Part shown: positions 1 to 64,000 of the stretch, in pieces
How positions within the stretch are numbered: the first letter of the stretch is position 1
How the letters are laid out: each line of letters starts with the position of its first letter
Assembly: GCF_900106035.1 (NCBI RefSeq)
Contig: NZ_FNUC01000003.1
Location: forward strand, 2,163,501-2,227,500
Reading direction: 5' to 3'
DNA from: Jiangella alba
GTDB lineage: Bacteria > Actinomycetota > Actinomycetes > Jiangellales > Jiangellaceae
DNA: 64,000 bases
The notes under the pieces: generated by a model
What the model was told of the DNA's origin: nothing
Database searches by the model: none
What the model saw: the letters and a program-made list of their open reading frames with translations, nothing else
Made by a program: the position numbers and the translations under genes

Positions 1-240
1 GAGGCGGTCACCATCGCCAACGACCACTCCTACGGCCTGGCCGGCTACGTGTTCGGCGGCGATCGCGACGCCGCGCGTGCCGTGGGCCGCCGGTTGCGCG
101 CCGGCCTCGTGCGGCTGAACTCGCCCTACGGCCCGCCCGACTCCGACCCGGTGATGGGCATGTGGGGCAGCAGCGGCATCGGGCAGATCGGATCAGGTCA
201 GGGCCCGCAGTTCTTCAGCGGGGCACGGTACGTCGGATGA
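1..240 (+). CDS. Aldehyde dehydrogenase, C-terminal fragment (gene begins before the window)
   Basis: Only the last 79 codons are present. They read in frame 1 from the first base to TGA at 238-240. The fragment shows the end of the NAD(P)-dependent aldehyde dehydrogenase fold: an EAVTIANDHSYGLAGYVF segment, an RAGLVRLNSP strand, and a C-terminal SGIGQIGSGQGP region where most family members have a K-x-SGIGRE-type motif. The catalytic Cys and Glu lie upstream of the window, so substrate class cannot be judged. The stop sits about 18 bp before the S9 peptidase start, which suggests co-transcription with it. Confidence 0.85.
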   Translation, partial: EAVTIANDHSYGLAGYVFGGDRDAARAVGRRLRAGLVRLNSPYGPPDSDPVMGMWGSSGIGQIGSGQGPQFFSGARYVG

Positions 241-257
241 GCCGAGGAGTGGATGTC

Positions 258-2543
258 GTGACCACCGATCCTGCCGCCCGCTACGCCCGGGCCGAGGCAC
301 TGCTGCCGCACCACTTCAAGAAGCTGGTCGACGCGCCGCGCGTGAGCCCGGTCTGGATCCGCGACACCGAGACGTTCTGGTACCGCAGGACGACCGCGAA
401 CGGCTCGGAGTTCGTGCTGGTCGACGCGGTGGCGGGCACGAAGCGTCCAGCGTTCGACCACGCCCGGCTGGCGAAGTCGCTCAGCGGTGTCGTCGACGAC
501 GACGTCGATCCGGCCGCCCTGCCGTTCGTCGCGATCGACCTCGTCGACGGTGCGGTCCAGGTCGTCGTCGGCGACCAGCGCATCGAGGTCTCGCTGGACA
601 CCTATGCGGCGGCCGTCGTCGGCCCGGCCCACCCGGCCGAGGTCCGCTCGCCCGACGGGCGCTGGTCCGTCGGCGCGCGCGACCACAACCTGTACGTCCG
701 CGACACGGCGACCGACGAGGAGCGGTGGCTCACCACCGACGGCGTCGAGTCCCACTCCTACGGTGCGATGAACGACGCGGTCTCGTCCCGGGTGATGCAG
801 GAGAACCTGGGCTTCACCCTGCCGCCGCAGGTGGTGTGGTCGCCGGACTCCACCCGGTTCGTCACCCACCGGCTCGATCAGCGCGGCGTCGAGCTCATGC
901 ACCTGGTCCGTTCCACGCCGGCGGACGGCGGGCGCCCCACGCCGATGAGCTACCACTACCCGCTGGTCGGCGACGAGACGGTCGCCACGGCCGAGTTCGT
1001 CGTCTTCGACGCGGCGACGGGGGCGGCGACGTGGTCGGCGGCCGGGCCCGTCCCGACGCCGTTCGTGCCGACGATCGCCTACGGGTTCCTCTGGTGGAAC
1101 GACGACGGCACCAAGATCCACTGGGTGTGGGGCGATCGCGGCGACAGGACGTCCAGGGTGCGCGAACTCGACCCGCGGACCGGGGCGGACACCGTCCTCG
1201 TCGAGGAGACCAGCCAGACCCAGATCCTGTACGCACCCCACCACCACGAACGCAACGTCGAGGTGCTGGACTCGGGCGAGGTGCTGCTGTGGTCCGAGCG
1301 CAGCGGCTGGGGCCATCTGTACTTGCACGGCCCCGATGGCGCCGTCACCACGGTCACCTCCGGTGACTGGCTGGTCCGCCGGATCGTCAGCGTCGACGAG
1401 CGGGCCCGGCGGGTCGTCTTCACCGCGGCCGGCCGTGAGCCCGGCGCCGACATCTACCTGCAGGAGCTCTACTCGGTGTCGCTGGACGGCGGCGAGATCA
1501 CGGCCGTCACCTCCGACGGGCTCGACCACGACTGCCTGCCGTCGAGGTCCGGGCGGTTCTTCGTCGACGTCACGTCCAGCGTCGACGTCCCCGCCGTGTC
1601 GGTGCTGCGCGACGGGACCACCGGCGAGGTCGTGACGGACCTCGAGCAGGCGGACGCGTCGGCCCTCTACGCTGCCGGCTGGACACCGCCGGAACGCGTC
1701 GTGGTCAAGGCGGCCGACGGCGTGACCGACATCTACTGCGCCGTCTACACCCCGTTCGACTTCGACCCGTCGCGGAAGTACGCGGTCCTCGACGAGATCT
1801 ACGCCGGCCCGCAGGTGTCGACCACGCCGCTGCGGTTCCCGCTGTCCGGCGGTGCCCTGACCGGATCGCGCCACGGGCACGTGTTCGCCGCGCTCGGCTT
1901 CGTCGTCGTCGCCGTCGACGCACGGGGGACCGCGCTACGGCACAAGGCGTTCCAGGACCACGAGCGGCTACATGGCGCCGGCCAGTACGTCGAGGACCAT
2001 GTCGCGGCGATCACGCAGCTCGCCGAGGCCCGGCCGTGGATGGATCTGGACCGCGTCGGCATCTTCGGCCACTCCGGCGGCGGACTCGGGTCCACGAGGG
2101 CGCTGCTGCAGGCCCCCGACTTCTTCAAGGTCGCGGTCTCGTCCTCCGGCGACCACGACGACAAGACCTACCACGCGTGGTGGGGAGAGAAGTTCTTCGG
2201 GCGGCCCGACGAGTTCGACTACGAGGCCCATGCCAACGCCTCGCTCGCCGGCCAGCTGAAGGGCAAGCTCCTCCTGGTGCACGGCGAGATGGACGACAAC
2301 GTCACGCCGCATCAGACGATGCGGCTCGTGGACGCGTTGATGGCGGCGAACAAGGACTTCGACCTGCTCATCGTCCCGAACGCCGAGCATTCCCTGATGG
2401 TGCATCAGGAGTACTGGCTGCGGCGGCGCTGGGACTACCTCGTCCGTCACCTCATGGGGGAGACGCCTCCGGCGTACCGCATCGCGGACATCCCGCTGGA
2501 TGCCGAGTTGCTGGCCTCCCTGGGCGCCTCGCCCTTCCGCTGA
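258..2543 (+). CDS. S9 family peptidase (DPP-IV/prolyl oligopeptidase-like), paralogue 1
   Basis: A 761-residue protein with no signal peptide, so probably cytoplasmic. The N-terminal ~480 residues are the DPP-IV beta-propeller type, with repeated WSPDSTRF, LYVRDT and GHLY strands. The C-terminal ~270 residues are an alpha/beta-hydrolase with a Ser-Asp-His triad: Ser606 in GHSGGG, Asp679 in HGEMDDN and His711 in NAEHS. The expected role is release of dipeptides or cleavage of short Pro/Ala peptides. GTG at 258 was chosen because it follows GAGGAG and because the paralogue at 12969 starts at the same residue after the same RBS. An ATG at 237 would overlap the upstream stop and is the alternative. 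Two close paralogues lie at 12969 and 15233. Confidence 0.92.
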   Translation: MTTDPAARYARAEALLPHHFKKLVDAPRVSPVWIRDTETFWYRRTTANGSEFVLVDAVAGTKRPAFDHARLAKSLSGVVDDDVDPAALPFVAIDLVDGAVQVVVGDQRIEVSLDTYAAAVVGPAHPAEVRSPDGRWSVGARDHNLYVRDTATDEERWLTTDGVESHSYGAMNDAVSSRVMQENLGFTLPPQVVWSPDSTRFVTHRLDQRGVELMHLVRSTPADGGRPTPMSYHYPLVGDETVATAEFVVFDAATGAATWSAAGPVPTPFVPTIAYGFLWWNDDGTKIHWVWGDRGDRTSRVRELDPRTGADTVLVEETSQTQILYAPHHHERNVEVLDSGEVLLWSERSGWGHLYLHGPDGAVTTVTSGDWLVRRIVSVDERARRVVFTAAGREPGADIYLQELYSVSLDGGEITAVTSDGLDHDCLPSRSGRFFVDVTSSVDVPAVSVLRDGTTGEVVTDLEQADASALYAAGWTPPERVVVKAADGVTDIYCAVYTPFDFDPSRKYAVLDEIYAGPQVSTTPLRFPLSGGALTGSRHGHVFAALGFVVVAVDARGTALRHKAFQDHERLHGAGQYVEDHVAAITQLAEARPWMDLDRVGIFGHSGGGLGSTRALLQAPDFFKVAVSSSGDHDDKTYHAWWGEKFFGRPDEFDYEAHANASLAGQLKGKLLLVHGEMDDNVTPHQTMRLVDALMAANKDFDLLIVPNAEHSLMVHQEYWLRRRWDYLVRHLMGETPPAYRIADIPLDAELLASLGASPFR

Positions 2544-2589
2544 CGCCGTTCGGGGTGCGGTGCAGCCGCGTGGTGTCCCTCTCGCTGCG

Positions 2590-2595
2590 TAAACT
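2590..2595 (+). promoter_or_regulatory. Candidate -10 box (TAAACT) for a leaderless gene
   Basis: TAAACT fits the actinobacterial TANNNT -10 consensus. It ends 8 nt before the GTG at 2604, and no Shine-Dalgarno sequence precedes that codon, so transcription would begin at or next to the start codon. No clear -35 was seen. Confidence 0.3.
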
Positions 2596-2603
2596 GCTGA
2601 GCC

Positions 2604-2903
2604 GTGCCCGACCGACCTGAGATCGTCTGCATCTGCGGCTCTACGCGGTTCGTGGACGAGATGCGTGCGGCGAACCGTGATCTGACCTTCGCAGGTGTCA
2701 TCGTCGTCGCGCCAGGCGAAGCAGACGAGTTGATCACCGACGTGCAGAAGACCGCGCTGGACACCCTCCACCTGCGCAAGATCGACCTGGCTGACCGGGT
2801 TCTGGTGGTCAACCCAGGCGGGTACATCGGCGAGTCCACGAGCAGGGAGATCGCATACGCCACCGCCACCGGCAAGCCGATCTCGTTCACCGATCCCGTC
2901 TGA
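2604..2903 (+). CDS. Small conserved protein, nucleoside-deoxyribosyltransferase-like fold (function unknown)
   Basis: A 99-residue protein starting at GTG. It opens with ICGSTRF, the nucleotide-binding loop seen in the nucleoside 2-deoxyribosyltransferase / DUF4406-like superfamily. It continues with LRKIDLADRVLVVNPGGYIGESTSREI, which has the 'D-x-V-L-V-V-N-x-G-G-Y-I-G-x-S-T' pattern of that fold. It is shorter than true deoxyribosyltransferases (about 150 residues) and may bind rather than process nucleosides. It has no RBS and a -10-like box just upstream, so it may be leaderless. It appears to be a single gene unrelated to the peptidase locus. Confidence 0.7.
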   Translation: MPDRPEIVCICGSTRFVDEMRAANRDLTFAGVIVVAPGEADELITDVQKTALDTLHLRKIDLADRVLVVNPGGYIGESTSREIAYATATGKPISFTDPV

Positions 2904-3010
2904 CTACCCATCCACGGCGAACCGGGCGTGGCTGCGCGAGCGCGGCATCGCCACGATGACGCCGACGTCGTCATCCAACATGCGGGTCACAGTCACACCG
3001 GCGATGGCGG

Positions 3011-3305
3011 GTGGCATCGCTGCGTTCACTGGGTGGCGCCGCTGCTGCGAGGACGACAGTGATGCCACCCACTCGGCGCAGCGATCTCACCCGTTCGCCG
3101 GGGCCCGGCTGTGCGCAGGTTCCAGGGTGCACCGGCATCCGCGCCCCGGCCGGCGTGATCGATGTGAGATCGCTGCGACAACGATGCGGCAACCTGGTCG
3201 CGGACGCGACAGTGTGCTCACATCGATCACGCAGCGATCTCACACCGTTGCGTGGCGCCGCTGCTGCCAGGGCGACAGTGAGGCCACCCAGCCGGCGCAG
3301 CGCTA
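3011..3305. repeat. Nested palindromic intergenic repeat block
   Basis: This fills most of the 399-bp gap between 2903 and 3303, and I see no supportable gene in it. CGTGATCGATGTGAG at 3154-3168 is the exact reverse complement of 3217-3231. GTGAGATCGCTGCG at 3164-3177 is the exact reverse complement of CGCAGCGATCTCAC at 3230-3243. GCAGCGATCTCAC recurs at 3079-3090. A ~53-bp unit beginning GTGGCGCCGCTGCTGC is repeated directly at 3033 and 3252 with a few mismatches. The first unit is itself framed by GTGGCATC (3011) and GATGCCAC (3061). The second unit runs to the stop codon of the GntR gene. It is probably a REP-like or regulatory palindrome cluster. Confidence 0.6.
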
Positions 3306-3944
3306 GGGGTGCGTGAGGTGCCGCCGCATCAGTGCCTCGGCGGCCGCGCCGTCACCCGCCTCGATCAGGTCGACGAGGTCGAGGTGCTGGGCGGCGGCGG
3401 CCGCGAGGGCGCCCCGCTCGACGAACGGGGCGAGGACGGCCAGCCGGGTCTGGTCGCAGAGCCGGGAGATCAGGTCCACGAGGCGCTGGTTGCCCGCGTA
3501 GCCGGCGAGCCGGAGGTGGAAGCGGCGGTCGCCCCGGTGGTAGGCGATCAGGTCGCCGGCGCTCGCGCGGCCGGCGATCTCCCGGGCGAGCTCGCGCAGG
3601 GCGGGGACGTCGCGGCGGGGGATCGACGCGGTCGCGCGGCGGGCGGCCGGGGGCTCGACCAGCAGACGCAGGTCGGTGATCTCGTCGAGGTCCTGCTCGG
3701 ACACCTCGGCCACGCGGAACCCCTTGTTCGGCACCGCCGACACCAGCCCCTCACCGAGCAGGTCGAGCAGCGCCTCACGCACCGGCGTCGCGGAGATCCC
3801 GAAGCGCTGCCCGAGACTCGGCGCGGAGTACACCGTGCCGGGCTCCATCTCGCCCGAGACGATGGCCTCGCGCAGGGCGCGGGCGACGCTCACCCGCAGC
3901 CCTTCCTGCTTGGGAATCGCGGCGAAGGCCGGCATGGACGTCAC
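3303..3944 (-). CDS. GntR-family transcriptional regulator with FCD ligand domain
   Basis: 213 residues. The N-terminal winged helix (about residues 15-80) has the GntR pattern: 'L-R-E-A-I-x-x-G-E-x-x-P-G', then SATPVREALLDLLGEGLV. The C-terminal all-helical FCD domain (about 90-210) carries the spaced His/Asp/Arg residues usual for FadR-subfamily metal or carboxylate sensing (YHRGDRRFHLRL). It is the last gene of the leftward peptide-transport operon, 7 bp after the SDR, so it probably controls that operon and perhaps the divergent one. A TCTAGTGCCTAGA palindrome in the control region at 11668 is a candidate operator. Confidence 0.93.
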   Translation of the reverse strand: MTSMPAFAAIPKQEGLRVSVARALREAIVSGEMEPGTVYSAPSLGQRFGISATPVREALLDLLGEGLVSAVPNKGFRVAEVSEQDLDEITDLRLLVEPPAARRATASIPRRDVPALRELAREIAGRASAGDLIAYHRGDRRFHLRLAGYAGNQRLVDLISRLCDQTRLAVLAPFVERGALAAAAAQHLDLVDLIEAGDGAAAEALMRRHLTHP

Positions 3945-3951
3945 GGTGCGG

Positions 3952-4743
3952 CTACTTCGGGGGCAGCCGGACGCCGCCGTCGACCCGGACGACCGAGCCG
4001 TTCATGTACGGGTTCGTCAGGCACTCCACCACCATGCGGGCGACCTCGTCGGGCCGTCCGAGCCGCTTGGGGAACAGCACCGACTGGCCCAGCCGGGCCT
4101 TGAACTCCTCGGCCTTCTCGCCCTCGCCGTAGATCGGGGTGTCGACGAGACCCGGCGCGATGGTGTTGAGGCGGATCCCGCTCACCGACAGGTCGCGGGC
4201 CACCGGGAGCGTGAGACCCACGATGCCGCCCTTGGACGACGAGTACGCGGCCTGGCCGATCTGACCGTCGAACGCGGCCACGCTGGCGAACGCCACGATC
4301 GCGCCGCGCCCGCCGTCGGCGTCGGGCTCGTTGCGGCTCATCGCGGTGGCGGCCAGCCGGATCGTGTCGAAGGTGCCGATCAGGTTCACCCCGAGGACCT
4401 TGGTGTACAGCTCGAGGTCGTGGGCCGAGGCGAACTCGCCGTCGCGGCCGATGGTGCGCTGCGCCGGCGCGAAGCCGGCCGAGCAGACCACGGCGCGCAG
4501 CGGCGCCAGCTCGACGGCCCGTTCGACCGCGCCCTGGACCTGCTCGGTGCGGGTGACGTCGACCTCGACGAAGACGCCGCCGATCTCGTCGGCCAGCGCG
4601 CCGCCCTTCTCGGCCTGCAGGTCGGCGACGACGACCCGCGCGCCGGCCGCGGCGAGCTGCCGGGCGGCGGCCGCGCCGATGCCCGAGGCGGCGCCGGTGA
4701 CGAGCGCGGACGAACCGCCCAGCGCGGTGGTGTCGATGGTCAT
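3952..4743 (-). CDS. SDR-family NAD(P)-dependent oxidoreductase
   Basis: 263 residues, the usual length for a classical short-chain dehydrogenase/reductase. It has the TGAASGIG cofactor loop near residue 17, an acidic residue in VVVADLQ that favours NAD(H), and the intact active-site pair in AAYSSSKGG (Tyr and Lys) preceded by the catalytic Ser in FASVAAF. The C-terminal SVVRVDGG signature is complete. Its start codon overlaps the stop of the S15 hydrolase gene by 4 nt, so the two are translated together. The substrate is unknown; the context suggests a hydroxy compound released by the hydrolases. Confidence 0.93.
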   Translation of the reverse strand: MTIDTTALGGSSALVTGAASGIGAAAARQLAAAGARVVVADLQAEKGGALADEIGGVFVEVDVTRTEQVQGAVERAVELAPLRAVVCSAGFAPAQRTIGRDGEFASAHDLELYTKVLGVNLIGTFDTIRLAATAMSRNEPDADGGRGAIVAFASVAAFDGQIGQAAYSSSKGGIVGLTLPVARDLSVSGIRLNTIAPGLVDTPIYGEGEKAEEFKARLGQSVLFPKRLGRPDEVARMVVECLTNPYMNGSVVRVDGGVRLPPK

Positions 4744-6440
4744 GACTCGATCTCCAATCGGATCCGCGACGGACGTGCGTCGCCGTGGAAGACGCTGTTG
4801 TGCGCCACGCGTGGTTCGGCCTGGGTGGCGATCGGCTCGAACGTGTTGAGGTTCCGGGCGAACCAGGGGAACTCCGAGCTGGCCAGCACCAGCCTGATCC
4901 GGTGGCCCGGCCGGATCGTGTGGAACATGGGGGTGAGCTCGATCGAGTAGCGCTCGACCGCGCCCGGCGTGACGGCCGCGGGCGCCGACAGGTCCTTACC
5001 GTGCGACGCGCGCAGGCAACCCCAGGCGACGCAGAGCGCCCGGCCCTCGTCGTCGACGTCGGCGAGCTTCACGTGCCATTCCGTGTCCTCGCCGTCGGTG
5101 GACGCCCACAGCTCGGCCTCGCCCCAGCCGCGGATGGTCACGGCGCCGTCGAGCGGCGCGCTGGTCCACGACACGACGCCGGGCTGGGCCTCGAGCTCGG
5201 CGAGGTCCAGGTCCGGCTCCAGCGGCAGGTTCTCCAGGTCGACGCTCAGGCCGTTGGGCGCCAGCGGGTCGTAGTCGTAGCTGTGCGACCCGGCCGTCCC
5301 GGGCGCCTCACCGAGGGTGGCGTCGTCACCGAGGTACAGGCTCAGCTCCCGGGTGCCGCCGGCCCAGGCCGGCCGGACCTGCCACGACTTCGCGCCGGGG
5401 TCGTAGAGCTGCACCCGCGGCTCGTCGTCGACCCCGTTGTCCTCGCCGCGCAGGAACCGGTCGAAGAAGCGCAGCTGGATGCCGGCCATGTCGACCGTCC
5501 CGCCGGGATACTCGATGCCCTTGTACGTGCTGGTCGGGTAGTACGACGACACGTGGCTCCACGGCCCGACGAGCAGCCACTGCCGGTCGCGGGCGGGGGA
5601 GTGCGCCATCATCTGCTCGTAGTGGTGGAACGCGGCCTGGATGTCCTCGCGGTCGTGCCAGCCGGTGACGTGCAGGGTCGGGACGTCGAAGGTGTAGGCG
5701 CCGTCGAAGCGGCGCCCGCGCCACACGTCGTCGAGGGCGTCGTGCTCCATCCACTCCGCCCAGCCCGGCCCGGCGGTGTCGAGGACGTCGCCCATGGCCT
5801 GGACCGGCAGCAGGTCGAACAGGGCGGGCACGTCGAGGCTGGAGTCCATGATGCGGCGCCGGACCGCCGCCCACCACCACACGAAGAACAGCTGGAAGCA
5901 CCCGTAGGTGTACGGGATCTCCTGCTGCCACCGGCCGGCCGCGGAGAACGGGGTGGCCGCCCGCAGGTGCGGCGGGTTCTGGCTGACGGTGGCCATGGTG
6001 GTCCACCCGTCGTAGCTCAGCCCTTCGGCGCCGACGGCGCCGCCGCACCAGTCCTGCGCCGCCACCCACTCGACGACGTCGTGCCCGTCCTGCGCCTCGG
6101 TGAGGGTGAACGGGTGCCACAGGCCCTCGGACTTGCCGCGCCCGCGGACGTCGTAGCGGACGTGCACGTAGCCGGCGTCGACCTTGCGGCTGACGTCCTG
6201 CGGCATCCCGGCGCTCTTGTCGTACGGGGTTCCGCGCACGATCGCCGGCGCGGGCAGCACCGCGGCCGCCGGGAGGTGCACGGTGGCCGCGAGCTCGACG
6301 CCGTCGCGCATCGGGATGCCGGCCTCGAACGACCGCGGCGCCGTCGGGTCGACCTGCCGGTACGCGTCGAAGACGTCGCGCGGCGGACGGTCCGGGGTCG
6401 GCGCGCCGAACGGCGCGCGTCCGAGGGTCCCGTACGTCAT
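4740..6440 (-). CDS. CocE/NonD-type S15 hydrolase (X-Pro dipeptidyl-peptidase family)
   Basis: 566 residues from ATG at 6440. The N-terminal alpha/beta-hydrolase domain contains the family nucleophile motif GLSYDG with Ser142. An RYDVRGRGKSEG segment precedes it, as in cocaine esterase and X-Pro dipeptidyl-peptidases. A helical insert follows. The last ~200 residues form the C-terminal jelly-roll domain, including the VSWTSAPL and FPWFARN-type motifs. Expected activity is hydrolysis of peptide or ester bonds of small imported compounds in the cytoplasm. The reading frame stays open for another 218 codons upstream, but that stretch is antisense-like shadow of the ATPase gene. ATG 6440 overlaps the ATPase stop (ATGA). 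Confidence 0.93.
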   Translation of the reverse strand: MTYGTLGRAPFGAPTPDRPPRDVFDAYRQVDPTAPRSFEAGIPMRDGVELAATVHLPAAAVLPAPAIVRGTPYDKSAGMPQDVSRKVDAGYVHVRYDVRGRGKSEGLWHPFTLTEAQDGHDVVEWVAAQDWCGGAVGAEGLSYDGWTTMATVSQNPPHLRAATPFSAAGRWQQEIPYTYGCFQLFFVWWWAAVRRRIMDSSLDVPALFDLLPVQAMGDVLDTAGPGWAEWMEHDALDDVWRGRRFDGAYTFDVPTLHVTGWHDREDIQAAFHHYEQMMAHSPARDRQWLLVGPWSHVSSYYPTSTYKGIEYPGGTVDMAGIQLRFFDRFLRGEDNGVDDEPRVQLYDPGAKSWQVRPAWAGGTRELSLYLGDDATLGEAPGTAGSHSYDYDPLAPNGLSVDLENLPLEPDLDLAELEAQPGVVSWTSAPLDGAVTIRGWGEAELWASTDGEDTEWHVKLADVDDEGRALCVAWGCLRASHGKDLSAPAAVTPGAVERYSIELTPMFHTIRPGHRIRLVLASSEFPWFARNLNTFEPIATQAEPRVAHNSVFHGDARPSRIRLEIES

Positions 6441-7270
6441 GGCGTGCTCCTCCGCGTCGGTTGCCGGTGCTCGAGGTCCAGGTCCAGCGGTGGCAGGTCG
6501 GTCGCCGCCGCGAGGAGGGTCCGGGTGAAGTCCGCCGACGGCTCGGTCAGCACCTGGCCGACCGTGCCCTCCTCGACGATCAGCCCGTCGGCCATGACGG
6601 CCACGCGGTCGCACAGCTGCCGGACGACGGCGAGGTCGTGGGAGATGAACAGCATGGTCAGACCCAGCTCGCGCTGGAGCTGCTTGAGCAGGAGCAGCAC
6701 CGAGGCCTGGATCGAGACGTCCAGCGCCGACACCGGCTCGTCGGCGACCAGCAGCGACGGCTCGACGGCCAGCGCCCGGGCGATCCCGAGCCGTTGCCGC
6801 TGCCCGCCGGAGAAGGCGCGGGGACGCTGGTCCAGCGCGCTGCGCGGCATGCCCACCAGGTCGAGCAGTTCGGCCGCCCGCCGTTCCGCGGCCGCGCGGC
6901 CCGAGGCCAGGCGGTGCACCCGCAGGATCTCGATCAGCGCGGCGCCGATGGTCATGCGCGGGTTCAGGCTGCTGTAGGGGTCCTGGAAGATCATCTGGAT
7001 GGCGCGGCGCTGTCCGCGGTCGCGGGCCGGGTCCAGCGGCGCGCCCGCGAACGTGATCGAGCCGCGGGTCGGCCGCTGCAGCCCGGCGACGCACTTGGCG
7101 GTCGTCGACTTGCCCGACCCCGACTCGCCGACCAGGGCGAACGCTTCACCGGCGCGCACGGACAAGTCGACGCCGCGGACGGCGTGGACCCGGCCGCGGT
7201 CACCGCCCCAGGACCGGCCGGAGGTGAACGTCACCGCCAGGTCCCGCACGTCGAGCAGCGGTTCAGTCAT
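6437..7270 (-). CDS. Oligopeptide ABC transporter ATP-binding protein (OppF/DppF type)
   Basis: 277 residues. It has a complete ABC cassette: Walker A GESGSGKST at residues 48-56, a Q-loop in FQDPYSSLNP, signature FSGGQRQRLGIARAL, Walker B LLVADEPVSALD and an H-loop in FISHD. 'Q-D-P-Y-S-S-L-N-P' is typical of peptide and nickel importers. It is about 50 residues shorter than usual OppF because the C-terminal oligopeptide-transporter extension is nearly absent. The start at ATG 7270 overlaps the OppD-like gene by 8 nt. It works with its neighbour as an ATPase heterodimer on the inner face of the membrane. Confidence 0.93.
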   Translation of the reverse strand: MTEPLLDVRDLAVTFTSGRSWGGDRGRVHAVRGVDLSVRAGEAFALVGESGSGKSTTAKCVAGLQRPTRGSITFAGAPLDPARDRGQRRAIQMIFQDPYSSLNPRMTIGAALIEILRVHRLASGRAAAERRAAELLDLVGMPRSALDQRPRAFSGGQRQRLGIARALAVEPSLLVADEPVSALDVSIQASVLLLLKQLQRELGLTMLFISHDLAVVRQLCDRVAVMADGLIVEEGTVGQVLTEPSADFTRTLLAAATDLPPLDLDLEHRQPTRRSTP

Positions 7271-8261
7271 GGAGTCCTCCCGCCATGGCCGCCAGCAGCG
7301 GATGGCGCCGGCAGGCGGTCGAGCGGCCGGCGCCGATGGGGACGAACTCGATCTCGCTCCGGCACTCGGGTTCGGCGTACTCGCAGCGCGGCGCGAACGC
7401 GCACCCGGGCAGCTCCTCGCCGCGCTGCGGCGGGTTGCCGGGGATCGCCCGCAGGGCGTCGATGTCACGGTCGCGCGTGGGCACGGCCCGCAGCAGCGCC
7501 AGCGTGTACGGATGCCGGGGCCGGCGCAGCAGCTGCTCCGTCGGTCCTTCCTCCACCACCTGGCCGGCGTACATCACCGCGATGCGGTCGCAGATCCGCG
7601 CCGCCACGCCCAGGTCGTGCGTCACGAACACGATCCCGATACCGAGGTCGCGCACGAGGTCAGTCAGCAGGTCCAGGATCTTGAGCGTGACGGTGGCGTC
7701 CAGGGCGGTGGTCGGCTCGTCGCACAGCAGCAGCGACGGGTTGCCCGCCAGGGCGATCGCGATGACCACCCGCTGGCGCATCCCGCCGGACAACTGGTGC
7801 GGGAACTGGCGGTAGCGGCGGGCGGGCTCGGGGAAACCGACCCGCTCCAGCAGCTCGACCGCCCGGGTCCGCGCCTGGGACCGGGAGAGGCCGCCGTGGG
7901 CCATGGCGGCCTCGGCGATCTGCCGCCCGATCCGCATCGTCGGGTTCAACGCCGTCATCGGCTCCTGGAAGACCATGCCGACGGTGCGGCCGCGCAGCCT
8001 GCGCAGCGCCTGCGGGCCGGCCCTGACGACGTCGACCCGGTCGACCTCGATGTCGCCGCCGGCGACGGCGACGCTGGTGGGCAGCAGCCCGGCGATCGCC
8101 CGCAGGGTCAGCGACTTCCCGGACCCGGACTCGCCGGCGATGCCGACGACCTCGCCTCGGGCCGCGTGCAGCGACGCGCCGCGCACCACGTCGTGCGGCT
8201 CGGCACCGACGCGCAGCCGCAGTCCCCGCACCGAGAGCAGGTGCTCGTCCGGCCCGGTCAC
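7263..8261 (-). CDS. Oligopeptide ABC transporter ATP-binding protein (OppD/DppD type)
   Basis: 332 residues from GTG at 8261, which overlaps the permease stop as GTGA. Walker A is GESGSGKS at residues 43-50, the Q-loop lies in FQEPMTALNP, the signature is LSGGMRQRVVIAIAL, and Walker B is LLLCDEPTTALD. The C-terminal oligopeptide-transporter tail is present, with the Cys-rich pattern 'G-C-x-F-x-P-R-C-x-Y-x-x-x-x-C' that distinguishes OppD-type subunits. It pairs with the adjacent OppF-like ATPase. Confidence 0.94.
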   Translation of the reverse strand: MTGPDEHLLSVRGLRLRVGAEPHDVVRGASLHAARGEVVGIAGESGSGKSLTLRAIAGLLPTSVAVAGGDIEVDRVDVVRAGPQALRRLRGRTVGMVFQEPMTALNPTMRIGRQIAEAAMAHGGLSRSQARTRAVELLERVGFPEPARRYRQFPHQLSGGMRQRVVIAIALAGNPSLLLCDEPTTALDATVTLKILDLLTDLVRDLGIGIVFVTHDLGVAARICDRIAVMYAGQVVEEGPTEQLLRRPRHPYTLALLRAVPTRDRDIDALRAIPGNPPQRGEELPGCAFAPRCEYAEPECRSEIEFVPIGAGRSTACRRHPLLAAMAGGLHD

Positions 8262-9136
8262 TGGGCGTTCCACTTCTGCGAGAGGCCGTCGGCGATCAGC
8301 GACAGCCCGAGGCCCGCGGCGCAGATGGCCAGGCCGGGGAAGACCGCCAGCCACCAGTGCGTCGTGAAGTACGGCTGGGCGTCGGCGATCATCGTGCCCC
8401 AGTCGGGCGCCGGTGGTGGCACGCCCAGGCCGAGGAAGCCGAGCGCGGTGATGAACAGGATGATGGCGACGGCGTCGGACATCGCGAACGTGACCGGCTG
8501 CGCGATGATGTTGCGCAGGATGTGCCGGCCCAGGATGCGCCGGGTCGGCAGCCCGCTCACCTTCGCCGCGAGCACGTAGTCCATCGACCGTTCCCGCCGC
8601 ACCAGATCCCTGGCCAGCCGGGCGTAGGAGACCCAGCTGACCAGCGTCACCGCCACGATGATCGTGGGGATGCCGGGCCCGAGGATGAACACGAGGGCGA
8701 TCAGGAGGACCATCACGGGGAAGGCGAAGACGACGTTGACGACCCCGGTGACGACGCGGTCGACGATCCCGCCCCGGTACCCGGCGATCGTGCCGACGGC
8801 GACGCCGATCACCAGCGGCAGCAGCACGGCGCCCACGGCGACGAACAGGTCGGTCCGGGCGGCGTACAGCATCCGGGTCAGCACGTCGCGGCCGAGCGCG
8901 TCGGTCCCGAGCGGGTGGCCGTCCGTGCCGGGCGGCGCCAGCGCGTTGGGGATGTCCTGGCGGATCGGGTCCGCCGGCGACAGCACGCCCGCGAGCAGCG
9001 CCGCCAGCATCATGACGCCGATGATGGCCAGGCCGATCGCCAGCGACGTGTCGGCGCCGCGCGACGAGCGGCGGCGGGACCGGCGCTCGTACCACGCCGC
9101 CACACCGGTGCGGGACAGGCTGCTGCTGACGCTCAC
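8258..9136 (-). CDS. Oligopeptide ABC transporter permease (OppC/DppC type)
   Basis: 292 residues from GTG at 9136 (GTGA overlap with the next permease). A basic cytoplasmic N-terminus is followed by one membrane segment, a periplasmic-facing loop containing HPLGTDALGRDVLTRM (a DppC hallmark), then five more hydrophobic segments. The EAA loop that contacts the ATPases is visible in AAKVSGLPTRRILGRHIL. It forms the membrane channel with the OppB-like subunit. Confidence 0.94.
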   Translation of the reverse strand: MSVSSSLSRTGVAAWYERRSRRRSSRGADTSLAIGLAIIGVMMLAALLAGVLSPADPIRQDIPNALAPPGTDGHPLGTDALGRDVLTRMLYAARTDLFVAVGAVLLPLVIGVAVGTIAGYRGGIVDRVVTGVVNVVFAFPVMVLLIALVFILGPGIPTIIVAVTLVSWVSYARLARDLVRRERSMDYVLAAKVSGLPTRRILGRHILRNIIAQPVTFAMSDAVAIILFITALGFLGLGVPPPAPDWGTMIADAQPYFTTHWWLAVFPGLAICAAGLGLSLIADGLSQKWNAQ

Positions 9137-10074
9137 TGGACCTCCACACGGGGGTCGATCAGCGCCTGGGCCAGGTCGCCGAGGATGTTGACGATGACGA
9201 CCAGGACGGCCAGCACCAGCGTGACCGCCTGGACGAGCGGGAAGTCGCGGGCGTCGATGCCGGTCAGCATGAGGTCGCCGAGACCACCCAGGCCGAAGAC
9301 CCGCTCGATCACGAGCGTGCCGCCGATCAGGAAGCTCACGTTCACCGTGAGCACCGTCACCGACGGCGCCAGGGCATTGCGCAGGAGGTGCCGCATCCGG
9401 ATCTGATGCGGCGTCAGCCCCTTCGCTCTCGCGGTGGTCACGAAGTCGGACTCGGTGACCCGCAGCACCTCCGTGCGCAGGCTCCTGACCACGAGCGGAG
9501 TCATCCCGGCGGCGATGGTCAGGCTCGGCAGGAACAGCGACTCGACGTGACCGAGGAAGCCCGGCTCGACCCCGGCGGCCGGCAACAGCAGCCAGTTCAC
9601 CGACACCACCTCGATCAGCACCAGCCCGAGCCAGAAGCCGGGCACACCGAGGCCGACGACCGAGATGACGCGGACCACCCGGTCGCGCAGCGCCGCGGGC
9701 CGCGACGCCGCCCACAGCGCCAGCGGCACGGCGAACACGCAGGCCAGCGCGGCCGCGTACACGATCAGCCACAGGGTGACCGGCAGCCGGGCGGCGATCA
9801 GGTCGCCGGCCGACTGGCCGAAGCGCAGTGACGTGCCGAGGTCGCCGCCGAGGAGCCGCTCCATGAACAGCAGGTACTGCTCGTGCAGCGGCTGGTCCAG
9901 CCCCCACTGGCTGTGCAGCGCGTCGACCGCGTCCGGGGTCGCCCGCGGCCCGAGGGCGGTCTGGGCCGGGTCACCGGGCACCAGATGGATCAGGACGAAG
10001 ACCACCAGCGTCACGCCGAGCAGGACCGGCACGGCCTGCAGCAGGCGGCTGGCGAAGAACCTCGCGAAGGCCAT
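9133..10074 (-). CDS. Oligopeptide ABC transporter permease (OppB/DppB type)
   Basis: 313 residues. The N-terminal FFASRLLQAVPVLLGVTLVV membrane segment and the HLVPGDP motif are typical of DppB permeases. The EAA-type loop ARAKGLTPHQIRMRHLLRNA precedes the last membrane segments. About six membrane helices are visible. It starts 3 nt downstream of the substrate-binding protein stop, so the two are tightly coupled. Confidence 0.94.
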   Translation of the reverse strand: MAFARFFASRLLQAVPVLLGVTLVVFVLIHLVPGDPAQTALGPRATPDAVDALHSQWGLDQPLHEQYLLFMERLLGGDLGTSLRFGQSAGDLIAARLPVTLWLIVYAAALACVFAVPLALWAASRPAALRDRVVRVISVVGLGVPGFWLGLVLIEVVSVNWLLLPAAGVEPGFLGHVESLFLPSLTIAAGMTPLVVRSLRTEVLRVTESDFVTTARAKGLTPHQIRMRHLLRNALAPSVTVLTVNVSFLIGGTLVIERVFGLGGLGDLMLTGIDARDFPLVQAVTLVLAVLVVIVNILGDLAQALIDPRVEVQ

Positions 10075-10077
10075 CGC

Positions 10078-11634
10078 TCACTCCCGGAATCCGGTGTCGG
10101 CCAGCCAGGGGACGCCGGTCATGGGCACCTCGTAGCCGACGACGTCCGCGCGCCAGGCCCAGATCCACGGCTGGTAGCCGAGCACGACCAGGCTGCGGTC
10201 GTCGTACACGATCTGCTGGATCCGCGCGTAGAGGTCGCCGCGGGTCTGCTGGTCGACGGCCTGCTTCGCCTCTTCGAGGAGGGCGGCCACCTCGGCCGTC
10301 TCGCCGCCGGTCCAGAGGGCGTTCAGGTCGACGTAGTAGCCGATGACCTCGAGGGGATCGATGATGTCGCTGGTCATCGTGAAGAGCGTGGCGTCGTAGC
10401 GGCCCGCGCCGACCTCGGCGAGCACGGTCGCGCCGTCGAGTTGCTCGATGGTCACGTCGAAGCCGGCGTCCTCGAGGTTCTCCTGGATGATCTGCGCGGT
10501 CAGGTTCGCGTACGTCCCGCCCGCGGCGACCGAGAGGGTGAAGTCGCGGTCCGCGCCGTCGGCGACCGCCTCGTCGAGCAGCTCCGCCGCCCGTTCGGGG
10601 TCGTGCTCGACCGGCTCGAGCGACTCGTCGTGGTAGTTCAGGGCGGGCGCGAGGAAGGCGCCACCGAGCTCGCCCACGCCGCCGCCCGCCGCTTCCAGGA
10701 TGTTGGCGCGGTGGATCGCGCGGTCGACGGCCTCGCGGACCCGCGGGTCGGCGAAGGCGTCGGACTCCTGGTTGAGCAGCAGGTAGTTCGGGAACGCCAT
10801 GGCGAACTCGCCGACGACCGTGGCCGCCCCGTCGTCCAGCGCCTCCAGCTGCGGGCGGGGCGGCGTCGCGATGATGTCGAGATCGCCGCCGCGCAGCTGC
10901 TGGGTCCGGTTGCTGTCGCTGGGCACCGCCTCGAAGACGACGCTGTCGAGGTAGGGGCGCCCGGGCACCCAGTACGACTCGTTGCGCACCAGCGTGATGC
11001 GCTGCCCGCTGGTCCACGACTCCAGCCGGAACGGCCCGGTGCCGATCGGGTGCTGCGAGAACTCCTCCGGGGTCATGCCGGCGAGGTCCGCGGGCACGAC
11101 CGGGGCGAACGGCAGCGAGAGGCTGGCCTCCAGCGCGGGGGACGGCGCCGACGTCGTGACCACGACGGTCGACGGCGAGGTCGCCTCGACCGTCTCGATC
11201 TCGGCGAACATCGACACCCAGGCCTCCGACTGCCGCACCGTCTCGATGCTGTAGACGACGTCGTCGGCGGTCATCGGCGTGCCGTCGGAGAACGTGATGC
11301 CCTCGTGGAGGCGGAACGTCCAGGTGGTGAAGTCGGCGTTCGCCTGGCTGCTCTCGACCAGCCAGGGCACGACCTCGCCGTTCTCGTCGGTCCGGAACAG
11401 GGTCTCGAGGATCTGGGCGAAGACGTGGGCCGAGTTGTTGTCGATCGCCGTGTAGGGGTTCAGCCCGAGCGCCTCGCGCTCGCCGGCGATGTGCAGCGTG
11501 CCACCGGTCGCCGGCGTCGCCGTCGGGCCGGCCGAGACCGGTTCCGCGGCCTCGCCGGCCGAGCACGACGCGAGGGCCAGGACGGCCGTGGCCGCGGCCA
11601 GGACTGTGCGTGCCTGCCGTGCGACGTGGATCAC
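10078..11634 (-). CDS. Peptide ABC transporter substrate-binding lipoprotein (SBP family 5)
   Basis: 518 residues. A lipoprotein signal peptide ends in lipobox LASC with Cys24. The mature protein matches the family-5 (DppA/OppA) layout, including the 'W-T-F-R-L-H-E-G-I-T-F-S-D-G-T-P-M-T-A-D-D-V' block characteristic of these receptors. It captures oligopeptides outside the cell for the two permeases. GTG at 11634 is preceded by GGAAGGAAGA. It is the first gene of the leftward operon, so the promoter should lie in 11635-11827. Confidence 0.94.
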   Translation of the reverse strand: MIHVARQARTVLAAATAVLALASCSAGEAAEPVSAGPTATPATGGTLHIAGEREALGLNPYTAIDNNSAHVFAQILETLFRTDENGEVVPWLVESSQANADFTTWTFRLHEGITFSDGTPMTADDVVYSIETVRQSEAWVSMFAEIETVEATSPSTVVVTTSAPSPALEASLSLPFAPVVPADLAGMTPEEFSQHPIGTGPFRLESWTSGQRITLVRNESYWVPGRPYLDSVVFEAVPSDSNRTQQLRGGDLDIIATPPRPQLEALDDGAATVVGEFAMAFPNYLLLNQESDAFADPRVREAVDRAIHRANILEAAGGGVGELGGAFLAPALNYHDESLEPVEHDPERAAELLDEAVADGADRDFTLSVAAGGTYANLTAQIIQENLEDAGFDVTIEQLDGATVLAEVGAGRYDATLFTMTSDIIDPLEVIGYYVDLNALWTGGETAEVAALLEEAKQAVDQQTRGDLYARIQQIVYDDRSLVVLGYQPWIWAWRADVVGYEVPMTGVPWLADTGFRE

Positions 11635-11667
11635 TCTTCCTTCCCAGGGGCAGCCGGTTGAGGCCGT

Positions 11668-11680
11668 TCTAGTGCCTAGA
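11668..11680. promoter_or_regulatory. Palindromic candidate operator in the divergent control region
   Basis: TCTAG-TGC-CTAGA is a perfect 5-3-5 inverted repeat. It lies 34 bp before the leftward operon start and within the 193-bp region shared with the rightward hydrolase operon (11635-11827). GntR-type regulators bind short palindromes of this kind, and the operon ends with a GntR gene. The link is inferred from position only. Confidence 0.35.
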
Positions 11681-11827
11681 GGACAGAGTCGATCTGGGCA
11701 TAATTCACTATCAAGAAGCCCCCGTCAACGGTGCATGTGCCGTCACCGGGTAGTTCGGGTGAGGCCTAGCGTGGTCGCTTTGGTTGGGGTAATCTGCGCC
11801 TACTTCATTAGGTGGAAGGAAGCGCCA

Positions 11828-12946
11828 TTGAGTGCCGTCGACCTCCCCGGCCTGGTGGCCGGCATCGAGAAGGACGCCGAGGAGTACCTCTCCACCCGCG
11901 ACGAGGCCACGCTGATGGTCGGCCTGTCCGTGCGGGGCGAGCGTCGGGTTCGCAGCTTCCGGTCGCCGGGCGCCGAGCAGGCCCGGCTGCCCGACGCCGA
12001 CACCATCTACGAGATCGGATCCGTGTCCAAGGTCTTCTCCACCACGGTCCTCGCCGCGCTGGAGGCCCAGGGGCTGATCGCCCTGGACGACCCGATCGCC
12101 GCGCACCTCCCGAAGGAGCTCCGGCTGCCGGAGCACATCGCGTCGATCACGATCGAGCAGCTCGCCACGCACAACTCCGGGCTCGGCTCCGTCGGGGCGA
12201 TCCACCAGGCGTTCATCGACGAGGAGCTGCGGGGCACCGAGCCGCCGTTCGCGGCGTACACCCACTACCTGCGCTACAAGAAGGAACACCTCTACGCCGA
12301 CCTCGAGACCGCCGAGCTGGTCTACCCGACCGGACAGGGCTGGACCTACTCGGTCATCGGCATGGGCACGCTCGGCCACATCCTGGAGCTGGTGGCCGGC
12401 AGGCCGTACGAGGAACTGCTGAAGGAGACGGTCTGCGCGCCGCTGGGGCTGGCCGACACCGGCTACACGCTCTCCCCGGAACAGCAGGGCCGGGTGATGC
12501 ACGCCTATGACGCCACCGGGCAGCCGTGCCCGAACTGGTACCACGACGTCATGCTCCCGCAGGGCGGGCTGCGCTCGACCATGACCGACCTGCTGACGTT
12601 CGTGGAGGCCAACCTCGCGGCCGGCGCCGAGGACGGCGGGCCGGTGCTGTCCCGGGCCATGCGACGCGCCCGCGAGCAGTACTTCGCCGTGCCCGGCGGG
12701 TTCACCATGCCCGACGGGAGCGACGTGCCCGACTTCGTCCAAGGGCTGGGCTGGCGCGGGCTGACGCACCCGGAGGGCCTGGCCTGGTGGCACGGCGGGA
12801 CGACGCTGTTCTACCTCGCGTCCGCCGGCGTCGACGACCGCGCCGGCGTCGGCGTCGCCACGGTGTACTCCGGCCGCCGGGCGCTCGTCGAGCGCGACGA
12901 GCTGCATGCCCTCGAGCGGGAGTGGTTCCTCCGCGCCTGTCAGTAG
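11828..12946 (+). CDS. Serine hydrolase, class-C beta-lactamase / D-aminopeptidase fold
   Basis: 372 residues if translated from TTG at 11828, which follows GGAAGGAAG by about 6 nt. The frame is open further upstream but without a comparable RBS. The nucleophile motif SVSK (Ser65, Lys68) lies in EIGSVSKVFSTT. A YSVIGMG segment occupies the Tyr-x-Asn position, and WWHGGTT is the third (KTG-like) box. There is no signal peptide, so a cytoplasmic esterase or D-peptidase is more likely than a secreted beta-lactamase. It leads the operon containing two S9 peptidases and a DUF885 protein. Confidence 0.88.
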   Translation: MSAVDLPGLVAGIEKDAEEYLSTRDEATLMVGLSVRGERRVRSFRSPGAEQARLPDADTIYEIGSVSKVFSTTVLAALEAQGLIALDDPIAAHLPKELRLPEHIASITIEQLATHNSGLGSVGAIHQAFIDEELRGTEPPFAAYTHYLRYKKEHLYADLETAELVYPTGQGWTYSVIGMGTLGHILELVAGRPYEELLKETVCAPLGLADTGYTLSPEQQGRVMHAYDATGQPCPNWYHDVMLPQGGLRSTMTDLLTFVEANLAAGAEDGGPVLSRAMRRAREQYFAVPGGFTMPDGSDVPDFVQGLGWRGLTHPEGLAWWHGGTTLFYLASAGVDDRAGVGVATVYSGRRALVERDELHALEREWFLRACQ

Positions 12947-12968
12947 CCGAAGCTTCCCGAGGAGAGCC

Positions 12969-15236
12969 GTGACGACGACCGATCTCGCCGCCCGCTACGC
13001 CAGGGCCGAGGCCCTGCTGCCACACCACCTCCGGGGGCTGATCACCTCGCCCCAGGTGCGGCCGGAGTGGATCCCGGACACCGACACGTTCTGGTATCGC
13101 AACGTTACGAGCGACGGGGCCGAGTTCGTCCTCGTAGACGCGGAGACCGCGTGCAGGCGGCCGGCGTTCGACCACGAACGCGTGGCCGCCGCGCTCGGCG
13201 GCGTGCTGGGGGAGGAGGCGGACCCGGCGGCGCTGCCGTTCGACGCGATCGAGCCGCGTGACGGCGCGGTGCGGGTGGCCGTCGGGGAGCAGCTGATCGA
13301 GATCTCCCTCGACGACTACACCGCGACCCGGCTCGGCCCGATCCGGCCGGGCGAGGCGCCGTCGCCGGACGGGCGCTGGGCCGTGGTCCAGCGCGACCAC
13401 GACCTGTACCTGCGCGACACCGTCGCGGACACCGAGCGCCGGCTCACCACCGACGGCGTGGACGGTCACGCCTACGGCGGGATGAACGACCAGGTCGCGG
13501 CACTGGTGATGCAGGAGAACCTCGGCTTCACCCAGCCGCCGCTGGTCGTGTGGTCGCCGGACTCCACCCGGTTCATCACGCACCGGCTGGACCAGCGCGG
13601 CCTCGACTTCATGCACCTCGTCCGCTCCGCGCCGTTCGACGGCGGCCGCCCGACGCTGCTGTCGTACCGCTACGGGCTGCCCGGCGACGAGAATCTGCCC
13701 ACCGCGGAGTTCTTCGTCTTCGACGCGGCCAGCGGCGAGTCGGTCCAGGCGAAGTCCGAACCGATCTTCATGCCGTTCGTCCCGGCCATCGCCTACGGCT
13801 GGGTGTGGTGGAGCGACGACGGGTCGGCCGTCCACTGGCTGGCCAACGACCGCGGCGACCACCACGTCGGCCTCTACCGCCTCGACCCGGACACCGGTGC
13901 GGTGAGCCTGCTGGTCGAGGAGAGCAGCGACTCGCAGATTCTCTACGGCCCGCAGCAGATGGATCGCAACGTCCGCACGCTCTCGACCGGCGAGGTGCTG
14001 TGGTGGTCGCAGCGCTCCGGCTGGGGGCACCTCTACCGCTACGGTGCCGACGGGACGGTCACGACGCTCACCTCAGGCGACTGGCTGGTGCGCGACGTCG
14101 TGTCGATCGACGAGGACGCCCGCCGGGTCGTGTTCACCGGCGCCGGGCGCGAACCGGGCTCCGACCCGTACCTGCGGGAGCTGTACTCGGTGTCGCTCGA
14201 CGGCGGCGACATCACGGCCATCACCGCCGACGGCCTCGACCATGACCCGCGTCCGTCGCCCTCCGGCCGGTACGTCGTCGATGTCGCCGCCCGCTGGGAC
14301 GTGCCGGCAGTGTCGGTGCTGCGCGACCGGACCGGCGCCGTGGTGCTCGAACTGGAGCGGGCCGACGCCTCCGCGCTCGCCGCGACCGGCTGGAGCGCGC
14401 CGGAGCGTGCCTTGGTGAAGGCCGCCGACGGCGAGACCGACCTGTACTGCGCGGTCTACCGGCCGCACGACCTCGACCCGGACCGGACCTACCCCGTCCT
14501 CGACTGCGTCTACCCGGGACCGCAGATGTCCTGCGCCCCGCTGCGCTTCCCGCTGTCCGGCGGCCCGAACGTCGGCGCGTCGATGGCGTTCAACGTTCCG
14601 GAGAGCTTCGCCGCGCTCGGGTTCGTCGTCGTGGTCGTGGACGGGCGGGGCAGCGCCATGCGCTCCCGAGCCTTCCAGGACCAGGCCCGCGTGGCCGGCG
14701 GCACCGCCTTCGTCGACGACCACGTCACCGCGATCCGGCAGCTCGCCGCGGCGCGCCCCTGGATGGACCTGGACCGGGTCGGGATCTACGGGTACTCGGC
14801 GGGCGGGTACGCGTCGGCCCGGGCGCTGCTGCAGGCGCCGGACTTCTACCAGGTCGCGGTGTCGTCGGGCGGCAACCACGACAACCGCATCAACCACTCC
14901 TGGTGGGGCGAGAAGTACTTCGGCCTGACCGGCGACTTCGACTTCGCCGCGCAGGCGAACGCGTCGCTGGCCGAGGACCTCACGGGCCGGCTGCTGCTCG
15001 TCCACGGCGAGATGGACGACAACGCCACGCCGCACGGCACGATGCGCCTGGTCGACGCATTGATCAGGGCCAACAAGGACTTCGACCTGCTCATCGTGCC
15101 GAACGCCGACCACCACATGATGGTGAACCGGGCGTACTTCCTGCGCCGCCGGTGGGACTACTTCGTGCGGCATCTGATGGGCTCGGCGCCGCCGCCGTAC
15201 CGCGTCGGGGACGTCCCGATCGAGGTCTACCGGTGA
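12969..15236 (+). CDS. S9 family peptidase (DPP-IV-like), paralogue 2
   Basis: 755 residues from GTG at 12969, after GAGGAG. It is strongly similar throughout to the genes at 258 and 15233; the N-terminus shares AARYARAEALLPHH with both. The beta-propeller is followed by the hydrolase domain with Ser610 in YGYSAGG, the Asp in HGEMDDN and the His in NADHH. The nucleophile context is GYSAGG here and GHSAGG or GHSGGG in the other two, which may reflect a different substrate preference. The stop overlaps the GTG of the next S9 gene (GTGA). Cytoplasmic peptide breakdown is expected. Confidence 0.92.
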   Translation: MTTTDLAARYARAEALLPHHLRGLITSPQVRPEWIPDTDTFWYRNVTSDGAEFVLVDAETACRRPAFDHERVAAALGGVLGEEADPAALPFDAIEPRDGAVRVAVGEQLIEISLDDYTATRLGPIRPGEAPSPDGRWAVVQRDHDLYLRDTVADTERRLTTDGVDGHAYGGMNDQVAALVMQENLGFTQPPLVVWSPDSTRFITHRLDQRGLDFMHLVRSAPFDGGRPTLLSYRYGLPGDENLPTAEFFVFDAASGESVQAKSEPIFMPFVPAIAYGWVWWSDDGSAVHWLANDRGDHHVGLYRLDPDTGAVSLLVEESSDSQILYGPQQMDRNVRTLSTGEVLWWSQRSGWGHLYRYGADGTVTTLTSGDWLVRDVVSIDEDARRVVFTGAGREPGSDPYLRELYSVSLDGGDITAITADGLDHDPRPSPSGRYVVDVAARWDVPAVSVLRDRTGAVVLELERADASALAATGWSAPERALVKAADGETDLYCAVYRPHDLDPDRTYPVLDCVYPGPQMSCAPLRFPLSGGPNVGASMAFNVPESFAALGFVVVVVDGRGSAMRSRAFQDQARVAGGTAFVDDHVTAIRQLAAARPWMDLDRVGIYGYSAGGYASARALLQAPDFYQVAVSSGGNHDNRINHSWWGEKYFGLTGDFDFAAQANASLAEDLTGRLLLVHGEMDDNATPHGTMRLVDALIRANKDFDLLIVPNADHHMMVNRAYFLRRRWDYFVRHLMGSAPPPYRVGDVPIEVYR

Positions 15237-17527
15237 CCGGGCCCGGGGAGGACTCCGCGACCCTCGAGCTCGCCGCGCGCTACGCCAGGGCCGAGGCCCT
15301 GCTGCCGCACCACCTGAAGGAGCTGGTCCACACCCCGCGGGTGACGCCGAACTGGATCGCCGGCACCGAGACGTTCTGGTACCGGACCCGGACGGCGACG
15401 GGTGTGCGGTTCGTGGTCGTCGACGCCGAGGCGGGCACGAAGCAGCCGGCGTTCGACCACGAGCGGCTGGCCCGCGCCCTCGCCGACGTGCTGCGCGAGG
15501 AGGTCGACCCGGCCGAGCCGCCGTTCTTCTCCGTCGACCTGCTGCTCGACGGCGTGGTGCGCGTGGTCGTCGGGGGGCGGCGGGTCGAGGTCGCGCTGGA
15601 CGACTACACGGCCACGGTCCTCGGCCCGGCCCGCCCGGGCGAGACGCCGTCGCCGGACGGGCGCTGGGCCGTGGGGATCCGCGACCACGACCTCTACCTG
15701 CGCGACACCGCCACGGACGAGGTGCGCCGGCTCACCACCGACGGCGTCGAGGCGTACGACTACGCGACGATGACCGACTCCAGCGCCGCCCTGGTGATGC
15801 AGGAGAACCTCGGCTTCACCATGCCACCGCTCGTCGCCTGGTCACCGGACTCCACCCGATTCGTCACCCACCGGCTCGACCAGCGCTCCGTCGGGCTCAT
15901 GCACCTGCTGCGCTCCTCCCCGCCGGGAGGCGGGCGGCCGGAGCCGCTGACCTACCGCTACGCCGTCGTGGGCGACGAAGAGGTCCCGACCACGGAGTTC
16001 CTCGTGTTCGAGGCCGCGACGGGCGCCGTGACGCCGGCCAGGTGCGAGCCGATCCTGGCCCCGCTCGTCCCCGCCATCCCGTACGACCAGCTGTGGTGGA
16101 GCGCGGACGGTGCGACGGTCCACTTCCTCTCCAGCGACCGTGGCGACCACCTCGTCCGCCTGCACGAGCTCGACCCCGGGACCGGTGCGGTCACCGTGCT
16201 CGTCGAGGAGACCAGCACGTCGCACATCCTGTACGGCCCGCAGCAGCAGGACACCAACATCCGGGTCCTGTCCACGGGGGAGGTGCTGTGGTGGTCGCAG
16301 CGCAGCGGGTACGGCCACCTCTACCGGTACGGCCGCGACGGCTCGGTCACGACCCTGACCTCCGGTGACTGGTCGGTGCGCCACGTCGTGTCGATCGACG
16401 AGGAAGCCCGCCGGGTCGTGTTCACCGGCGCCGGGCGCGAGCCGGGGTCGGACCCGTACCTGCAGGAGCTGTACTCGGTGCCGCTCGACGGCGGCGAGCT
16501 CACCGCGATCACGTCCGACGGTCACGATCACGACTGCGTGCCGTCGCCGTCGGGACGGTTCCTCGTCGACAACGCCTCGCGGTACGACGTGGAGACCGTG
16601 TCGGTGCTGCGCGACCGCTCCGGCGCCGTCGTGCTGGAGCTGGAGCGGGCCGACGCGTCCGCCCTCTACGCGGCCGGCTGGACGCCTCCGGAGCGGGCGG
16701 TGGTGAAGGCGGCCGACGGCGTCACCGACGTCTACTGCGCGATCTACCGTCCGCACGGCTTCGACCCGTCGGCCAGGTACCCCGTGGTCGAGGAGATCTA
16801 CCCGGGCCCGCAGATCTCCACCGCGCCGCTGCGCTTCCCGCTGTCCGGCGGCGTCCTGACGGGGGAGCGCAACGCCGCGGGCTTCGCCGCGCTCGGTTTC
16901 GTCGTCGTGGCGGTCGACGGCCGGGGGTCCGCGCTGCGCGGCCAGGCGTTCCAGGACGCCGCGCGGCTCGGCGACGACGGCTACGTCCACGACCACGTCG
17001 CGGCGATCCAGCAGCTCGCCCGGACCCGTCCGTGGATGGACCTGGACCGGGTCGGCATCTTCGGCCACTCGGCCGGCGGCTACGCCTCGACCAGGTGCAT
17101 GCTCCGTGCGCCGGAGTTCTACAAGGTGGCGGTGTCGTCGGCCGGGAACCACGACAACCGGCTCAACCACGCCTGGTGGGGCGAGAAGTTCTTCGGCCTC
17201 GAGGACGACTTCGACTTCGCCGGCCAGGCCAACGAGACCCATGCCGGGCAGTTGGCCGGCAAGCTGCTGCTGGTGCACGGCGAGATGGACGACAACGCCA
17301 CGCCGCACGGCACGATGCGCCTGGTCGACGCCCTGATCAAGGCGAACAAGGACTTCGACCTGCTGATCGTCCCCAACGCCGACCACCGACTGATGATCGG
17401 CACCGCATACTGGCTGCGGCGCCGCTGGGACTTCTTCGTCCAGCACCTGATGGGCGCGGCGCCGCCCGCGTACCGGATCGCCGACATCCCCGCCGACCCC
17501 GAACTGCTCGCTGCGTACGGAGGCTGA
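15233..17527 (+). CDS. S9 family peptidase (DPP-IV-like), paralogue 3
   Basis: 764 residues, translationally coupled to paralogue 2 through a GTGA overlap. The fold and motifs are the same: propeller strands WSPDSTRF and GHLYRYG, then the hydrolase with Ser613 in GHSAGG, the Asp in HGEMDDN and the His in NADHR. The tandem arrangement with paralogue 2 indicates a local duplication. Paralogue 1 is about 13 kb away on the other side of the transporter operon. The tail PAYRIADIP is shared with paralogue 1 but absent from paralogue 2, so paralogues 1 and 3 may be the closer pair at that end. Confidence 0.92.
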   Translation: MTGPGEDSATLELAARYARAEALLPHHLKELVHTPRVTPNWIAGTETFWYRTRTATGVRFVVVDAEAGTKQPAFDHERLARALADVLREEVDPAEPPFFSVDLLLDGVVRVVVGGRRVEVALDDYTATVLGPARPGETPSPDGRWAVGIRDHDLYLRDTATDEVRRLTTDGVEAYDYATMTDSSAALVMQENLGFTMPPLVAWSPDSTRFVTHRLDQRSVGLMHLLRSSPPGGGRPEPLTYRYAVVGDEEVPTTEFLVFEAATGAVTPARCEPILAPLVPAIPYDQLWWSADGATVHFLSSDRGDHLVRLHELDPGTGAVTVLVEETSTSHILYGPQQQDTNIRVLSTGEVLWWSQRSGYGHLYRYGRDGSVTTLTSGDWSVRHVVSIDEEARRVVFTGAGREPGSDPYLQELYSVPLDGGELTAITSDGHDHDCVPSPSGRFLVDNASRYDVETVSVLRDRSGAVVLELERADASALYAAGWTPPERAVVKAADGVTDVYCAIYRPHGFDPSARYPVVEEIYPGPQISTAPLRFPLSGGVLTGERNAAGFAALGFVVVAVDGRGSALRGQAFQDAARLGDDGYVHDHVAAIQQLARTRPWMDLDRVGIFGHSAGGYASTRCMLRAPEFYKVAVSSAGNHDNRLNHAWWGEKFFGLEDDFDFAGQANETHAGQLAGKLLLVHGEMDDNATPHGTMRLVDALIKANKDFDLLIVPNADHRLMIGTAYWLRRRWDFFVQHLMGAAPPAYRIADIPADPELLAAYGG

Positions 17528-17532
17528 ACGTC

Positions 17533-19206
17533 ATGCCGGAACCCGCCCCGATCGCCCGCCTCGCCGACGACTACCTGGAGACCGCCAGCTCCGCCAACCC
17601 GTTCACCGCCTCCGTCTTCGGCGTCCCCGGGTACGACGACCGGGTCCCCGACCTCGGCGAGGCGGCCGAGCTGTCCGCCGGCGAGCGGCTGCTGGACCTG
17701 GCGGCGCAGGCCGAGGCGATCCCCGCCGACGGGCTCGGCGACGACGACCGTGTCACGCGCGACGTGCTGATCCACTCGGCCCGCTCGGAGGCGGCCCCAC
17801 TGGTCGACAGGCACCTGGAGTTCACCGTCTCCGGGCATGCCGGGCCCGTGGCGGGCGTGCTGGCCACGCTGGCGTACACCAGCCTGCGCACCCCGCGCAG
17901 CGAACGCGACTACCTGAGCCGGATGACGGGGATCCGGGCGTATGTCGACGGCATCACCGTGCGCGCGTCGGCCGGCGTGGCGTCAGGGCGCGTGCCCACC
18001 CGCCGCGGCGTCGAGCAGACGATCGAGCGGGTGCGCGCCTACCTCGCCACGCCCGCCGACGACGACCTGATGGTGGCGCCCGCCGCGGGCACCGGCGTCG
18101 AGGACGACGTCCGCGCACTCGTCTCCGACAGCATCCGCCCGGCGTTCGCGGCCCTGCTGGAGACGCTGTCCGGCCCGGTGCTGGCGGCGGCCCGCCCGGA
18201 CGAGCGCAGCGGACTGCTGCACCTGCCGGACGGCGGCGAGATGTACGCGCGCGCCGTCGCGGCACACACCACGACGTCGCGGACGCCTGATGAGCTGCAC
18301 CGCCTCGGGCTGGACCTCCTCGCGCAGCTGCGCGAGGAGTTCTCGGTGCTGGGGGAGAAGGTGTTCGGCATCGGCGACTTCGACGCGATCGTCGACAAGC
18401 TGCGCACTGATCCGGAGCTGCGCTACGCGTCGGCCGACGACATCGTCGCCGACGCGCGTGCGGCGGTGGCCCGGGCCGAGGCGGCGCTGCCGGACTGGTT
18501 CGGCCGCATCCCGTCGGCGGACTGCGTGGTCGAGCCGATGAACGCGGTGGTCGCGCCCGCTGCGGTGATCGGGGAGTACATGCCGCCGGCGGGGGAGCGG
18601 CCCGGCCAGTACAACGTCAACACGTACCAGCCGCGGACCCGGACCCGGTTCGAGTACGAGACGCTGTCGTTCCACGAGGGCGTGCCCGGCCACCACCTGC
18701 AGTTCGCCGCCGCCCAGGAGCTCACCCGGCTGCCGGCGTTCCGCCGCTACCTCTACATCGCCGCCTTCGGCGAGGGGTGGGGCCTGTACGCCGAGCGGCT
18801 GGCCGACGAGATGGGGCTGTACTCGGACGACCTCTTCCGCTTCGGCATGCTGTCGTGCGATGCGTGGCGGGCCTGCCGCCTGGTCGTCGACACCGGCCTG
18901 CACCACCACGGCTGGACGCGGCAGCAGGCGATCGACTTCATGCTCGCCAACAGTGCCGTCTCGCCGCCGAACGTCGTCAACGAGGTCGACCGCTACATCG
19001 CCTGGCCCGGCCAGGCACTGGCCTACATGACCGGCCGGCTGGAGATCGACGCACTGCGCCGGTCCGCCCGCGAGCGCCTCGGCGGCCGCTTCGACATCCG
19101 TGCTTTCCACGACGCGGTCCTGGGCAACGGCGCCGTCCCGCTGGCCGTCCTGTCCACCGAGATCCACCGCTGGATCGGCGATCAGGCGGCTCACCCGGGC
19201 AGCTGA
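17533..19206 (+). CDS. DUF885 family protein, probable zinc metallopeptidase-like
   Basis: 557 residues from ATG at 17533, with GGAGG overlapping the end of the upstream gene. The hallmark HEGVPGHH begins at His381 (HExxxGHH-type metal site), with a downstream FGEGWGLYAERL segment as in DUF885 proteins. These are related to M32/M3-like metallopeptidases, but their substrates are mostly uncharacterised. No signal peptide was seen. As the last gene of the hydrolase operon it may finish degradation of the imported peptides. Confidence 0.9.
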   Translation: MPEPAPIARLADDYLETASSANPFTASVFGVPGYDDRVPDLGEAAELSAGERLLDLAAQAEAIPADGLGDDDRVTRDVLIHSARSEAAPLVDRHLEFTVSGHAGPVAGVLATLAYTSLRTPRSERDYLSRMTGIRAYVDGITVRASAGVASGRVPTRRGVEQTIERVRAYLATPADDDLMVAPAAGTGVEDDVRALVSDSIRPAFAALLETLSGPVLAAARPDERSGLLHLPDGGEMYARAVAAHTTTSRTPDELHRLGLDLLAQLREEFSVLGEKVFGIGDFDAIVDKLRTDPELRYASADDIVADARAAVARAEAALPDWFGRIPSADCVVEPMNAVVAPAAVIGEYMPPAGERPGQYNVNTYQPRTRTRFEYETLSFHEGVPGHHLQFAAAQELTRLPAFRRYLYIAAFGEGWGLYAERLADEMGLYSDDLFRFGMLSCDAWRACRLVVDTGLHHHGWTRQQAIDFMLANSAVSPPNVVNEVDRYIAWPGQALAYMTGRLEIDALRRSARERLGGRFDIRAFHDAVLGNGAVPLAVLSTEIHRWIGDQAAHPGS

Positions 19207-19313
19207 ACTGTCTCAGCTGATCGGCCGTCATGTGGTGCGTTAGTTAGGTCAATTGTCGTGCTAGCCTGATGTGTTCAACGGCGGGCTGTCAACCGCTGGG
19301 CCGGGAGTTGGGC

Positions 19314-20090
19314 ATGGCGACTCTGATCATCGGATCGACCACCTTGGTCACCGACCTGGTGATGGCGTTCGAACACGGCGACCCCGACTACGTCCGGCTG
19401 GTGACCGAGGACGGTCCTGGTCGTGGCGACGCGATCGTGTACGAAGGTCACCCCGAGCCGGCCGCCCTGGTGACGATGTTCCGCAGCCATGCCGTGGACG
19501 TCGTGATCAACGCTGCCGATCCCTACGCGGAGGGCGTGTCGTCCGCGGTGGCGGCCGCCTGCGACGTTGCCGGGCTACCGCTTCTCCGGGCGGTGCCACC
19601 GCCGTTCGAGGGCGTTGCGGGAGCTCAGCGGTGGAGGTGGGTCGCCTCGTTCGACGCGGCCGGGCGCGAGGCGTCGAGACACTCCGGCGACGTCATGATC
19701 GCGCTCGAACCGCTGCGTCTCTCCGAACGGCTGGGCGACCTGGGCGGGCGATCGGTCCTCAGCCACCGCAGACGGACCTCCATGGATCCTGACCTTCCGG
19801 GCTGGGTGCGGGAACCGGACGCCACGCGATACGGGCTTCGGGGGGCGATCTCGGTCCTGGGTGCCGGCAACGTGCGCCTGCTGATCGCGGCCGACTCCGG
19901 TGACGCCGGCGTCCGGAACTTCCTGGAGGCTGCCGATCACCTCGGCGTCGAGGTGGTCATGGTTCGGCGACCGGAGCCGGCGAGCGGCCCCCAGCGGCGC
20001 GCCGGGTCGTCGGAGCCCGTGGTGACGGACGCCTTGTCCGCTCTGGCCTGGCTCAGCGACGTGCGAAGGCACTCGGCTCCACGCACCTGA
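19314..20090 (+). CDS. Orphan precorrin-6A reductase-like (CobK/CbiJ-like) protein
   Basis: 258 residues from ATG at 19314, which follows GGGAG. It was recognised from two blocks. VVINAADPYAEGVSSAVAAA corresponds to the CobK 'ATHPFAxxxSxNAxxAC' segment. ADSGDAGVRNFLEAADHLGV followed by VVMVRRP corresponds to the C-terminal 'K-x-S-G-x-x-x-x-x-K-x-x-A-A-x-x-L-G-x-P-V-V-M-V-R-R-P' block. The usual 'ATHPF' is changed to 'AADPY', and the N-terminal glycine loop is IIGSTTL rather than GGTxE. No other cobalamin genes are nearby, so the corrin-ring activity is doubtful and a reassigned reductase role is possible. Confidence 0.6.
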   Translation: MATLIIGSTTLVTDLVMAFEHGDPDYVRLVTEDGPGRGDAIVYEGHPEPAALVTMFRSHAVDVVINAADPYAEGVSSAVAAACDVAGLPLLRAVPPPFEGVAGAQRWRWVASFDAAGREASRHSGDVMIALEPLRLSERLGDLGGRSVLSHRRRTSMDPDLPGWVREPDATRYGLRGAISVLGAGNVRLLIAADSGDAGVRNFLEAADHLGVEVVMVRRPEPASGPQRRAGSSEPVVTDALSALAWLSDVRRHSAPRT

Positions 20091-20130
20091 GCGGAGGAGA
20101 GCACTCGTGTCGCCGCAGGCTCCTGACGCA

Positions 20131-20136
20131 TAGGGT
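20131..20136 (+). promoter_or_regulatory. Candidate -10 box (TAGGGT) for a leaderless gene
   Basis: TAGGGT (TANNNT) ends 7 nt before ATG 20144, and no Shine-Dalgarno sequence lies between them. This is the spacing expected for a leaderless actinobacterial transcript. No convincing -35 was seen. Confidence 0.3.
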
Positions 20137-20143
20137 CGCGCTC

Positions 20144-21088
20144 ATGACCGACAGCGACTGGAGGGATGGCGGGTTCAGGCAGCGCCGGCCCTCCGAGGAG
20201 GCTCTCGCCTGGGCCGCGGCGTCGATGGGCCGGGGCAGTCGCATCGTCGGCTACCGCCGATTGACCGGTGGCGTCTCCTCCGCCGTGCATCGGCTGACTG
20301 TCGAGCGACTCGGGAAGCGAACGTTCGTCGTACTGCGGCAGTACCCGGGCGGGCTCGGACTGCAGGAGGCCTTGGAGCAGGAGATCGCCAACCTACGCCT
20401 GGTGGCGGGGAGCGGGCTTCCGGTGCCGAATGTCCTGGATGCCGATGTCGCCGGTACTTCGACGGGAGGCGAGCCGTCGTTGCTGATGACGCGGTTGCCG
20501 GGACAGGTCGACCTCAATCCGGCGGAACCTCGGTCGTGGATGACGACGATCGCGGAGCTTGCTGTCTTGCTGCATTCCCTCGATCTCCCCGCGAAGGCGT
20601 TCAGGCCGTGGACGGATTCGTGGATCGCTCCTCTCGACGGGTTCCAGGTGCCGGTGGGTGCCCAGCAGCCGGCCGTGTGGAAGGCGGCGTTCGATGTCAT
20701 GGCGGCGCCGCCGCCGGCCGACACCGCCGTCTTTCTGCACGGCGATCTCCTGCCCGTCAACCTCCTGTGGTCGCGCGGCAAGATCACTGGCCTGACCGAC
20801 TGGAACGGCGTCCATCGCGGGTCGCGCGCGATCGACGTCGGGCACTGCCGGCGATACCTGGCGGCGCTCTACTCGCCCGAGTGGTCGGAGCAGCTTCGGT
20901 CACTCTATGAGTCGATCGCCGGAGTGACGCTCGATCCGTGGTGGGACCTGTATGCCCTGCTGCACCATGACGACAGCCAGCCGAAGTGGATCCGCCGTCA
21001 GGTCGCAGGACGCCGTCCCGTCGACGTGCCCGGCATGACGTCCCGGGTCGAGGTCGCCCTCGAGACAGCGCTACGGCGCCTCGGATGA
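20144..21088 (+). CDS. Aminoglycoside phosphotransferase (APH)-family kinase
   Basis: 314 residues. The kinase catalytic loop is FLHGDLLPVNLLW, with the HGD Asp and the downstream Asn. The Mg-binding block GLTDWNGVHRGSRAIDVGH is the APH version of the DFG-like motif. The N-lobe has the glycine-containing LTGGVSSAVHRL and the VVLRQY lysine-like strand, in which Arg replaces the usual Lys. Members phosphorylate small alcohols, sugars or choline, and only some give drug resistance. It is convergent with the ECF sigma gene, 16 bp apart. Confidence 0.85.
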   Translation: MTDSDWRDGGFRQRRPSEEALAWAAASMGRGSRIVGYRRLTGGVSSAVHRLTVERLGKRTFVVLRQYPGGLGLQEALEQEIANLRLVAGSGLPVPNVLDADVAGTSTGGEPSLLMTRLPGQVDLNPAEPRSWMTTIAELAVLLHSLDLPAKAFRPWTDSWIAPLDGFQVPVGAQQPAVWKAAFDVMAAPPPADTAVFLHGDLLPVNLLWSRGKITGLTDWNGVHRGSRAIDVGHCRRYLAALYSPEWSEQLRSLYESIAGVTLDPWWDLYALLHHDDSQPKWIRRQVAGRRPVDVPGMTSRVEVALETALRRLG

Positions 21089-21104
21089 CCGCGAATTCGT
21101 GTCG

Positions 21105-22364
21105 TCACGCGTGGAGTTGATCGAGACGGCGGGTGAGGTAGCCGCGTTCGACGGTGTTCTCGGTGAGGAGCAGCGCTTCTTCGTAGGCGGTGCGGGCGTC
21201 GTGGGTGCGTCCGAGGCGGGCGAGGAACTCGGCGCGGGCGGCGGCGAGGTAGCTGTAGCCGGCCAGTTGGGGCTCGGTGGTGAGTGGCGCGAGTGCGTCG
21301 AGGCCGGCGGTGGGGCCGTGCGCGAACCCGACGGCGACGGCGCGGTTGAGCGCGACGACGGGTGAGGGCCAGAGAGCGACGAGCAGGTCGTAGAGCCCGA
21401 CGATCTCGTGCCAGTCTGTGGTGGCCCAGCTGTCGGCTTCGTCGTGCACCGCGGCGATGGCGGCCATCAACGCGAACCGCCCGGGAGGCCGGCTGCGCAG
21501 GGCCTCGCGGACCAGGGCTACTCCCTCGGTGATCGCGTCGTGGTCCCAGCGGACACGATCCTGCTCGGCGAGGAGCACGAGCTGTCCATGCGCGTCGAGA
21601 CGGGCGTCGCGGCGTGCGTCGGTGAGCAGGATCAGTGCCAGCAGCCCGGTGACATCGGCGTTGCCGGGTAGCAGGGCGCGCAGCATCCGGGCCAGGTCGA
21701 GGGCGCGCTCGACGAGATCGCGGCGAATCAACTCGGCGCCGGCGGGAGCGGCGTGACCCGTGGTGAACAGCAGGTGCACCACCTCGCACACCGACGCCAC
21801 GCGTTCGGGCAGCTCCTCCCGCGCGGGCACCCGGTAGGGAATCCGCGCCTGGGTGATCTTCTTCTTCGCGCGGGTGATCCGGGCCGCCATGGTCGACTCG
21901 CTGACCAGGAACGCGCGGGCCACCTCGGCAGTGGAGAGACCGCACAGCAGCCGCAGGGTCAGGGCCACCTGAGCGTCGCGGGACAGCGTGGGGTGACAGC
22001 AGGTGAACACCAGCCGCAGCCGCTCATCGCCGATCGCGGCCCCGTCGAACCGCTCCTCGAGCCCAGGGTCGAGCCCCTCGTCGGTGTGGGTACCGACGAG
22101 CAGCGGCAATGCCCGGGCCGCAGTGGCCTGGCGGCGCAGCAGGTCCAGCGCGCGGCGACGCGCCGTGGTGGTCAACCAGGCCCCGGTGTTGCGAGGGACG
22201 CCGTTGGTGGCCCAGTCGACCAGCGCCTTGGCGTACGCGTCCTGGACGCATTCCTCGGCCAGGTCCAGACCACGGGTGACGCGCACCGTCGCGGCGAGCA
22301 CGAACGCCCACTCGCGGCGGTGCGCCTCAGCGACCGCGGCGCCCACCCGCGGGTCCACCGACAT
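21105..22364 (-). CDS. ECF RNA polymerase sigma factor, ECF42-like, with C-terminal TPR-like extension
   Basis: 419 residues from ATG at 22364, which follows GGAGG. Region 2 (about residues 15-75) contains AEECVQDAYAKALVDW, and region 4 (about 110-170) contains LSTAEVARAFLVSESTMAARI. A long C-terminal extension of about 230 residues (DUF6596 and helical repeats, ending in LDQLHA) replaces an anti-sigma requirement in this group. The upstream partner 20 bp away encodes a YCII/DGPF protein, the association known for ECF42. The pair is probably one operon regulating its own stress targets. Confidence 0.92.
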   Translation of the reverse strand: MSVDPRVGAAVAEAHRREWAFVLAATVRVTRGLDLAEECVQDAYAKALVDWATNGVPRNTGAWLTTTARRRALDLLRRQATAARALPLLVGTHTDEGLDPGLEERFDGAAIGDERLRLVFTCCHPTLSRDAQVALTLRLLCGLSTAEVARAFLVSESTMAARITRAKKKITQARIPYRVPAREELPERVASVCEVVHLLFTTGHAAPAGAELIRRDLVERALDLARMLRALLPGNADVTGLLALILLTDARRDARLDAHGQLVLLAEQDRVRWDHDAITEGVALVREALRSRPPGRFALMAAIAAVHDEADSWATTDWHEIVGLYDLLVALWPSPVVALNRAVAVGFAHGPTAGLDALAPLTTEPQLAGYSYLAAARAEFLARLGRTHDARTAYEEALLLTENTVERGYLTRRLDQLHA

Positions 22365-22384
22365 CACGCGGCCTCCTCGAGTGG

Positions 22385-22735
22385 TCAGCCGAACGTCTGC
22401 ACGGGCCGGACCTCGACCCCGCCGGCGACCGTTGGCACCTGCTGGGCGATGGCGACAGCCTCGTCGAGGTCGTCGGCCTCGATGAGGTAGTAGCCCACAA
22501 CGGCCTCTTTGGTCTCGGCGAACGGGGCGTCGGTGACGCTGAACCCGCCGGTGCCGTCCGGGCGGATCGAGGTGGCCGTCGCCGACGGCCACAGGGCGTT
22601 ACCACCACGCATCGCCGTCTCGTGCGCGGCCATGAACCGCCGGTGGTCGGCCAACAGCTGCCCTGACTCCTGCCGGCTGCCGGGGGCGGCCAACACGGTC
22701 TCGTCGTCGTAGATCAACACCAGGTACTCGGCCAT
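22385..22735 (-). CDS. YCII-related (DGPF domain) protein
   Basis: 116 residues of the YCII/DGPF fold, a small ferredoxin-like alpha/beta barrel. Recognisable parts are the opening YLVLIYDDE strand, the central GGFSVTDAPFAETKE (DGPF region) and GYYLIEADDLDEAVAIAQQVP. Proteins of this type accompany ECF42 sigma factors and are proposed members of their regulons. It is the first gene of the leftward pair and diverges from the SDR at 22963, leaving a 227-bp shared control region with no site I can name. Confidence 0.9.
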   Translation of the reverse strand: MAEYLVLIYDDETVLAAPGSRQESGQLLADHRRFMAAHETAMRGGNALWPSATATSIRPDGTGGFSVTDAPFAETKEAVVGYYLIEADDLDEAVAIAQQVPTVAGGVEVRPVQTFG

Positions 22736-22962
22736 CAGTTCCCATCCTCGTTGCTGCGGCCCGCCACTCGGACCCTCTACTCATCTCGACGCGCGACCCG
22801 GGACCGCATCGACACCACGCCCCGAGATTCTTCTCGCGTGCTGTCGATCCGGGCAACGGCACGGCGTCGGTAGAGGTGAGAGCCGCTCCCGGGGCGCCAC
22901 CACCGTCCCGCCCATCGCGGCCACGGACATCGCTCGATGTGAACGAGCAGGAGGAGAAGGTC

Positions 22963-23754
22963 ATGTTGCTGGAGACCAAGAACGTCGTCGTCTACGGCGC
23001 GGGCGGCGCGGTCGGTCGTGCGGTGGCCCGCGGGTTCGCTCACGAAGGTGCCAGGGTGTTCCTGACCGCGCGGCATCTCGACGTCGTCGACACCATCGCG
23101 AAGGAGATCTCCGCCGCGGGTGGAGCCGTCGAGACCGCCGTGGTGGACGCCGGGGACGAGAGATCCGTGACCGAGCACCTGGACGCAGTCGTCGCCGACG
23201 CCGGCAGCATCGACGTGTCGTTCAACGCGATCGGCAGCTCACCCGTGGGATTGCAGGGGATACCGCTCACCGAACTGCCTGTCGAGAGTTTCCTGCGCCC
23301 GATCACCATGTATGCCCAGGCTCATTTCATCACCGCGAGATCCGCCGCACGGCACATGATCGCCCGGCGGTCGGGCGTGATCATGATGCACACCCCCGAG
23401 CCGGCCCGTTCGCCGCTGCCCCTGGTTGGCGGCATGAGCGTCGGCTGGGCGGCGATGGAGGGTCTCAACCGGGCGCTGTCGGCCGAATGGGCCCAGCACG
23501 GTGTTCGCGCGATCTGCCTACGCACCACCGGCATGGTGGAGACACCGGTCGTCGACGTCGTGTACGGGCTGCATGCCGACGCGCTGGGGATCGCCAAGGA
23601 GCAGTTCACCGCGCTGGCGAGTGGCATGAGCCATCGCAAGCGCCCGACCACGCTGGCCGAACTCACGGAAGCAGCGGTGTTCCTCGCCTCCGACCGTGCA
23701 TCCGCGATGACCGGCACCGTCGCCAACCTGACCGGCGGACTCATCGTCGACTGA
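22963..23754 (+). CDS. SDR-family protein lacking the catalytic Tyr and Lys
   Basis: 263 residues from ATG at 22963, preceded by GGAGGAGAAGG. The Rossmann start VVVYGAGGAVGRAVARGFAH binds a dinucleotide. The region that should hold Tyr-x-x-x-Lys reads SVGWAAMEGLNRALSAEW. Aligned with the common YxASKAAxEGL pattern, Tyr becomes Met and Lys becomes Trp. The C-terminal NLTGGLIVD still fits the family. The fold should be intact, but normal SDR catalysis is doubtful. It may be a binding or regulatory protein, or use another mechanism. It is followed by a strong hairpin. Confidence 0.85.
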   Translation: MLLETKNVVVYGAGGAVGRAVARGFAHEGARVFLTARHLDVVDTIAKEISAAGGAVETAVVDAGDERSVTEHLDAVVADAGSIDVSFNAIGSSPVGLQGIPLTELPVESFLRPITMYAQAHFITARSAARHMIARRSGVIMMHTPEPARSPLPLVGGMSVGWAAMEGLNRALSAEWAQHGVRAICLRTTGMVETPVVDVVYGLHADALGIAKEQFTALASGMSHRKRPTTLAELTEAAVFLASDRASAMTGTVANLTGGLIVD

Positions 23755-23761
23755 CCCGACA

Positions 23762-23791
23762 TGCCCCGGCCGCCGTTCGGCGGCCGGGGCA
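23762..23791 (+). terminator. Perfect 13-bp G/C hairpin, likely terminator or attenuator
   Basis: TGCCCCGGCCGCC (23762-23774) pairs perfectly with GGCGGCCGGGGCA (23779-23791) around a GTTC loop. There is no T-run, as is common in actinomycetes. It begins 7 nt after the SDR stop and ends just before the RBS of the next gene, so it may limit read-through into it. Confidence 0.55.
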
Positions 23792-23813
23792 GCCCGACAG
23801 AGGAGCAGGAGCC

Positions 23814-24521
23814 ATGAACGATCTACTCGCGAGCGCCGTCGCCGCGCACGGTGGCGTGAATCGGTGGAACGGGATCCGGACCATCGCTGTCGACGCCGCC
23901 ATCACCGGGGCCTTCTGGCAGATCAAGGGACAAGGCGACGCGCTGACGAACGTCCACTTCGAGGTGGACACGACACGGGAACGGCTGACCATGGACTTCG
24001 TCGGTCAGGACCGACGATCGGTCTTCGAACCCGACCGGGTCGTCCTTCAACGACCGATCGGCACGGTGGTCGAGGCACGCGCCGATCCGGAACGGTCGTT
24101 CGCCGGCCACCAGTTCGAGACACCGTGGGACGACCTGCAGCTCGCGTACTTCACCGGCGAAGCCCTGTGGACGTACCTGAATACGCCGTTCCTGTTCACC
24201 TGGCCGGGATTCGTCAGCGAAGAGATCGCCCCGATCGAGGCCGGCGGCGAAACCTGGCGGCGACTGCAAGTGACGTTCCCCGACCACATCAAGAGCCACA
24301 CCCGCACGCAGGTGTTCTGCTTCGGCCCGGACGGGTTGCTGCGCCGCCACGACTTCACCATCGACATCGTCGGCCACACGGTCGAGTCGCAGCTCTACGC
24401 CGCCGACTACCGCGACGTCGACGGCATCGTCATCCCCGCCACGCGACGTGCCTACGCCCCCATGGGGGACGAACAGATCGTGTTCGTCGCCATCGACATG
24501 GCTGACATCGCCGTCCACTGA
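23814..24521 (+). CDS. Conserved protein of unknown function (235 residues)
   Basis: It starts at ATG 23814 after AGGAGCAGGAGCC. Visible features are an opening HGGVNRWNGIRTI segment, then alternating strands such as FVGQDRRSVFEPDRVVL, EEIAPIEAGGETWRRLQVTFP and VFCFGPDGLLRRHDFTID, ending with IPATRRAYAP. This resembles lipoprotein-carrier-like or START-like beta folds that bind hydrophobic ligands, but no signal peptide or catalytic motif was seen. It is 59 bp downstream of the SDR, separated by a hairpin. The function is not recognised. Confidence 0.75.
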   Translation: MNDLLASAVAAHGGVNRWNGIRTIAVDAAITGAFWQIKGQGDALTNVHFEVDTTRERLTMDFVGQDRRSVFEPDRVVLQRPIGTVVEARADPERSFAGHQFETPWDDLQLAYFTGEALWTYLNTPFLFTWPGFVSEEIAPIEAGGETWRRLQVTFPDHIKSHTRTQVFCFGPDGLLRRHDFTIDIVGHTVESQLYAADYRDVDGIVIPATRRAYAPMGDEQIVFVAIDMADIAVH

Positions 24522-24892
24522 TCCGGACTCCATCTCGCCAGGGTCTGTGGCACCGACCCGAATCAACCTCTGTGCCGCGATCCGACGCGAGCTCGCGAGG
24601 CTGTCCGCGCTCCGAGAGGCGATTTGCGAAGAGAGGGCCGACCTCAATGAGGGGCTGGTGTCCGAGGAGGGAACTGCCCACCTGGACTCACCCTTCGAAC
24701 TACTCTTGAACTGGGACGATGAGCGCAAGGCGGGTACGCGTATCACCAGTCGACCTCGTTCCCAACCTCTGTGGACGAGCACCCGTTCACCGGCGTGGCC
24801 CGGTTCCGTAGCCGGAGCACCCGGACAGCAGGCGATCATGCGGGAGTAGTTCAACGTGGTCAGGGACGGGCTGCTGTGCATGTGGCACCTGG
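24522..24892. other. Non-coding gap carrying the left flanking repeat
   Basis: This 371-bp stretch separates converging genes. Open frames exist but none has a family signature or RBS. It holds the left copy of the 64-bp direct repeat (24659-24722). No terminator hairpin was identified with confidence. Confidence 0.5.
24659..24722 (+). repeat. Left copy of 64-bp direct repeat flanking the sugar module
   Basis: The first 27 bases, beginning TGTCCGAGGAGGGAACTG, are identical to 45841-45867. The following 37 bases differ at 7 positions (57/64 overall), and both copies are in the same orientation. The copies lie outside the converging ends of the two sugar-catabolic operons. If read on the minus strand, both copies give the same short peptide pattern (RWAVPSSDT). 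That could be a coding relic, but neither copy has a credible gene around it. Confidence 0.75.
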
Positions 24893-26053
24893 TCAGCTGA
24901 TGACCCGGCGAAGGGCGGCGAGTATGTGCTCTGCCCGTGATCCGTCTGCCATCCGATTGGTCAGATAAGCGAAACCTACCTTCGCGTCGGGGTCGGCAAA
25001 GGCCAGCTGCCCACCCGCGCCGTCGTGGCCGAAGGAACGAGGCGAGATGAGGGGTTGGGAATGCGTGGGGATCCTCACGCCGGCGCCCCAGGAGGGGTAT
25101 GGCGGGGGATTCGTCGCGAAGTGCGGCTTCCCGGTGCTGCGTGGGGTCGCCAACTTCTTGCTGGTCTCATCGCCGATGAGGCGAATGCCGCGTGTGTCGG
25201 AGACGGTTGCCGACCAGATACGTGCCATGGCGCTCGCCGTGGCGATGATGCCGGCACCGGCCAGTTCCGCGCGGTGCACCGCCGGATCGTTGAAGCCGCC
25301 TTCCGGTGTTATGAGGGTCGGCGGGAATGCGCCGCCGAGCGTGGTCGCTCGGCTCGCCCAGCGCACGGCGGCCGCGTCGCCGGCGAGGTCCGCCACCGTC
25401 GACGGATCCTGGACCAGATGCGTCACCCGGTCCTCATGCTGCGGCGGCAGCCCCAGCCAGGCCTGCGCACCGAGCGGGCCGGTCACCTCGTCGGCGAAGA
25501 ACCGGCCCGCCGTTCGCCCGGCAGCCCGAAGGACGAGCTGCTCGACGATGTAGCCGTGGGTCAGCGTGTGGTAGCTGTGGGCCGTGCCGGGTGCCCATAA
25601 CGGTTCCTGCTCCGCCAGCGCCTCCGCCACGCTGTGCCCGTCCAGTGCCTGCGCCAGGGTGAAGTCGCGCCGCGGTGCCGAGACTCCGGCGCGGTGCGCG
25701 AGCGCGTCGGCGACGGTGACCTGCCCCTTTCCGTGCGCGCCGAACTCGGGCCAGATCGCCGCGACCGGTGTCTCCAGCGAGGGGAGGTCGCCCCGCTCGA
25801 GGAGCATGCCGATGAGCACCGCGGCGATGCCCTTGGTGCACGAGAAGGCGACTGACAGCGTGTCCCGCGACCACGCGCGCCGGCGTCGTTCGTCCGCAGT
25901 GCCGCCCCAGATCTCGACGACGGGCTCGCCGTCCATCCAGATGGCGAGGGCGGCTCCGGTGCGGCCGTCGGCCGCGAGCGTGCGCTCGAAGGCGTCGGCG
26001 ACCGGGCCGAAGCCCGGCCGGACGAGGTCCTCGGGTCGATCGGGGTCAGCCAC
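24893..26053 (-). CDS. Serine hydrolase, class-C beta-lactamase / EstB-like esterase
   Basis: 386 residues. Ser71-x-x-Lys74 is SCTK in SVAFSCTKGIAAVL. The second box is SYHTLTHGY, as in EstB-type esterases ('Y-x-x-L-x-x-G'). A C-terminal FGHDGAGGQLAFADP segment is the third box. There is no signal peptide, so it is cytoplasmic. It is the last gene of the leftward sugar operon, 33 bp after the fucosidase, and may deacylate imported glycans. It differs clearly from the serine hydrolase at 11828. Confidence 0.88.
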   Translation of the reverse strand: MADPDRPEDLVRPGFGPVADAFERTLAADGRTGAALAIWMDGEPVVEIWGGTADERRRRAWSRDTLSVAFSCTKGIAAVLIGMLLERGDLPSLETPVAAIWPEFGAHGKGQVTVADALAHRAGVSAPRRDFTLAQALDGHSVAEALAEQEPLWAPGTAHSYHTLTHGYIVEQLVLRAAGRTAGRFFADEVTGPLGAQAWLGLPPQHEDRVTHLVQDPSTVADLAGDAAAVRWASRATTLGGAFPPTLITPEGGFNDPAVHRAELAGAGIIATASAMARIWSATVSDTRGIRLIGDETSKKLATPRSTGKPHFATNPPPYPSWGAGVRIPTHSQPLISPRSFGHDGAGGQLAFADPDAKVGFAYLTNRMADGSRAEHILAALRRVIS

Positions 26054-26086
26054 GGCGGTGTGCTCCTTCGGCGGCCGGGTGCGGCC

Positions 26087-27379
26087 TCACTCGTGGAGGA
26101 ACAGCTCGACGACGGGGACGGCGACGTCGGGGTGCTGGATCGGCAGTTCGATGGTCAGGTCGTCCGGCGTCGTTCCCAGTGCGGGGTGGGTGACGGCGCC
26201 TTCGTCGTGCGAGACGCGGCGTACTTCGGACGCGTCGTTCAGCAGTTGGGCGTAGCGGACCTTCCCGGCGAGCCCGGGGAGGTGCAGGTGTCTGAACGGC
26301 CACGAGAACACGTGCAGGTACAGCCGGTCGCCGCGCTGGGTGTAGCGGCAGTCCCGTGGCGGCGCGAACGCGCTGGCGCCGGCGCCGTGGATCGACCTGG
26401 CGTGCAGCCGCATCCACCGCCCGATCTCGGCCAGCGTGTCCAGCGCCCGCGGCTCCAGCTCGCCGCGGCCGTTCGGGCCGACGTTCAGCAGCAGGTTGCC
26501 GTCCTTCGACACGGTGTCGACCAGCAGTTTGATCAGCAGCTCCGGCGACTTCCAGTCGAGGTTGTCGCGGTCGTAGCCCCAGCTGCCGTTCAGGGTCTGG
26601 CAGGCCTCCCAGGTGACCGGGACGCCGTCGATGACCACCGGCGCCACCGGCTGGTACTGCTCCGGCGTGACGAAGTCGGCCGAGCCGTCGACGTCGAGCC
26701 GGTCGTTGATCAGCGCCTGCGGCGCCAGCCGGCGGACCAGCGAGATGAGGTCGTCGGAGCGCCAGTCGGCCGCCCCCTTGCCGCCCACGAGCGGGCGGCC
26801 CTGGGCATCGCGCCAGTTCCGGTAGGAGAAGTCGAACCACATGGTGTCGACCGGCGCGTACTTCGTGAGCAGTTCCTCGACCTGTCCGTGCAGGTACTGC
26901 GCATAGTGCGCGACGTCGCGGCCGTGCTGGTCGACGCCGTCGCGTTCGAAGTCCGGGTGCAGCCCGTCGATGGGGAAGTCGGGCTGCTGCCAGTCCAGCA
27001 GCGAGTGGTAGAAGCCGACGCCCAGGCCCTCGCGCCGGAACGCGTCGGCGGTCGGGCCGACGAGGTCCTTGCCCCAGGGTGTGGAGCGCACCGAGTAGTC
27101 GGTCAGCTCGGAGTCCCACAGGCAGAAGCCGTCGTGGTGCTTGGTGGTGAGCACCATGTACGTCATGCCCGCGTCGCGGGCGGCACGGGCCCAGACCGCG
27201 GGGTCGAACAGGTCGGGATCGAAACGGTCGAGGTAGGGCTGGTACTGGTCGCGGCTGAGCCGTTCGCGGTTGCGCACCCACTCGTGCCGTGCGGCCAGGG
27301 CGTAGACGCCCCAGTGGATGAACATCCCGAAGCGCTGTCGCCGGAACTCGTCGAGGCGGGCCGGGTCGGCTGCGGTCAT
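26087..27379 (-). CDS. Alpha-L-fucosidase (GH29)
   Basis: 430 residues. The GH29 barrel begins with RFGMFIHWGVYA, followed by MVLTTKHHDGFCLWDS, the signature His-His-Asp strand. The catalytic nucleophile is expected to be Asp183 in MWFDFSY. INDRL and GVPVTWEACQTLNGSWGY are also typical of the family. It removes terminal alpha-L-fucose from oligosaccharides. No signal peptide is present, so it acts on imported oligosaccharides in the cytoplasm. Released fucose could feed the aldo/keto reductase and aldolase of this module. An RBS (AGGAGAAGG) precedes the ATG. Confidence 0.94.
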   Translation of the reverse strand: MTAADPARLDEFRRQRFGMFIHWGVYALAARHEWVRNRERLSRDQYQPYLDRFDPDLFDPAVWARAARDAGMTYMVLTTKHHDGFCLWDSELTDYSVRSTPWGKDLVGPTADAFRREGLGVGFYHSLLDWQQPDFPIDGLHPDFERDGVDQHGRDVAHYAQYLHGQVEELLTKYAPVDTMWFDFSYRNWRDAQGRPLVGGKGAADWRSDDLISLVRRLAPQALINDRLDVDGSADFVTPEQYQPVAPVVIDGVPVTWEACQTLNGSWGYDRDNLDWKSPELLIKLLVDTVSKDGNLLLNVGPNGRGELEPRALDTLAEIGRWMRLHARSIHGAGASAFAPPRDCRYTQRGDRLYLHVFSWPFRHLHLPGLAGKVRYAQLLNDASEVRRVSHDEGAVTHPALGTTPDDLTIELPIQHPDVAVPVVELFLHE

Positions 27380-27439
27380 GACCTTCTCCTTCAGGCCGGG
27401 CGGTAGCGGTAGGCGGCGCGGTGGCCGCCGTCGTGCGGG

Positions 27440-29836
27440 CTACAAGGTGACGGTGCCGGAACCGCCGTCCGTGAGGCCGGTGGCGGGACCTTGGTAGTAC
27501 GTGGTGTCGAACCCGGCGCCGATCACGGTGCTGGTCGAGGAACCCGCGCTGGCGTTGAGCGCGGACAGGTTGTAGCGGCCCCATGGCGCTGCCACCGCGG
27601 CCGTGGTGGTGAACAGCTTGGCTGCCTCGGGGCTGTTGGTGACGGTGTTGCGGACCAGGGCGTTGGACCGCACGATCGGGCCGGCCGGAGCGCTCGAGGC
27701 GCCGGCGGTGTTGGTGTAGCTGTAGAAGACCCGGCCGGTGTTGATCTGGTTGTCGCTCACCTCGTTGTAGAACTGGATCTTGTAGTCGAACGAGGGAGCG
27801 GTGCCACGCAGGGCTGCCGCTCCGCCGACACCTTGGTCGAGGCCGGTCGATCCGCTCGGAAACGCGCCGTCGCCGTCGAAGGTGTTCTCAGCGCAGATCG
27901 AGTAGTAGGACGGGCCGTAGTTGCCGAGGTACTTCGGGCAGGTGGTGACGGTGTTGTGTACGTAGAGCTGTCGCACGTGCGTGATCACGACCGTGATGAT
28001 CGAGGTGGAGTCGGGGACGACCGACCATGGTTCGGCGACGGTGACGGTGTCGGTGGTGTGTGCCTGGACGCGCCGCACCTGGCCCTCGCCGGTCCCCGAC
28101 AGGACGAACACGTGGGCGCCGATGACGTCGAAGGAACCGGCGGTGTCGAAGGTGCCGGTAGGAACCGTGACGGTCGTCGAGGTTGCGCTGACGACGGGGA
28201 GCTGGACGCGTTCGCCGGGCTTGGTGGTGAAGGTGTCGCCGACGAACGCCTCGCCGTTGTTGCCGTTGGGTTCGCCGGCGCCGTCGAGGGTGTTGTGGGC
28301 GACGATCACGTCCTCCAGCCCGCAGGCTTCAGCTGGGCCGTAGGAGAAGGCGGCCAGCTTCGAACCGCCGGCGCCCAGTCCGCGCGCGTAGTAGAACGTC
28401 GTCGACGAGCGCTGGAAGTCGTTGCGGCGCACGGCGATCCGCCGGCTCCCGGCGATCCTGACCGCGGTGTTGTCGGCATCGGGCTGCGGGTGGTTGGGTT
28501 CGCCGTTGACCCGTGGGAAGCAGGCGCGGAGGGCGCAGTCGGCGATCTCGACGTCGAGCATCGCGCCCAGGACCACGCAGTTGTTGCTGTCGATGTCGCA
28601 CTCGAGCACGCGCAGGTTCCGGCAGCCGTAGGCGAAGACGCCGTTGACGCCGGTGCGCAGCCACACATTGCTGGGGTAGTCGTTGCAGACGATGGTCGTG
28701 TTCTGGATGGTGACGTTGTGCCGGCGGTTGACGCCGATGCCGACGGCCCGTCTGTCATTGGCGTCGATGCTCAGGTCGCGGATGACGACCGCACCATTGG
28801 CGGCGTCCAGGTAGAACAGGGACTTCTGGTCCGCGGGGCCGACGCCGTAGACGTCGTCGGGCGTCTCGAGGGGGAAGTCGGCGCCGAAGGTCGATGCGTC
28901 GCTCATCCGGATCGCCGTACTGCCTTGCCCGTCGCCGACCAGGTGGATCGGGTTGGCCGTGGCGGGGAACGTCATGCGGCCGGAGACCGCGTAGTTCCCC
29001 GCCGGGATGGAGACGGTCGCGCCGCCGGGGGTGGCCGCGGCCGCGGTCAGGGCGGCCTGGATCGCCGCGGTGGAGTCGGCGGTGCCGGTGGGATCGGCAC
29101 CGTGATCGGTGACGACGTCGATCGCGCCGGCGGGTGGCGCGGCTGGACTGGTGACCTGGACGGTGAGCTTCTCGGAGTAGCCGTGATGGCCGCCGCGGCC
29201 GTTGGAGACCAGGAGGTCGTAACTGCCCGGCGCGATCGACGCGGGCACGGTGGCGGTGAGCTCGAACCGGGAGATCACCGTGACCGCGCAGGCGTGCAGC
29301 GTGCCGGTCGAGCCCCGCAGGTAGACCGCGGGGGTGCCGCCGCCGAGGTGGAGGTTGGCGCCGATCACGTCGATCGTCTGCCCGGGCTCCGGCGCCGGCC
29401 GGGTGTGGAACCACGGCTCGGCCGCGTTGAGCAGGAGCGGCGCCGACCAGGACGTTCCGTCGGCCGACGACACGTAGGCGGCTTGCACCGTCCGGGAGCC
29501 GGCCGGAGGGATCGCGGCCAGGCTCGTCGCGGTCACCCCGGCGGGCGTCAGTGGCGCGGCGCCGGCCGGCGGCGTGGCGGGGAGCGCCGGCACGCCGCCG
29601 CTCGGCGGAGTCACGTCGTCGGCAACGGTCCAGAGCCGCAGCTGACTGGTGGCGCTGAAGCCCGCTCCGTTGAGCTGGACCGCCGTGCCCGGTACGAGGT
29701 TGCGCAACTGTTCCGGATACAGCGCCGGCGCGGTGGCGTCGGCACGTGCGGGCAGGGCGGGGATCCCGGCGACGGCGAGCGCCGACGTGGCTCCCATGGT
29801 CTTGAGGACGGTGCGACGAGAGATCTGCCTGGTCAT
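27440..29836 (-). CDS. Tat-exported right-handed beta-helix protein (pectate-lyase-like), paralogue A
   Basis: 798 residues from ATG at 29836. A twin-arginine signal peptide starts SRRTVLKTMGA and ends near ALPARA. Residues ~40-290 include Ig/IPT-like sandwich segments (GTAVQLNGAGF, QTIDVIGANLHLGG). From ~290 there is a pectate-lyase-superfamily opening (DVVTDHGADPTGTADSTAAI) and parallel beta-helix coils rich in Asn/Asp such as NNCVVLGAMLDVEIADC. Such proteins cleave or bind plant or microbial polysaccharides outside the cell. The specific substrate and catalytic residues cannot be assigned. It is related to the next gene upstream. Confidence 0.88.
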   Translation of the reverse strand: MTRQISRRTVLKTMGATSALAVAGIPALPARADATAPALYPEQLRNLVPGTAVQLNGAGFSATSQLRLWTVADDVTPPSGGVPALPATPPAGAAPLTPAGVTATSLAAIPPAGSRTVQAAYVSSADGTSWSAPLLLNAAEPWFHTRPAPEPGQTIDVIGANLHLGGGTPAVYLRGSTGTLHACAVTVISRFELTATVPASIAPGSYDLLVSNGRGGHHGYSEKLTVQVTSPAAPPAGAIDVVTDHGADPTGTADSTAAIQAALTAAAATPGGATVSIPAGNYAVSGRMTFPATANPIHLVGDGQGSTAIRMSDASTFGADFPLETPDDVYGVGPADQKSLFYLDAANGAVVIRDLSIDANDRRAVGIGVNRRHNVTIQNTTIVCNDYPSNVWLRTGVNGVFAYGCRNLRVLECDIDSNNCVVLGAMLDVEIADCALRACFPRVNGEPNHPQPDADNTAVRIAGSRRIAVRRNDFQRSSTTFYYARGLGAGGSKLAAFSYGPAEACGLEDVIVAHNTLDGAGEPNGNNGEAFVGDTFTTKPGERVQLPVVSATSTTVTVPTGTFDTAGSFDVIGAHVFVLSGTGEGQVRRVQAHTTDTVTVAEPWSVVPDSTSIITVVITHVRQLYVHNTVTTCPKYLGNYGPSYYSICAENTFDGDGAFPSGSTGLDQGVGGAAALRGTAPSFDYKIQFYNEVSDNQINTGRVFYSYTNTAGASSAPAGPIVRSNALVRNTVTNSPEAAKLFTTTAAVAAPWGRYNLSALNASAGSSTSTVIGAGFDTTYYQGPATGLTDGGSGTVTL

Positions 29837-29876
29837 GGTGTGGTCTCCGCTGCTGTCGTGGTGGCGGCGAGCGTCA

Positions 29877-32432
29877 TCAGTACGGCTCTTCGAAGGGTGG
29901 AGCCGTCGCGATGAGGTCCCTCGTGTCCTCCTGGCGCAGGATTCGGTTCGGCACCCGGTCCATGCGGTTGAACCGCACGAGGTTGTTCTTGCCACCGCGA
30001 GCGAGAATGCCGTTGTCGTCCTGGAAGACGTAGTTGGCCTCGACGACGGTGGAGTCGCATCGCCGCAGGTTGATCGAGGCCTCGAGGTCGGGGTCGGCTT
30101 CGGCGGGCCGGGAGAACCAGATGTTGTAGTACTGGTTGGTCTGGGTGGCCGAGCCGCGGGACCAGACCTGGTTCCGGCGGACCGTGTTGGCGAACATGCC
30201 GCCGGGGATGTCCTCCTGTCCGGCCGTGTTGCCGCCGTAGAGGTTGATCGCATCGGAGCCGGTGAGCATGTTGGTGTAGATGAGGTTGTAGGCGCCCGTA
30301 CTGCGCCGTGCCTTGCCCTGCATGGTGAATCCGGACCAGATGCTCAGTCCGCCGGCGCTGCGGATCTCGTTGCCGGTGATGATGTTCTCGAATCCGCTGC
30401 CGTAGAACGGCTGCATGAAGCCGCGGCCGTTGCTGTAGACGTTGTTGACCCAGAGATTGTTGACGGCCGGGTGGGTGATGATGTCGATCTTGGTAGTCGC
30501 GTCAGGGACGGTGCGCCAGGGGTGTTCCAGCGTGAGCGAGCCTTGGCCGTCGTTGTCGACGATGCGGCGCAGTTGCCCGAATCCACGGCCTTCGGCGATC
30601 CAGGCGTAGAGCTCGCTCGAGGTTGCCTTGGCGGCTCCTTCGGGGAGGGTCGAGCTGGTGTTCACCGTGGTGGCCGCGGCGCCCGACACATCTACTTCCT
30701 CCAGCGCGTAGCCCGCTTCGGCCATGAGGACCTCGGAGGCGTTGCCGCGACCGCCGATCTCGTGGATGCGGTTGCCGCCGAAGTAGACCCGAGTGGTGTT
30801 CATCTGGCAGATCAAACCGCGCCCGCCGGAGTAGAGCTCGTTGTCCTCGAACACGGAGTCCGACCAGCCCATGATCATGCCGATATTGGAGTCCTGGCGC
30901 TGGTGGGAGGAGAGTGAGTTGCGGACGATCATCGCGTGCCGGTGGGCGTGGCGGCCGGCGTACATCGCGAGGGGTTCGTGGGCGTCGATGACGCAGTCGG
31001 AGATCACCAGGCGGGCGGTCGGGCTCGCGACGTGGATTCCCGCGTTGGTCGGCGTGAAGGCGCTGCGCAGCGCGTACCTGGTCGCCCGAATGGTGAGGCC
31101 GACGCGCTTGACGAACACGTCCTCCTGGATCTTCTCGGGGTCGGAGTTGCCGATCAGGACGGCAGTGAAGTCACGTGAGCCCGCCTGAATCGAGAGATCC
31201 GAAAGGCCCGAACTGCCCTCGAGCCATACGAGCGGCTGGTGCGGTGCCCAGTACGGGGTGTAGTCGCCGGCGAAGCCCTTGACGAACGACGGAGACGGAA
31301 AGAGGTCGGAGACCGCGAAGGTCCCGGCGAAAGCGGACCCCAAGGGGGTGGTGAGCCGAGTGGCACCGCGTCCGCTGCCTTCCAGGACGACGCCGTCGGG
31401 TACCCGCAGCGTCGTGCCGATCGCGATCGGGCCGGTCGGGAGCCGGACGATGCCGCCGCCGCGGCGGCGTCCCACTGCGTCGAGCCGATCCTGGATACGC
31501 CGCGCGTTGTCGTTGTACCGGGCGTCGTCGGGAATGCTGACGACGTCGACGCGGACGCTCCCAGGTGCGGATCCGGGCTGGTCGGTCAGGTCATGACGGG
31601 CGAGCCTGTTGATGAGGGTGCGGGCGGCGCGGACGCGGACCGGGACGGAGTTGCTCCAGCCGTTCTCGAGTCCGTAGCGGGTGTGTACGGAGAGTTCGTA
31701 GTCGCCGTCGGGGATGTCCGCGGGGATGCGGATCTGGACGACGTGCGGCTTGTAGTTGGGCCTGGCCTGTCCCTCGCCGTCGTAGAGCTGGGCCCAGTGG
31801 ACGGCGTCGCCGTCGGCCTCGCGCAGGGCGATCGGGTAGTCGTAGTTGGCGCCCGTGACGCCGTACGTCGCAAGGAAGTTGCGGCCGAAGAGCCGGATGG
31901 TCTCGCCAGGGACCAGCACATCGGTCTCGGCGAAGAAGATCGCCGGCTTGTTGACGACGTACGGCCGGGACCAGTGCTCGCCGGTCTTGACCCAGACGGC
32001 CGTGGGGTAGACGGCGAGGTCGGCGGCCGGGTTGGGGTATCCGATCTGACCGGCGACGAGGACCCGCTCGCGGGCCGCGCTCAACAGCGTGGCCTTCGCT
32101 GCCCCGCTCGGCGGGCTGTCGGGCAGCGCCGCCTGGCCGCCGAAGCTCGCCTTCGCGTCCTCGAGAGTGTCCTTGCCGAGCTTCAGGAGCCACACCTCGG
32201 ACTGGGCGGTGAAGCCTTCGCCGACGATCACCATGGAGGTGCCGTCGTCGACGCCTTCTGTTGCGTAGGAGATCGCGACGGGGGCGTCGGCCGGGTTCAC
32301 CGGGTCGACGGCGGGCAGTGCCGTCGGTTGCTCGCGCGGCGCGGCGAACGCGCGGCCACCCAAGGTGGCGACGGCCACGGTGGCACCGGTGGCCTGGAGG
32401 AGGGTGCGCCGCTTGACGTCGATGTCGGGCAT
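29877..32432 (-). CDS. Tat-exported right-handed beta-helix protein, paralogue B
   Basis: 851 residues from ATG at 32432. The Tat signal KRRTLLQATGA is followed by a hydrophobic stretch ending near GRAFA. An N-terminal sandwich region has the same plan as paralogue A (FTAQSEVWLL, VLVPGETIRLFGRNF). A beta-helix then begins around residue 310, including RRRGGGIVRLPTGPIAIGTT, GVVLEGSGRGATRL and later Asn-rich coils. Shared ordering of domains and the 40-bp spacing suggest an old tandem duplication. It probably acts on the same extracellular glycan as paralogue A, supplying oligosaccharides to the transporter. Confidence 0.88.
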   Translation of the reverse strand: MPDIDVKRRTLLQATGATVAVATLGGRAFAAPREQPTALPAVDPVNPADAPVAISYATEGVDDGTSMVIVGEGFTAQSEVWLLKLGKDTLEDAKASFGGQAALPDSPPSGAAKATLLSAARERVLVAGQIGYPNPAADLAVYPTAVWVKTGEHWSRPYVVNKPAIFFAETDVLVPGETIRLFGRNFLATYGVTGANYDYPIALREADGDAVHWAQLYDGEGQARPNYKPHVVQIRIPADIPDGDYELSVHTRYGLENGWSNSVPVRVRAARTLINRLARHDLTDQPGSAPGSVRVDVVSIPDDARYNDNARRIQDRLDAVGRRRGGGIVRLPTGPIAIGTTLRVPDGVVLEGSGRGATRLTTPLGSAFAGTFAVSDLFPSPSFVKGFAGDYTPYWAPHQPLVWLEGSSGLSDLSIQAGSRDFTAVLIGNSDPEKIQEDVFVKRVGLTIRATRYALRSAFTPTNAGIHVASPTARLVISDCVIDAHEPLAMYAGRHAHRHAMIVRNSLSSHQRQDSNIGMIMGWSDSVFEDNELYSGGRGLICQMNTTRVYFGGNRIHEIGGRGNASEVLMAEAGYALEEVDVSGAAATTVNTSSTLPEGAAKATSSELYAWIAEGRGFGQLRRIVDNDGQGSLTLEHPWRTVPDATTKIDIITHPAVNNLWVNNVYSNGRGFMQPFYGSGFENIITGNEIRSAGGLSIWSGFTMQGKARRSTGAYNLIYTNMLTGSDAINLYGGNTAGQEDIPGGMFANTVRRNQVWSRGSATQTNQYYNIWFSRPAEADPDLEASINLRRCDSTVVEANYVFQDDNGILARGGKNNLVRFNRMDRVPNRILRQEDTRDLIATAPPFEEPY

Positions 32433-32473
32433 GGGCGTGCCTTTCTGCGGGGTGACGGGGCGGGCGTTGGGGG

Positions 32474-33718
32474 TCAGGCGTTGGCGTGCGGGTTCGATTC
32501 GCGGTGCAGCCGCGCGTCGCGTGCGGCGGGGTCGGGCTCGGAGACGACGATCCGTTCCACCAGGTCGGAGCGGCCGGCGGTGATCGCGTCCTCGGTGAAG
32601 CGGGCCAGCAGGACCTGGCCGTCGGTGCGGCGGTTGTGGTCGTAGGAGACGCAGATCCGCCCGTATGGCAGTTCGGCGATGTCGGGGTAGGCCACCTTCG
32701 AGCGGCCGTCCAGGACCAGACCCCTCGTCCAGGTGACGCCGTCGTCGTGCGACAGGTACGCGGTGAGCTCGCTGCGGCCGTGACCGGGCGCCGGCCGGCC
32801 CAGCTCGGAGCCGTTCTTCACCAGCAGCAGGGCGCCGCTGCGCAGCCGCTGCAGCGCGTGGCGTGAGCTCGGCTGCCGGATGACGGACGACGGACGTGGC
32901 TGCTTCCAGCGCGTGGCCGTCGGGTCGCCGGTGGTCTCGGCCAGACCACCGGACGCGAGCCGTGCGGTCAGCCAGAGCGTGCCGTCGGTGCGCTGGACCA
33001 ACCGCGGCTCGTCGAACTCGGGAGGGCCGAAGCGGATGGTTGCTGTGTGCTCCCAGCTCAGGCCTTCGTCGAGGCTGCGCCGCACCCAGGCGCCGCGGTG
33101 TTCGTCGAGGTCGCCGAAGTGGTCGTGGAAAGGATTGACCGCCCACGGTGCGACCGATGCCGGCTGGCCCGGCTCGATCCGGGTCCTGTCCCACAACGAC
33201 CCGGTCATCACCCAGGAGCGGTCGGAGAGCACGACGGGTTTGTTCAGGAGCGCCCCGTCGGCGATCCGCCGCGGTGCGGACCAGGTGAGCTCGTCGGCAT
33301 CAGCATCCGGTGAGCTCAGGGCCCAGGTGCCGGCTCGGCCGTCGAAGTAGGTGACGGCCTGGTCGACGAAGAGCCAGAGGCGGTTGTGAGGGTCGACCCA
33401 GACGGCGCCGACCAGACTGCGGCGCCGTAGCGCGTCGTCGGCGCTTCCGGGGTTGACCAGCGTGACCGGATCGGACCACGTGCGTCCGCCGTCGTCGCTG
33501 CGGCGAAGGACCACGAACGCGAGGTGGTTGTCGCCGCCGGCGATCGACGCCGACCACAACCGCCCGCCGGCGGTCGCGTCGATCCCGAGGGTCATGCCGT
33601 AGTCGAAGCGCACCGGGACGGACGCGAGGTCCGCTCCGGAGACGATCGACGGGCCGCGCAGTGCTGACTCGAGAGCGGCGTCCAGCTCGTCGGGGGTGGG
33701 TGTGCGCGAGTCGGTCAT
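32474..33718 (-). CDS. Sialidase/BNR-repeat family exo-glycosidase-like protein
   Basis: 414 residues from ATG at 33718. Three Asp-box-type repeats are visible: SDDGGRTW at 74-81, SLDEGLSW near 207 and SHDDGVTW near 330. This is the pattern of six-bladed sialidase-type propellers. There is no signal peptide, which points to cytoplasmic action. The family now includes rhamnosidase and other glycan-cleaving activities, so sialic acid need not be the substrate; no sialic-acid catabolic genes are present. Its ATG overlaps the aldolase stop by 4 nt. Confidence 0.8.
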   Translation of the reverse strand: MTDSRTPTPDELDAALESALRGPSIVSGADLASVPVRFDYGMTLGIDATAGGRLWSASIAGGDNHLAFVVLRRSDDGGRTWSDPVTLVNPGSADDALRRRSLVGAVWVDPHNRLWLFVDQAVTYFDGRAGTWALSSPDADADELTWSAPRRIADGALLNKPVVLSDRSWVMTGSLWDRTRIEPGQPASVAPWAVNPFHDHFGDLDEHRGAWVRRSLDEGLSWEHTATIRFGPPEFDEPRLVQRTDGTLWLTARLASGGLAETTGDPTATRWKQPRPSSVIRQPSSRHALQRLRSGALLLVKNGSELGRPAPGHGRSELTAYLSHDDGVTWTRGLVLDGRSKVAYPDIAELPYGRICVSYDHNRRTDGQVLLARFTEDAITAGRSDLVERIVVSEPDPAARDARLHRESNPHANA

Positions 33719-34470
33719 CGATCGGTCTCCCGGAAGGCGTCGCGGGCGTTGGCGACGGCACCGTGCAGCAGGGCGGAATCGCTGGACCAGCACAGCCACG
33801 TGCAGCCGTGCGCGAGCGCCCGGCTCGCCAGCGCCGCGTTCGAGGTCATGACGCCGGCGGTCAGGCCGTGTGTGCGGGCCGCCGCGGCGATGGCGCGCAG
33901 CGCCTCGTCCAGCACCGGGTGGTCGTAGCGTGCCGGTGCGCCGGCGTTGGTCAGCAGGTCGTTGGGCCCGAGCACCAGCCCGTCCAGCCCGGGCACCGAG
34001 GCGATCGCGTCGAGCCGGTCCAGCGCGGCAGGCGTCTCGACCTGTGCCAGCGCGTGGACCCCGGTGTTGGCGCGGCCGAGGTACTCGGCGACGTCGACGC
34101 GCTGGAAGTCCGTGTGCGCCCGGAAGGTGCTGACCCCGCGGCGGCCGAGGGGCGGATACTTCGTGGCCTCGACGAGGAGTTCGCAGTCGGCGCGCGAGGA
34201 GACCATCGGGGCGACGATCCCGGTCGCGCCGGCATCGAGGTAGCGCCTCGTACGCGCCATTTCGGAGAGGGGGACACGGACGTAGATCTCGAGGGCGTCC
34301 CAGGCGGCGGCGATCAGGGTCGACACCTGAGCGTCGTCGAACGCACCGTGCTCGCCGTCGACGACGGCGAAAACCAGTCCGGCCGAGGCGAGGATCCGAG
34401 GCAAGGCCGGCCCGGCGAACTCGCAGATCATGGTGCCGAGGTGCTGCGGCGACGGGGAGTGGTCAGGCAC
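33715..34470 (-). CDS. HpcH/HpaI-family aldolase (2-keto-3-deoxy-sugar-acid aldolase-like)
   Basis: 251 residues from GTG at 34470. The class-II aldolase motif DGEHGAFDD (residues 38-46) carries the metal-binding Glu. ATGIVAPMVSS, PPLGRRGVSTFRAH and DGLVLGPNDL are further family blocks. Members split 2-keto-3-deoxy-rhamnonate, -glucarate or hydroxyheptanedioate to pyruvate and an aldehyde. With the fucosidase and aldo/keto reductase in this module, a keto-deoxy-fuconate or -rhamnonate substrate is a reasonable guess. It overlaps both neighbours (8 nt and 4 nt). Confidence 0.9.
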   Translation of the reverse strand: MPDHSPSPQHLGTMICEFAGPALPRILASAGLVFAVVDGEHGAFDDAQVSTLIAAAWDALEIYVRVPLSEMARTRRYLDAGATGIVAPMVSSRADCELLVEATKYPPLGRRGVSTFRAHTDFQRVDVAEYLGRANTGVHALAQVETPAALDRLDAIASVPGLDGLVLGPNDLLTNAGAPARYDHPVLDEALRAIAAAARTHGLTAGVMTSNAALASRALAHGCTWLCWSSDSALLHGAVANARDAFRETDR

Positions 34471-35602
34471 GGCCGGCCCCCAGCGCGGCCGGCTCGGCGA
34501 GGCGAGCCAGCCCGAGAAGGGCGTGGTCGTGGGCCTGGTTGTGCCGGACGGGCAGCCCGGTGAGCCGGTACAGCGTCTGGCCGAAGGCCGGCCGGCGGCG
34601 TGCCGCTCCTCCGGTGACGACCAGCCGGGTGGCGTCGCGGGCCGGGTTCAGCAGCTCCACCGCGGCGGCGAAGCGGCGCGCCGTCCGCTCGCCGGGATCG
34701 TCGACGACCGTCTGCCCAGTTGGCAGCCCGGAGACGACCCGCAGGTAGCCGCCGTTCAGGTGCGGGCGCAGTTCGGTACCCGCGATCTGGTCCCGGTCGT
34801 CAGCGGGACGGCTGACCAGACCGGCGGTTCCAGCCGCGACGACGATGCCTGTCCGGTCGGTGACGCCGGCTCCGAGCACCGCGGCCTGGTTGTCGCCGAG
34901 GTCCGGATGGAGGACGACCCCCGTCCGGCGGCAGGTTCCGACGGGCGTGAGGTCGTGCACCACGCGCGGGAAGACGAGCTCCGACAGCCCGGCCCACCCG
35001 ATCAGGTCATCGCTCCACCGGGCTTCGACGAGATCGTAGAGCCCGGTGGCGGCGGCGCAGGTGACGTGGGTGACGTGCTCGCCGGACAACTGGTCGAGCA
35101 CGAGGCTGCCGAGGGTGTGGAACCGCCCGCGCGGCGCCCGGCCGGCGGCATGGGCGAGCGCGTGGGCGTTCGCCAGCGGGGAATCAGGCCGCAGCCAGGT
35201 TCCGGTACGGGCCATCGCGGCCGGCGGGATGCGGGCGGCGAGCCGGGCGAACGGTGTGCGCCCGCGGACCGGGCGCGAGGCGTGGCCGGCCTGCCAGGTG
35301 AGGTAGCGGGTGGGCCGGTCGCCGTCCTCGATCGCGAAGCCGCGCATGTGCGTGCTGAGGCGCAGCGCCCGGATCGGCTCGGGTCCTCGGCTCTCGCGAT
35401 CGAGGAGGGTCGCCACGGTGCCTCGCACGGCCGCGGCGCTCCAGGTCGCGTCGTCGTCCGCCGTGGCATCGGCGAGCTCCGAGGTCGGCCGTGGCGGGCG
35501 CGGCTCGATCCCTCGTCCGCTCGTCACCGCGGACTTGACCCAGGTGGTGCCGAGGTCGAGCAGCAGGGTGCGTGGCGTGCCCGTCCGGTGCCGGCCGGTC
35601 AT
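34463..35602 (-). CDS. FGGY-like carbohydrate kinase (short form)
   Basis: 379 residues from ATG at 35602, which overlaps the upstream binding-protein stop (ATGA). The phosphate-1 loop LLLDLGTTWVKSAV (Asp16, Lys23) and the later VVTGGAARRRPAFGQTLYRLTGLPV adenosine-binding region are typical of the ASKHA/FGGY fold. An HPDLGDNQAAVLGAG segment also fits. At 379 residues it is about 100 shorter than most FGGY kinases, so the C-terminal part is compact. It probably phosphorylates a sugar or ketose made in this pathway; the exact sugar is unknown. Confidence 0.82.
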   Translation of the reverse strand: MTGRHRTGTPRTLLLDLGTTWVKSAVTSGRGIEPRPPRPTSELADATADDDATWSAAAVRGTVATLLDRESRGPEPIRALRLSTHMRGFAIEDGDRPTRYLTWQAGHASRPVRGRTPFARLAARIPPAAMARTGTWLRPDSPLANAHALAHAAGRAPRGRFHTLGSLVLDQLSGEHVTHVTCAAATGLYDLVEARWSDDLIGWAGLSELVFPRVVHDLTPVGTCRRTGVVLHPDLGDNQAAVLGAGVTDRTGIVVAAGTAGLVSRPADDRDQIAGTELRPHLNGGYLRVVSGLPTGQTVVDDPGERTARRFAAAVELLNPARDATRLVVTGGAARRRPAFGQTLYRLTGLPVRHNQAHDHALLGLARLAEPAALGAGRA

Positions 35603-37086
35603 CGGCCCTTGAATTCGTCGAGCTGCTCCTGCGTCTCCTGCAGGATTCGGGGGAGGCCGGCCCGCTCGATGGCCGAGCGCAGGTTGGACAGTGCCTCGTC
35701 CGCGTCGAGCTGCCCCGTGAGTGCCAGAGGCGCGTGCTCGTCGATGGCCGCGGTGACCGCCGCGACCTCGGTGCGGATGCGGTCGGTGGTGAGGGAGAAC
35801 CCGATGGCCTTGGACGGGGCGGCCGACCCGTTCAGTTCGGCCTCGCGTTCCCAGCGCTTCGCCTCGGCGTCGGCCAGGTTGCGGTACGGCGCGTTGAACT
35901 GGTTGCCGAAGACCCAGTCGCTGTTGGGGTCGTAGGCCGCCTGCTGGGGTCCGGCTTCGACCAGGTCCGGGTGGTCGGCGCTCTGGACGTAGTGGGTGCC
36001 CTCGATGCCGAAGCAGATCGTGCGGTACACGTCCAGGTCGGTGTTGAGGGCCTCGAGGAACGACAGCACCGCAGCGGGGTCGGGAGTGTCGACGTTGATG
36101 CCGGTGAGCGTCGCGAGAACGCCGTCGGTGTTGAGCAGCGGTGTGCGGACGAACGTGTTGCCGATGGTGGCGAACTCGGTGTACTGCGGGTTCGTCGGGA
36201 GGTACTGGGCATCGGCGAACGCGGTCTGGCCGGAGTTCCAGCGGGTCTGCATGTCGTCGGCCGACGGCGGTGTGGGTTCCACGAGGCCGAGCTCGTTCCA
36301 GCGCCGCATGGTGCGGACGGCGTCCTCGAACTCGGGTGTGTCGAACCATGAGAACGCCGCCAGCGAGTCGTCGTCGTAACGAACCGCCAAGGCGAGCGTG
36401 GTGGCGATGGGGTCGAAGCCGTGGATCTCCGGCTGGAACAGCTTGCCGTGGGCCTGGTTGGAGGTGGACCAGGGCAGCAGTTGTCCTGCGTCCCTGACCC
36501 GGACCAGGAAGGGTTCCAACTCGGCGAAGGACGTGATGGCCGCGGGGTCCATCCCGAGCTGGTCGACGACCTCCTGCTTGGCCTGGAAGCCCCACATCTT
36601 GGGGAAGCGCTGCTGGTTGATGACGCCGTAGATCCGGCCGTTGACGCGGGCGGCGTCCCAGACGTCCGACGACATACTGGCCAGCAGCTTGGGCGCATGC
36701 TCGGCCAGTAGGTCGTCGAGCTCGAGCAGGTTGCCGTCTGAGGCGTTGGTGGCGTACGAGTTGGACCACGGTGCCGTGAAGTAGAGATCGCCCGGGTCAC
36801 CCGAGGCGACCCGCAGGCCCATCGCCTGGTTGTAGTCCTGGAGTGCGTCGAGCGTCACCGTGTACGGCGCGCCCCGGTCGGCGAGCAGGTCGTTGAGCGA
36901 GTCCTGGACAGCCCCGGCGTCGGGCAGTTCCTTGGTGGCCATGAAGGTGTAGGTGAGGTCGGCCGAGCCGTCACTCCGGCCGCCGTCGCCGTTCCTCGAG
37001 CAACCGGAGAGGAATCCTGCACCGGCCAGGCCCGCGGCGATGCCGCCGCCGGCGACCAGGAGAGAGCGCCTGCTGATGGTGTTCAT
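35599..37086 (-). CDS. Sugar ABC transporter substrate-binding lipoprotein (LplA/YtcQ-like)
   Basis: 495 residues. The signal peptide has both a twin arginine (SRRSLLVAG) and a lipobox LSGC with Cys29, suggesting Tat-exported lipoprotein anchoring. The mature protein resembles extracellular solute-binding family 1 of the LplA type. That type carries a DUF3502-like C-terminal region, and here it ends in LQETQEQLDEF. It works with the two permeases upstream. No ATPase is encoded here; this permease class usually borrows a shared MsmK/UgpC-type ATPase from elsewhere. Confidence 0.9.
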   Translation of the reverse strand: MNTISRRSLLVAGGGIAAGLAGAGFLSGCSRNGDGGRSDGSADLTYTFMATKELPDAGAVQDSLNDLLADRGAPYTVTLDALQDYNQAMGLRVASGDPGDLYFTAPWSNSYATNASDGNLLELDDLLAEHAPKLLASMSSDVWDAARVNGRIYGVINQQRFPKMWGFQAKQEVVDQLGMDPAAITSFAELEPFLVRVRDAGQLLPWSTSNQAHGKLFQPEIHGFDPIATTLALAVRYDDDSLAAFSWFDTPEFEDAVRTMRRWNELGLVEPTPPSADDMQTRWNSGQTAFADAQYLPTNPQYTEFATIGNTFVRTPLLNTDGVLATLTGINVDTPDPAAVLSFLEALNTDLDVYRTICFGIEGTHYVQSADHPDLVEAGPQQAAYDPNSDWVFGNQFNAPYRNLADAEAKRWEREAELNGSAAPSKAIGFSLTTDRIRTEVAAVTAAIDEHAPLALTGQLDADEALSNLRSAIERAGLPRILQETQEQLDEFKGR

Positions 37087-37121
37087 GACTGCGGTGTCCT
37101 TTCGGTCCTTCGGACGGGCGG

Positions 37122-38069
37122 TCAGTCCTTGACGCCGCCGAGAGTGATGCCCTTGATGAGGAACTTCTGCAGGAAGAAGAAGGCGATGACGATCGGACCG
37201 ATCGCGAGGACGGCGATCGCCGCCCGCGCAGACTGCACCGGGACGACGTCGAAGCCGCCGGCCAGCTGGGGGTTGGTCAGCGCGAAGTCGATGTTGGAGT
37301 TGATGCGATACAGCAGCAGCTGGACGGGGGTCAGCGCCCGATCCTGGACGTAGAGCAGTCCCAGCCACCAGTCGTTCCAGTACTGGAGCATGACGAACAG
37401 CCCGACGGCTCCGAGCGCGGGTTTGGACAGCGGGAGCACGACGGAGCGGAAGACCCGGAGTTCGCCGGCGCCGTCGATGCGGGCCGCGTCGAACAGCTCG
37501 CTCGGCAGGCCCATGAAGTACGTGCGCAGGAGCAGCACGTACCACGGTGCGACCAAGTAGGGGAGGATCAGCACCCAAAGCGTGTCCTGGAGCCCGTAGT
37601 AGCGAGTGATCATGATGTAGAGCGGGACCAGGCCGCCATTGAAGATCATGGCGAACAGCACGGCGAGAGTGATCGGCCGCCGCAGGCGGAAGTCCGGCCG
37701 CGAGAGCGCGAACGCCATCAGCGCCATGATGAGCAGCGACGCCACGGTGCCCACCCCGGTCACGACGATCGACACGGCGTAGCTGCGCAGGAGCTGATCG
37801 GCGTTGTCGAGCACGAAGCGGTACGCCTCTGTGGTGAACCCGCGCGGCCAGAGCCCGTAGCCGTGCTCGTTGAGCTGAGTCTCGTCGGAGAACGACGCCG
37901 AGACCATGATGACGAGAGGGAGGACGAAGGCCGCGGCGATACCGACGGCCACGACGCGAAGGACGAGGGGCGCCCGCCGCGCGGCGCTCGGCTTGCGCCG
38001 TCCGGCGGGTGTGGACGGCACCGGCGGGATGGCTCCGGCCTGGCGCGGAGTGACCTCAGAAGAGAGCAT
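37122..38069 (-). CDS. Carbohydrate ABC transporter permease (LplC-like)
   Basis: 315 residues from ATG at 38069, which overlaps the LplB-like gene. About six membrane segments are present, and the conserved EAA loop is LFDAARIDGAGELRVFRSVVLPLSKPAL. The C-terminal FLQKFLIKGITLGGVKD tail ('K-G-x-x-x-G-x-x-K-x') is a hallmark of LplC-type permeases. It is partner of the 38056 permease and the lipoprotein. Confidence 0.93.
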   Translation of the reverse strand: MLSSEVTPRQAGAIPPVPSTPAGRRKPSAARRAPLVLRVVAVGIAAAFVLPLVIMVSASFSDETQLNEHGYGLWPRGFTTEAYRFVLDNADQLLRSYAVSIVVTGVGTVASLLIMALMAFALSRPDFRLRRPITLAVLFAMIFNGGLVPLYIMITRYYGLQDTLWVLILPYLVAPWYVLLLRTYFMGLPSELFDAARIDGAGELRVFRSVVLPLSKPALGAVGLFVMLQYWNDWWLGLLYVQDRALTPVQLLLYRINSNIDFALTNPQLAGGFDVVPVQSARAAIAVLAIGPIVIAFFFLQKFLIKGITLGGVKD

Positions 38070-39006
38070 TGTCCGGAGTCCTCCTGCGCACGTACCAGTT
38101 GGCTGTGGTGACCAGCAGGAATCCGACGACCGCCTGGTACAGGCCGGCCGCGGCCGCCATACCGACGTCACCGGTGGTGGTCAGCGCCCGGTACACGAAC
38201 GTGTCGATGACGTCGGTGGTGGGATAGAGCGCGGGGTTGTTCTGGGTCACCTGGAAGAACAACCCGAAGTCGGCGTTGAACATCTTGCTGACCGACAGCA
38301 GGACGTTGATGACGATGAGCGGGAGCAGCAGGGGAAGGGTGATGCGGCGGATCTGCTGCCATCGTGATGCGCCGTCGATGTCGGCGGCCTCGTACAGGGA
38401 CGGGTTGATCGCGAGGATGCCCGCCACGTAGACGATGACCCAGAACCCGACGCCCTTCCACAGGTCGACCGACACCAGGATGGCGGGCCAGTACTCGGGT
38501 TCGGAGTACCAGTTGACCGCGGGCAGGGCGGCCGCGCCCAAGATCTGGTTTACCAGGCCGCGACCGGAGTCCAGGAACGCTGTGACGAGGTTGGCCACGA
38601 CCACCCAGGACAGGACGAACGGCAGGAACATCGCCGACTGCGTGACGGTGGCCAGCAGCGGCGAGCGGGCACGCAGCTCGTGCAGGACGAGCGCGAGCGT
38701 CAGGGCGACCACGAGGGTTGCGACGATGAACGACAGGTTCATGACCACGGTGTTGCGTGTGATCCGCGCCGCGTCGCCGGCGAACAGGTAGGCGAAGTTC
38801 TCGAATCCCACGGTCTGGCTGCCGAAGATGCCGTCACGCGGGCGGAAGTCCTTGAACGCCAGCACGATGCCGAAGAGCGGGGCGTAGTTGAACAGGACCA
38901 GCAAGGCCAGCCCGGGCGCGCACAGCCCGAGGTAGAGCAGTTCGCGACGGATCGCCCGAGAGCGCCGCTGACTACGTCGCGGTCGCACACGAGGCTCACT
39001 CTGCAC
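38056..39006 (-). CDS. Carbohydrate ABC transporter permease (LplB-like)
   Basis: 316 residues, probably from GTG at 39006; the RBS is not strong and a nearby internal start is possible. A basic N-terminus precedes LLYLGLCAPGLALLVLFNYAPLFGIVLAF, the LplB-type first segment with 'Y-x-P-x-x-G'. The EAA loop is LYEAADIDGASRWQQIRRITLPLL. It is the first gene of the leftward sugar operon, so it should be transcribed from the 39007-39119 control region shared with the regulator-hydrolase gene. Confidence 0.92.
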   Translation of the reverse strand: MQSEPRVRPRRSQRRSRAIRRELLYLGLCAPGLALLVLFNYAPLFGIVLAFKDFRPRDGIFGSQTVGFENFAYLFAGDAARITRNTVVMNLSFIVATLVVALTLALVLHELRARSPLLATVTQSAMFLPFVLSWVVVANLVTAFLDSGRGLVNQILGAAALPAVNWYSEPEYWPAILVSVDLWKGVGFWVIVYVAGILAINPSLYEAADIDGASRWQQIRRITLPLLLPLIVINVLLSVSKMFNADFGLFFQVTQNNPALYPTTDVIDTFVYRALTTTGDVGMAAAAGLYQAVVGFLLVTTANWYVRRRTPDNALF

Positions 39007-39073
39007 GGCGCCATCACCTGCTTCGTCGCTGGAGGACCGGAGCGGTCTGAGGGAATTTACTTCGCCGACACTC

Positions 39074-39113
39074 GAAAGAACATTGATTTCATGTGGCTGA
39101 AAGGATTATTCTC
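39074..39113. promoter_or_regulatory. AT-rich control region with two GAAAG-type half sites (candidate RpiR operator)
   Basis: GAAAGAACATTGATTTC (39074-39090) and GAAAGGATTATTCTC (39099-39113) begin alike and sit in an unusually AT-rich patch between the divergent operons. RpiR/MurR regulators bind GAAA...TTTC-like sites, and an RpiR-type gene starts here. If these are operators, the GTG at 39093 lies inside them, which favours GTG 39120 as the true start of that gene. Confidence 0.3.
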
Positions 39114-39119
39114 ACTGCC

Positions 39120-40727
39120 GTGCTCATCGGTCAAGTACCTCAGCCCGGTCGTAGTAGCGGTGCCATCGACCGCATCCACGCCTACCTGCCGAACCTGTCG
39201 CCGGCGGAGCGCCGCGTCGGCGAGGCCATCATCGCCAGCCCAGGCGACGCCATCGGAATGACGATCATGGAGTTCGCCAAGGAGTGCGGCGTCGCCCAGG
39301 CGACCCTCACTCGCTTCGCGCAGCATGTCGGGTTCGACGGCTACCCGGCGCTTCGGCTCAGCCTCGCCAACGATCGGGCGCTGACCGCGCAGATCCGTGC
39401 CGAAGGGCCGGCAGAGCGCGACATCCAGGCGGCCGCCCACTTCGGGAACGACGACTACCTGCCCATGCTCGCGGCCGCCCTCCGGCACACCTCGGTGGTC
39501 GAGATCTGGTCGTCCCCGGACACCGACGTCGGCGCGGAGCTGCTGGCCACCGAACTGCGTGCGCTCGGTGTGCATGCCAGTTGGTCGAACAAGCCGCGGC
39601 ATTGGGCGTTGACCGCGGGCGCGCTGCCGCCAACCTCGATGGTCGTGTTGTTCGGGCCGACTGGTCCGCATGCCGCCGAAACCGACCGTGCGCTCGGCCT
39701 GGCGCGTGCGCGAGGCGCATCGGTCGGGATCGTCGGCGGTTCACTACCCAGCGGCCAGCCCGAGCCCGGGACCTACGCACTTTCGCTTCCACAAGGCGCC
39801 ACACCGGAGACGGCGTCCATCATCGCCGCGCACTCGATCGCCCAGGCCGTCCGAGCCGTGTCACACATCGTCGGGGATGGGCCGGCGTCGCCGTGGACAC
39901 CGTGGCCCCACCTGCGCGACCTCTACATCCCGTTCCCGGGCCACGACCCCATTCCGGCGACACTGCTCAGCCAGCCGCCCGATTCCCCGTCGGCCAGCCT
40001 CGTCGTCCTGTTCGGGGGACACCGGTCGTCGCGTGAGCAGGCCGTGCCGCCAGGCATCCCGGTGAACCGCGAGCTGCCCAGCCATGCCGCTGCTCTGCTG
40101 AACGACGGACACCACGTCCTCGTCGTCGAGAATCCAGGGCACGGTGCGCGCAAGCGGGAATGGGAGAACGCGTCCGACCTCGTCGGATTCAGCCTCGACG
40201 GCCAGGGCGAGGACCTGCTCGAAATCGCGTGGACGCAGGCGCCGCACATTGTCGATGCGGTCCTCGATCTGCCCGAGCAGGTCGATCCCGCACGCATCGC
40301 GGTCGTCGGCCAGTCCTGGGGCGGACTGCAGGCGATGCTCATGGCGTCGGGGGACCCGCGGCTGCGCTGCGTCGCCGCGCTCATGCCGGTCTGTTTCCCG
40401 ACCACCGTGCGGGAGTACGCCAAGTTCGCCAGGCGCTCGCGAGTCGAGAAGGCGAGCCTGCTGGGGGAGCGGGGCGACCACCTCGCGACGCGCCCGCTGC
40501 TGCTGGTCTCCGGTGAGCATGACCATGTGGCTCCCTCGCAGGAGGTGCGCCGGCTCGAGGAGGGGCTGCGTGCCCGGTACGAGAGCGACGGTCGCGGAGA
40601 GCAGCTCGTGCACGTCGAGCTGGCGAACGTCGGGCACACCTTCAGCCGCGACGCCACGGAACGGATGCTCGTCTGGGTCGCGCAGCACCTGGGCGGCGAG
40701 GGCACGGCCGTCGACGGGCGGCGGTGA
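39120..40727 (+). CDS. RpiR/MurR-type regulator fused to an alpha/beta-hydrolase
   Basis: 535 residues from GTG at 39120; GTG 39093 would add nine. Residues ~10-80 are the RpiR HTH domain (YLPNLSPAERRVGEAI, then AKECGVAQATLTRFAQHVGF). Residues ~95-245 have a SIS-like sugar-phosphate-binding layout (VVEIWSSPDTDVGAELLATEL, SMVVLFGPTG). From ~265 a complete alpha/beta-hydrolase follows: Ser399 in GQSWGG, Asp468 in SGEHDHV and His506 in VGHTF. RpiR proteins normally end after the SIS domain at about 280-300 residues. The fusion reads through without a stop and is translationally coupled to the next gene. It probably regulates this sugar module and may hydrolyse or sense an acylated sugar. Confidence 0.85.
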   Translation: MLIGQVPQPGRSSGAIDRIHAYLPNLSPAERRVGEAIIASPGDAIGMTIMEFAKECGVAQATLTRFAQHVGFDGYPALRLSLANDRALTAQIRAEGPAERDIQAAAHFGNDDYLPMLAAALRHTSVVEIWSSPDTDVGAELLATELRALGVHASWSNKPRHWALTAGALPPTSMVVLFGPTGPHAAETDRALGLARARGASVGIVGGSLPSGQPEPGTYALSLPQGATPETASIIAAHSIAQAVRAVSHIVGDGPASPWTPWPHLRDLYIPFPGHDPIPATLLSQPPDSPSASLVVLFGGHRSSREQAVPPGIPVNRELPSHAAALLNDGHHVLVVENPGHGARKREWENASDLVGFSLDGQGEDLLEIAWTQAPHIVDAVLDLPEQVDPARIAVVGQSWGGLQAMLMASGDPRLRCVAALMPVCFPTTVREYAKFARRSRVEKASLLGERGDHLATRPLLLVSGEHDHVAPSQEVRRLEEGLRARYESDGRGEQLVHVELANVGHTFSRDATERMLVWVAQHLGGEGTAVDGRR

Positions 40728-42709
40728 CCGTGGGAATCGGTGCGGCAGTGGCCAGACGGACCAGCATCTCCATCGCCCCCAGCGGAGGGCCCTTCCCGGC
40801 CTGGGCCGTGCTCGAACGAAAGCTGATCGACGAACTGGACCGCGCGTGGCGGGTGTTCCGGGACCGGTGCACCGAGCCCGACGGGCGGGTCCGGTTCGAC
40901 AACGCCGGCTACCTGAGCTCCCGGGACGCCGTCGACGACTTCTACGAGATCTTCTTCAACTGGCCGACCCTGGCGCTGATCACCGGTTCGGATGATCTGC
41001 TGGACGCGTCGAAACGGCATTGGACGGGCACGACCCGGATGCTCGCCGAGCTGGGCCGGCTCGAGGACGAGTACGAGGTCGGCTACGACTGGTTCCACCA
41101 GGGCGAGGGCAACCTCTTCTTCTACGGCCTCTGCCTCGCGGCGCCACAGGATGACGATCTCGTCGAGCGCTCCCGCCGGTTCGCCGACCTCTACCTGGGC
41201 GGTCCACCGTCGAACTACGACTCCGAACGCAACATGATGCGGGCGATCCACACCGGTGCCGGCGGCCCGCGTTACGGGCTGCGTGACGAATCGGTGGCGC
41301 GCTACCCATGGACGCGGTCGATGGACCGCTACGGCCTGCCCTTCACTTGGCTTCCCGGCATCGAGAGTTATGACGCCCTGCTCGCCGACGACGCGCTGCA
41401 ACGACGCCTGGGCGAGGAGATGGAGCGGCGCATGGGGCGCGGCGACGCCGTCGTCAGCCTGGCGGTGACCAGCCTGATGATGAACGCCCACCTCATGACC
41501 GGCGACGAGAAATACCGGGACTGGATGCTGCGCTACACCGACGGCTGGGTCGGGCGCGCAGCCGGCAACGGCGGCGTCGTGCCCGACAACGTCGGCCCGA
41601 GTGGTGCGGTCGGCGAGCTCATGGACGGCCGGTGGTACGGCGGTCACTACGGCTGGTCGTTCCCGCACGGCATCGAGAGCGTGGGCAGCGCCGTGCTCGT
41701 CGCGGCGATCAACTGCCACCTCGTCGCTCCCGATCGCGGCTATCTGGACTTCGCCCGCCGTCAGCTGGACTTCTGCCTCGACCACGCGGTCGTCGCCACG
41801 CCCGACCGCATCCATCCCGACATGCGCGAGGAATTCGTCCGCCGCCACGGCCTTGATCCGCACGCGCCGACGCTGCTCGCACCAGCTCGCTACACCGACG
41901 GCGGCCACTTCGACCTGCAGCCCCCGCCACTGGACCTGCTCACCGCGCTGTGGAACGTCAGCCAGGACGAGCGAGATCGCGGCCGCATCCGCGACCTCCG
42001 GCGAGCGAGCAGCGCCGACCCTGCCGCGTTCGGGCTGTTCCGCAACAAGGGCGAGGACGGCCACAGCGCGCCCTGGCTGGCCTTCCTCGACGGGGAGAAC
42101 CCGCGCTACCCCGAGGTCAGCCTCACCGGGGCGCTGAGCATCCTGGCCCGGCGTCTCGAGCTCATCGAGTCAGACGCGACTGATCCCCGTGCCATGACCG
42201 AGTGGCACTACCAAGCGCTCAATCCCGTGCTGACCGAGGTGCTGTTGCAGCTCACCTCGGGCGCTCCACAGGTGATCTACAACGGCGGACTGCTCCAGAC
42301 ACAGGTCCGCTACCACGACGCCGTCACGGGTTCACCGGGGCTTCCCTCCGACGTGGCGGCGCTGGTCTCGCAGGTCACCACTGACGAGATCGAGTTGTCG
42401 CTGGTGAACACCTCGCTCGCCGAGCCGCGCGAGGTCACCGTCGTCGGCGGCGCGCTCGGTGAGCATGCGATCACCGCCGTGGCCTGGACAGCTCTCGACT
42501 CCTGGCCGGGCTCGATCGCCGACCAGTTCGGGCCGACCGGCCCGGCGCAGACGCGCTGGGCCGAGGTCGAGACAGGTGCCCTGGACGTGCGGCTGGCCCC
42601 GGGCGCCGAGGCCCGGCTGACGCTCACCCTCGACCGCAACGCGTTCGCACCGACCTATCGCCCGCTGGCGCGGCCGCCCCGCGTCGCCGACGGACAGGAG
42701 CCATCGTGA
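40724..42709 (+). CDS. Large helical protein, possibly a six-hairpin glycosidase-like enzyme (unknown)
   Basis: 661 residues from GTG at 40724, which overlaps the upstream stop. Aromatic and His/Glu-rich segments recur between helices: YDWFHQGEGNLFFYGL, YGLPFTWLPGIESY, GRWYGGHYGWSFPHG. The last ~120 residues look like beta-strands, as in proteins with an (alpha/alpha)6 barrel and a C-terminal sandwich. No named family was recognised with confidence. No signal peptide was seen. Its place between the regulator-hydrolase and an RraA-family gene makes a carbohydrate-processing role likely, but catalytic residues cannot be assigned. Confidence 0.75.
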   Translation: MTVGIGAAVARRTSISIAPSGGPFPAWAVLERKLIDELDRAWRVFRDRCTEPDGRVRFDNAGYLSSRDAVDDFYEIFFNWPTLALITGSDDLLDASKRHWTGTTRMLAELGRLEDEYEVGYDWFHQGEGNLFFYGLCLAAPQDDDLVERSRRFADLYLGGPPSNYDSERNMMRAIHTGAGGPRYGLRDESVARYPWTRSMDRYGLPFTWLPGIESYDALLADDALQRRLGEEMERRMGRGDAVVSLAVTSLMMNAHLMTGDEKYRDWMLRYTDGWVGRAAGNGGVVPDNVGPSGAVGELMDGRWYGGHYGWSFPHGIESVGSAVLVAAINCHLVAPDRGYLDFARRQLDFCLDHAVVATPDRIHPDMREEFVRRHGLDPHAPTLLAPARYTDGGHFDLQPPPLDLLTALWNVSQDERDRGRIRDLRRASSADPAAFGLFRNKGEDGHSAPWLAFLDGENPRYPEVSLTGALSILARRLELIESDATDPRAMTEWHYQALNPVLTEVLLQLTSGAPQVIYNGGLLQTQVRYHDAVTGSPGLPSDVAALVSQVTTDEIELSLVNTSLAEPREVTVVGGALGEHAITAVAWTALDSWPGSIADQFGPTGPAQTRWAEVETGALDVRLAPGAEARLTLTLDRNAFAPTYRPLARPPRVADGQEPS

Positions 42710-43473
42710 CCCGCACGATCCCCACCCCGGCCTGGCCGCTTCCCGTGGTCGGCGCCGAGCCGCCTCGGCCGGACTCCCTTCTGCTGAAGCGGTTCGAGCG
42801 TGTCTCGGCGGCCACGGCGTGCGCGATCCTGCACAAGCTGGGTATCAGGCGAACCTGGCTCGAAGGACCGACGCCCCTGGCCGCGGCACCGCACACGGTG
42901 GGTGTTGCCCGGACCCTGCTGCTCATGCCACAACGTGAGGACGTCGTCAGCGGCCTCGACCAGGAGTACGTCGAGCGGCACTCCGCGTTGTGGCGGGTGT
43001 TCGATGACGTCATGCCTGGTGACATGCTCGTGGTCCAGGCCAACGGCGCACCCCGTACTGGCTGCGTCGGCGAGATCCTCGCCACCGCCTTCGCCGAGTT
43101 GGGCGGCCGAGGCATCGTGGTGGACGGCCGAGTCCGCGATACTCCTGCGTTGACGGAGCTCGGCCTGCCGGTGTGGTGCACGGGCGCCACTCCTCACTAC
43201 GCCTCGCAGGACGAGTTGTTTCCCTGGGGCTTTCACGTGCCTGTCCAGGTCGGCGGGTGCCTGGTGCTACCCGGCGACATCATCGTCGCCGATCGCGACG
43301 GCGCTGTCGTTGTCCCTGCGCGACTGGCTGAAGCCGTCGCCGACCGCGCCGAGGAACACGAGGACTGGGAGGCGTTCAGCCGCGACCGGGTCCGGGCCGG
43401 CGCCCGCCTTTCCGACTACTACCCACTCAACGAGGCGACCCGTCGCGAGTTCGAGAAGGAACGCGGTCGATGA
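42706..43473 (+). CDS. RraA-family protein (aldolase/dehydratase-like)
   Basis: 255 residues from GTG at 42706 (GTGA overlap). The family core is present: FAELGGRGIVVDGRVRDTPAL, with the metal-binding Asp region near residue 140-145, and LPGDIIVADRDGAVVVPARLA. True RraA is about 160 residues. This longer form matches the enzymes related to 4-hydroxy-4-methyl-2-oxoglutarate aldolase. In this module it probably acts on a sugar-derived keto acid. It is coupled to the AKR gene by an ATGA overlap. Confidence 0.87.
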   Translation: MTRTIPTPAWPLPVVGAEPPRPDSLLLKRFERVSAATACAILHKLGIRRTWLEGPTPLAAAPHTVGVARTLLLMPQREDVVSGLDQEYVERHSALWRVFDDVMPGDMLVVQANGAPRTGCVGEILATAFAELGGRGIVVDGRVRDTPALTELGLPVWCTGATPHYASQDELFPWGFHVPVQVGGCLVLPGDIIVADRDGAVVVPARLAEAVADRAEEHEDWEAFSRDRVRAGARLSDYYPLNEATRREFEKERGR

Positions 43474-44453
43474 CGGCCGCACCGCTCCCGGCGGTCGGCA
43501 TCGGCACGGCCGCCTTCGGCCGGCTGTATGCGCCCGTCTCGGCACGTATGGCTGCCGCCACCCTCGAGTCCGCCCGCGCGGCCGGCATCGACTACATCGA
43601 CACCGCACCCGGCTACGGCGACGGCCTGAGCGAACAGCGCATCGGCCGCCACCTCGCGGGCGCCGGGCCGCGGCCGGTCATCTCGACGAAGGTGGGCACC
43701 GTCGTCGACGCCCTGCCTCCCATCGATCTCGACGATCCGGACGCCGTCACGATGCAACCCGGGCGCGTCCATCGCGGCTGGACAGTCGCGGACGTACGGC
43801 GCTCGATTTCGGACTCGCTGAACCGGTTGGGGATCGATGCCATCGACATCGCCCTGCTGCACGACCCCGAGACGGACGAGGACCAGGCCGCCACCACCGC
43901 CTACGAGGCGCTGCGCCAACTGCGTGCCGAGGGTGTCGTCGGCGCCATCGGGGTCGGCTGCAACCACGTCGACGTGGCCATCCGGTTCGTGCGGCGACTC
44001 GATCTCGACTACATCCTCATCGCGGGCCGGTACACCCTGCTCGATCACTCGGCCCTCGACGACCTGCTGCCCAGAGCACTGGACCGAGACACGAAGATCA
44101 TCGCGGCCGGCGTGTTCAACTCCGGCATTCTCGCGTCGGGCCGTGCGGACGACCGGTTCCACTACCGGCCCGCGCCCGAGCACGTCAGAGAGCGGCTCCA
44201 GCAGCTCGTGGCGGCCTGCGCCCGGCACGACGTCGAGCTCGCGGCGGTCGCCGCCCAGTTCCCGTCCGGACACCCGGCCGTAGCGAGCACGGTCGTTGGT
44301 GTCCGGTCGCCCGACGAAGTACTGGCCAACGTCGAGGCGCTGCGCCGGCCCATCCCGGCCACCTTCTGGGACGAGTTGCGCGAACGAGCGCTGCTGCCGG
44401 CCAACGCGCCAGTTCCCAGTGGCCCACCCCTGAACGCGGGGGTGGCGCCATGA
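43470..44453 (+). CDS. Aldo/keto reductase, fucose (threo-aldose) dehydrogenase-like
   Basis: 327 residues. The AKR catalytic tetrad is visible: Asp44 and Tyr49 in YIDTAPGYG, Lys74 in STKVG and His131 in ALLHDPE. The HDPE segment is typical of the D-threo-aldose / L-fucose 1-dehydrogenase branch. Co-occurrence with an alpha-L-fucosidase and a keto-acid aldolase supports oxidation of L-fucose (or a similar sugar) to its lactone. The stop overlaps the next gene by 4 nt. Confidence 0.88.
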   Translation: MTAAPLPAVGIGTAAFGRLYAPVSARMAAATLESARAAGIDYIDTAPGYGDGLSEQRIGRHLAGAGPRPVISTKVGTVVDALPPIDLDDPDAVTMQPGRVHRGWTVADVRRSISDSLNRLGIDAIDIALLHDPETDEDQAATTAYEALRQLRAEGVVGAIGVGCNHVDVAIRFVRRLDLDYILIAGRYTLLDHSALDDLLPRALDRDTKIIAAGVFNSGILASGRADDRFHYRPAPEHVRERLQQLVAACARHDVELAAVAAQFPSGHPAVASTVVGVRSPDEVLANVEALRRPIPATFWDELRERALLPANAPVPSGPPLNAGVAP

Positions 44454-45699
44454 CGGACCCGTACCCGATCGACTACGACCTCACGGGATACCTCGAGACA
44501 GCTCCCGACCCCGCGCGCTCCCACCTCACGATGGCCCTCCGGCCGCGAGGTCGGTAGATGACTACTACCGCGCCCTCGTCCCCGAGCTGCGCCGTACGTC
44601 GCCTGCGCTCGCGTACCCGTACCTGGTGCCGGGCGCGCATTACCACGCGTTGTGGACGTGGGACACCTACTTCACGGGGATGGCACTGCCGGACGACTAC
44701 TTCGACCACGAAGTCGGCTCGCTGCGCAACCTGCTCGCGCACACGTCCGAGGGCGGCCGCCCGCCGTCGCGGATCGATCCCGACGGCGCGGCCGACTACC
44801 AGCACGCGGCCCAGCCCATCCATGCGGCCTGGTCGCTGTCGATCCTCGACCGCAGCGGCGACACAGAACTGCTCCGGGAGCTCTGGCCCACGCTGGTTCG
44901 GCTGCGTGCCTGGTGGGACGAGTCGACGATGTCCCGTCGCGGTCTGCACACCTGGGTCCGCGGCTCCGGCACGGGGATCGACAACGATCCGGCCATCTAC
45001 GGCCGGTCAGGTGACACCGTCGCACTCGTCGACGTGAACTGTTTCCACGTCCGCGAGCTCACCGCCATGGCGGTCCTGAGCACTCGCCTGGGGATCGGTG
45101 AGCCCGGGCCTTGGCAGGAACGGGCCGACGCACTCCGAGCAGCCATCAATACCTACATGTGGGACGACCAGCGCGGGACGTATTTCCACCTGGACCTCGC
45201 TCCGCACACCTGGCAGACCTTCCAACAGCTCACCTGGGAACTTCCGCTCCTGACCCAGACCTGGGCGAACCTGTTCCCACTGTGGACCGGAGTGGCCGAC
45301 CAGCGCCGGGCCGATCGCCTCGTCACCGAGCACGTACTGGATCCGTACCGGTTCCGTTCGCGGTTCGGCCTGCGATCGACCCCCGCTGACCAGCGCTTCT
45401 ACAACAACGTGGCCATGGCGAACCCCTCGAACTGGCAGGGTCCGGTCTGGGCACTGCCCACCGCTCTCACCGCATATGGCCTGGCACGGTTCGGCTACCG
45501 GTCGGAGGCGCTCTCGCTCGCAAAGGACCTGCGTGACACTTTCACCCGTGACCTCGCGGCCACCGGCGCCGTCCACGAGTACTACGACGCCGACACCGGA
45601 ACACCGCTCGCCCACCCGCACTTCGTCAGCTGGAACCTACTGATCACCCGTCTCGCCGACGATCTGGTCGCCAGCCACGACCCCACCGCACTGTGCTGA
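44450..45699 (+). pseudogene. MGH1/trehalase-like glycoside hydrolase, frameshifted near the N-terminus
   Basis: ATG at 44450 overlaps the AKR stop (ATGA) and opens a 35-codon frame ending at TAG 44555-44557. The protein clearly continues in another frame: DDYYRALVPELRR from 44557, then AYPYLVPGAHYHALWTWDTYF, which is the (alpha/alpha)6 mannosylglycerate-hydrolase/trehalase-like family start, on to 45699. Joining the two requires one base to be re-read around 44546-44556, as if a single base were missing. The downstream part is otherwise intact (GTGIDNDPAIYG, ANPSNWQGPVWALPT, HPHFVSWNLL). The gene is either inactivated, expressed from an internal GTG at 44626, or affected by a sequencing error. 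Confidence 0.75.
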
Positions 45700-45802
45700 G
45701 TCGTCACACATGGACGCCATGATGGAGCGATTCCACGGAGGGCGTTCGCCTCGGGACCGGGCGGCGCATACCGGCAGGGCGCAAGGCGGATCGACTTGAG
45801 CC

Positions 45803-45826
45803 CTCACCGGCGTTTCCGCTGGTGAG
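45803..45826 (+). terminator. Hairpin downstream of the rightward sugar operon
   Basis: CTCACCGGCG (45803-45812) pairs with CGCTGGTGAG (45817-45826) around TTTC, with one G-U pair. It lies 104 nt after the glycosidase stop and just before the 64-bp repeat. No T-run follows. Confidence 0.4.
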
Positions 45827-45840
45827 AAGTGTGTTCAGAG

Positions 45841-45904
45841 TGTCCGAGGAGGGAACTGCCCACCTGGCCTCACCCTGCGAACCACGCTCGAACTGGCGCG
45901 ATGA
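45841..45904 (+). repeat. Right copy of 64-bp direct repeat flanking the sugar module
   Basis: It matches 24659-24722 at 57 of 64 positions, with the first 27 bases identical and in the same orientation. The bases just before and into it (AGAGTGTCCGAGG, 45837-45849) are also identical to the flank and 3' end of tRNA-Leu at 62256-62268, as written on the plus strand. That may be chance or may point to a tRNA-derived attachment sequence. Confidence 0.75.
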
Positions 45905-46006
45905 CGCTACATAGCTACGGGTTCCGCAATGCCTGAATTCCCAACACATGGGCGCCGTGGGAACTTGCCACCTTCGTCGCCGTAAGGCTGTACTGTGACG
46001 GGCGCG

Positions 46007-46038
46007 CCGGACTGGTCCGGTCACCACCGCATCTAAAT
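46007..46038 (+). promoter_or_regulatory. Palindrome and AT-rich -10-like patch upstream of the NTPase gene
   Basis: CCGGAC-TG-GTCCGG (46007-46020) is a perfect inverted repeat. An AT-rich CTAAAT (46033-46038) lies 13 bp downstream and about 50 bp before the ATG at 46090. The palindrome is placed where an operator overlapping the -35 region would be. No regulator gene is adjacent. Confidence 0.3.
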
Positions 46039-46089
46039 AGTGTGCCCGATCTGGGCGCAGTCGCCCCTTCTCCGTGAGGCCGGTGAGCG

Positions 46090-49000
46090 ATGTCCATGAA
46101 CCGCGTCGTGAACCTTGAGCGCTTCTGGTTGCCGACAGGGAAGTCGTACTCGCTCACAACCGCTGGATGGCTGAGCGACCCGAACTCGGAAGGGTTGTGG
46201 CGGGCGAACGCCGATGCGCTGGCCACGCGTGCCTTGGCCGATCGGCAGTGCGTGGTCCTGCTCGGGGAACCCGGCATGGGAAAGTCAAGCGCCCTGGACG
46301 GGGGCAGGGCGTTGCTCCCACAAGTGGAGGCGCTCGAGAATCAGTACGTTGATCTGGGTGTCTATGCCGGTGAAGATCGGCTGGTCCGATCTGTCTTCGA
46401 GAGCCAGGTCATCAACAAGTGGCAGGCAGGGTCGCATCGTCTGTGCCTCACGCTCGATGGCTTCGATGAGGCCCTGAATCGGATCGAGACTCTGGACCGA
46501 CTACTCACGGACTACCTGGCGCGCTGGGACCGCGAGCGACTCTTCATCCGCCTCGTCTGTCGCACAGCCGACTGGCGCCAGTCCCTGCGAGCGGCTCTGG
46601 TGGAGGGCTTCGGTGACGCCAACGTTCACGAACTGCTACCGCTGCGTCGCTCCGACGCCGGGCTTCTCTTGCGCGCGGCGGGCCTCGATCCGGAGGAGAT
46701 CCTCGCGGCCGTCGAGCAGACACGTATCGTCCCGCTTGCCGCTCGGCCACTCACCCTGAACCTCATCCGATCCTCGATCGGCCCCGGCGGATCTCTGCCC
46801 GACAATGCGGGCGCTCTGTACCAGCGGGGGCTGACAGCACTGCTCGACGAGATGAATCCAGAGCGTCGAGGAAGCATCCGGCCGCCGGGCGGCGTGGCAA
46901 GCCGGATGCTTGCCGCCAAGCGGATCGCTGCGCTGTCCCTGTTCGGTGATCGGCCGACCGTGTGGACGGGCCCCGTTGCTGAGGCGCTGCCGGACGACTT
47001 GACGGTTGACGAATGCCTCGGGACGCAAGAGTCCTCGTCGCCTGGCATCTCCTCGGACGACGTCGCTTCGACGCTACGTTCAGGAATCTTCGCAGGAGCC
47101 GGCGAGGGGCGCCTCACCTGGTCGCACGCTACCTTCGCGGACTTCCTCAGTGCTCGATGGATCCTGGATGAAGAACTCAACGACAAGCAGGTGTCATCAC
47201 TGCTTGTAGCAAATGGCGGGCGCATCCACGCTCGTATGCGGCAGGTTGCGGCCTGGCTGGTCGGGCTCGACCCGTTGAGGTTCCGGGAGCTCATTCGGTC
47301 CGATCCGCAAGCATTCCTGGCGAGCGTCGACCTACCCGAGGAAGCACTACGCGCCGAGGTTGTCCGCGCTCTGCTTCAGGATGCGGAGACAGGGCAACTT
47401 TTCGACGATTTTCAAAGTGACTATTCGGGGCTGTACCACTCCGGCCTGGCCGAGCAGTTGCGGCCCGCCCTGGAGGCTGGGCAGGGCGAGAGGTGTCGCG
47501 TGGCGATTCGAATCGCCCGACAATGCTCATCTTTGCAGTCGGTGCCGGACCTGACTGCTCTCGCGCTGAACGACGACGCTGACCCGCACGTGCGCGCGTC
47601 GGCGGCCATGGCGGTCCACGACTTGTCCCCGGCCTCACCCAGCCATGACCTCGTGACGCTGATCGGACCCACGAACGAGCCGCCCACAAGCATGGATACC
47701 CGTGAGCTAGAGGCGGCGGCGCTCCTGGCGTCATGGCCGCACGCCGTGTCGACCGAGACGGTATTCTCGGTACTCTCACCCTCACGTCCACGCAGCTATA
47801 GAGGCCTGTACTCGAGCTTCGTCGATCACTTCGCGAGCGGGTTGGAAGACGCCGACCTCGAACCCGCCTGCGCATGGATTTTGGACGACATCTCGCGTGT
47901 GGATGACAGTCGGCTCACATCAATCACCACTGCGATCCTCCGGCTCTGCATCGCCAACCTCGACAACGATCGGGCGCGCGAGGTCGTGACAACGGTGGCC
48001 TTCAGGCGAATCGACGAGTATCAGCCTCCTTTCGGGGAGCCAGACCTTGCCGGCGAACAGATCACCATGGACGTCGGCGTGCGCCGGGCGGTGTGTCGTC
48101 TGCTCTTGGCGATGGCCTCGGAGGAGCAGGTCTGGTCGATCGTGTACCAATCGGGCCCTGGCGATCGGCTCATCGATGACGACGATCTTGAATGGCTCAT
48201 AGACGTATACGTATCCAGCGACGGCGTTACCCGTGTTAACGCGGGCCGGGCGGCCCAGACTGTGCTCAGATCCGATCTGGTGTCTCACAGCGACGTGGTC
48301 CTTGGTCTTGCGGACGACCATCCTGCGGCAGGGCTCTTCGCGTACTGGCGTACGCCGGTGGAGTTTGATTCCGAAGCCGCCGTTGCAGCTCGAACCCAGT
48401 GGTACGAGCGCTCGCCCCGAGGTCGTGAGCGAAAGCAGGCTGGCGAGGGTGAATCGGCCGACCAGTGGGTCAACCCGCGCATCGCCGAGAACATCGCCAA
48501 GGTAGTCGCCGGCGAAGCCTCGGCATTCTGGTACGCCGCGCGTTTGGTCACCGTCAAACCTGGCACACAGAGGCACATGAACGAGTACCAGCCAGACCTG
48601 ACGCTCCACCCTCGCTGGGAAACGCTCCCGGCGGCCGTGAGGTCTGACTTCGTGCTGGCGGCGGCAAGTTATGTCGAGAACGGTAAGTGCGAGCCTGAGC
48701 GATGGTTGGCGCAGAACCTCGACTTCTACCCGGCCCGAGCCGGATACAGGGCTTTGGTCTTACTGCTGCGCCTCGCACCTGACACGTTGGAGGCCGTGGC
48801 GCCCGCCGCATGGCGTGAGTGGGCACCGATCCTGGTCGCCTGGACCGCGACGGTCAACGGGGCGAGTGAGGAGGACAAGAGACGGTTGCTCGCATTGGCG
48901 CGCCCGCACGCCGACGAGGAACTGCGTGCGGCGATGCTGGCGTTGGTCGACCAGGCAATCGCCGATGGGTCGTATGTGTTTCTCAGGACAGAGTTCGATG

Positions 49001-50250
49001 CCCTGTCATCTGAGACGCTTGCGGGCGAACTCGTTGACCGGCTCGTCCGCCCGATGGCTGCCGACACACGATCGGCAATCCTGGACTTCCTAGTGGAGCG
49101 GCACAGCGCACTTGTCACACCCGTGCTGAGCGAATGGCTAAATGACGCCGAGCGGAGTGAGGACCCTGACCGTGCACAGGACGCCGTACGAAGGCTTCTC
49201 TGGCATGACGCGGCGGGCTCTTGGACCAAGCTGAGGGCGCTGATGGGTGACGATGCGCCGTTCATGGAGGCCGCGCTATCGGCAGGCGCCAATGCCTTCG
49301 CCTGGCACGTTCCGAACCTCCTGCCTCCGGACATGGCCGACCTATACCTGTGGTTGTTCCAACGCTTCCCTGCAGACGAGGACCCAACATCTGAGGACGC
49401 GCACCGTATCGGTTCACGCGAAGCCCTTGGGACTTGGAGGGACGCCTTGCTCAACGCTCTGACAAGGGCGGGGACGCGGGAGGCTGTAGCTGCTGTCGAG
49501 CAAATCGCCCAGTCTCGACCCGATGAGCCGTGGCTGGCGCGGGTCCTCGTTGACGCCAAGCGAGCGCTGCGTGATCAGAGTTGGGAACCGCTTACGCCAC
49601 GCGATGTCGATCAGTTGGCGCAGAGTCGCCACGCCCACATCGTGCGCTCGGACGCCGATCTGCTTGCTGCAACACTGGGCGCGCTCGACGAAATTCAAGC
49701 GCGTCTGCAGGCGGACACACCCGCGGCCTACCTCCTATGGGACACCTACGCGGGAAGGCCAAAGTCTGAGGAGGAGATCTCGGACTACCTCGCCATCGAA
49801 CTGCAGCAGCGCCTCAACGCCCGCGGCGTCGTGGTAAACCGAGAGGTTCAGGTGCGCCGCAGTAGGCCGGCCGGCCTACCTGAGCGGACCGACCTGCGGG
49901 TGGAGGCGCTGCGGCCGGACCAGGACAGCACGTCGGCAACAGGAACGCTCCGCATCCCCGCCGAGGTCAAAGGCATCTGGAACCGGGAGGTCATCGACTC
50001 CCTCGATACACAACTCGTCCAGCGGTACATGGCCGACTTCCAGACCGATCACGGCGTCTACATCGTCGCATGGTTCGACCCAGAGCCTTGGACGACCTCT
50101 GATGGCCGCAGAGGGACGGCAGCACCTCGCGGTGGCATCGCGGAGGTCCGTGCGACTCTGGGGGCCGAGGCCGAAAGACAGCTCGCCCGAGGCCGTGTGG
50201 TTGCCGTTCGCGTCCTGGACTGCTCGCTGAAGCGCCCAATCGCCACGTAG
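46090..50250 (+). CDS. Large STAND/NACHT-like NTPase with C-terminal PD-(D/E)XK nuclease domain; candidate defence protein
   Basis: 1386 residues. The P-loop GEPGMGKS lies at 59-66 and Walker B LTLDGFDEAL at ~120-129, with a sensor-like Arg strand (LVCRTADW). This is the layout of NACHT/STAND NTPases. From ~400 to ~1200 the protein is helical and repetitive (ALNDDADPHVRASAAMAVHD, LLWHDAAGSW), as in HEAT/TPR-type sensors. The end shows a PD-(D/E)XK core: Glu1237 (YLAIELQQRL), Asp1268 (ERTDLRVEA), and Glu1292 and Lys1294 (IPAEVKG), then DTQLVQRYM. Known Avs-type proteins carry the effector at the N-terminus; here it is C-terminal. Visibly lower GC than its neighbours suggests horizontal origin. 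A role in phage defence is inferred from architecture only. Confidence 0.85.
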   Translation: MSMNRVVNLERFWLPTGKSYSLTTAGWLSDPNSEGLWRANADALATRALADRQCVVLLGEPGMGKSSALDGGRALLPQVEALENQYVDLGVYAGEDRLVRSVFESQVINKWQAGSHRLCLTLDGFDEALNRIETLDRLLTDYLARWDRERLFIRLVCRTADWRQSLRAALVEGFGDANVHELLPLRRSDAGLLLRAAGLDPEEILAAVEQTRIVPLAARPLTLNLIRSSIGPGGSLPDNAGALYQRGLTALLDEMNPERRGSIRPPGGVASRMLAAKRIAALSLFGDRPTVWTGPVAEALPDDLTVDECLGTQESSSPGISSDDVASTLRSGIFAGAGEGRLTWSHATFADFLSARWILDEELNDKQVSSLLVANGGRIHARMRQVAAWLVGLDPLRFRELIRSDPQAFLASVDLPEEALRAEVVRALLQDAETGQLFDDFQSDYSGLYHSGLAEQLRPALEAGQGERCRVAIRIARQCSSLQSVPDLTALALNDDADPHVRASAAMAVHDLSPASPSHDLVTLIGPTNEPPTSMDTRELEAAALLASWPHAVSTETVFSVLSPSRPRSYRGLYSSFVDHFASGLEDADLEPACAWILDDISRVDDSRLTSITTAILRLCIANLDNDRAREVVTTVAFRRIDEYQPPFGEPDLAGEQITMDVGVRRAVCRLLLAMASEEQVWSIVYQSGPGDRLIDDDDLEWLIDVYVSSDGVTRVNAGRAAQTVLRSDLVSHSDVVLGLADDHPAAGLFAYWRTPVEFDSEAAVAARTQWYERSPRGRERKQAGEGESADQWVNPRIAENIAKVVAGEASAFWYAARLVTVKPGTQRHMNEYQPDLTLHPRWETLPAAVRSDFVLAAASYVENGKCEPERWLAQNLDFYPARAGYRALVLLLRLAPDTLEAVAPAAWREWAPILVAWTATVNGASEEDKRRLLALARPHADEELRAAMLALVDQAIADGSYVFLRTEFDALSSETLAGELVDRLVRPMAADTRSAILDFLVERHSALVTPVLSEWLNDAERSEDPDRAQDAVRRLLWHDAAGSWTKLRALMGDDAPFMEAALSAGANAFAWHVPNLLPPDMADLYLWLFQRFPADEDPTSEDAHRIGSREALGTWRDALLNALTRAGTREAVAAVEQIAQSRPDEPWLARVLVDAKRALRDQSWEPLTPRDVDQLAQSRHAHIVRSDADLLAATLGALDEIQARLQADTPAAYLLWDTYAGRPKSEEEISDYLAIELQQRLNARGVVVNREVQVRRSRPAGLPERTDLRVEALRPDQDSTSATGTLRIPAEVKGIWNREVIDSLDTQLVQRYMADFQTDHGVYIVAWFDPEPWTTSDGRRGTAAPRGGIAEVRATLGAEAERQLARGRVVAVRVLDCSLKRPIAT

Positions 50251-50437
50251 CCAAGCTCGGCGACCGGATAGACGAGGAACTGCAGGGCGCATTGGCAGAC
50301 GGGCATCCCGGGCGCGGAGGGCGGCGAGTCCGCCGCCCATTGTCGCCGGCGGCCGCACGTACGGGGTTGGCCCCGATGTCGGCCGCGTGCTCGATGGGTC
50401 AGCCGTCGCCCCCGCCAGGAGAGTTCCTCCTTCGGCG

Positions 50438-51004
50438 TCATTCGACGACGGCGACGGTGACCTCGCCGTCCTCGAGGGCTTCGAGCTGGTCGAGCGTGGC
50501 TGCGAACACACCCAGGTGGACGATGTCGGCCGAGGGGGCGCCGCGCGTGCCCTCGTAGAAGAATGCGATGTCGCCCCAGGGCACGTAGATGGCCAGGTCG
50601 CCGGGCCCGGCACTCGACGGCGGCGCACCGGCGGTCTGGATCTCACGTGGCGGGTAGGCGATCTTCTCGACGCCGTTGAAGTCCTCGAAGGTGAGGGTCA
50701 GCGGCAGCATCGTCAGCAGGTCGCGGACTGCGGGGTTGTCCTCGTCGAGGGTCACGTCGATCGTCGGGCCGGATGCGGCGGTGAAGCGGATGATCGTGCC
50801 GATGACGGTGTCGTCCACAGGGCCCTCCTCGGTCGGGGTGTTGGTTGCGGCTGTGGCCGGCGTCGCTGGGGTGGACGTCGATGCCGGAGCCGACGGCGTG
50901 GTGCTGGTCGCGGGATCCTCGTCGGAAGGGGCACCGCATCCCGCGAGGACCAGCGCGAGCGCGATCGCGATCGCCGGTCCGGCGGTGAGCCTGGGCTGTC
51001 GCAT
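50438..51004 (-). CDS. Lipoprotein with cyclophilin-like domain
   Basis: 188 residues. The lipobox is LAGC with Cys23, followed by a long Thr/Ser/Pro/Ala-rich linker (about 25-60). The rest matches the small cyclophilin-like fold: an IIRFTAASGPTIDVTL strand, FEDFNGVEKIAYPP, GDLAIYVPWGDIAFFYEG and HLGVFAATLDQLEAL. The protein is anchored outside the membrane. Ligand and enzymatic activity are unknown; prolyl isomerase activity should not be assumed. It stands alone, convergent with the NTPase gene. Confidence 0.85.
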   Translation of the reverse strand: MRQPRLTAGPAIAIALALVLAGCGAPSDEDPATSTTPSAPASTSTPATPATAATNTPTEEGPVDDTVIGTIIRFTAASGPTIDVTLDEDNPAVRDLLTMLPLTLTFEDFNGVEKIAYPPREIQTAGAPPSSAGPGDLAIYVPWGDIAFFYEGTRGAPSADIVHLGVFAATLDQLEALEDGEVTVAVVE

Positions 51005-51233
51005 CGAGGTTCCCTTTCGTGGCGGCCCGGAAGTCCTTCATCCATCCAACGCGCCGTCGAGGCAGAGTGGGAGTCACTGTCGAGGCATGTACTGCCAGGG
51101 ACTCCCACGCACGACGAGCGGCAACCGGCCGTCGCCGAGGCCGCCCGGACGGCGCTGGGTCGCGTTCGACGGCGGCGAGATCGCTCCCGCGGCTGAGCGC
51201 CGAGAACGACCCGCTCGTGACCTGGAGCTGTTC

Positions 51234-51239
51234 GGGTAC
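51234..51239 (+). promoter_or_regulatory. GGGTAC box, candidate SigB/SigF-type -10
   Basis: GGGTAC lies 35 nt upstream of the TPP enzyme start at 51275. The same hexamer occurs at similar distances before several genes of this cluster. The -35 (GTTT-like) is not clear. Confidence 0.35.
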
Positions 51240-51274
51240 GGGCCGACGAGACACCGAGGAGTGAGGAGTGGGCC

Positions 51275-53065
51275 ATGGCCGAGACAGTGGCGGCCCGGTT
51301 GCTGGAGCGGCTACGGGAGTGGGGGGTCGAGCAGGTCTTCGGGTATCCGGGCGACGGCATCAACGGGATCGTCGCGGCGTTCGGGGCGGCGGGCGATCAG
51401 CCGAGGTTCATCCAGACGCGGCACGAGGAGATGGCGGCGTTCGAGGCCGTCGGATACGCGAAGTTCAGCGGCCGGCCCGGTGTCTGCCTGGCGACGTCCG
51501 GTCCTGGGGCGATTCACCTGCTCAACGGCCTCTACGACGCCAAGCTGGACCATGTGCCGGTGGTCGCGATCGTCGGGCAGACCGACCGTGCGGCGATGGG
51601 TGGGCACTTTCAGCAGGAGGTCGACCTGCAGGCGCTGTTCAAGGACGTCGCGAGCGCGTACCTGGCCGAGCTGAACGTGCCGGAGCAGCTGCCGAACGTC
51701 CTCGACCGGGCGTTCCGGACGGCGCTGGCTCGCCGCGCGCCGACGGCGATCATCGTGCCGGCCGACGTGCAGGAGCTGGACCATCACGAGCCCGGGCACG
51801 TGTTCCGGCAGGTGCCGTCCGGCCCGCCGGACGCGCCGTCGTCGGTCGTGCTACCGGCGCAGGAACAGGTGGAGGCCGCGGCGGCCGTGCTGAACGCGGG
51901 GGAGCGGGTCGCGATCCTCGTCGGCCAGGGCGCGCGGGGCGCGGCCGGCGAGGTGATGGAGGTCGCCGAGGCGACCGGCGCCGGCGTGGCGAAGGCGCTG
52001 CTGGGGAAGGACGTGCTCTCCGACGACCTGCCGTACGTCACCGGGTCGATCGGGCTGCTGGGGACCCGGGCCAGTTATGAGCTGATGCGCGACTGCGACA
52101 CGCTGCTGGTCGTCGGTTCCAGCTTCCCGTACAGCCAGTTCCCGCCCGAGTTCGGCCAGGCTCGCGCGGTGCAGATCGACGTCGACGGTTCGGTGCTCGG
52201 CATGCGGTACCCGACGGAGGTCAACCTCGTCGGCGACGCGGGCGCGACGCTGCGGGCGCTCGTGCCGCTGCTGCGGCCGTCGCCGGACCGCTCGTGGCGG
52301 TCGAGGGTCGAGGCGAGTGTCGCGGACTGGTGGGAGACCGTCGAGCGGCAGGCCATGGTCGACGCGAGGCCTGTCAATCCGATGCGGATCGTGCACGAGC
52401 TGTCCCTGCGGATCCCCGATGACGCCATCGTCACGGCCGATTCCGGGTCGTCGACGAACTGGTACGCGCGGCTGCTGCGGATGCACGGGTCGATGCGCGG
52501 ATCGTTGTCGGGCACGCTGGCGACGATGGGCGCAGGGGTGCCGTACGCCATCGGCGCGAAGTTCGCCCACCCGGACCGGCCGGTGGTGGCGCTCGTCGGC
52601 GACGGCGCGATGCAGATGAACGGACTGGCGGAGCTGCTGACGATCACCCGCTACCAGGACCGCTGGGCCGACCGCCGGCTGGTGGTGTGCGTGTTCCACA
52701 ACAACGACCTCAACCAGGTCACGTGGGAGCTGCGGGCTCTGGGCGGCGCGCCGAAGTTCGAGGAGTCGCAGTCGCTGCCCGACGTCGACTACGCGGAGCT
52801 CGCCCGCGGCCTCGGCCTGACCGGGATCAACGTCGACGCGCCCGGCGACCTGGGTGAGGCGTGGGACCGGGCGCTGACCGCGGACGGACCGGTGTTGCTG
52901 GATGTCCGGTGCGATCCCGAGGTGCCGCCGATCCCGCCGCACGCGACGTTCGAGCAGCTCAAGGAGACGACGGAGGCGCTGCTGAAGGGCGACCCCAACG
53001 CCTGGCGGGTGCTCGTGCAGGGCGTGAAGACCAAGGCGCAGGAGTTCGTGCCCGGCCGGGGCTAG
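51275..53065 (+). CDS. Thiamine-pyrophosphate enzyme, pyruvate oxidase/acetolactate synthase family
   Basis: 596 residues from ATG at 51275. The N-terminal PYR domain has the TPP-activating Glu51 in TRHEEMAAF, preceded by FGYPGDGINGI. The middle domain is followed by the C-terminal PP domain, with the Mg/TPP motif VGDGAMQMNGLAELLTI continuing to FHNNDLNQVTWE. The overall pattern fits pyruvate oxidase-like (PoxB) enzymes that decarboxylate pyruvate, rather than biosynthetic acetolactate synthase; no small subunit is nearby. It converges on the topoisomerase gene, and the two stop codons share CTAG. Confidence 0.9.
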   Translation: MAETVAARLLERLREWGVEQVFGYPGDGINGIVAAFGAAGDQPRFIQTRHEEMAAFEAVGYAKFSGRPGVCLATSGPGAIHLLNGLYDAKLDHVPVVAIVGQTDRAAMGGHFQQEVDLQALFKDVASAYLAELNVPEQLPNVLDRAFRTALARRAPTAIIVPADVQELDHHEPGHVFRQVPSGPPDAPSSVVLPAQEQVEAAAAVLNAGERVAILVGQGARGAAGEVMEVAEATGAGVAKALLGKDVLSDDLPYVTGSIGLLGTRASYELMRDCDTLLVVGSSFPYSQFPPEFGQARAVQIDVDGSVLGMRYPTEVNLVGDAGATLRALVPLLRPSPDRSWRSRVEASVADWWETVERQAMVDARPVNPMRIVHELSLRIPDDAIVTADSGSSTNWYARLLRMHGSMRGSLSGTLATMGAGVPYAIGAKFAHPDRPVVALVGDGAMQMNGLAELLTITRYQDRWADRRLVVCVFHNNDLNQVTWELRALGGAPKFEESQSLPDVDYAELARGLGLTGINVDAPGDLGEAWDRALTADGPVLLDVRCDPEVPPIPPHATFEQLKETTEALLKGDPNAWRVLVQGVKTKAQEFVPGRG

Positions 53066-54089
53066 CCGACCTCGTCGAGGAGGTCGAGGACGGCGTGCTC
53101 GACCCGTTGCCGGTCCTTCTCGCCGGCCGGCACGTCGCCGCCGCCGAGCCGACGCAGGGTGGGCGCGATGGTGGCGCCCTGTTCGAACGCCTCGATCACG
53201 GCGGGGTCGATGTAGGCGGAGCGGGCGACCGCCGGGGTGTTGCCGAGGTACTCGGCGACCTCCCGGATCGCGTGGGTCTCGGCGCGGCGGCGGCGGTCCG
53301 GCTCAGTGCCGCGGGATCGTCCGAGGCCGTGCCCAGGGCAGTCGCGGCGAGCACGGTGCCGTGCCAGGTGCGGAAGTCCTTGGCGCTGGCGTCGTCACCG
53401 CAGAGCTCGTGCAGGTAGTCGTTGACGTCGGACGAGCGGAGCTCACGCCAGGTCCGGCCCTTGTAGTACGCGAGCAGCGTCTGGTCCGGTTCGCGGCGGC
53501 GCATGAGGGCCCGCACGACCGCGACGACCTCGTCGTCGGCGACGGCTTGGACCCGTTCCTGCCCGGACTTCGCCGGGTACTCGAACACGACCGGCCCGCC
53601 GCGGGCGACGCTGACGTGCGAGCGGAGCACCGTCGCCAGGCCGTGCGAGCCGTTCTCCTGCGCGTAGGTCTCGCCGCCGATGCGGAAGAACCCGATGTCG
53701 AGCAGCCGGGCCGCGGCGGCGAGGACGCGCCGCCGGTTCAGGCCGCGGGTGGCGAGGTCCTCGGCGATGCGGGCGCGCGCCTTCGGTAGCGCCCGGCCGA
53801 ACTCGCGGACGCGGGCGAACTTCTCCCGGTCGCGTTGCTCGCGCCAGGCCTCGTGGTACAGGTACTGCCGCCGGCCGGCGTCGTCGGTGCCGACGGCCTG
53901 CAGGTGGCCGTGCGGCCAGGGACAGATGCGGACGTCGGTCCAGGCCGGCGGGATGACCAGGTCCCGGATGCGGGCCAGCGTCTCGGCGTCGCGCAGCCGC
54001 TCGCCGCCGGTGTCGACGTAGCCGAAACCGCGGCCGCGGCGGCGCCGCAGGATCGCGGGCCCGGCCGGATCCCATCGTCGCAGGCGCAC
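53062..54089 (-). pseudogene. DNA topoisomerase IB, frameshifted so that the catalytic Tyr is out of frame
   Basis: From GTG 54089 the product reads VRLRRWDPAGPAIL, then VIPPAWTDVRICPWPHGHLQA and AKDFRTWHGTVLAATAL, with the catalytic Arg and His of type IB enzymes. Near 53281-53297, inside a GGCGCGGCGGCGGCGG run, the frame is lost. The correct continuation is one frame over: RAETHAIREVAEYLGNTPAV, then ARSAYIDP (Tyr at 53212-53214) and LRRLGGGDVPAGEKDRQRV to TAG at 53062. One base appears to be missing in the GCC run. The gene is either broken, recoded, or mis-sequenced. As written, the first frame runs past Tyr into unrelated residues. Confidence 0.82.
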
Positions 54090-54115
54090 CGCCACCCCTT
54101 CCGCGCAGACCGTCC

Positions 54116-54121
54116 GTACCC
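54116..54121 (-). promoter_or_regulatory. GGGTAC box upstream of the topoisomerase gene
   Basis: The minus-strand GGGTAC ends 26 nt before the GTG at 54089. It faces away from a second GGGTAC at 54164, giving a divergent pair of candidate SigB/SigF-type promoters. Confidence 0.35.
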
Positions 54122-54163
54122 GGTTCGGGCCGTTCGCACGCGTCGTTACCCGGCCGCAGGCCC

Positions 54164-54169
54164 GGGTAC
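54164..54169 (+). promoter_or_regulatory. GGGTAC box upstream of the SRPBCC gene
   Basis: GGGTAC lies 41 nt before ATG 54211, with GTT 16 nt upstream of it. This is the best match here to a GTTT-N15/16-GGGTA promoter. Confidence 0.4.
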
Positions 54170-54210
54170 GGGCCGAGGGACCGACGAACGACGACCCGAG
54201 AGGAGCACCG

Positions 54211-54669
54211 ATGACCACGGCCACGAAGTCGGTCGACGTGCACTGCCCGATCACGACCGCCTACAACCAGTGGACCCAGTTCGAGGAGTTCCCGAAGTTC
54301 ATGGACGGCGTCGAGACCGTCCGCCAGCTCGACGACCGGCACCTGCACTGGACGGTGCGCATCGCCGGCGTGCAGCGCGAGTTCGACGCCGAGATCACCG
54401 AACAGCACCCCGACGAGAGGATCGCGTGGCGCTCCACCGGCGGCGTCGACCAGGCCGGCGTCGTGACGTTCCATCAGCTGGACGCCGAGAACACGCGGGT
54501 GACGCTGCAGCTGGAGATGGAGCCCGAGGGCCTGGCGGAGAAGGCCGGCGAGAAGAGCGGCCTGGTCGCGATGGCCGCCGAGCGCGACATGGCGAACTTC
54601 AAGGAGTTCATCGAGGCGCGCGGCCTGGCCTCCGGCGCGTGGCGCGGCGACGTCCCCCGCGAGGGATAG
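54211..54669 (+). CDS. SRPBCC (START/polyketide-cyclase-like) ligand-binding protein
   Basis: 152 residues from ATG 54211, with GAGAGGAGC upstream. The fold begins SVDVHCPITTAYNQWTQFEEFPKFM, the usual 'V-x-x-P-x-x-x-x-Y-x-x-W-x-x-F-x-x-F-P-x-F-M' signature of the COQ10/SRPBCC branch. It ends with a long helix, NFKEFIEARGLASGAWRG. The fold should bind a hydrophobic ligand in its central cavity. It is commonly found among stress genes of actinomycetes. The last 22 codons reappear as a relic at 61889. Confidence 0.88.
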   Translation: MTTATKSVDVHCPITTAYNQWTQFEEFPKFMDGVETVRQLDDRHLHWTVRIAGVQREFDAEITEQHPDERIAWRSTGGVDQAGVVTFHQLDAENTRVTLQLEMEPEGLAEKAGEKSGLVAMAAERDMANFKEFIEARGLASGAWRGDVPREG

Positions 54670-54675
54670 TCCTGG

Positions 54676-55278
54676 TCAGGACGGCGCCGGCAGCGGGGAA
54701 TCGGCCAGCGCCCGGGCGACGGCGACCAGATTGGCCGCCATCGTCCGGCCGGTCGAATGCGCCCACTCGTGGCCCTTGGTCTCGTCCAGGTAGTCCGGTC
54801 CGGGCCCGGGGCCGAGGTGCCAGTACGTCCACGCCTGTGCGGGGATGGTGAACCCGATGTCGACCAGCCCGCCGCACAGCTCGGAGATGACGTGGTGGGC
54901 GCCGTCCTCGTTGCCGGTGACGACGACGCCGGCGACCCGGCCGTACGCGACCGGCCGTCCGCTGTCGTCGGTCTCGGAGATCATCGCGTCCAGCCGCTCG
55001 AGCGCCCGCTGCGCCAGCGACGACGGCCGGCCCACCCACGTCGGGCTCGCGACGACGAGGATCTCGGCGGCGAGAATCGCCTCGTGCACGCGCGGCCACT
55101 CGTCGTCCTCGTTCATGCGCGTCTCGACCCCGGGCGGCACGTTCAGATCGACCAGCCGGAACACGGTGACATCGACGTCGTCATCGCGCAGGTAGCCGGC
55201 GACGACGTCGGCCAGGGCTGCGGTGTTCGACGGCTGCGGCGACGGCTTGAGCGTGCAGTTCAGGACCACGGCCTTCAC
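54676..55278 (-). CDS. Flavodoxin/NAD(P)H-dependent FMN-reductase-like protein
   Basis: 200 residues from GTG 55278; a GTG at 55290 is an alternative start. The fold opens with KAVVLNCTLKPSPQPSNT, which contains the FMN-phosphate loop ('T-L-K-P-S-P-x-x-S-N-T'). ILVVASPTWVGRPSSLAQ is the second flavin-binding loop, and VVVTGNEDGAHHVI the third. Such proteins reduce quinones or azo compounds, or shuttle electrons. It converges with the SRPBCC gene, with stops 6 bp apart. Part of this gene, together with the SRPBCC end, is duplicated and decayed at 61889-62101. Confidence 0.87.
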   Translation of the reverse strand: MKAVVLNCTLKPSPQPSNTAALADVVAGYLRDDDVDVTVFRLVDLNVPPGVETRMNEDDEWPRVHEAILAAEILVVASPTWVGRPSSLAQRALERLDAMISETDDSGRPVAYGRVAGVVVTGNEDGAHHVISELCGGLVDIGFTIPAQAWTYWHLGPGPGPDYLDETKGHEWAHSTGRTMAANLVAVARALADSPLPAPS

Positions 55279-55760
55279 GACGACGCCCACCTGGTAGCGA
55301 ACAGAGATCCCTGCGCCCACTGGCCACGACGCCTCCCGTGCTCGCGTGTCTCCGGCGACGGCTGTGGCGGCGGGTGTGGTGTGCACATGGCTTCGGCGAT
55401 ACCCGGGATCGCTGTGCTGCATTCGCCGGCAGCCGGCGGCGAGACTGCGCTGGAGGTGGCAGCCCCCCCGATGACGAGCGCGGTTGGGAAGGAGCAACCG
55501 CCGGGTTCATGGTCGCAGTGGTCCGTACCCGTCGTGGACCTGGCCGACGGGCACTGCCCAGGGTGCCGGTCTGGCATCGGTGCACGTCAGCGCGCGATGA
55601 GAGCCGGTCAGACGCGGAGTGGCAGCGGATCGCCATCGCGCGACTCAAGGTAGACAGACCTTTCTGTTCGTTCGCGCTTGATGGCGAACGGGTCGCTGTG
55701 GTTCGGTGGGCCCACGTGGTCAAGCAAACGCCACGTCGCCCTCGATGAGAGGTGCACGTC
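55279..55760. other. Intergenic region upstream of the sigma factor, no gene seen
   Basis: About 480 bp between divergent genes. Several open frames span it but none has an RBS with a recognisable domain. GTACCC at 55525-55530 (GGGTAC on the minus strand) is too far (about 250 bp) from the flavodoxin-like gene to assign. No terminator or riboswitch was recognised. Confidence 0.4.
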
Positions 55761-56567
55761 ATGCAGAGCCACGCAGCATCACCCGATCGGATCCAGCGCG
55801 ACCATCAGAACCGCACACGGGCGCGCCTGACCAAAGACCTGCTGATACAGGCAGCGGCGGCGCGCGGCGACGAACGCCGCAAACTCCTCGACGAAGTCGT
55901 CATTCTTCACCTCAACGTCGCTGCGGCGATCGCCCGGCGCTACGACCGTCGGGGCATCGAGCACGAGGATCTGCTGCAGGTGGCCAACCTCGGCCTCGTC
56001 GGCGCCGCACGCCGCTTCGACCCCGGCCGTGGCAAGGACTTCATCTCCTTCGCGGTCCCGACCATCCGCGGCGAGGTGAAGAAGTACTTCCGTGACCACG
56101 GCTGGGCGGTGCGGCCGCCTCGGCGAGTGCAGGAGATGGCCGCAGCGGTATCGGCTGCAACTCAGGAGATGTCGCAGGTCAATGGAGTCGCCCCCGGCGC
56201 GGCCGAGCTCGCCGATCACCTAGGAGTCGGGGTCGATGACGTCGTGGAGGCCAGCGCCTCGCGTGAATGCTTCAAGACAGCCTCGCTCGACTACCGCGGC
56301 GACGACGGGGACGAGAGCGCATTCGCGGACACCCTCGGCAAGGACGACGATGGCTACACCCGCGTCGACGCCGTGGCGATGCTGGCGCCGGCGTGTCGGA
56401 TGCTCAAGCCACGCGACCGGCACATCGTCTACCTGCGCTTCTTCAAGGGCTTGACCCAACAGGAGATCGGCGCCGAATTCGGTGTCACACAGATGCAGGT
56501 CTCGCGACTGCTGGCTCGCATCCTCGGCAGCCTTCGCAACCAGCTGCGTCCGCAAGGAGCCGGATGA
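55761..56567 (+). CDS. RNA polymerase sigma factor, SigB/SigF/SigG family
   Basis: 268 residues from ATG 55761, which follows AGAGG (GTG 55752 is the alternative). Region 2 has EHEDLLQVANLGLVGAARRF followed by FISFAVPTIRGEVKKYFRDH. Region 3 follows (ELADHLGVGVDDVVEA). Region 4 is LTQQEIGAEFGVTQMQVSRL. These are the features of the general-stress sigma class. No anti-sigma or anti-anti-sigma gene is adjacent, which is unusual for the class. Nearby GGGTAC boxes may be its targets. It converges with the small membrane gene across a hairpin. Confidence 0.93.
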   Translation: MQSHAASPDRIQRDHQNRTRARLTKDLLIQAAAARGDERRKLLDEVVILHLNVAAAIARRYDRRGIEHEDLLQVANLGLVGAARRFDPGRGKDFISFAVPTIRGEVKKYFRDHGWAVRPPRRVQEMAAAVSAATQEMSQVNGVAPGAAELADHLGVGVDDVVEASASRECFKTASLDYRGDDGDESAFADTLGKDDDGYTRVDAVAMLAPACRMLKPRDRHIVYLRFFKGLTQQEIGAEFGVTQMQVSRLLARILGSLRNQLRPQGAG

Positions 56568-56607
56568 GAAGGGTCGTCTCGTGCCGCCCCCGCAGCGAGA
56601 TGACCAC

Positions 56608-56647
56608 GTCCCCGCGCCTGGTTCACCCCGTCACCGGGCGCGGGGAC
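56608..56647. terminator. Long-loop hairpin between converging genes
   Basis: GTCCCCGCGCC (56608-56618) pairs perfectly with GGCGCGGGGAC (56637-56647) around an 18-nt loop. It sits between the sigma factor stop (56567) and the stop of the leftward small membrane gene (56678), so it could terminate both. Confidence 0.45.
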
Positions 56648-56677
56648 GGCATCCGATCCGCGACGTAACCTGACCCA

Positions 56678-56878
56678 TCAGCGGGTGGCTAGCAGGCCGA
56701 CGATCGCGAGGACCGCCAAGCCGCAGAGCAGCCCGACGACGACCGCCACCATCAACGTGCCGCCGGGCCAGCCGCCGCGGCGCTCGCTCGGGTGATCGAA
56801 CGCCGTGGGGCCCTCCTGCGGCGCCGGCCGTTGCGCCGGGTCCTCGTAGCCGCCTTGGTCCTCGTCAGGATGGCTCAT
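56678..56878 (-). CDS. Small membrane protein, one transmembrane helix
   Basis: 66 residues from ATG 56878. A hydrophilic, acidic N-terminal half (SHPDEDQGGYEDPAQ) is followed by one membrane helix near the C-terminus (LMVAVVVGLLCGLAVLAIVG) and a short LLATR tail. Function unknown. Its ATG overlaps the ATG of the divergent P450 gene (CATG at 56876-56879). A minus-strand GGGTAC at 56894-56889 lies only 10 nt upstream of the start, which would give a leaderless transcript. Confidence 0.7.
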   Translation of the reverse strand: MSHPDEDQGGYEDPAQRPAPQEGPTAFDHPSERRGGWPGGTLMVAVVVGLLCGLAVLAIVGLLATR

Positions 56879-58112
56879 GTCCGGCTCCGTACCCGGGCGG
56901 CGACGTCGCATCCCGGTGACCGAAATCCTCTCCGTGCGGGCGCTGCACCGCCTGGGCCGGGCATGGTGCCGGACTGTGCGTGGTGCTGCTGAAACGGCGA
57001 CGCATCGGTGCGTGGCATGCCGGGGTCCGAGCCGGGTACGTGGGTTCTACGATCCGCGGCTGCGGCGTCAGGGCGCCATTCCGTCGGTGATCGGTGACGT
57101 GATCTTCGGGCGGGGCTCGGTCCACGGCCTGGACGACGCCCGGCACCACCGCTACAAGGCCAGGTACTTGGAGCTGCTCACCCCAGCGACCGCGGACGCG
57201 CTGCGCTCGCGCAGCCGGCAACAATGGGAACAGGCCGCCCGCACCTGGGAACCCGACCGTCCGTTCGTGCTGTTCGACCAGGCGGCCTATGTGCTCACCG
57301 CGACGATGCTCCCGTGGGCCGGCATACCAGCGGAGCCGTCCGACGTGGCGCGGCGCGCGCGCCAGCTCACAGCGGTACTCGACGGTTTCGCCGTCGTCGG
57401 TCCTGAGTACGTGCGGGCCAGAACCGCGCGGCGTCGCCTGGACCGCTGGGCCGCCGCACTGATCCGCGCGGCCCGGGGCGGCCGGCTCCAGGTTCAGCCG
57501 GGAACGGCGGTGGACGTCATGGCGCAAGCCCGGGAGGCGGACGGCCGCCTGCTGACACCACAGCAGGCCGGCGTCGCCCTCCTCAACATCGTGCGGCCGG
57601 CCGTCGCCGTGGCATGGTTCGTCGCGTTCGCGGCGGTCGCGCTGGCGCATCAGCCGTACTGGCGGGACCGGATCGCCGCCGGTGACGACGCCGCGCTCGG
57701 CGCGTTCGCGCAGGAGGTCCGCCGCCGGTACCCGTTCGTACCGATTCTCGCCGCCCGTGCCCGCGCCGGCCAGGACGTGCTCGGCATCGACGTTCCGGCG
57801 GGCGGCTACGTCGTCCTCGACGTCTACGGCACCGACCACGACCCGGCGCACTGGACCGACCCGGACCGATTCGACCCCAGCCGCTTTCGCGGAGCCCCGC
57901 CCGTACCCGGCACCCTCGTCCCGCAGGGCGGCGGCGCCTACCGGACCGGGCACCGCTGCCCGGGCGAGGACGTCACCCTCGTCCTGCTCGAGGAGGCCGT
58001 GCGCCGGCTGGCGCTGTCACACCTCGAGCTCCCGGAACAGGACCTGAGCGTCGACCTCGCCCGTGTCCCAGCCCGGCCGCGCAGCGGTGTGCTGGTCGCC
58101 GTCGACGGATGA
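56877..58112 (+). CDS. Cytochrome P450, CYP152 fatty-acid peroxygenase-like
   Basis: 411 residues. The heme ligand is Cys361 in TGHRCPGED, preceded by VPQGGG as in CYP152 peroxygenases. The I-helix has Arg240-Pro241 in NIVRPAVAVAWF, the H2O2-dependent signature that replaces the usual acid-alcohol pair. FAQEVRRRYPFVPILAARAR is the K-helix ExxR region. The expected reaction is H2O2-driven hydroxylation or decarboxylation of fatty acids without a redox partner. The first ~45 residues do not resemble the family N-terminus, and RRRR/Cys-rich sequence suggests the start is misplaced or the end is degraded. It overlaps the next gene by 4 nt. Confidence 0.85.
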   Translation: MSGSVPGRRRRIPVTEILSVRALHRLGRAWCRTVRGAAETATHRCVACRGPSRVRGFYDPRLRRQGAIPSVIGDVIFGRGSVHGLDDARHHRYKARYLELLTPATADALRSRSRQQWEQAARTWEPDRPFVLFDQAAYVLTATMLPWAGIPAEPSDVARRARQLTAVLDGFAVVGPEYVRARTARRRLDRWAAALIRAARGGRLQVQPGTAVDVMAQAREADGRLLTPQQAGVALLNIVRPAVAVAWFVAFAAVALAHQPYWRDRIAAGDDAALGAFAQEVRRRYPFVPILAARARAGQDVLGIDVPAGGYVVLDVYGTDHDPAHWTDPDRFDPSRFRGAPPVPGTLVPQGGGAYRTGHRCPGEDVTLVLLEEAVRRLALSHLELPEQDLSVDLARVPARPRSGVLVAVDG

Positions 58113-58534
58113 CCCCCGGCACCCTGCCGGTCCTCGACTCGCTCGACGACGTCCTGCGTGCCGTCCGCGACCATCCCGGACTGCTCGTGCGGTACTCGAA
58201 CGGGCCGGACGCCGACCGGCGCGACGGCCCGAGCCGCGACTACGAGGCCGGCCTCAGCCTGCCGGGCTGGTCGGTCACGACGCTGGATCCGGAATGGTGG
58301 TGGTCGCGGCCGGCGGCCGACTGGGTGGCGCGGCGGCTGTGCAAGTACGACGAACTGGGTCAGGACGACCGCTACCCGTGGCTGCTCACCGGCCGGGTCG
58401 TCGGCGAAGGACCCGACCACGAGCCACTCGTCACCGATCTCGTCCCGATCGCGCGGGTCGGTCCGCGTGCGCTCGCCGAGGCACGACGGCGCTACGAGGA
58501 GCGGTTCGACGCCGGCCGAGGGCCAGCGGACTGA
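58109..58534 (+). CDS. DUF6098 family protein
   Basis: 141 residues, translationally coupled to the P450 by ATGA. It is recognised as DUF6098 by RYSNGPDAD, DYEAGLSLPGWSVTTLDPE, then WWWSRPAADWVARRLCKY. It is Trp-rich and acidic with no membrane segment. Function unknown. Family members are found in actinomycetes, often near stress genes. Confidence 0.8.
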   Translation: MTPGTLPVLDSLDDVLRAVRDHPGLLVRYSNGPDADRRDGPSRDYEAGLSLPGWSVTTLDPEWWWSRPAADWVARRLCKYDELGQDDRYPWLLTGRVVGEGPDHEPLVTDLVPIARVGPRALAEARRRYEERFDAGRGPAD

Positions 58535-58707
58535 CCGACCGAAAGGTCCGGAGCGATCCGGTCGATCAGGGCCGAGGAGCGCCCAGGCCCTGCTGCGGCT
58601 GCACGCCATGACAGAGCTGCGCGGGCGCGGTACGGGCTCCGCATCCGCGACCTCGACCTGGACCTCGGCCCCGCTCGGCACCTTGCTGGGCGACTTGAGT
58701 TGCTCGG

Positions 58708-59085
58708 TCAGGGCGACCGGTGGTGCAGGACGCAGAACTCGTTGCCCTCCGGGTCGGCCAGCACGGTGAACCCCTCGCGGCCGGTCTGCCCGACGTCGGC
58801 GCGGGTGGCGCCGAGACTGAGCAGTCGCTCGACCTCCGCGTGTGCCGTTCCGGCCGCGGCGACGAGGTCCGGGTGGTTGCGGTTCTTCCCGTGCTTCGGC
58901 CCGGCGCTGGGCTGCAGCCAGACCGAGAGCGCACCTGCCGGCGCGTCGTCGGGCGGCCACAGATGGGCGCCGTCGCCTTCGTCGTCGCGGTCGATCCGGT
59001 AGCCCAGCGCTGCGGACCAGAACCGCGACATCAGGTCCACGTCCCGGACGTCGAGCGTCCACTGCGAGAAGGTGCTGGCCGCCAT
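58708..59085 (-). CDS. VOC-family (glyoxalase/bleomycin-resistance-like) protein
   Basis: 125 residues from ATG 59085. The two beta-alpha-beta units of the glyoxalase fold are visible: FSQWTLDVRDVDLMSRFWSAALGYR in the first half and VERLLSLGATRADVGQTGREGF, then LADPEGNEFCVLH in the second. The C-terminal Glu in DPEGNEFCV is a usual metal ligand. A substrate cannot be deduced. It starts 5 bp downstream of the small basic gene, so they are likely co-transcribed. Confidence 0.88.
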   Translation of the reverse strand: MAASTFSQWTLDVRDVDLMSRFWSAALGYRIDRDDEGDGAHLWPPDDAPAGALSVWLQPSAGPKHGKNRNHPDLVAAAGTAHAEVERLLSLGATRADVGQTGREGFTVLADPEGNEFCVLHHRSP

Positions 59086-59090
59086 CGAGC

Positions 59091-59315
59091 TCAGCTCTTC
59101 TTCCGGGCGGCCTTGCCGCCCTTGCGCCCGGCCTTCTTCTTCTGCGCGGTGGTGCCGCCCTGCGAGCTGTCGCCGCCGGAGCCGCTCTGCTTGCCGCCGC
59201 GCTTCGACGCGCCGGGGGAGTTGGCGATGCGCGCGGCTCGTTCCTTCGACATCCCCTTGTCCTTGAGGGCTTCGTACTGTTTCTCGTTCTTGACGTTCGC
59301 CGACTTGCTGGGCAT
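59091..59315 (-). CDS. Small basic Lys/Gly-rich protein (DUF7218-like)
   Basis: 74 residues from ATG 59315, with GGAGG seven bases upstream. Its N-terminal half reads SANVKNEKQYEALKDKGMSK, then ERAARIANS. The C-terminal half is low-complexity Lys/Gly/Ser/Ala ending GRKGGKAARKKS, which would bind nucleic acids. Such proteins are frequent in actinobacterial stress regulons. A minus-strand GGGTAC box is 32 nt upstream. Confidence 0.8.
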   Translation of the reverse strand: MPSKSANVKNEKQYEALKDKGMSKERAARIANSPGASKRGGKQSGSGGDSSQGGTTAQKKKAGRKGGKAARKKS

Positions 59316-59347
59316 GACGACCTCCGGTGTTCGATCCTGTGACGCCC

Positions 59348-59353
59348 GTACCC
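59348..59353 (-). promoter_or_regulatory. GGGTAC box upstream of the small basic gene
   Basis: The minus-strand GGGTAC lies 32 nt before ATG 59315. It is divergent with the plus-strand box at 59387, the same layout as at 54116/54164. Confidence 0.35.
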
Positions 59354-59386
59354 GGCATCGGAACCGCGCATGCGGCCGTCCGCGCC

Positions 59387-59392
59387 GGGTAC
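59387..59392 (+). promoter_or_regulatory. GGGTAC box upstream of the hemerythrin gene
   Basis: GGGTAC lies 35 nt before ATG 59428. The -35 half of the consensus is not evident. Confidence 0.35.
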
Positions 59393-59427
59393 GGGCCTGC
59401 CCAGCCGACGCCGAGGAGAGGGTGGGG

Positions 59428-59985
59428 ATGATGAGCGAGAGCCGTGACGTGGTGGACCTGATCGAGAAGGACCACCGGGAGATCGAGCGGCTCTTCGAGC
59501 TGCTGCGCGCCGATCCCGGGCAGCGCGACCTGGCGGTGACGGAGGTGACGGCGCTGCTGGTCGCGCACAGCCGGGCCGAGGAGGCCGAGGTGTACCCCGT
59601 CGCGCGGGACGAGGCCGGCGAGACCGACGAGGTGGCGCACAGCCAGGAGGAGCACGCCGAGGCCGAGGCGATCCTCGAGCGGCTGGCCGCGATGGATGCG
59701 CACGACCCGCGGTACGAGTCGGTGCTGCGCGAGCTGGTCGACTCCGTCGGTCACCACGTCGAGGAGGAGGAGAGCACCGTCCTGCCGGGCATGCGGCAGC
59801 GGCTCAGCGACGAGCGCCGGGCCGAGCTGGGCGAGGCGTTCCTCGCGGCCCGGGCTGAGCACCTCGGTGACCGGCCGGGCGAGGCCACCCGGGCGGACCT
59901 CGCCCAGCAGGCCCGCAACCTCGGCGTGGAGCGCACGTCCGGCATGACGAAGGACGAGCTGCGCGACGAGGTCACGCCCGACTGA
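59428..59985 (+). CDS. Hemerythrin (HHE cation-binding) domain protein
   Basis: 185 residues from ATG 59428, after GAGGAGAGGG. The di-iron ligands typical of HHE proteins occur in order: His in EKDHREIERLF, His and Glu in VAHSRAEEAEVYP, His and Glu in HSQEEHAEAEAIL, then HHVEEEESTVLP. The C-terminal ~50 residues add a SAP-like or Rho-N-like helix pair (ADLAQQARNLGVERTSGMTKDELRDEV). A role in O2, NO or iron sensing is expected. It is followed immediately by gene remnants. Confidence 0.92.
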   Translation: MMSESRDVVDLIEKDHREIERLFELLRADPGQRDLAVTEVTALLVAHSRAEEAEVYPVARDEAGETDEVAHSQEEHAEAEAILERLAAMDAHDPRYESVLRELVDSVGHHVEEEESTVLPGMRQRLSDERRAELGEAFLAARAEHLGDRPGEATRADLAQQARNLGVERTSGMTKDELRDEVTPD

Positions 59986-60209
59986 CCAAGGGGCCGTCGA
60001 CGTTCGAGAACTGGCAGAGCGAGTGGCTGCAGCTGGACTTCCAAGCCGTCCTGCTGCTGGCCGCGAAACACCTGCTGTTCCAAGCCGACGCCGAGGACCT
60101 GGAGCGGATCGAGCGGAAGATCGACACCATCCACGAGCACGTCGGCGCCGGTCCGGCCGGCCCCGCGAAGGGCGACGAGGCCGCGATCGACCCGGAACCA
60201 CGCAGCTGA
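59982..60209 (+). pseudogene. Remnant of a DUF6766-like membrane protein gene
   Basis: This frame begins inside the hemerythrin stop and has no ATG, GTG or TTG start. It encodes STFENWQSEWLQLDFQAVLL, then AAKHLLFQADAEDLERIERKIDTI to TGA at 60207. The 'F-E-N-W-Q-S-E-W-L-Q' phrase followed by a hydrophobic stretch is what DUF6766 proteins carry before their last membrane helix. It looks like a 3' fragment whose 5' part has been lost. The assignment rests on this short phrase. Confidence 0.4.
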
Positions 60210-60236
60210 CCAGCGATCCGGGGAGGAGATGGCATC

Positions 60237-60394
60237 ATGACGTTCGGGTACTTCCTCGCCAGTGAGGACTGGAGCTGCGACAGCTGATCCGGCAGGCTGT
60301 CCGGGCGCAGGAGGCCGGATCGCCACCGCCGTCACCTGCCCGACCACTCGCATCCACCCGGCCATCATTCGCCCAGGCCGCGGCGACAGTGTCG
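60237..60394 (+). pseudogene. Decayed LLM-class (F420-type) oxidoreductase gene
   Basis: After GGGGAGGAG, the ATG at 60237 gives MTFGYFLASEDWS, the usual luciferase-like monooxygenase N-terminus, but stops after 16 codons. In another frame RQAVRAQEAG follows (the first helix). In a third, AVTCPTTRIHPAII and then QAAATVS (60331-60394) match the later 'V-T-C-P-x-x-R-x-H-P-A-x-x-A-Q-A-A-A-T' block. So the gene is shifted and internally deleted. Nothing functional is expected. Confidence 0.65.
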
Positions 60395-60499
60395 AGCACG
60401 CATGCCTCTACACCAGGCCGGAGAGCTACGGCACCGACGCGGCGGAGGCGGCACGCACAGCCCATCGGCTCTGGCCGCGGCTGACCGATCCCCGGACGC

Positions 60500-60526
60500 T
60501 TGGATACGGACCGGCTTTCGTACCCT
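60500..60526 (+). promoter_or_regulatory. Candidate promoter TTGGAT-N15-TACCCT for a leaderless gene
   Basis: The -35-like TTGGAT (60500-60505) and -10-like TACCCT (60521-60526) precede ATG 60535 by 8 nt, with no Shine-Dalgarno sequence. The 15-nt spacer is short. Confidence 0.35.
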
Positions 60527-60534
60527 GGGCTGAC

Positions 60535-60882
60535 ATGAACTGGTTGGCAGCCCGCCGCAGACGCAGTATCGCCCAGCGGGAGCTCGTGTTGCTCTCCGCA
60601 CTGATCGGCGTGGACGCAGCACCCCGATGGACGCCGGGCCGGCTCGCCGAGATCGACCAGCACGCCGCCGCGGTCCGCGACATCCTCGTCCTGGACGGCC
60701 ACGGCCTTGGCCCGATCGCCCTCGCCGACTACGCGCGCGGCGTCGAGGACGTCGCACGGGAGGGCGGCTGGCGCCCCGGCGCCGACGACTGGGTGTCGCT
60801 GCGCCTGGCCGGCGTGTGCCTGCTGGCCATGGCCGGTGGGGCCATGGCCAGCATCGCGGACGGCGACGCCGCGCTCTCCTGA
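60535..60882 (+). CDS. DUF6401-family protein
   Basis: 115 residues from ATG 60535; the frame is open upstream, but that part is gene remnant. It was recognised by PGRLAEIDQHAAAVRDILVL, a C-terminal DWVSLRLAGVCLLAMAGG and a hydrophobic Ala-rich tail. DUF6401 proteins occur in actinomycetes, sometimes near natural-product genes, with no known activity. It appears to be a single gene, convergent with the mechanosensitive-channel gene. Confidence 0.7.
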   Translation: MNWLAARRRRSIAQRELVLLSALIGVDAAPRWTPGRLAEIDQHAAAVRDILVLDGHGLGPIALADYARGVEDVAREGGWRPGADDWVSLRLAGVCLLAMAGGAMASIADGDAALS

Positions 60883-60900
60883 GCGGCGCCACCGCCGCTC

Positions 60901-61767
60901 CTACGGGTAGTCCCGCGGCGACGAACCCGGGTACGGCGTGGAGGCGTCCGGCCCCGTGCCCGTGTGCCGGCCGGTGCCGGCCGGCGGCGCGCTCGTCGTC
61001 GACGGCGTCCCGCTCGGCGGCATCTCCGACGGCGGTACGCCGGCCGGCGCCTCCTGCGCCCGCAACGCGTCCTCGCGGCCGCGCTGGTAGGCCTCGGTGC
61101 GCGTCCGCGCCTCCGGGATCTCCCGCTCGGCCCGGCTCAGCCAGCGCTCCCAGCGCTGCTCCATCGGCCGCAGCATCCCACCGCCGACACCGACGACGAT
61201 CACGCCGGCGACCGTGGCGAGCACCGCGATCAGCACCGGGGTCGTCACGGTCGTGGCGACGCCAATCTGGTTCAGCGCGGCGATCACCCCGAGGGCGATG
61301 ACGAAGACCTGCACGATCCGAGCGACCATGCGGCCGTAGCTCAGCCCGCTCAGCGCACTGCCGACGAGGTCGCCGAGCGCGCTGGCGATAGCCGTCGCCA
61401 CCACGACGATGACGACCGCGACGATCGCCTGCGGCAGCCAGGCCACGATGTCGGACAGCAGGTCGCTCACCGGGTTGGGACCGAAGACGCCGAACGCCAT
61501 CTGCAACGCGAGCAGCAGCACCGCGTAGTAGACCAAGGTCGCGATCAGGCCGCTGGCGTCGTACTTCGACTGCGCCAACGCCCGCCGGACCCCGCCGCGC
61601 TCGACGGCGCGGTCGAAGCCGACCCGCTCGAGCACCACGTCGACCAGCTTGCGCAGCGCCTTCGCCACGAGCCAGCCGATGAACAGGATCACCAGGAACG
61701 CGGCGAACTTGGGCAGGAACGTGATCACGGCGTTGAGGGCGTCGTCCCACGATTGCGTGATGTCCAT
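60901..61767 (-). CDS. Mechanosensitive-channel-like membrane protein (TM-helix/MscS-related)
   Basis: 288 residues from ATG 61767. The N-terminal FLPKFAAFLVILFIGWLVAK helix is followed by VDVVLERVGFDRAVERGG, then repeated hydrophobic segments (IATLVYYAVLLLALQMAFG, AIVAVVIVVVATAIASALGD, IVQVFVIALGVIAALNQIG). This is the pattern of actinobacterial 'conserved TM helix' proteins related to MscS. The C-terminus is a long polar, Pro/Thr/Ser-rich cytoplasmic tail. It has no MscS beta-domain, so gating is uncertain. Confidence 0.82.
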   Translation of the reverse strand: MDITQSWDDALNAVITFLPKFAAFLVILFIGWLVAKALRKLVDVVLERVGFDRAVERGGVRRALAQSKYDASGLIATLVYYAVLLLALQMAFGVFGPNPVSDLLSDIVAWLPQAIVAVVIVVVATAIASALGDLVGSALSGLSYGRMVARIVQVFVIALGVIAALNQIGVATTVTTPVLIAVLATVAGVIVVGVGGGMLRPMEQRWERWLSRAEREIPEARTRTEAYQRGREDALRAQEAPAGVPPSEMPPSGTPSTTSAPPAGTGRHTGTGPDASTPYPGSSPRDYP

Positions 61768-61888
61768 CCGGCTCACATCCTTCCGGGCCGGGTCGGCGAG
61801 CCGTCCGTCGGCCGCCGGCCGCATGCCCTACCGGCACGCGGGACGCGTACCCCAGCGGCTCCGATCCCACGCATCCGGGGCAAAACGG

Positions 61889-62101
61889 GAGCTCATCGAG
61901 GCGCGCGGCCTGGCCTCCGGCGCCTGGCGCGGCGTCGTCCCGCGTCAGGGATAGTCCGGGTCAGGACGGCGCGGGCAGCGGGGATTCGGCCAGTGCCCGG
62001 GCGACGGCGACGAGGTTGGTCGCAGGGCGGCCCACGCACGTCGGGCTCGCGACGACGAGGATCTCGGCGGCGAGGATCGCATCGTGCACGCGCGGCCACT
62101 C
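61889..62101. pseudogene. Decayed partial duplication of the SRPBCC/flavodoxin-like gene pair
   Basis: 61889 to about 62024 closely matches 54604 to about 54738 (end of the SRPBCC gene, its stop, then the 3' end of the flavodoxin-like gene). From about 62025 to 62101 it matches 55025-55101, an internal part of the flavodoxin-like gene. About 286 bp between the two blocks are missing. Neither gene is intact, since both lack their 5' halves. It is a recombination relic. Confidence 0.8.
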
Positions 62102-62211
62102 AACGTCGTCCTGGCCGCACGACACCTGCCGTGTCGGGTTTCGGTTGACACCGCCGTCCTGCAGAGACCTTATGAGGGGCTGGGTCTGGACCTGACCTAC
62201 GAGCCCCTGGC

Positions 62212-62237
62212 ACATCAGCTCCGGGCGGAGCTGATGT
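62212..62237 (-). terminator. Hairpin terminator downstream of tRNA-Leu
   Basis: ACATCAGCTCC (62212-62222) and GGAGCTGATGT (62227-62237) form a perfect 11-bp stem around a GGGC loop, 22 nt past the 3' end of the leftward tRNA. No T-run follows. Confidence 0.5.
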
Positions 62238-62259
62238 CTTGGAATGAGATCCAGAAGAG

Positions 62260-62344
62260 TGTCCGAGGGGGGACTTGAACCCCCACCCCCTTGACGGGGA
62301 CTAGCACCTCAAGCTAGCGCGTCTGCCTATTCCGCCACCCGGAC
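62260..62344 (-). tRNA. tRNA-Leu (anticodon GAG)
   Basis: 85 nt on the minus strand. The acceptor stem is GTCCGGG/CTCGGAC with discriminator A. The D-arm region is GGCGGAATAGGCAGACGC. The anticodon stem CTAGC/GCTAG encloses TTGAGGT with anticodon GAG. The long variable arm is CCCCGTCAAGGGG-like, as in class II tRNAs, and the T-arm is GGGGGTTCAAGTCCCCCC. CCA is not encoded. Confidence 0.95.
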
Positions 62345-62545
62345 TTTGCGGCGCCCTCGTGCAGCGCCAGCGGCTGCGTAACCATACCAAACTCGCGGGG
62401 TCCTCTGTCCAACCAGGGACCGTACGACGCGCCGAGGGAGTTGGGCGGGATGGGCCGCCCGGCCACGTGATCATGTCTATGCTCGAACCCAACGCCCCGC
62501 GCAGGGGAGAGGCGGGGCTGCCGACCACGAGGAATCGAGGGGCGG

Positions 62546-64000
62546 ATGGCCGGACCGGCGCGCGAACGAGGGGTGGACGGGCCGGCCTCGGCGGCCCTGT
62601 TGAAGGCCGGGAGGTTCTTCACCCGCTGGGACGAGTCCGGCGACGGGCGGGTGGTGTTCCGGGACGGGGGCCGGCAGGGCGACGTGTTCTATCGGGACCG
62701 GTGGAGCCACGACAAGGTGGTCCGGTCGACCCACGGGGTGAACTGCACGGGGTCGTGCTCGTGGAAGGTGTACGTCAAGGACGGCATCATCACCTGGGAG
62801 ACGCAGCAGACGGATTATCCGTCGGTGGGGCCGGACCGGCCCGAGTACGAACCGAGAGGCTGCCCGCGGGGCGCGGCCTTCAGCTGGTACACCTACTCGC
62901 CGACGCGGGTGCGGTACCCGTACGTGCGCGGTGTGCTCCTGGACCTGTACCGCGAGGCGAAGCAGCGCCTCGGCGACCCCGTCCTGGCGTGGGCCGACAT
63001 CACGGGCGACGACGAGAAGCGGCGCAGCTACCAGCGGGCGCGGGGCAAGGGCGGGCTCGTGAGAGCCAGCTGGGACGAGGCCATCGAGATCGCCGCCGCG
63101 GCGCACGTGCACACGATCAAGGAGTACGGGCCGGACCGCTGCGCCGGCTTCTCGCCCATCCCGGCCATGTCCATGGTCTCGCACGCCATCGGGACGCGGT
63201 TCGTGCAGCTCATCGGCGGCGTCATGACGTCGTTCTACGACTGGTACGCCGACCTCCCGGTGGCCAGCCCGCAGGTCTTCGGCGATCAGACGGACGTGCC
63301 GGAGTCGGGGGACTGGTGGGACGCGACGTATCTGATGATGTGGGGCTCGAACGTCCCCGTCACGCGCACGCCCGACGCCCACTGGATGGCGGAGGTCCGC
63401 TACCGCGGCACGAAGGTCGTCACGGTCAGCCCCGACTACGCCGACAACACCAAGTTCGCCGACGAGTGGATGCCGGCCCAGGCGGGCACCGACGCCGCGC
63501 TGGCGATGGCGATGGGCCACGTGGTGCTGAAAGAGCACTTCGTCGACGATCAGACTCCGTTCTTCGCCGACTACGTCCGCAGCTACACCGACCTGCCGAT
63601 GCTCATCCGGCTCGAGCCGCACGAGCGGGGCGGCCTGACCCCCGGCAAGTTCCTCACCGCGGCCGACCTCGGGCACGAGGCGGCAGAGGACCAGTGGAAG
63701 ACGGTGGTGCTGGACGAGGGCACCGGCGAGCCGCGGGTCCCGAACGGCTCCATCGGGTTCCGGTACGCGGAGTCCGGCAAGGGCCGCTGGAACCTCGACC
63801 TCGACGGCGTCACCCCGGCGCTCAGCATGGCCGGCGACGAAGCGACGGCCGTCGAGGTCCTCCTCCCGGCCTTCACGAATCCCGACGGCTCCGGCGACGT
63901 GCTGCGGCGCGGCGTGCCGGCCCGCCGCGTCGGCGGGCACCTGGTGACGACGGTGCTCGACCTCATGCTCGCCCAGTACGGCGTGCGGCGGCCGGAGCTC
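62546..64000 (+). CDS. narG: Respiratory nitrate reductase alpha subunit, N-terminal part (gene runs off the window)
   Basis: 485 codons from ATG 62546 to the window edge, with no stop. The FS0 [4Fe-4S] ligands are His63, Cys67, Cys71 and Cys106, with the same spacing as E. coli NarG His49/Cys53/Cys57/Cys92. The molybdenum ligand is Asp232 in SFYDWYADLP. VRSTHGVNCTGSCSWKVYV and THGVN-type context are clear NarG features. This subunit reduces nitrate with the bis-MGD cofactor on the cytoplasmic face. It presumably heads a narGHJI operon. The 201 bp upstream hold the tRNA flank and no identified operator. Confidence 0.96.
   Translation, partial: MAGPARERGVDGPASAALLKAGRFFTRWDESGDGRVVFRDGGRQGDVFYRDRWSHDKVVRSTHGVNCTGSCSWKVYVKDGIITWETQQTDYPSVGPDRPEYEPRGCPRGAAFSWYTYSPTRVRYPYVRGVLLDLYREAKQRLGDPVLAWADITGDDEKRRSYQRARGKGGLVRASWDEAIEIAAAAHVHTIKEYGPDRCAGFSPIPAMSMVSHAIGTRFVQLIGGVMTSFYDWYADLPVASPQVFGDQTDVPESGDWWDATYLMMWGSNVPVTRTPDAHWMAEVRYRGTKVVTVSPDYADNTKFADEWMPAQAGTDAALAMAMGHVVLKEHFVDDQTPFFADYVRSYTDLPMLIRLEPHERGGLTPGKFLTAADLGHEAAEDQWKTVVLDEGTGEPRVPNGSIGFRYAESGKGRWNLDLDGVTPALSMAGDEATAVEVLLPAFTNPDGSGDVLRRGVPARRVGGHLVTTVLDLMLAQYGVRRPEL

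Follow-up and report, generated by a model that had tools for sequence, protein, structure and literature searches.

What kind of sequence is the block of nested repeats at positions 3003-3302 of the window (the whole 64,000-nucleotide stretch of the Jiangella alba genome that was analysed), lying between a small 99-aa gene and a convergent GntR/FCD regulator gene? A sequence-only reading had offered a REP-like element, a bidirectional terminator or a small structured RNA as candidates. The block is a cluster of two complete copies and one truncated copy of a dispersed REP-like element, and on balance we lean toward placing it within a REP-like system having a non-HUH partner.

Repeat block and dispersed family

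The block resolves into two nested hairpins of ~90 bp each (copies A and B) and a truncated third copy, C (Table 1), which replace the single long hairpin of ~90 bp envisaged in the sequence-only reading; the overlapping inverted pairs, the recurrent motif and the direct unit at both ends that it described were all recovered. Members of the direct repeat lie 219 bp apart, and the recurrent 13-mer, GCAGCGATCTCAC, present three times in the block, has four matches in the window when one mismatch is allowed, the average over 100 shuffles being 0.17. Folding of 3000-3310 surpassed 100/100 shuffles, with z-scores of -6.05 and -6.52 for RNA of the + and - strands, respectively, and -4.44 for DNA. 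Copy B is nearest to the dispersed copies of the genome, showing 81-83% identity to three other loci, and homology with sister genomes restarts at ~3291-3303, near the end of copy C. Rfam interrogated at the gathering score gave no match in the block and a single match in the whole window, a tRNA at 62260-62344; a structured RNA known to Rfam was accordingly discarded.

Table 1. Element copies, outer-arm motifs and adjoining genes at the block
Feature	Window position	Strand	Genome position	Remarks
Palindromic element copy A	3003..3098	-	G000:C3:2166503-2166598 (CM R1 match)	Complete; canonical orientation on - strand; covariance model (CM) R1, 78 bits; inverted repeat 3008-3044/3057-3093
Palindromic element copy B	3156..3251	-	G000:C3:2166656-2166751 (CM R1 match)	Complete; CM R1, 100.6 bits; inverted repeats 3160-3202/3205-3247 and 3153-3175/3210-3232
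Truncated element copy C	3249..3302	+		Direct repeat of 3030-3083, 54 nt, 89% identity; stops at GntR stop codon
Outer-arm 13-mer GCAGCGATCTCAC, copy A	3078..3090	+
Outer-arm 13-mer GCAGCGATCTCAC, copy B left arm	3164..3176	-
Outer-arm 13-mer GCAGCGATCTCAC, copy B right arm	3231..3243	+
Small 99-aa gene	2604..2903	+		Convergent with GntR gene; no Pfam match at E<=0.001
GntR/FCD regulator gene	3303..3944	-		Right-hand convergent neighbour; Pfam GntR and FCD

That the element forms a family in Jiangella, with a definable anatomy, we regard as close to certain. In its ~90 bp the motif GTG-N6-CTGY occurs as four units spaced 22 bp apart, two in direct order and two inverted about a loop (> > loop < <). 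An alignment (A3) of 44 of the sites in hand, from which near-identical copies were omitted, shows GTG and CTG, four times over, to be the most conserved positions, with the central base of GTG weakest in the inner right unit; the 22-bp spacing holds in 41/44 left halves and 42/44 right halves. GTG and CTG are separated by six variable bases, which in part change together with their pairing partners: the covariation score of 0.188, reached in 0/500 shuffled alignments, exceeds their 0.143 and falls to 0.098 or less when the alignment is slid, with two of five measures not above shuffles (84/500 and 61/500). Inspection by eye revealed neither a GTAG or CGTC tag at the consensus ends of A3 nor target-site duplications of the bare hairpin, and no clean single-element empty site was defined.

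Dispersal of the family is evident in the 7.68-Mb genome containing the window (G000), where GCAGCGATCTCAC occurs nine times exactly and 33 times with one mismatch, against 0 and 4 occurrences, respectively, of a reversed-pattern control. A covariance model built from eight copies (CM R1), run within the taxonomic family only, retrieved matches at E<=1e-3 from 10/12 Jiangella and 12/22 family genomes, including two of other genera (G017 and G018). Matches range from 0 to 114 per genome, a tally made on both strands among 150 scored candidates each that does not represent copy numbers, and presence of the element is patchy among close Jiangella species. Copies and conserved structure thus occur across Jiangella, in keeping with the sequence-only reading. 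A pattern requiring exact arms matched two of 60 relatives, G000 and G003; it missed G001 and G009, both rich in elements, and is therefore too strict to serve as proof of absence outside the family. Scanning of genome contigs with another pattern yielded eight stretches of J. muralis and one weak match in a Demequina MAG (L139), whose 17 bits look like chance; it was not accepted as a family member. Accessible parts of the paper describing the J. gansuensis genome (PMC5292007) carry no mention of palindromic repeats.

Further features of the family were observed in individual genomes. G017, of another genus, has elements of the same architecture with the outer motif GTGGAGTTGGTGC instead of GTGAGATCGCTGC. 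At one of its loci (L189 4905-5030) a single unit, an 18-bp CACGGAGTGGAGYTAGTG-like sequence, is amplified to a tandem array adjoining a palindrome. A second palindrome family in this genome, GTGATCGTTGCCGG (L191 1126-1199, L196 4025-4142), occurs 12 times in 77 kb against 0 for its control, and is close in sequence to hairpins flanking a gene of the candidate partner family (see below) in G016 (L220). Many of 20 J. muralis copies (L119-L138) lie within a non-coding mosaic of 400-600 bp that starts near CTTCGCTTGGTCTCCGAAACTCCGACACTCGAACC; in this mosaic two palindromes occur ~135 bp apart.

The block is absent from its own site in at least four sister genomes (G003, G007, G009 and G010), where both of its flanking genes are present and ~110-360 bp of different sequence separates the aligned parts; in G008 the GntR side alone is kept. 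The 99-aa gene, the product of which is 2-deoxyribosyltransferase-like by eye, is found at this site only in G000 and has copies of 93-94% identity elsewhere in three sisters (G007, G002 and G004), indicating that the intergenic site is variable. At the equivalent site of G007 (L179 400-490) we observed an unrelated palindrome, GTTGATCTTGGAGT...ACTCCAAGATCAAC, which suggests that the site is an insertion hotspot.

A candidate partner gene

One gene of G000 (C4:2495404-2496345) lies between two hairpins of the element, and hairpins also adjoin its orthologues in G001, G002, G004, G008 and G009. The N-terminal part of its product corresponds to an AbiEi-type winged helix (PF13338 AbiEi_4, 25.2 bits against a cut-off of 25; PADLOC AbiEi, 61.9 bits), and the G012 homologue scores 30.6 bits with PF13338 against the same cut-off. 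Scores of the C-terminal part with DUF559, 13.0 and 17.3 bits, are under the Pfam cut-off of 20.6, and a profile search of the PDB with the partner protein gave no significant hit, the one in the C-terminal part being 3r3p (E 0.44), a mobile-intron protein that we take to be a Vsr-like homing endonuclease. Twenty homologues share invariant E201, P233-D234, E245 and H252, in the pattern E ... PD ... ExD ... H; because of these conserved E/PD/ExD columns, together with the insignificant 3r3p hit, the C-terminal domain looks like a predicted nuclease of the PD-(D/E)XK/DUF559-like (Vsr-like) type.

Neighbours of the gene in G000, judged by eye, encode an ABC-transporter ATPase and TypA, and no DUF1814 AbiEii toxin gene was seen beside it. 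Throughout Jiangella it occupies one inherited locus, between the ABC-transporter gene and typA (L042 6243-7453), where its orientation in G009 (L186) and G002 (L209) is the inverse of that in G000, G001, G004 and G008. As the inverted gene copies are only ~70% identical (their flanks, ~92-96%), we ascribe this to an old rearrangement; an invertible cassette was set aside on the same evidence.

A link between the palindrome family and this AbiEi/nuclease-like gene appears probable from several comparisons. The six Jiangella genomes with a full-length gene yield 16, 98, 21, 19, 114 and 7 CM matches (both strands, 150 scored candidates per genome), and the six without it 8, 5, 0, 2, 1 and 0; the two series have one overlap (exact one-sided p=0.002, relatedness ignored). 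Elements are thus kept where the full-length gene is missing in G003 (8 matches) and G005 (5), and the gene is accompanied by only seven in G002; in G010, with a single match, internal deletions have disrupted the gene, and remnants of hairpins lie beside it. Six genomes of other genera (G012, G013, G015, G019, G020 and G021) encode a full- or near full-length homologue and give no match to the Jiangella-trained CM; elements in G012 carry a motif of their own, and in the other five none was shown beyond the flanks of the gene.

These flanks provide a second line of evidence. The best palindrome score reached 17 or more beside 17/29 family genes and 46/323 control genes, the latter being other genes of these loci and genes in stretches of G048 (medians 17 and 13, p=9e-7; independence does not hold among the 29 genes, and the loci used for the test are those in which the flank rule was first noticed). 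For the 18 closest homologues alone the value is p=2e-4, and 12 of the 29, scoring below 17, have no strong flanking palindrome. A repeat common to both flanks exceeded the 99th percentile of controls in 11/29 family genes and 2/323 controls, one of these two being the G000 family gene itself, mis-included; both the palindrome and the shared-repeat scores are gapless. The flanking motif varies by gene, being AGGAAGCTTATGG in G015, CTGGAGGGTTTGACA in G020 and GAACCGCAGAAGGYGCCC in G048. A homologue from Rhodococcus ruber (30% identity, outside the 29), picked by protein similarity and its flanks inspected afterwards, lies between two palindromes that share one motif and each score 22. Searches of a plasmid collection with four family proteins returned a sole match, the same single Rhodococcus record, and phages searched with the Rhodococcus protein yielded none.

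Spread of the cognate motif through the genome is present in some lineages and was not observed in samples of three others (G048, G015 and G020). In G017 the motif flanking the gene is also the dispersed motif, occurring 30 times against one for the control in 77 kb of loci selected for the element, and 0 times in the loci of G001, G009 and G000. The G012 motif occurs six times exactly, three beside the gene, all in G012 and none in nine other genomes; with up to two mismatches it has 16 occurrences in G012 (three adjoining the gene) against one for the control, and 0-13 in the nine others, where it exceeds the control in G015 (13 vs 6), G019 (9 vs 2) and G016 (5 vs 1). In samples representing ~5-10% of each genome, the G015 and G020 motifs were found 0 and 0 times in 400 kb each, and the G048 motif showed no clear dispersal in 396 kb, with 0 exact occurrences, two against 0 for the control when one mismatch was allowed, and 10 against four when two were. 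The dispersed element of G018, read at one site, is unlike the motif beside the G018 gene. The motif of a G003 paralogue, present four times in 400 kb of G003, occurs also in G048 (three) and G015 (one), with 0 in G020, and consequently lends little to the case for spread. In a literature survey that placed subscription papers and preprints outside its scope, we recognised no work tying this protein family to palindromic repeats.

The principal rival to a mobile-element interpretation invokes the same gene and hairpins: the latter would be operators of an AbiEi-type autorepressor, and the dispersed copies other binding sites or decoys, with no spread driven by a nuclease. Precedent exists in the accessible text of one study (PMC7319586), according to which AbiEi of Streptococcus agalactiae binds two 23-bp inverted repeats and Rv2827c of Mycobacterium tuberculosis four 23-bp repeats, in each case in its own promoter; the 22-bp spacing of units in the element and the frequency of upstream hairpins beside the homologues agree with this. 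We nevertheless think it unlikely, as the same hairpin also occurs downstream in G012, G015, G020, G048, G016p and R. ruber, the dispersed copies prefer convergent gene ends over promoters (see below), and the G000 gene, with its ABC ATPase and TypA neighbours, was seen by eye to have no DUF1814 toxin gene beside it.

Chromosomal settings of the element

Sites of the element are intergenic: 0/69 fall inside called genes (simple gene caller, overlaps of up to 25 nt allowed). When each of the 69 loci is represented by a single site, 35 lie between convergent genes, 24 between tandem genes, six between divergent genes and four at contig edges. Convergent junctions make up 35/66 of those with a copy and 45/322 of others in the same loci (p=6e-11), and divergent junctions 6/66 and 74/322, respectively (p=0.01), the count of 66 having also taken the second hairpin of L042.

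By eye, the palindrome is found alone and also within several MITE-like elements whose ends are unrelated. One of these, ~300 bp long and having GAGTCCGAATGGGTTC as its inverted ends, contains the palindrome at three places (L044 5575-6987, L046 4621-6034, L045 4788-5079), and two of the three copies adjoin, at CTAG, a transposase element that is IS481-like by eye and whose copies are 99.8% identical. The hairpins might accordingly be regarded as passengers in ordinary MITEs moved by various transposases, given that, by eye, the palindrome is contained in three or more MITE-like elements whose terminal repeats are unrelated, two of which adjoin IS481-like transposase gene copies in G000. Against this, many copies in G001, G017 and other genomes conserve only the ~90-bp unit amid unrelated flanks, and an identical type of unit resides in several unrelated MITEs, which suggests that the unit moves, or is selected, by itself; we consider the passenger role decidedly improbable.

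Least probable, in our estimation very much so, is that the hairpins serve the host at the 3' ends of genes, as bidirectional terminators, as mRNA stabilisers or as supercoiling sites, and are not self-mobile. Their strong excess between convergent genes and very stable folds on both strands would fit such a role; against it stand their patchiness among close species, a comparable bias of REP elements toward convergent and unidirectional junctions reported in accessible parts of PMC3733652, and the outcome of a scan of 2850-3400 for a G+C stem followed by a T-run, in which no site resembling an intrinsic (Rho-independent) terminator was found. An intrinsic terminator was rejected on this result, and any terminator at the block would be factor-dependent or lack a T-tract.

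Proposed mechanism and comparison with known systems

From the repeat family and its four-unit architecture, its intergenic and convergent bias, the gene between hairpins, the excess in gene flanks and the co-occurrence within the genus, we infer a mobile system in which the partner protein binds, cuts and mobilises the element. The AbiEi-type winged-helix protein, with its nuclease-like C-terminus, would bind the GTG-N6-CTGY units, four of which at 22-bp spacing would suit a binder of the AbiEi type by analogy with the 23-bp repeats cited above. It would then nick or cut DNA at or near hairpin copies; repair or replication would copy elements to new intergenic sites, and new copies would survive mainly at the 3' ends of genes. 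That the elements spread by such nuclease action seems to us an evenly balanced proposition. More tentatively, and with somewhat less than even confidence, we suggest that Actinobacteria possess their own unrecognised counterpart of REP/RAYT. Its proteins, joining an AbiEi winged helix to a PD-(D/E)XK-like domain, would form a large family, and each would bind a palindrome of its own, be encoded between two copies of that palindrome and, in some lineages, have seeded it through the genome. If so, many unexplained intergenic palindromes of actinobacteria would belong together with many genes now called AbiEi antitoxin or hypothetical protein, as the complementary parts of a single system; a function would be hinted at for some of those genes, and the pairing of protein and repeat would become testable, the predicted binding sequence of each gene being readable from its own flanks.

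Several known arrangements differ from this one. Units comprising a gene plus a hairpin brought to mind an integron attC-like cassette, which was set aside because the Jiangella copies are scattered and form no cassette arrays. ERIC, RPE and Correia/NEMIS sequences are intergenic imperfect palindromes of ~100 bp present in many copies; the Jiangella element is set apart from these by four units 22 bp apart, some covarying bases and its link to a gene family. The 3r3p protein is tied to a mobile intron, whereas no intron was seen in Jiangella, where an AbiEi N-terminal domain and flanking palindromes are found instead. Type IV toxin-antitoxin systems have AbiEi antitoxins, such as that of S. 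agalactiae and Rv2827c (PMC7319586), with which the system shares a winged helix and inverted repeats (23 bp there, up to four in number), but the Jiangella protein has an additional nuclease-like C-terminal domain and no toxin partner seen at the G000 gene, and its palindromes lie on both sides of the gene and are dispersed in the genome.

The closest likeness is to REP/RAYT systems, with which the Jiangella family shares dispersed extragenic palindromes, a 3'-end bias, lineage-specific motifs and a candidate gene flanked by cognate palindromes. REPs are described, in the portions seen of a 2013 paper, as 20-40 bp in length with a GTAG or CGTC tag (PMC3733652), whereas the Jiangella element is of ~90 bp with four units; and the predicted partner is an AbiEi-winged-helix plus PD-(D/E)XK-like protein, not a Y1/HUH transposase. 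The Y1 transposase domain (PF01797) was detected at E<=0.001 in 0/12 Jiangella genomes and in 5/14 genomes of the control rings. The REP-like assignment of the sequence-only reading consequently stands as regards an extragenic palindrome dispersed genus-wide with a bias to convergent ends, and fails as regards membership of the known REP/RAYT class, which was ruled out because of the missing Y1 transposase, the lack of a tag by eye and the different size and sequence. A 2010 paper reported no RAYT homologues outside gammaproteobacteria and describes RAYT genes as always flanked by two inverted REPs (PMC2817692); the 2013 paper extends related tyrosine-transposase genes to a handful of further taxa, Koribacter among them, and notes CGTC repeats seemingly without a dedicated transposase (PMC3733652). 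Flanking of the RAYT type is encountered here with a non-homologous gene, in 11/29 homologues as against 2/323 controls and in R. ruber, though not in every homologue. Known partners of REP elements have so far come from a single enzyme class, that of the RAYT (Y1) transposases; a second, unrelated pairing of enzyme and palindrome would mean that evolution arrived at this arrangement at least twice.

Follow-up and report, generated by a model that had tools for sequence, protein, structure and literature searches.

The locus analysed here raises the question of whether one protein of Jiangella alba joins a transcription regulator to a complete enzyme and, if it does, what such a protein would be for. 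The original prediction, made for a window of 64 kb (the whole stretch of DNA that was analysed), described an RpiR helix-turn-helix (HTH) domain, a SIS-like middle part and a complete alpha/beta-hydrolase in a single uninterrupted frame coupled to a downstream catabolic operon, and proposed either a regulator that processes its own acylated sugar ligand or an enzyme tethered to DNA. The features considered below are collected in Table 1.

Table 1. Features of the fusion gene, its product and the surrounding region (positions in the window)
Feature	Coordinates	Strand	Remarks
RpiR-type HTH / degenerate SIS / alpha-beta-hydrolase fusion	39120..40727	+	535 aa, GTG start, TGA stop
HTH_6 (RpiR) DNA-binding domain, residues 18-85	39171..39374	+	Pfam, E=1.2e-14
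Degenerate SIS domain, residues 91-258	39390..39893	+	core positions kept, phosphosugar-site positions replaced
Alpha/beta-hydrolase domain, residues 265-526	39912..40697	+	nearest named model esterase PRK10566 (YjfP)
Ser399, predicted nucleophile	40314..40316	+	GQSWGG
Asp468, predicted catalytic acid	40521..40523	+	GEHDH
His506, predicted catalytic base	40635..40637	+	VGHTF
Intergenic region common to fusion gene and divergent transporter operon	39007..39119	.	conserved block ~39053-39119
661-aa protein outside Pfam and NCBIfam families, without clear PDB relative	40724..42709	+	4-nt overlap with fusion gene
RraA-like / 4-hydroxy-2-oxoacid aldolase-fold protein	42706..43473	+	Pfam E=3e-30
Aldo/keto reductase (AKR)	43470..44453	+	closest in the PDB to L-galactose dehydrogenases (aldose to lactone)
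MGH1-like glycoside hydrolase	44626..45699	+	true start probably upstream of 44626 (ortholog reading longer)
ABC sugar transporter permease 1	38056..39006	-	divergent from fusion gene
ABC sugar transporter permease 2	37122..38171	-	start nearer 38060 in ortholog
Sugar-binding lipoprotein with DUF3502	35599..37080	-	listed ORF reaches 37578
FGGY-family sugar kinase	34463..35725	-	
HpaI/GarL-type 2-keto-3-deoxy sugar acid aldolase	33715..34470	-	
Alpha-L-fucosidase (GH29)	26087..27379	-	E=1e-82; presumed relation to operon

The open reading frame runs through 535 uninterrupted codons from the GTG at 39120 to the TGA, as predicted. A longer reading of 544 aa from a GTG at 39093 exists in the window sequence, but the ortholog described below has no in-frame start 5' of the position equivalent to 39120, which makes 39120 the better start. 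GC content by codon position is coherent over most of the frame and displays no phase jump, with a lower GC3 at residues ~181-225. The only internal start codons from which a separate hydrolase might be translated are GTGs (residues 247, 309 and 315), none of them with a clear ribosome site, and initiation at the latter two would truncate the hydrolase domain. The possibility that a sequencing or assembly error has joined two genes, which would have undone the original prediction, is hardly conceivable because not only is the codon-position GC coherent in the fusion frame, but an independently sequenced genome contains a gene of equal frame and length whose product is 91% identical. The regulator-hydrolase fusion is thus, for practical purposes, certain to be real.

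This second copy is found in Jiangella endophytica (contig NZ_QVAI01000033), with 91% identity extending across all 535 residues, and a copy with the same identity over the same 535 residues was detected in a genome of this genus from another collection (G007); the two copies probably come from one species. The length and the catalytic triad are conserved in the ortholog, and the gene order at its locus is the same as in J. alba. Between the two species, the HTH (residues 1-90) is 100% identical at the protein level, the middle part 92% and the hydrolase 89%. The dN/dS ratio of the fusion against the ortholog is 0.16 overall (~0.19 for the hydrolase and 0.12 for the middle part), which is comparable to the values of 0.07-0.36 for metabolic genes nearby.

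Outside this pair, the domain order appears to be rare. Among ~42 HTH_6 matches over the cut-off in 12 Jiangella genomes, these two are the only fusions; no further full-length match was found in the order (22 genomes), among relatives (99) or in 394 genomes that sample the class evenly, and no other fusion was detected among ~490 actinobacterial genomes. Used alone, the hydrolase part retrieved no relative but itself (E<=1e-8) from 396 genomes drawn from the phylum, and plasmids contain no long match to the whole protein and none to the fused hydrolase. A scan of 84,980 genomes with short conserved peptides picks up close relatives only, and the deep search for fusions covered Actinomycetota, so distant fusions may exist elsewhere. 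Other long RpiR genes, from Jiangella as well as from further actinobacteria (G001, G003, G004, L013 and L033), owe their length to N-terminal frame extensions, encode a normal SIS domain and are not fusions.

The N-terminal part of the protein matches the HTH_6 domain with 54.4 bits against a Pfam cut-off of 28.3, and the assignment of an RpiR HTH to this part is therefore confirmed. The domain would presumably bind DNA at the targets proposed below. Like RpiR/MurR/HexR regulators, the fusion continues from HTH_6 into a probable SIS fold and is encoded upstream of, and divergently from, sugar genes; unlike them, it has a SIS part that lacks the phosphosugar-site residues and lies below detection with PF01380, and it carries an additional hydrolase of 270 residues. 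RpiR proteins do normally end after SIS, as had been noted, a known exception being the glucokinase-RpiR fusion (NF010701 in NCBIfam; PRK14101). The latter likewise combines a sugar-pathway enzyme and an RpiR-type regulator in one chain, but there the glucokinase precedes the regulator, whereas in Jiangella the hydrolase comes after it. The match of NF010701 to the Jiangella protein is limited to the HTH region, and the glucokinase domain is absent.

The middle part was predicted to be SIS-like, which probably holds for the fold but not for a normal SIS domain: PF01380 matches neither fusion protein even at E=1, compared to 14/14 ordinary RpiR relatives. In a profile comparison, residues 126-222 are collinear with RpiR SIS domains (E=2e-4, with a probability of only 46%; an unrelated negative control gave E=0.39). 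Of the 37 positions in the SIS region that are conserved in >=90% of the 14 relatives, the fusion keeps 15, mostly small and hydrophobic core residues, compared to 55-100% in ordinary members. The family-consensus positions that are replaced include G131, S135, S180, G183, T185, T206, N207 and E227, that is, the G and S of the GxGxS motif, the S, G and T of the SxSGxT loop and the subsequent TN and E, so that the phosphosugar-binding residues of the RpiR family are missing from the fusion. RpiR proteins are described as sensors that recognise phosphorylated sugars via SIS, as exemplified by HexR and KDPG (PMC5489143). To judge from these replacements, the site in the fusion would no longer bind sugar phosphate, and the domain probably retains its fold for oligomerisation. 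An AlphaFold2 model built from the single sequence (pLDDT 42) is too poor for geometry, and we do not rely on the SIS-like order of strands and helices that it shows at residues 127-250.

In contrast to this decay, the C-terminal hydrolase appears to be complete, with the residues of the triad at the positions originally assigned. Abhydrolase_1, Abhydrolase_6 and Peptidase_S9 all match over the cut-off within residues 310-526 (Pfam), and the esterase of PDB entry 9bd4 aligns over residues 323-524 (E=2e-7), its S, D and H coinciding with S399, D468 and H506. The protein thus contains the GxSxG elbow followed by Asp and His in the order of serine alpha/beta-hydrolases, and the ortholog has identical triad motifs, with the nucleophile elbow intact in both species. 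The closest named models are esterases, followed by the enol-lactonase PcaD, with no sugar lactonase among them. Enzymes of the YjfP type (PRK10566; PDB 9bd4) are alpha/beta-hydrolases of comparable length in which the positions of the triad align, but they are stand-alone proteins of low identity to the fused hydrolase, which scores 44.6 bits with PRK10566 against a curated cut-off of 201 and hence is not a member. A weak match to AXE1 acetyl xylan esterases was also detected (Pfam). The Amidohydro_2 domain that characterises L-fucono-1,5-lactonase (NF052480) is absent; since the fused enzyme is an alpha/beta-hydrolase and not an amidohydrolase, any lactonase role would be non-homologous.

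The predicted coupling of the fusion gene to a catabolic operon is borne out by 4-nt overlaps (GTGA/ATGA) that join it to the genes for the 661-aa protein, the RraA-like protein and the AKR and that are kept in the ortholog, which argues that the four genes form one unit. The 113-base gap that separates the fusion gene from the divergent transporter genes shows strong conservation from ~39053 onwards. A promoter-like site for the transporter on the minus strand (39134-39105, TTGACC-18-AATAAT; 10/12, with 0.1 expected) reaches into the 5' end of the fusion gene, so that binding there could combine autoregulation with control of the transporter. A possible leaderless promoter of the fusion gene itself (TTGATT at 39083 and TATTCT at 39107, the latter seven bases ahead of the GTG) is weak (8/12). 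The binding site proposed at 39074-39113 found no support: there is no inverted repeat above chance in that segment, and the best palindrome in 39007-39125 has a score of 5, which is equalled by 82% of shuffles. Two further regions of the window deserve mention. Adjoining the fucosidase gene, positions 27440-33799 (minus strand) encode two large, secreted-looking, parallel-beta-helix-like proteins and a BNR/sialidase-like protein; the frame at 29877-33194 on this strand has no Pfam match. On the plus strand, an open frame of 1386 aa at 46090-50250, with a P-loop motif GEPGMGKS near the N-terminus and a GC3 below that of its neighbours, resembles large NTPases of the STAND type and was possibly acquired.

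Clues to the function of the operon come from relatives of the 661-aa protein, which are present in 20 of the 394 genomes of the class sample. We read 14 clusters around these relatives; several come from one genus or family, so that they represent about five independent lineages, and the argument for replacement developed below accordingly rests on few lineages. A GntR relative is found in 12 of the 14 clusters and an Amidohydro_2 protein in 10 (in two of these at 6-7 kb), including 8 of the 9 clusters that contain an AKR. Given that the 7.68-Mb genome has 22 Amidohydro_2 genes, ~0.05 would be expected per 18 kb. For two of the amidohydrolases, the best NCBIfam match is L-fucono-1,5-lactonase (E=7e-23 and 6e-32, below the equivalog cut-off), and one comparison-cluster amidohydrolase resembles PDB 4dlf. 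These clusters of a putative L-fucono-1,5-lactonase (cog3618, NF052480) and GntR share the 661-aa family, the RraA-like protein, the AKR and the ABC permeases with the locus described here, but differ in that the amidohydrolase and GntR are missing here and the fusion occupies the operon instead. There is no Amidohydro_2 relative in the whole 64-kb window, whose sole GntR lies 35 kb off, so that none occurs at less than 30 kb from the operon; neither was found in the 17.6 kb read at the ortholog locus. In one cluster with an AKR, L061, there is no amidohydrolase and yet no fusion either. In L061 and L062 (genomes of ~1.5 Mb), the relatives of the 661-aa protein are located amid three enolase-superfamily sugar acid dehydratases and a GntR regulator; an alpha/beta-hydrolase (Abhydrolase_3) next to the relative in L061 has no detectable relationship to the fused one. 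Other Jiangella loci (L044, L046 and L047) contain a paralogous set consisting of a 661-aa relative (~47-50% identical), an AKR, an amidohydrolase and GntR, and the fusion cluster therefore appears to encode this kind of pathway in a second version.

Taken together, the AKR resembling L-galactose dehydrogenase, the lactonase-like partners and the dehydratases in the comparison clusters, and the fucosidase point to a non-phosphorylating route of the L-fucose or L-galactose type, with which the HpaI-type aldolase encoded nearby is in keeping. In bacteria, the non-phosphorylating L-fucose route requires a lactonase after the dehydrogenase (PMC11199699). No relative of an L-fuconate-type dehydratase was found in the 64-kb window, and the pathway as read is therefore incomplete.

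Because the GntR and amidohydrolase partners are missing here, we propose that the fusion supplies both functions. The HTH, in place of GntR, would bind within 39007-39119 and control the divergent sugar transporter genes together with its own catabolic operon; the SIS part would keep its fold while having lost the sugar-phosphate site; and the hydrolase, if competent, would stand in for the amidohydrolase-type lactonase and cleave an intermediate of the pathway, for which the aldonolactone formed by the AKR from a sugar of the L-fucose or L-galactose type is the most likely candidate and a sugar ester the second choice. The loss of the SIS site leaves the pocket of the hydrolase as the obvious place in which a ligand could be sensed, and binding or turnover there may report the presence of substrate to the HTH. 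As a protein that would combine catalysis with gene control, the fusion would belong with the trigger enzymes or bifunctional metabolic regulators. This bifunctional regulator-enzyme is the best explanation that we can offer, but in its specifics it is tentative because of the few lineages compared, the L061 cluster, the esterase models, the missing dehydratase and the unusable structure model. That the models nearest to the hydrolase are esterases counts against the lactonase reading, the 22 Amidohydro_2 genes of the genome could supply a lactonase in trans, and sugar lactones also open spontaneously. With respect to the original prediction, the joining of a regulator to an enzyme stands, given the single conserved frame and the intact-looking triad, whereas the acylated sugar has no specific backing, since the neighbouring genes favour a sugar lactone at least as well. 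That the regulator processes its own ligand is possible, an idea made somewhat more attractive by the degeneration of the ligand site in SIS.

Three other accounts of the fusion have to be weighed against a bifunctional regulator-enzyme. The two halves, a regulator and an esterase or lactonase, might simply both work without influencing each other, their fusion fixing only stoichiometry or co-expression. An allosteric link is often lacking between domains fused within one operon, both HTH and hydrolase are complete, and the architecture is confined to two close species, all of which is compatible with such an arrangement; however, after the loss of the SIS sensor site it is not evident where a regulator lacking the hydrolase would bind a ligand, and we give this account a modest chance at best. 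The hydrolase might instead have become a pure ligand-binding module that replaces the decayed SIS site, in which case the triad would be kept although turnover is not needed. The loss of the SIS site fits this scenario, and BzdR sets a documented precedent for the conversion of an enzyme domain to an effector domain (PMC3602430). Nevertheless, it seems rather unlikely, because both species have retained an intact triad and nucleophile elbow under purifying selection, whereas the domain of BzdR has no detectable kinase activity (PMC3602430). Finally, a sugar-ester (acetyl) esterase might strip acyl groups from the imported sugar while the regulator senses the acylated or free form. YjfP as the nearest named model, the weak AXE1 match and the glycan-degrading enzymes in the cluster speak for such an activity, but the neighbouring genes imply no acylated substrate and the comparison clusters hold a lactonase-like protein, not an esterase, in the equivalent place, which renders it quite improbable.

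A parallel to the bifunctional regulator-enzyme that we propose is BzdR, in which an XRE HTH and a shikimate-kinase-like, enzyme-derived C-terminal domain are combined for the control of a catabolic operon (PMC3602430). The difference is that the enzyme domain of BzdR is inactive as far as can be detected and the protein has no SIS remnant, whereas the Jiangella fusion has an intact triad. A laboratory-built precursor of BzdR, consisting of the HTH and an active shikimate kinase, still repressed in vivo despite the effector, and the data of the authors implicate its residual enzyme activity (PMC3602430). In a natural protein of this kind, clearance of its own signal may serve to reset the switch. 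A further conjecture, improbable but worth stating, is that the ancestral SIS sensor was retired and that the fused lactonase, still active, both removes and senses the inducer, forming a self-clearing switch; the protein would then represent a natural intermediate stage in the evolution of a regulator out of an enzyme.

Regulators are believed to originate when a DNA-binding domain becomes joined to an enzyme, but natural proteins that combine an intact catalytic site with a decayed older sensor have, to our knowledge, rarely been recognised, and the active BzdR intermediate had to be made in the laboratory (PMC3602430). If active, the Jiangella fusion would be a natural case in which the enzyme-to-regulator step can be tested via single mutations, and it would put a name, that of an alpha/beta-hydrolase, to a step otherwise performed by an amidohydrolase. 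The family of the 661-aa protein, adjoining catabolic genes of the L-fucose type, is a good target for function assignment. For the two closely related soil bacteria that encode the fusion, a single protein may cover both the regulatory and the lactone-opening roles.
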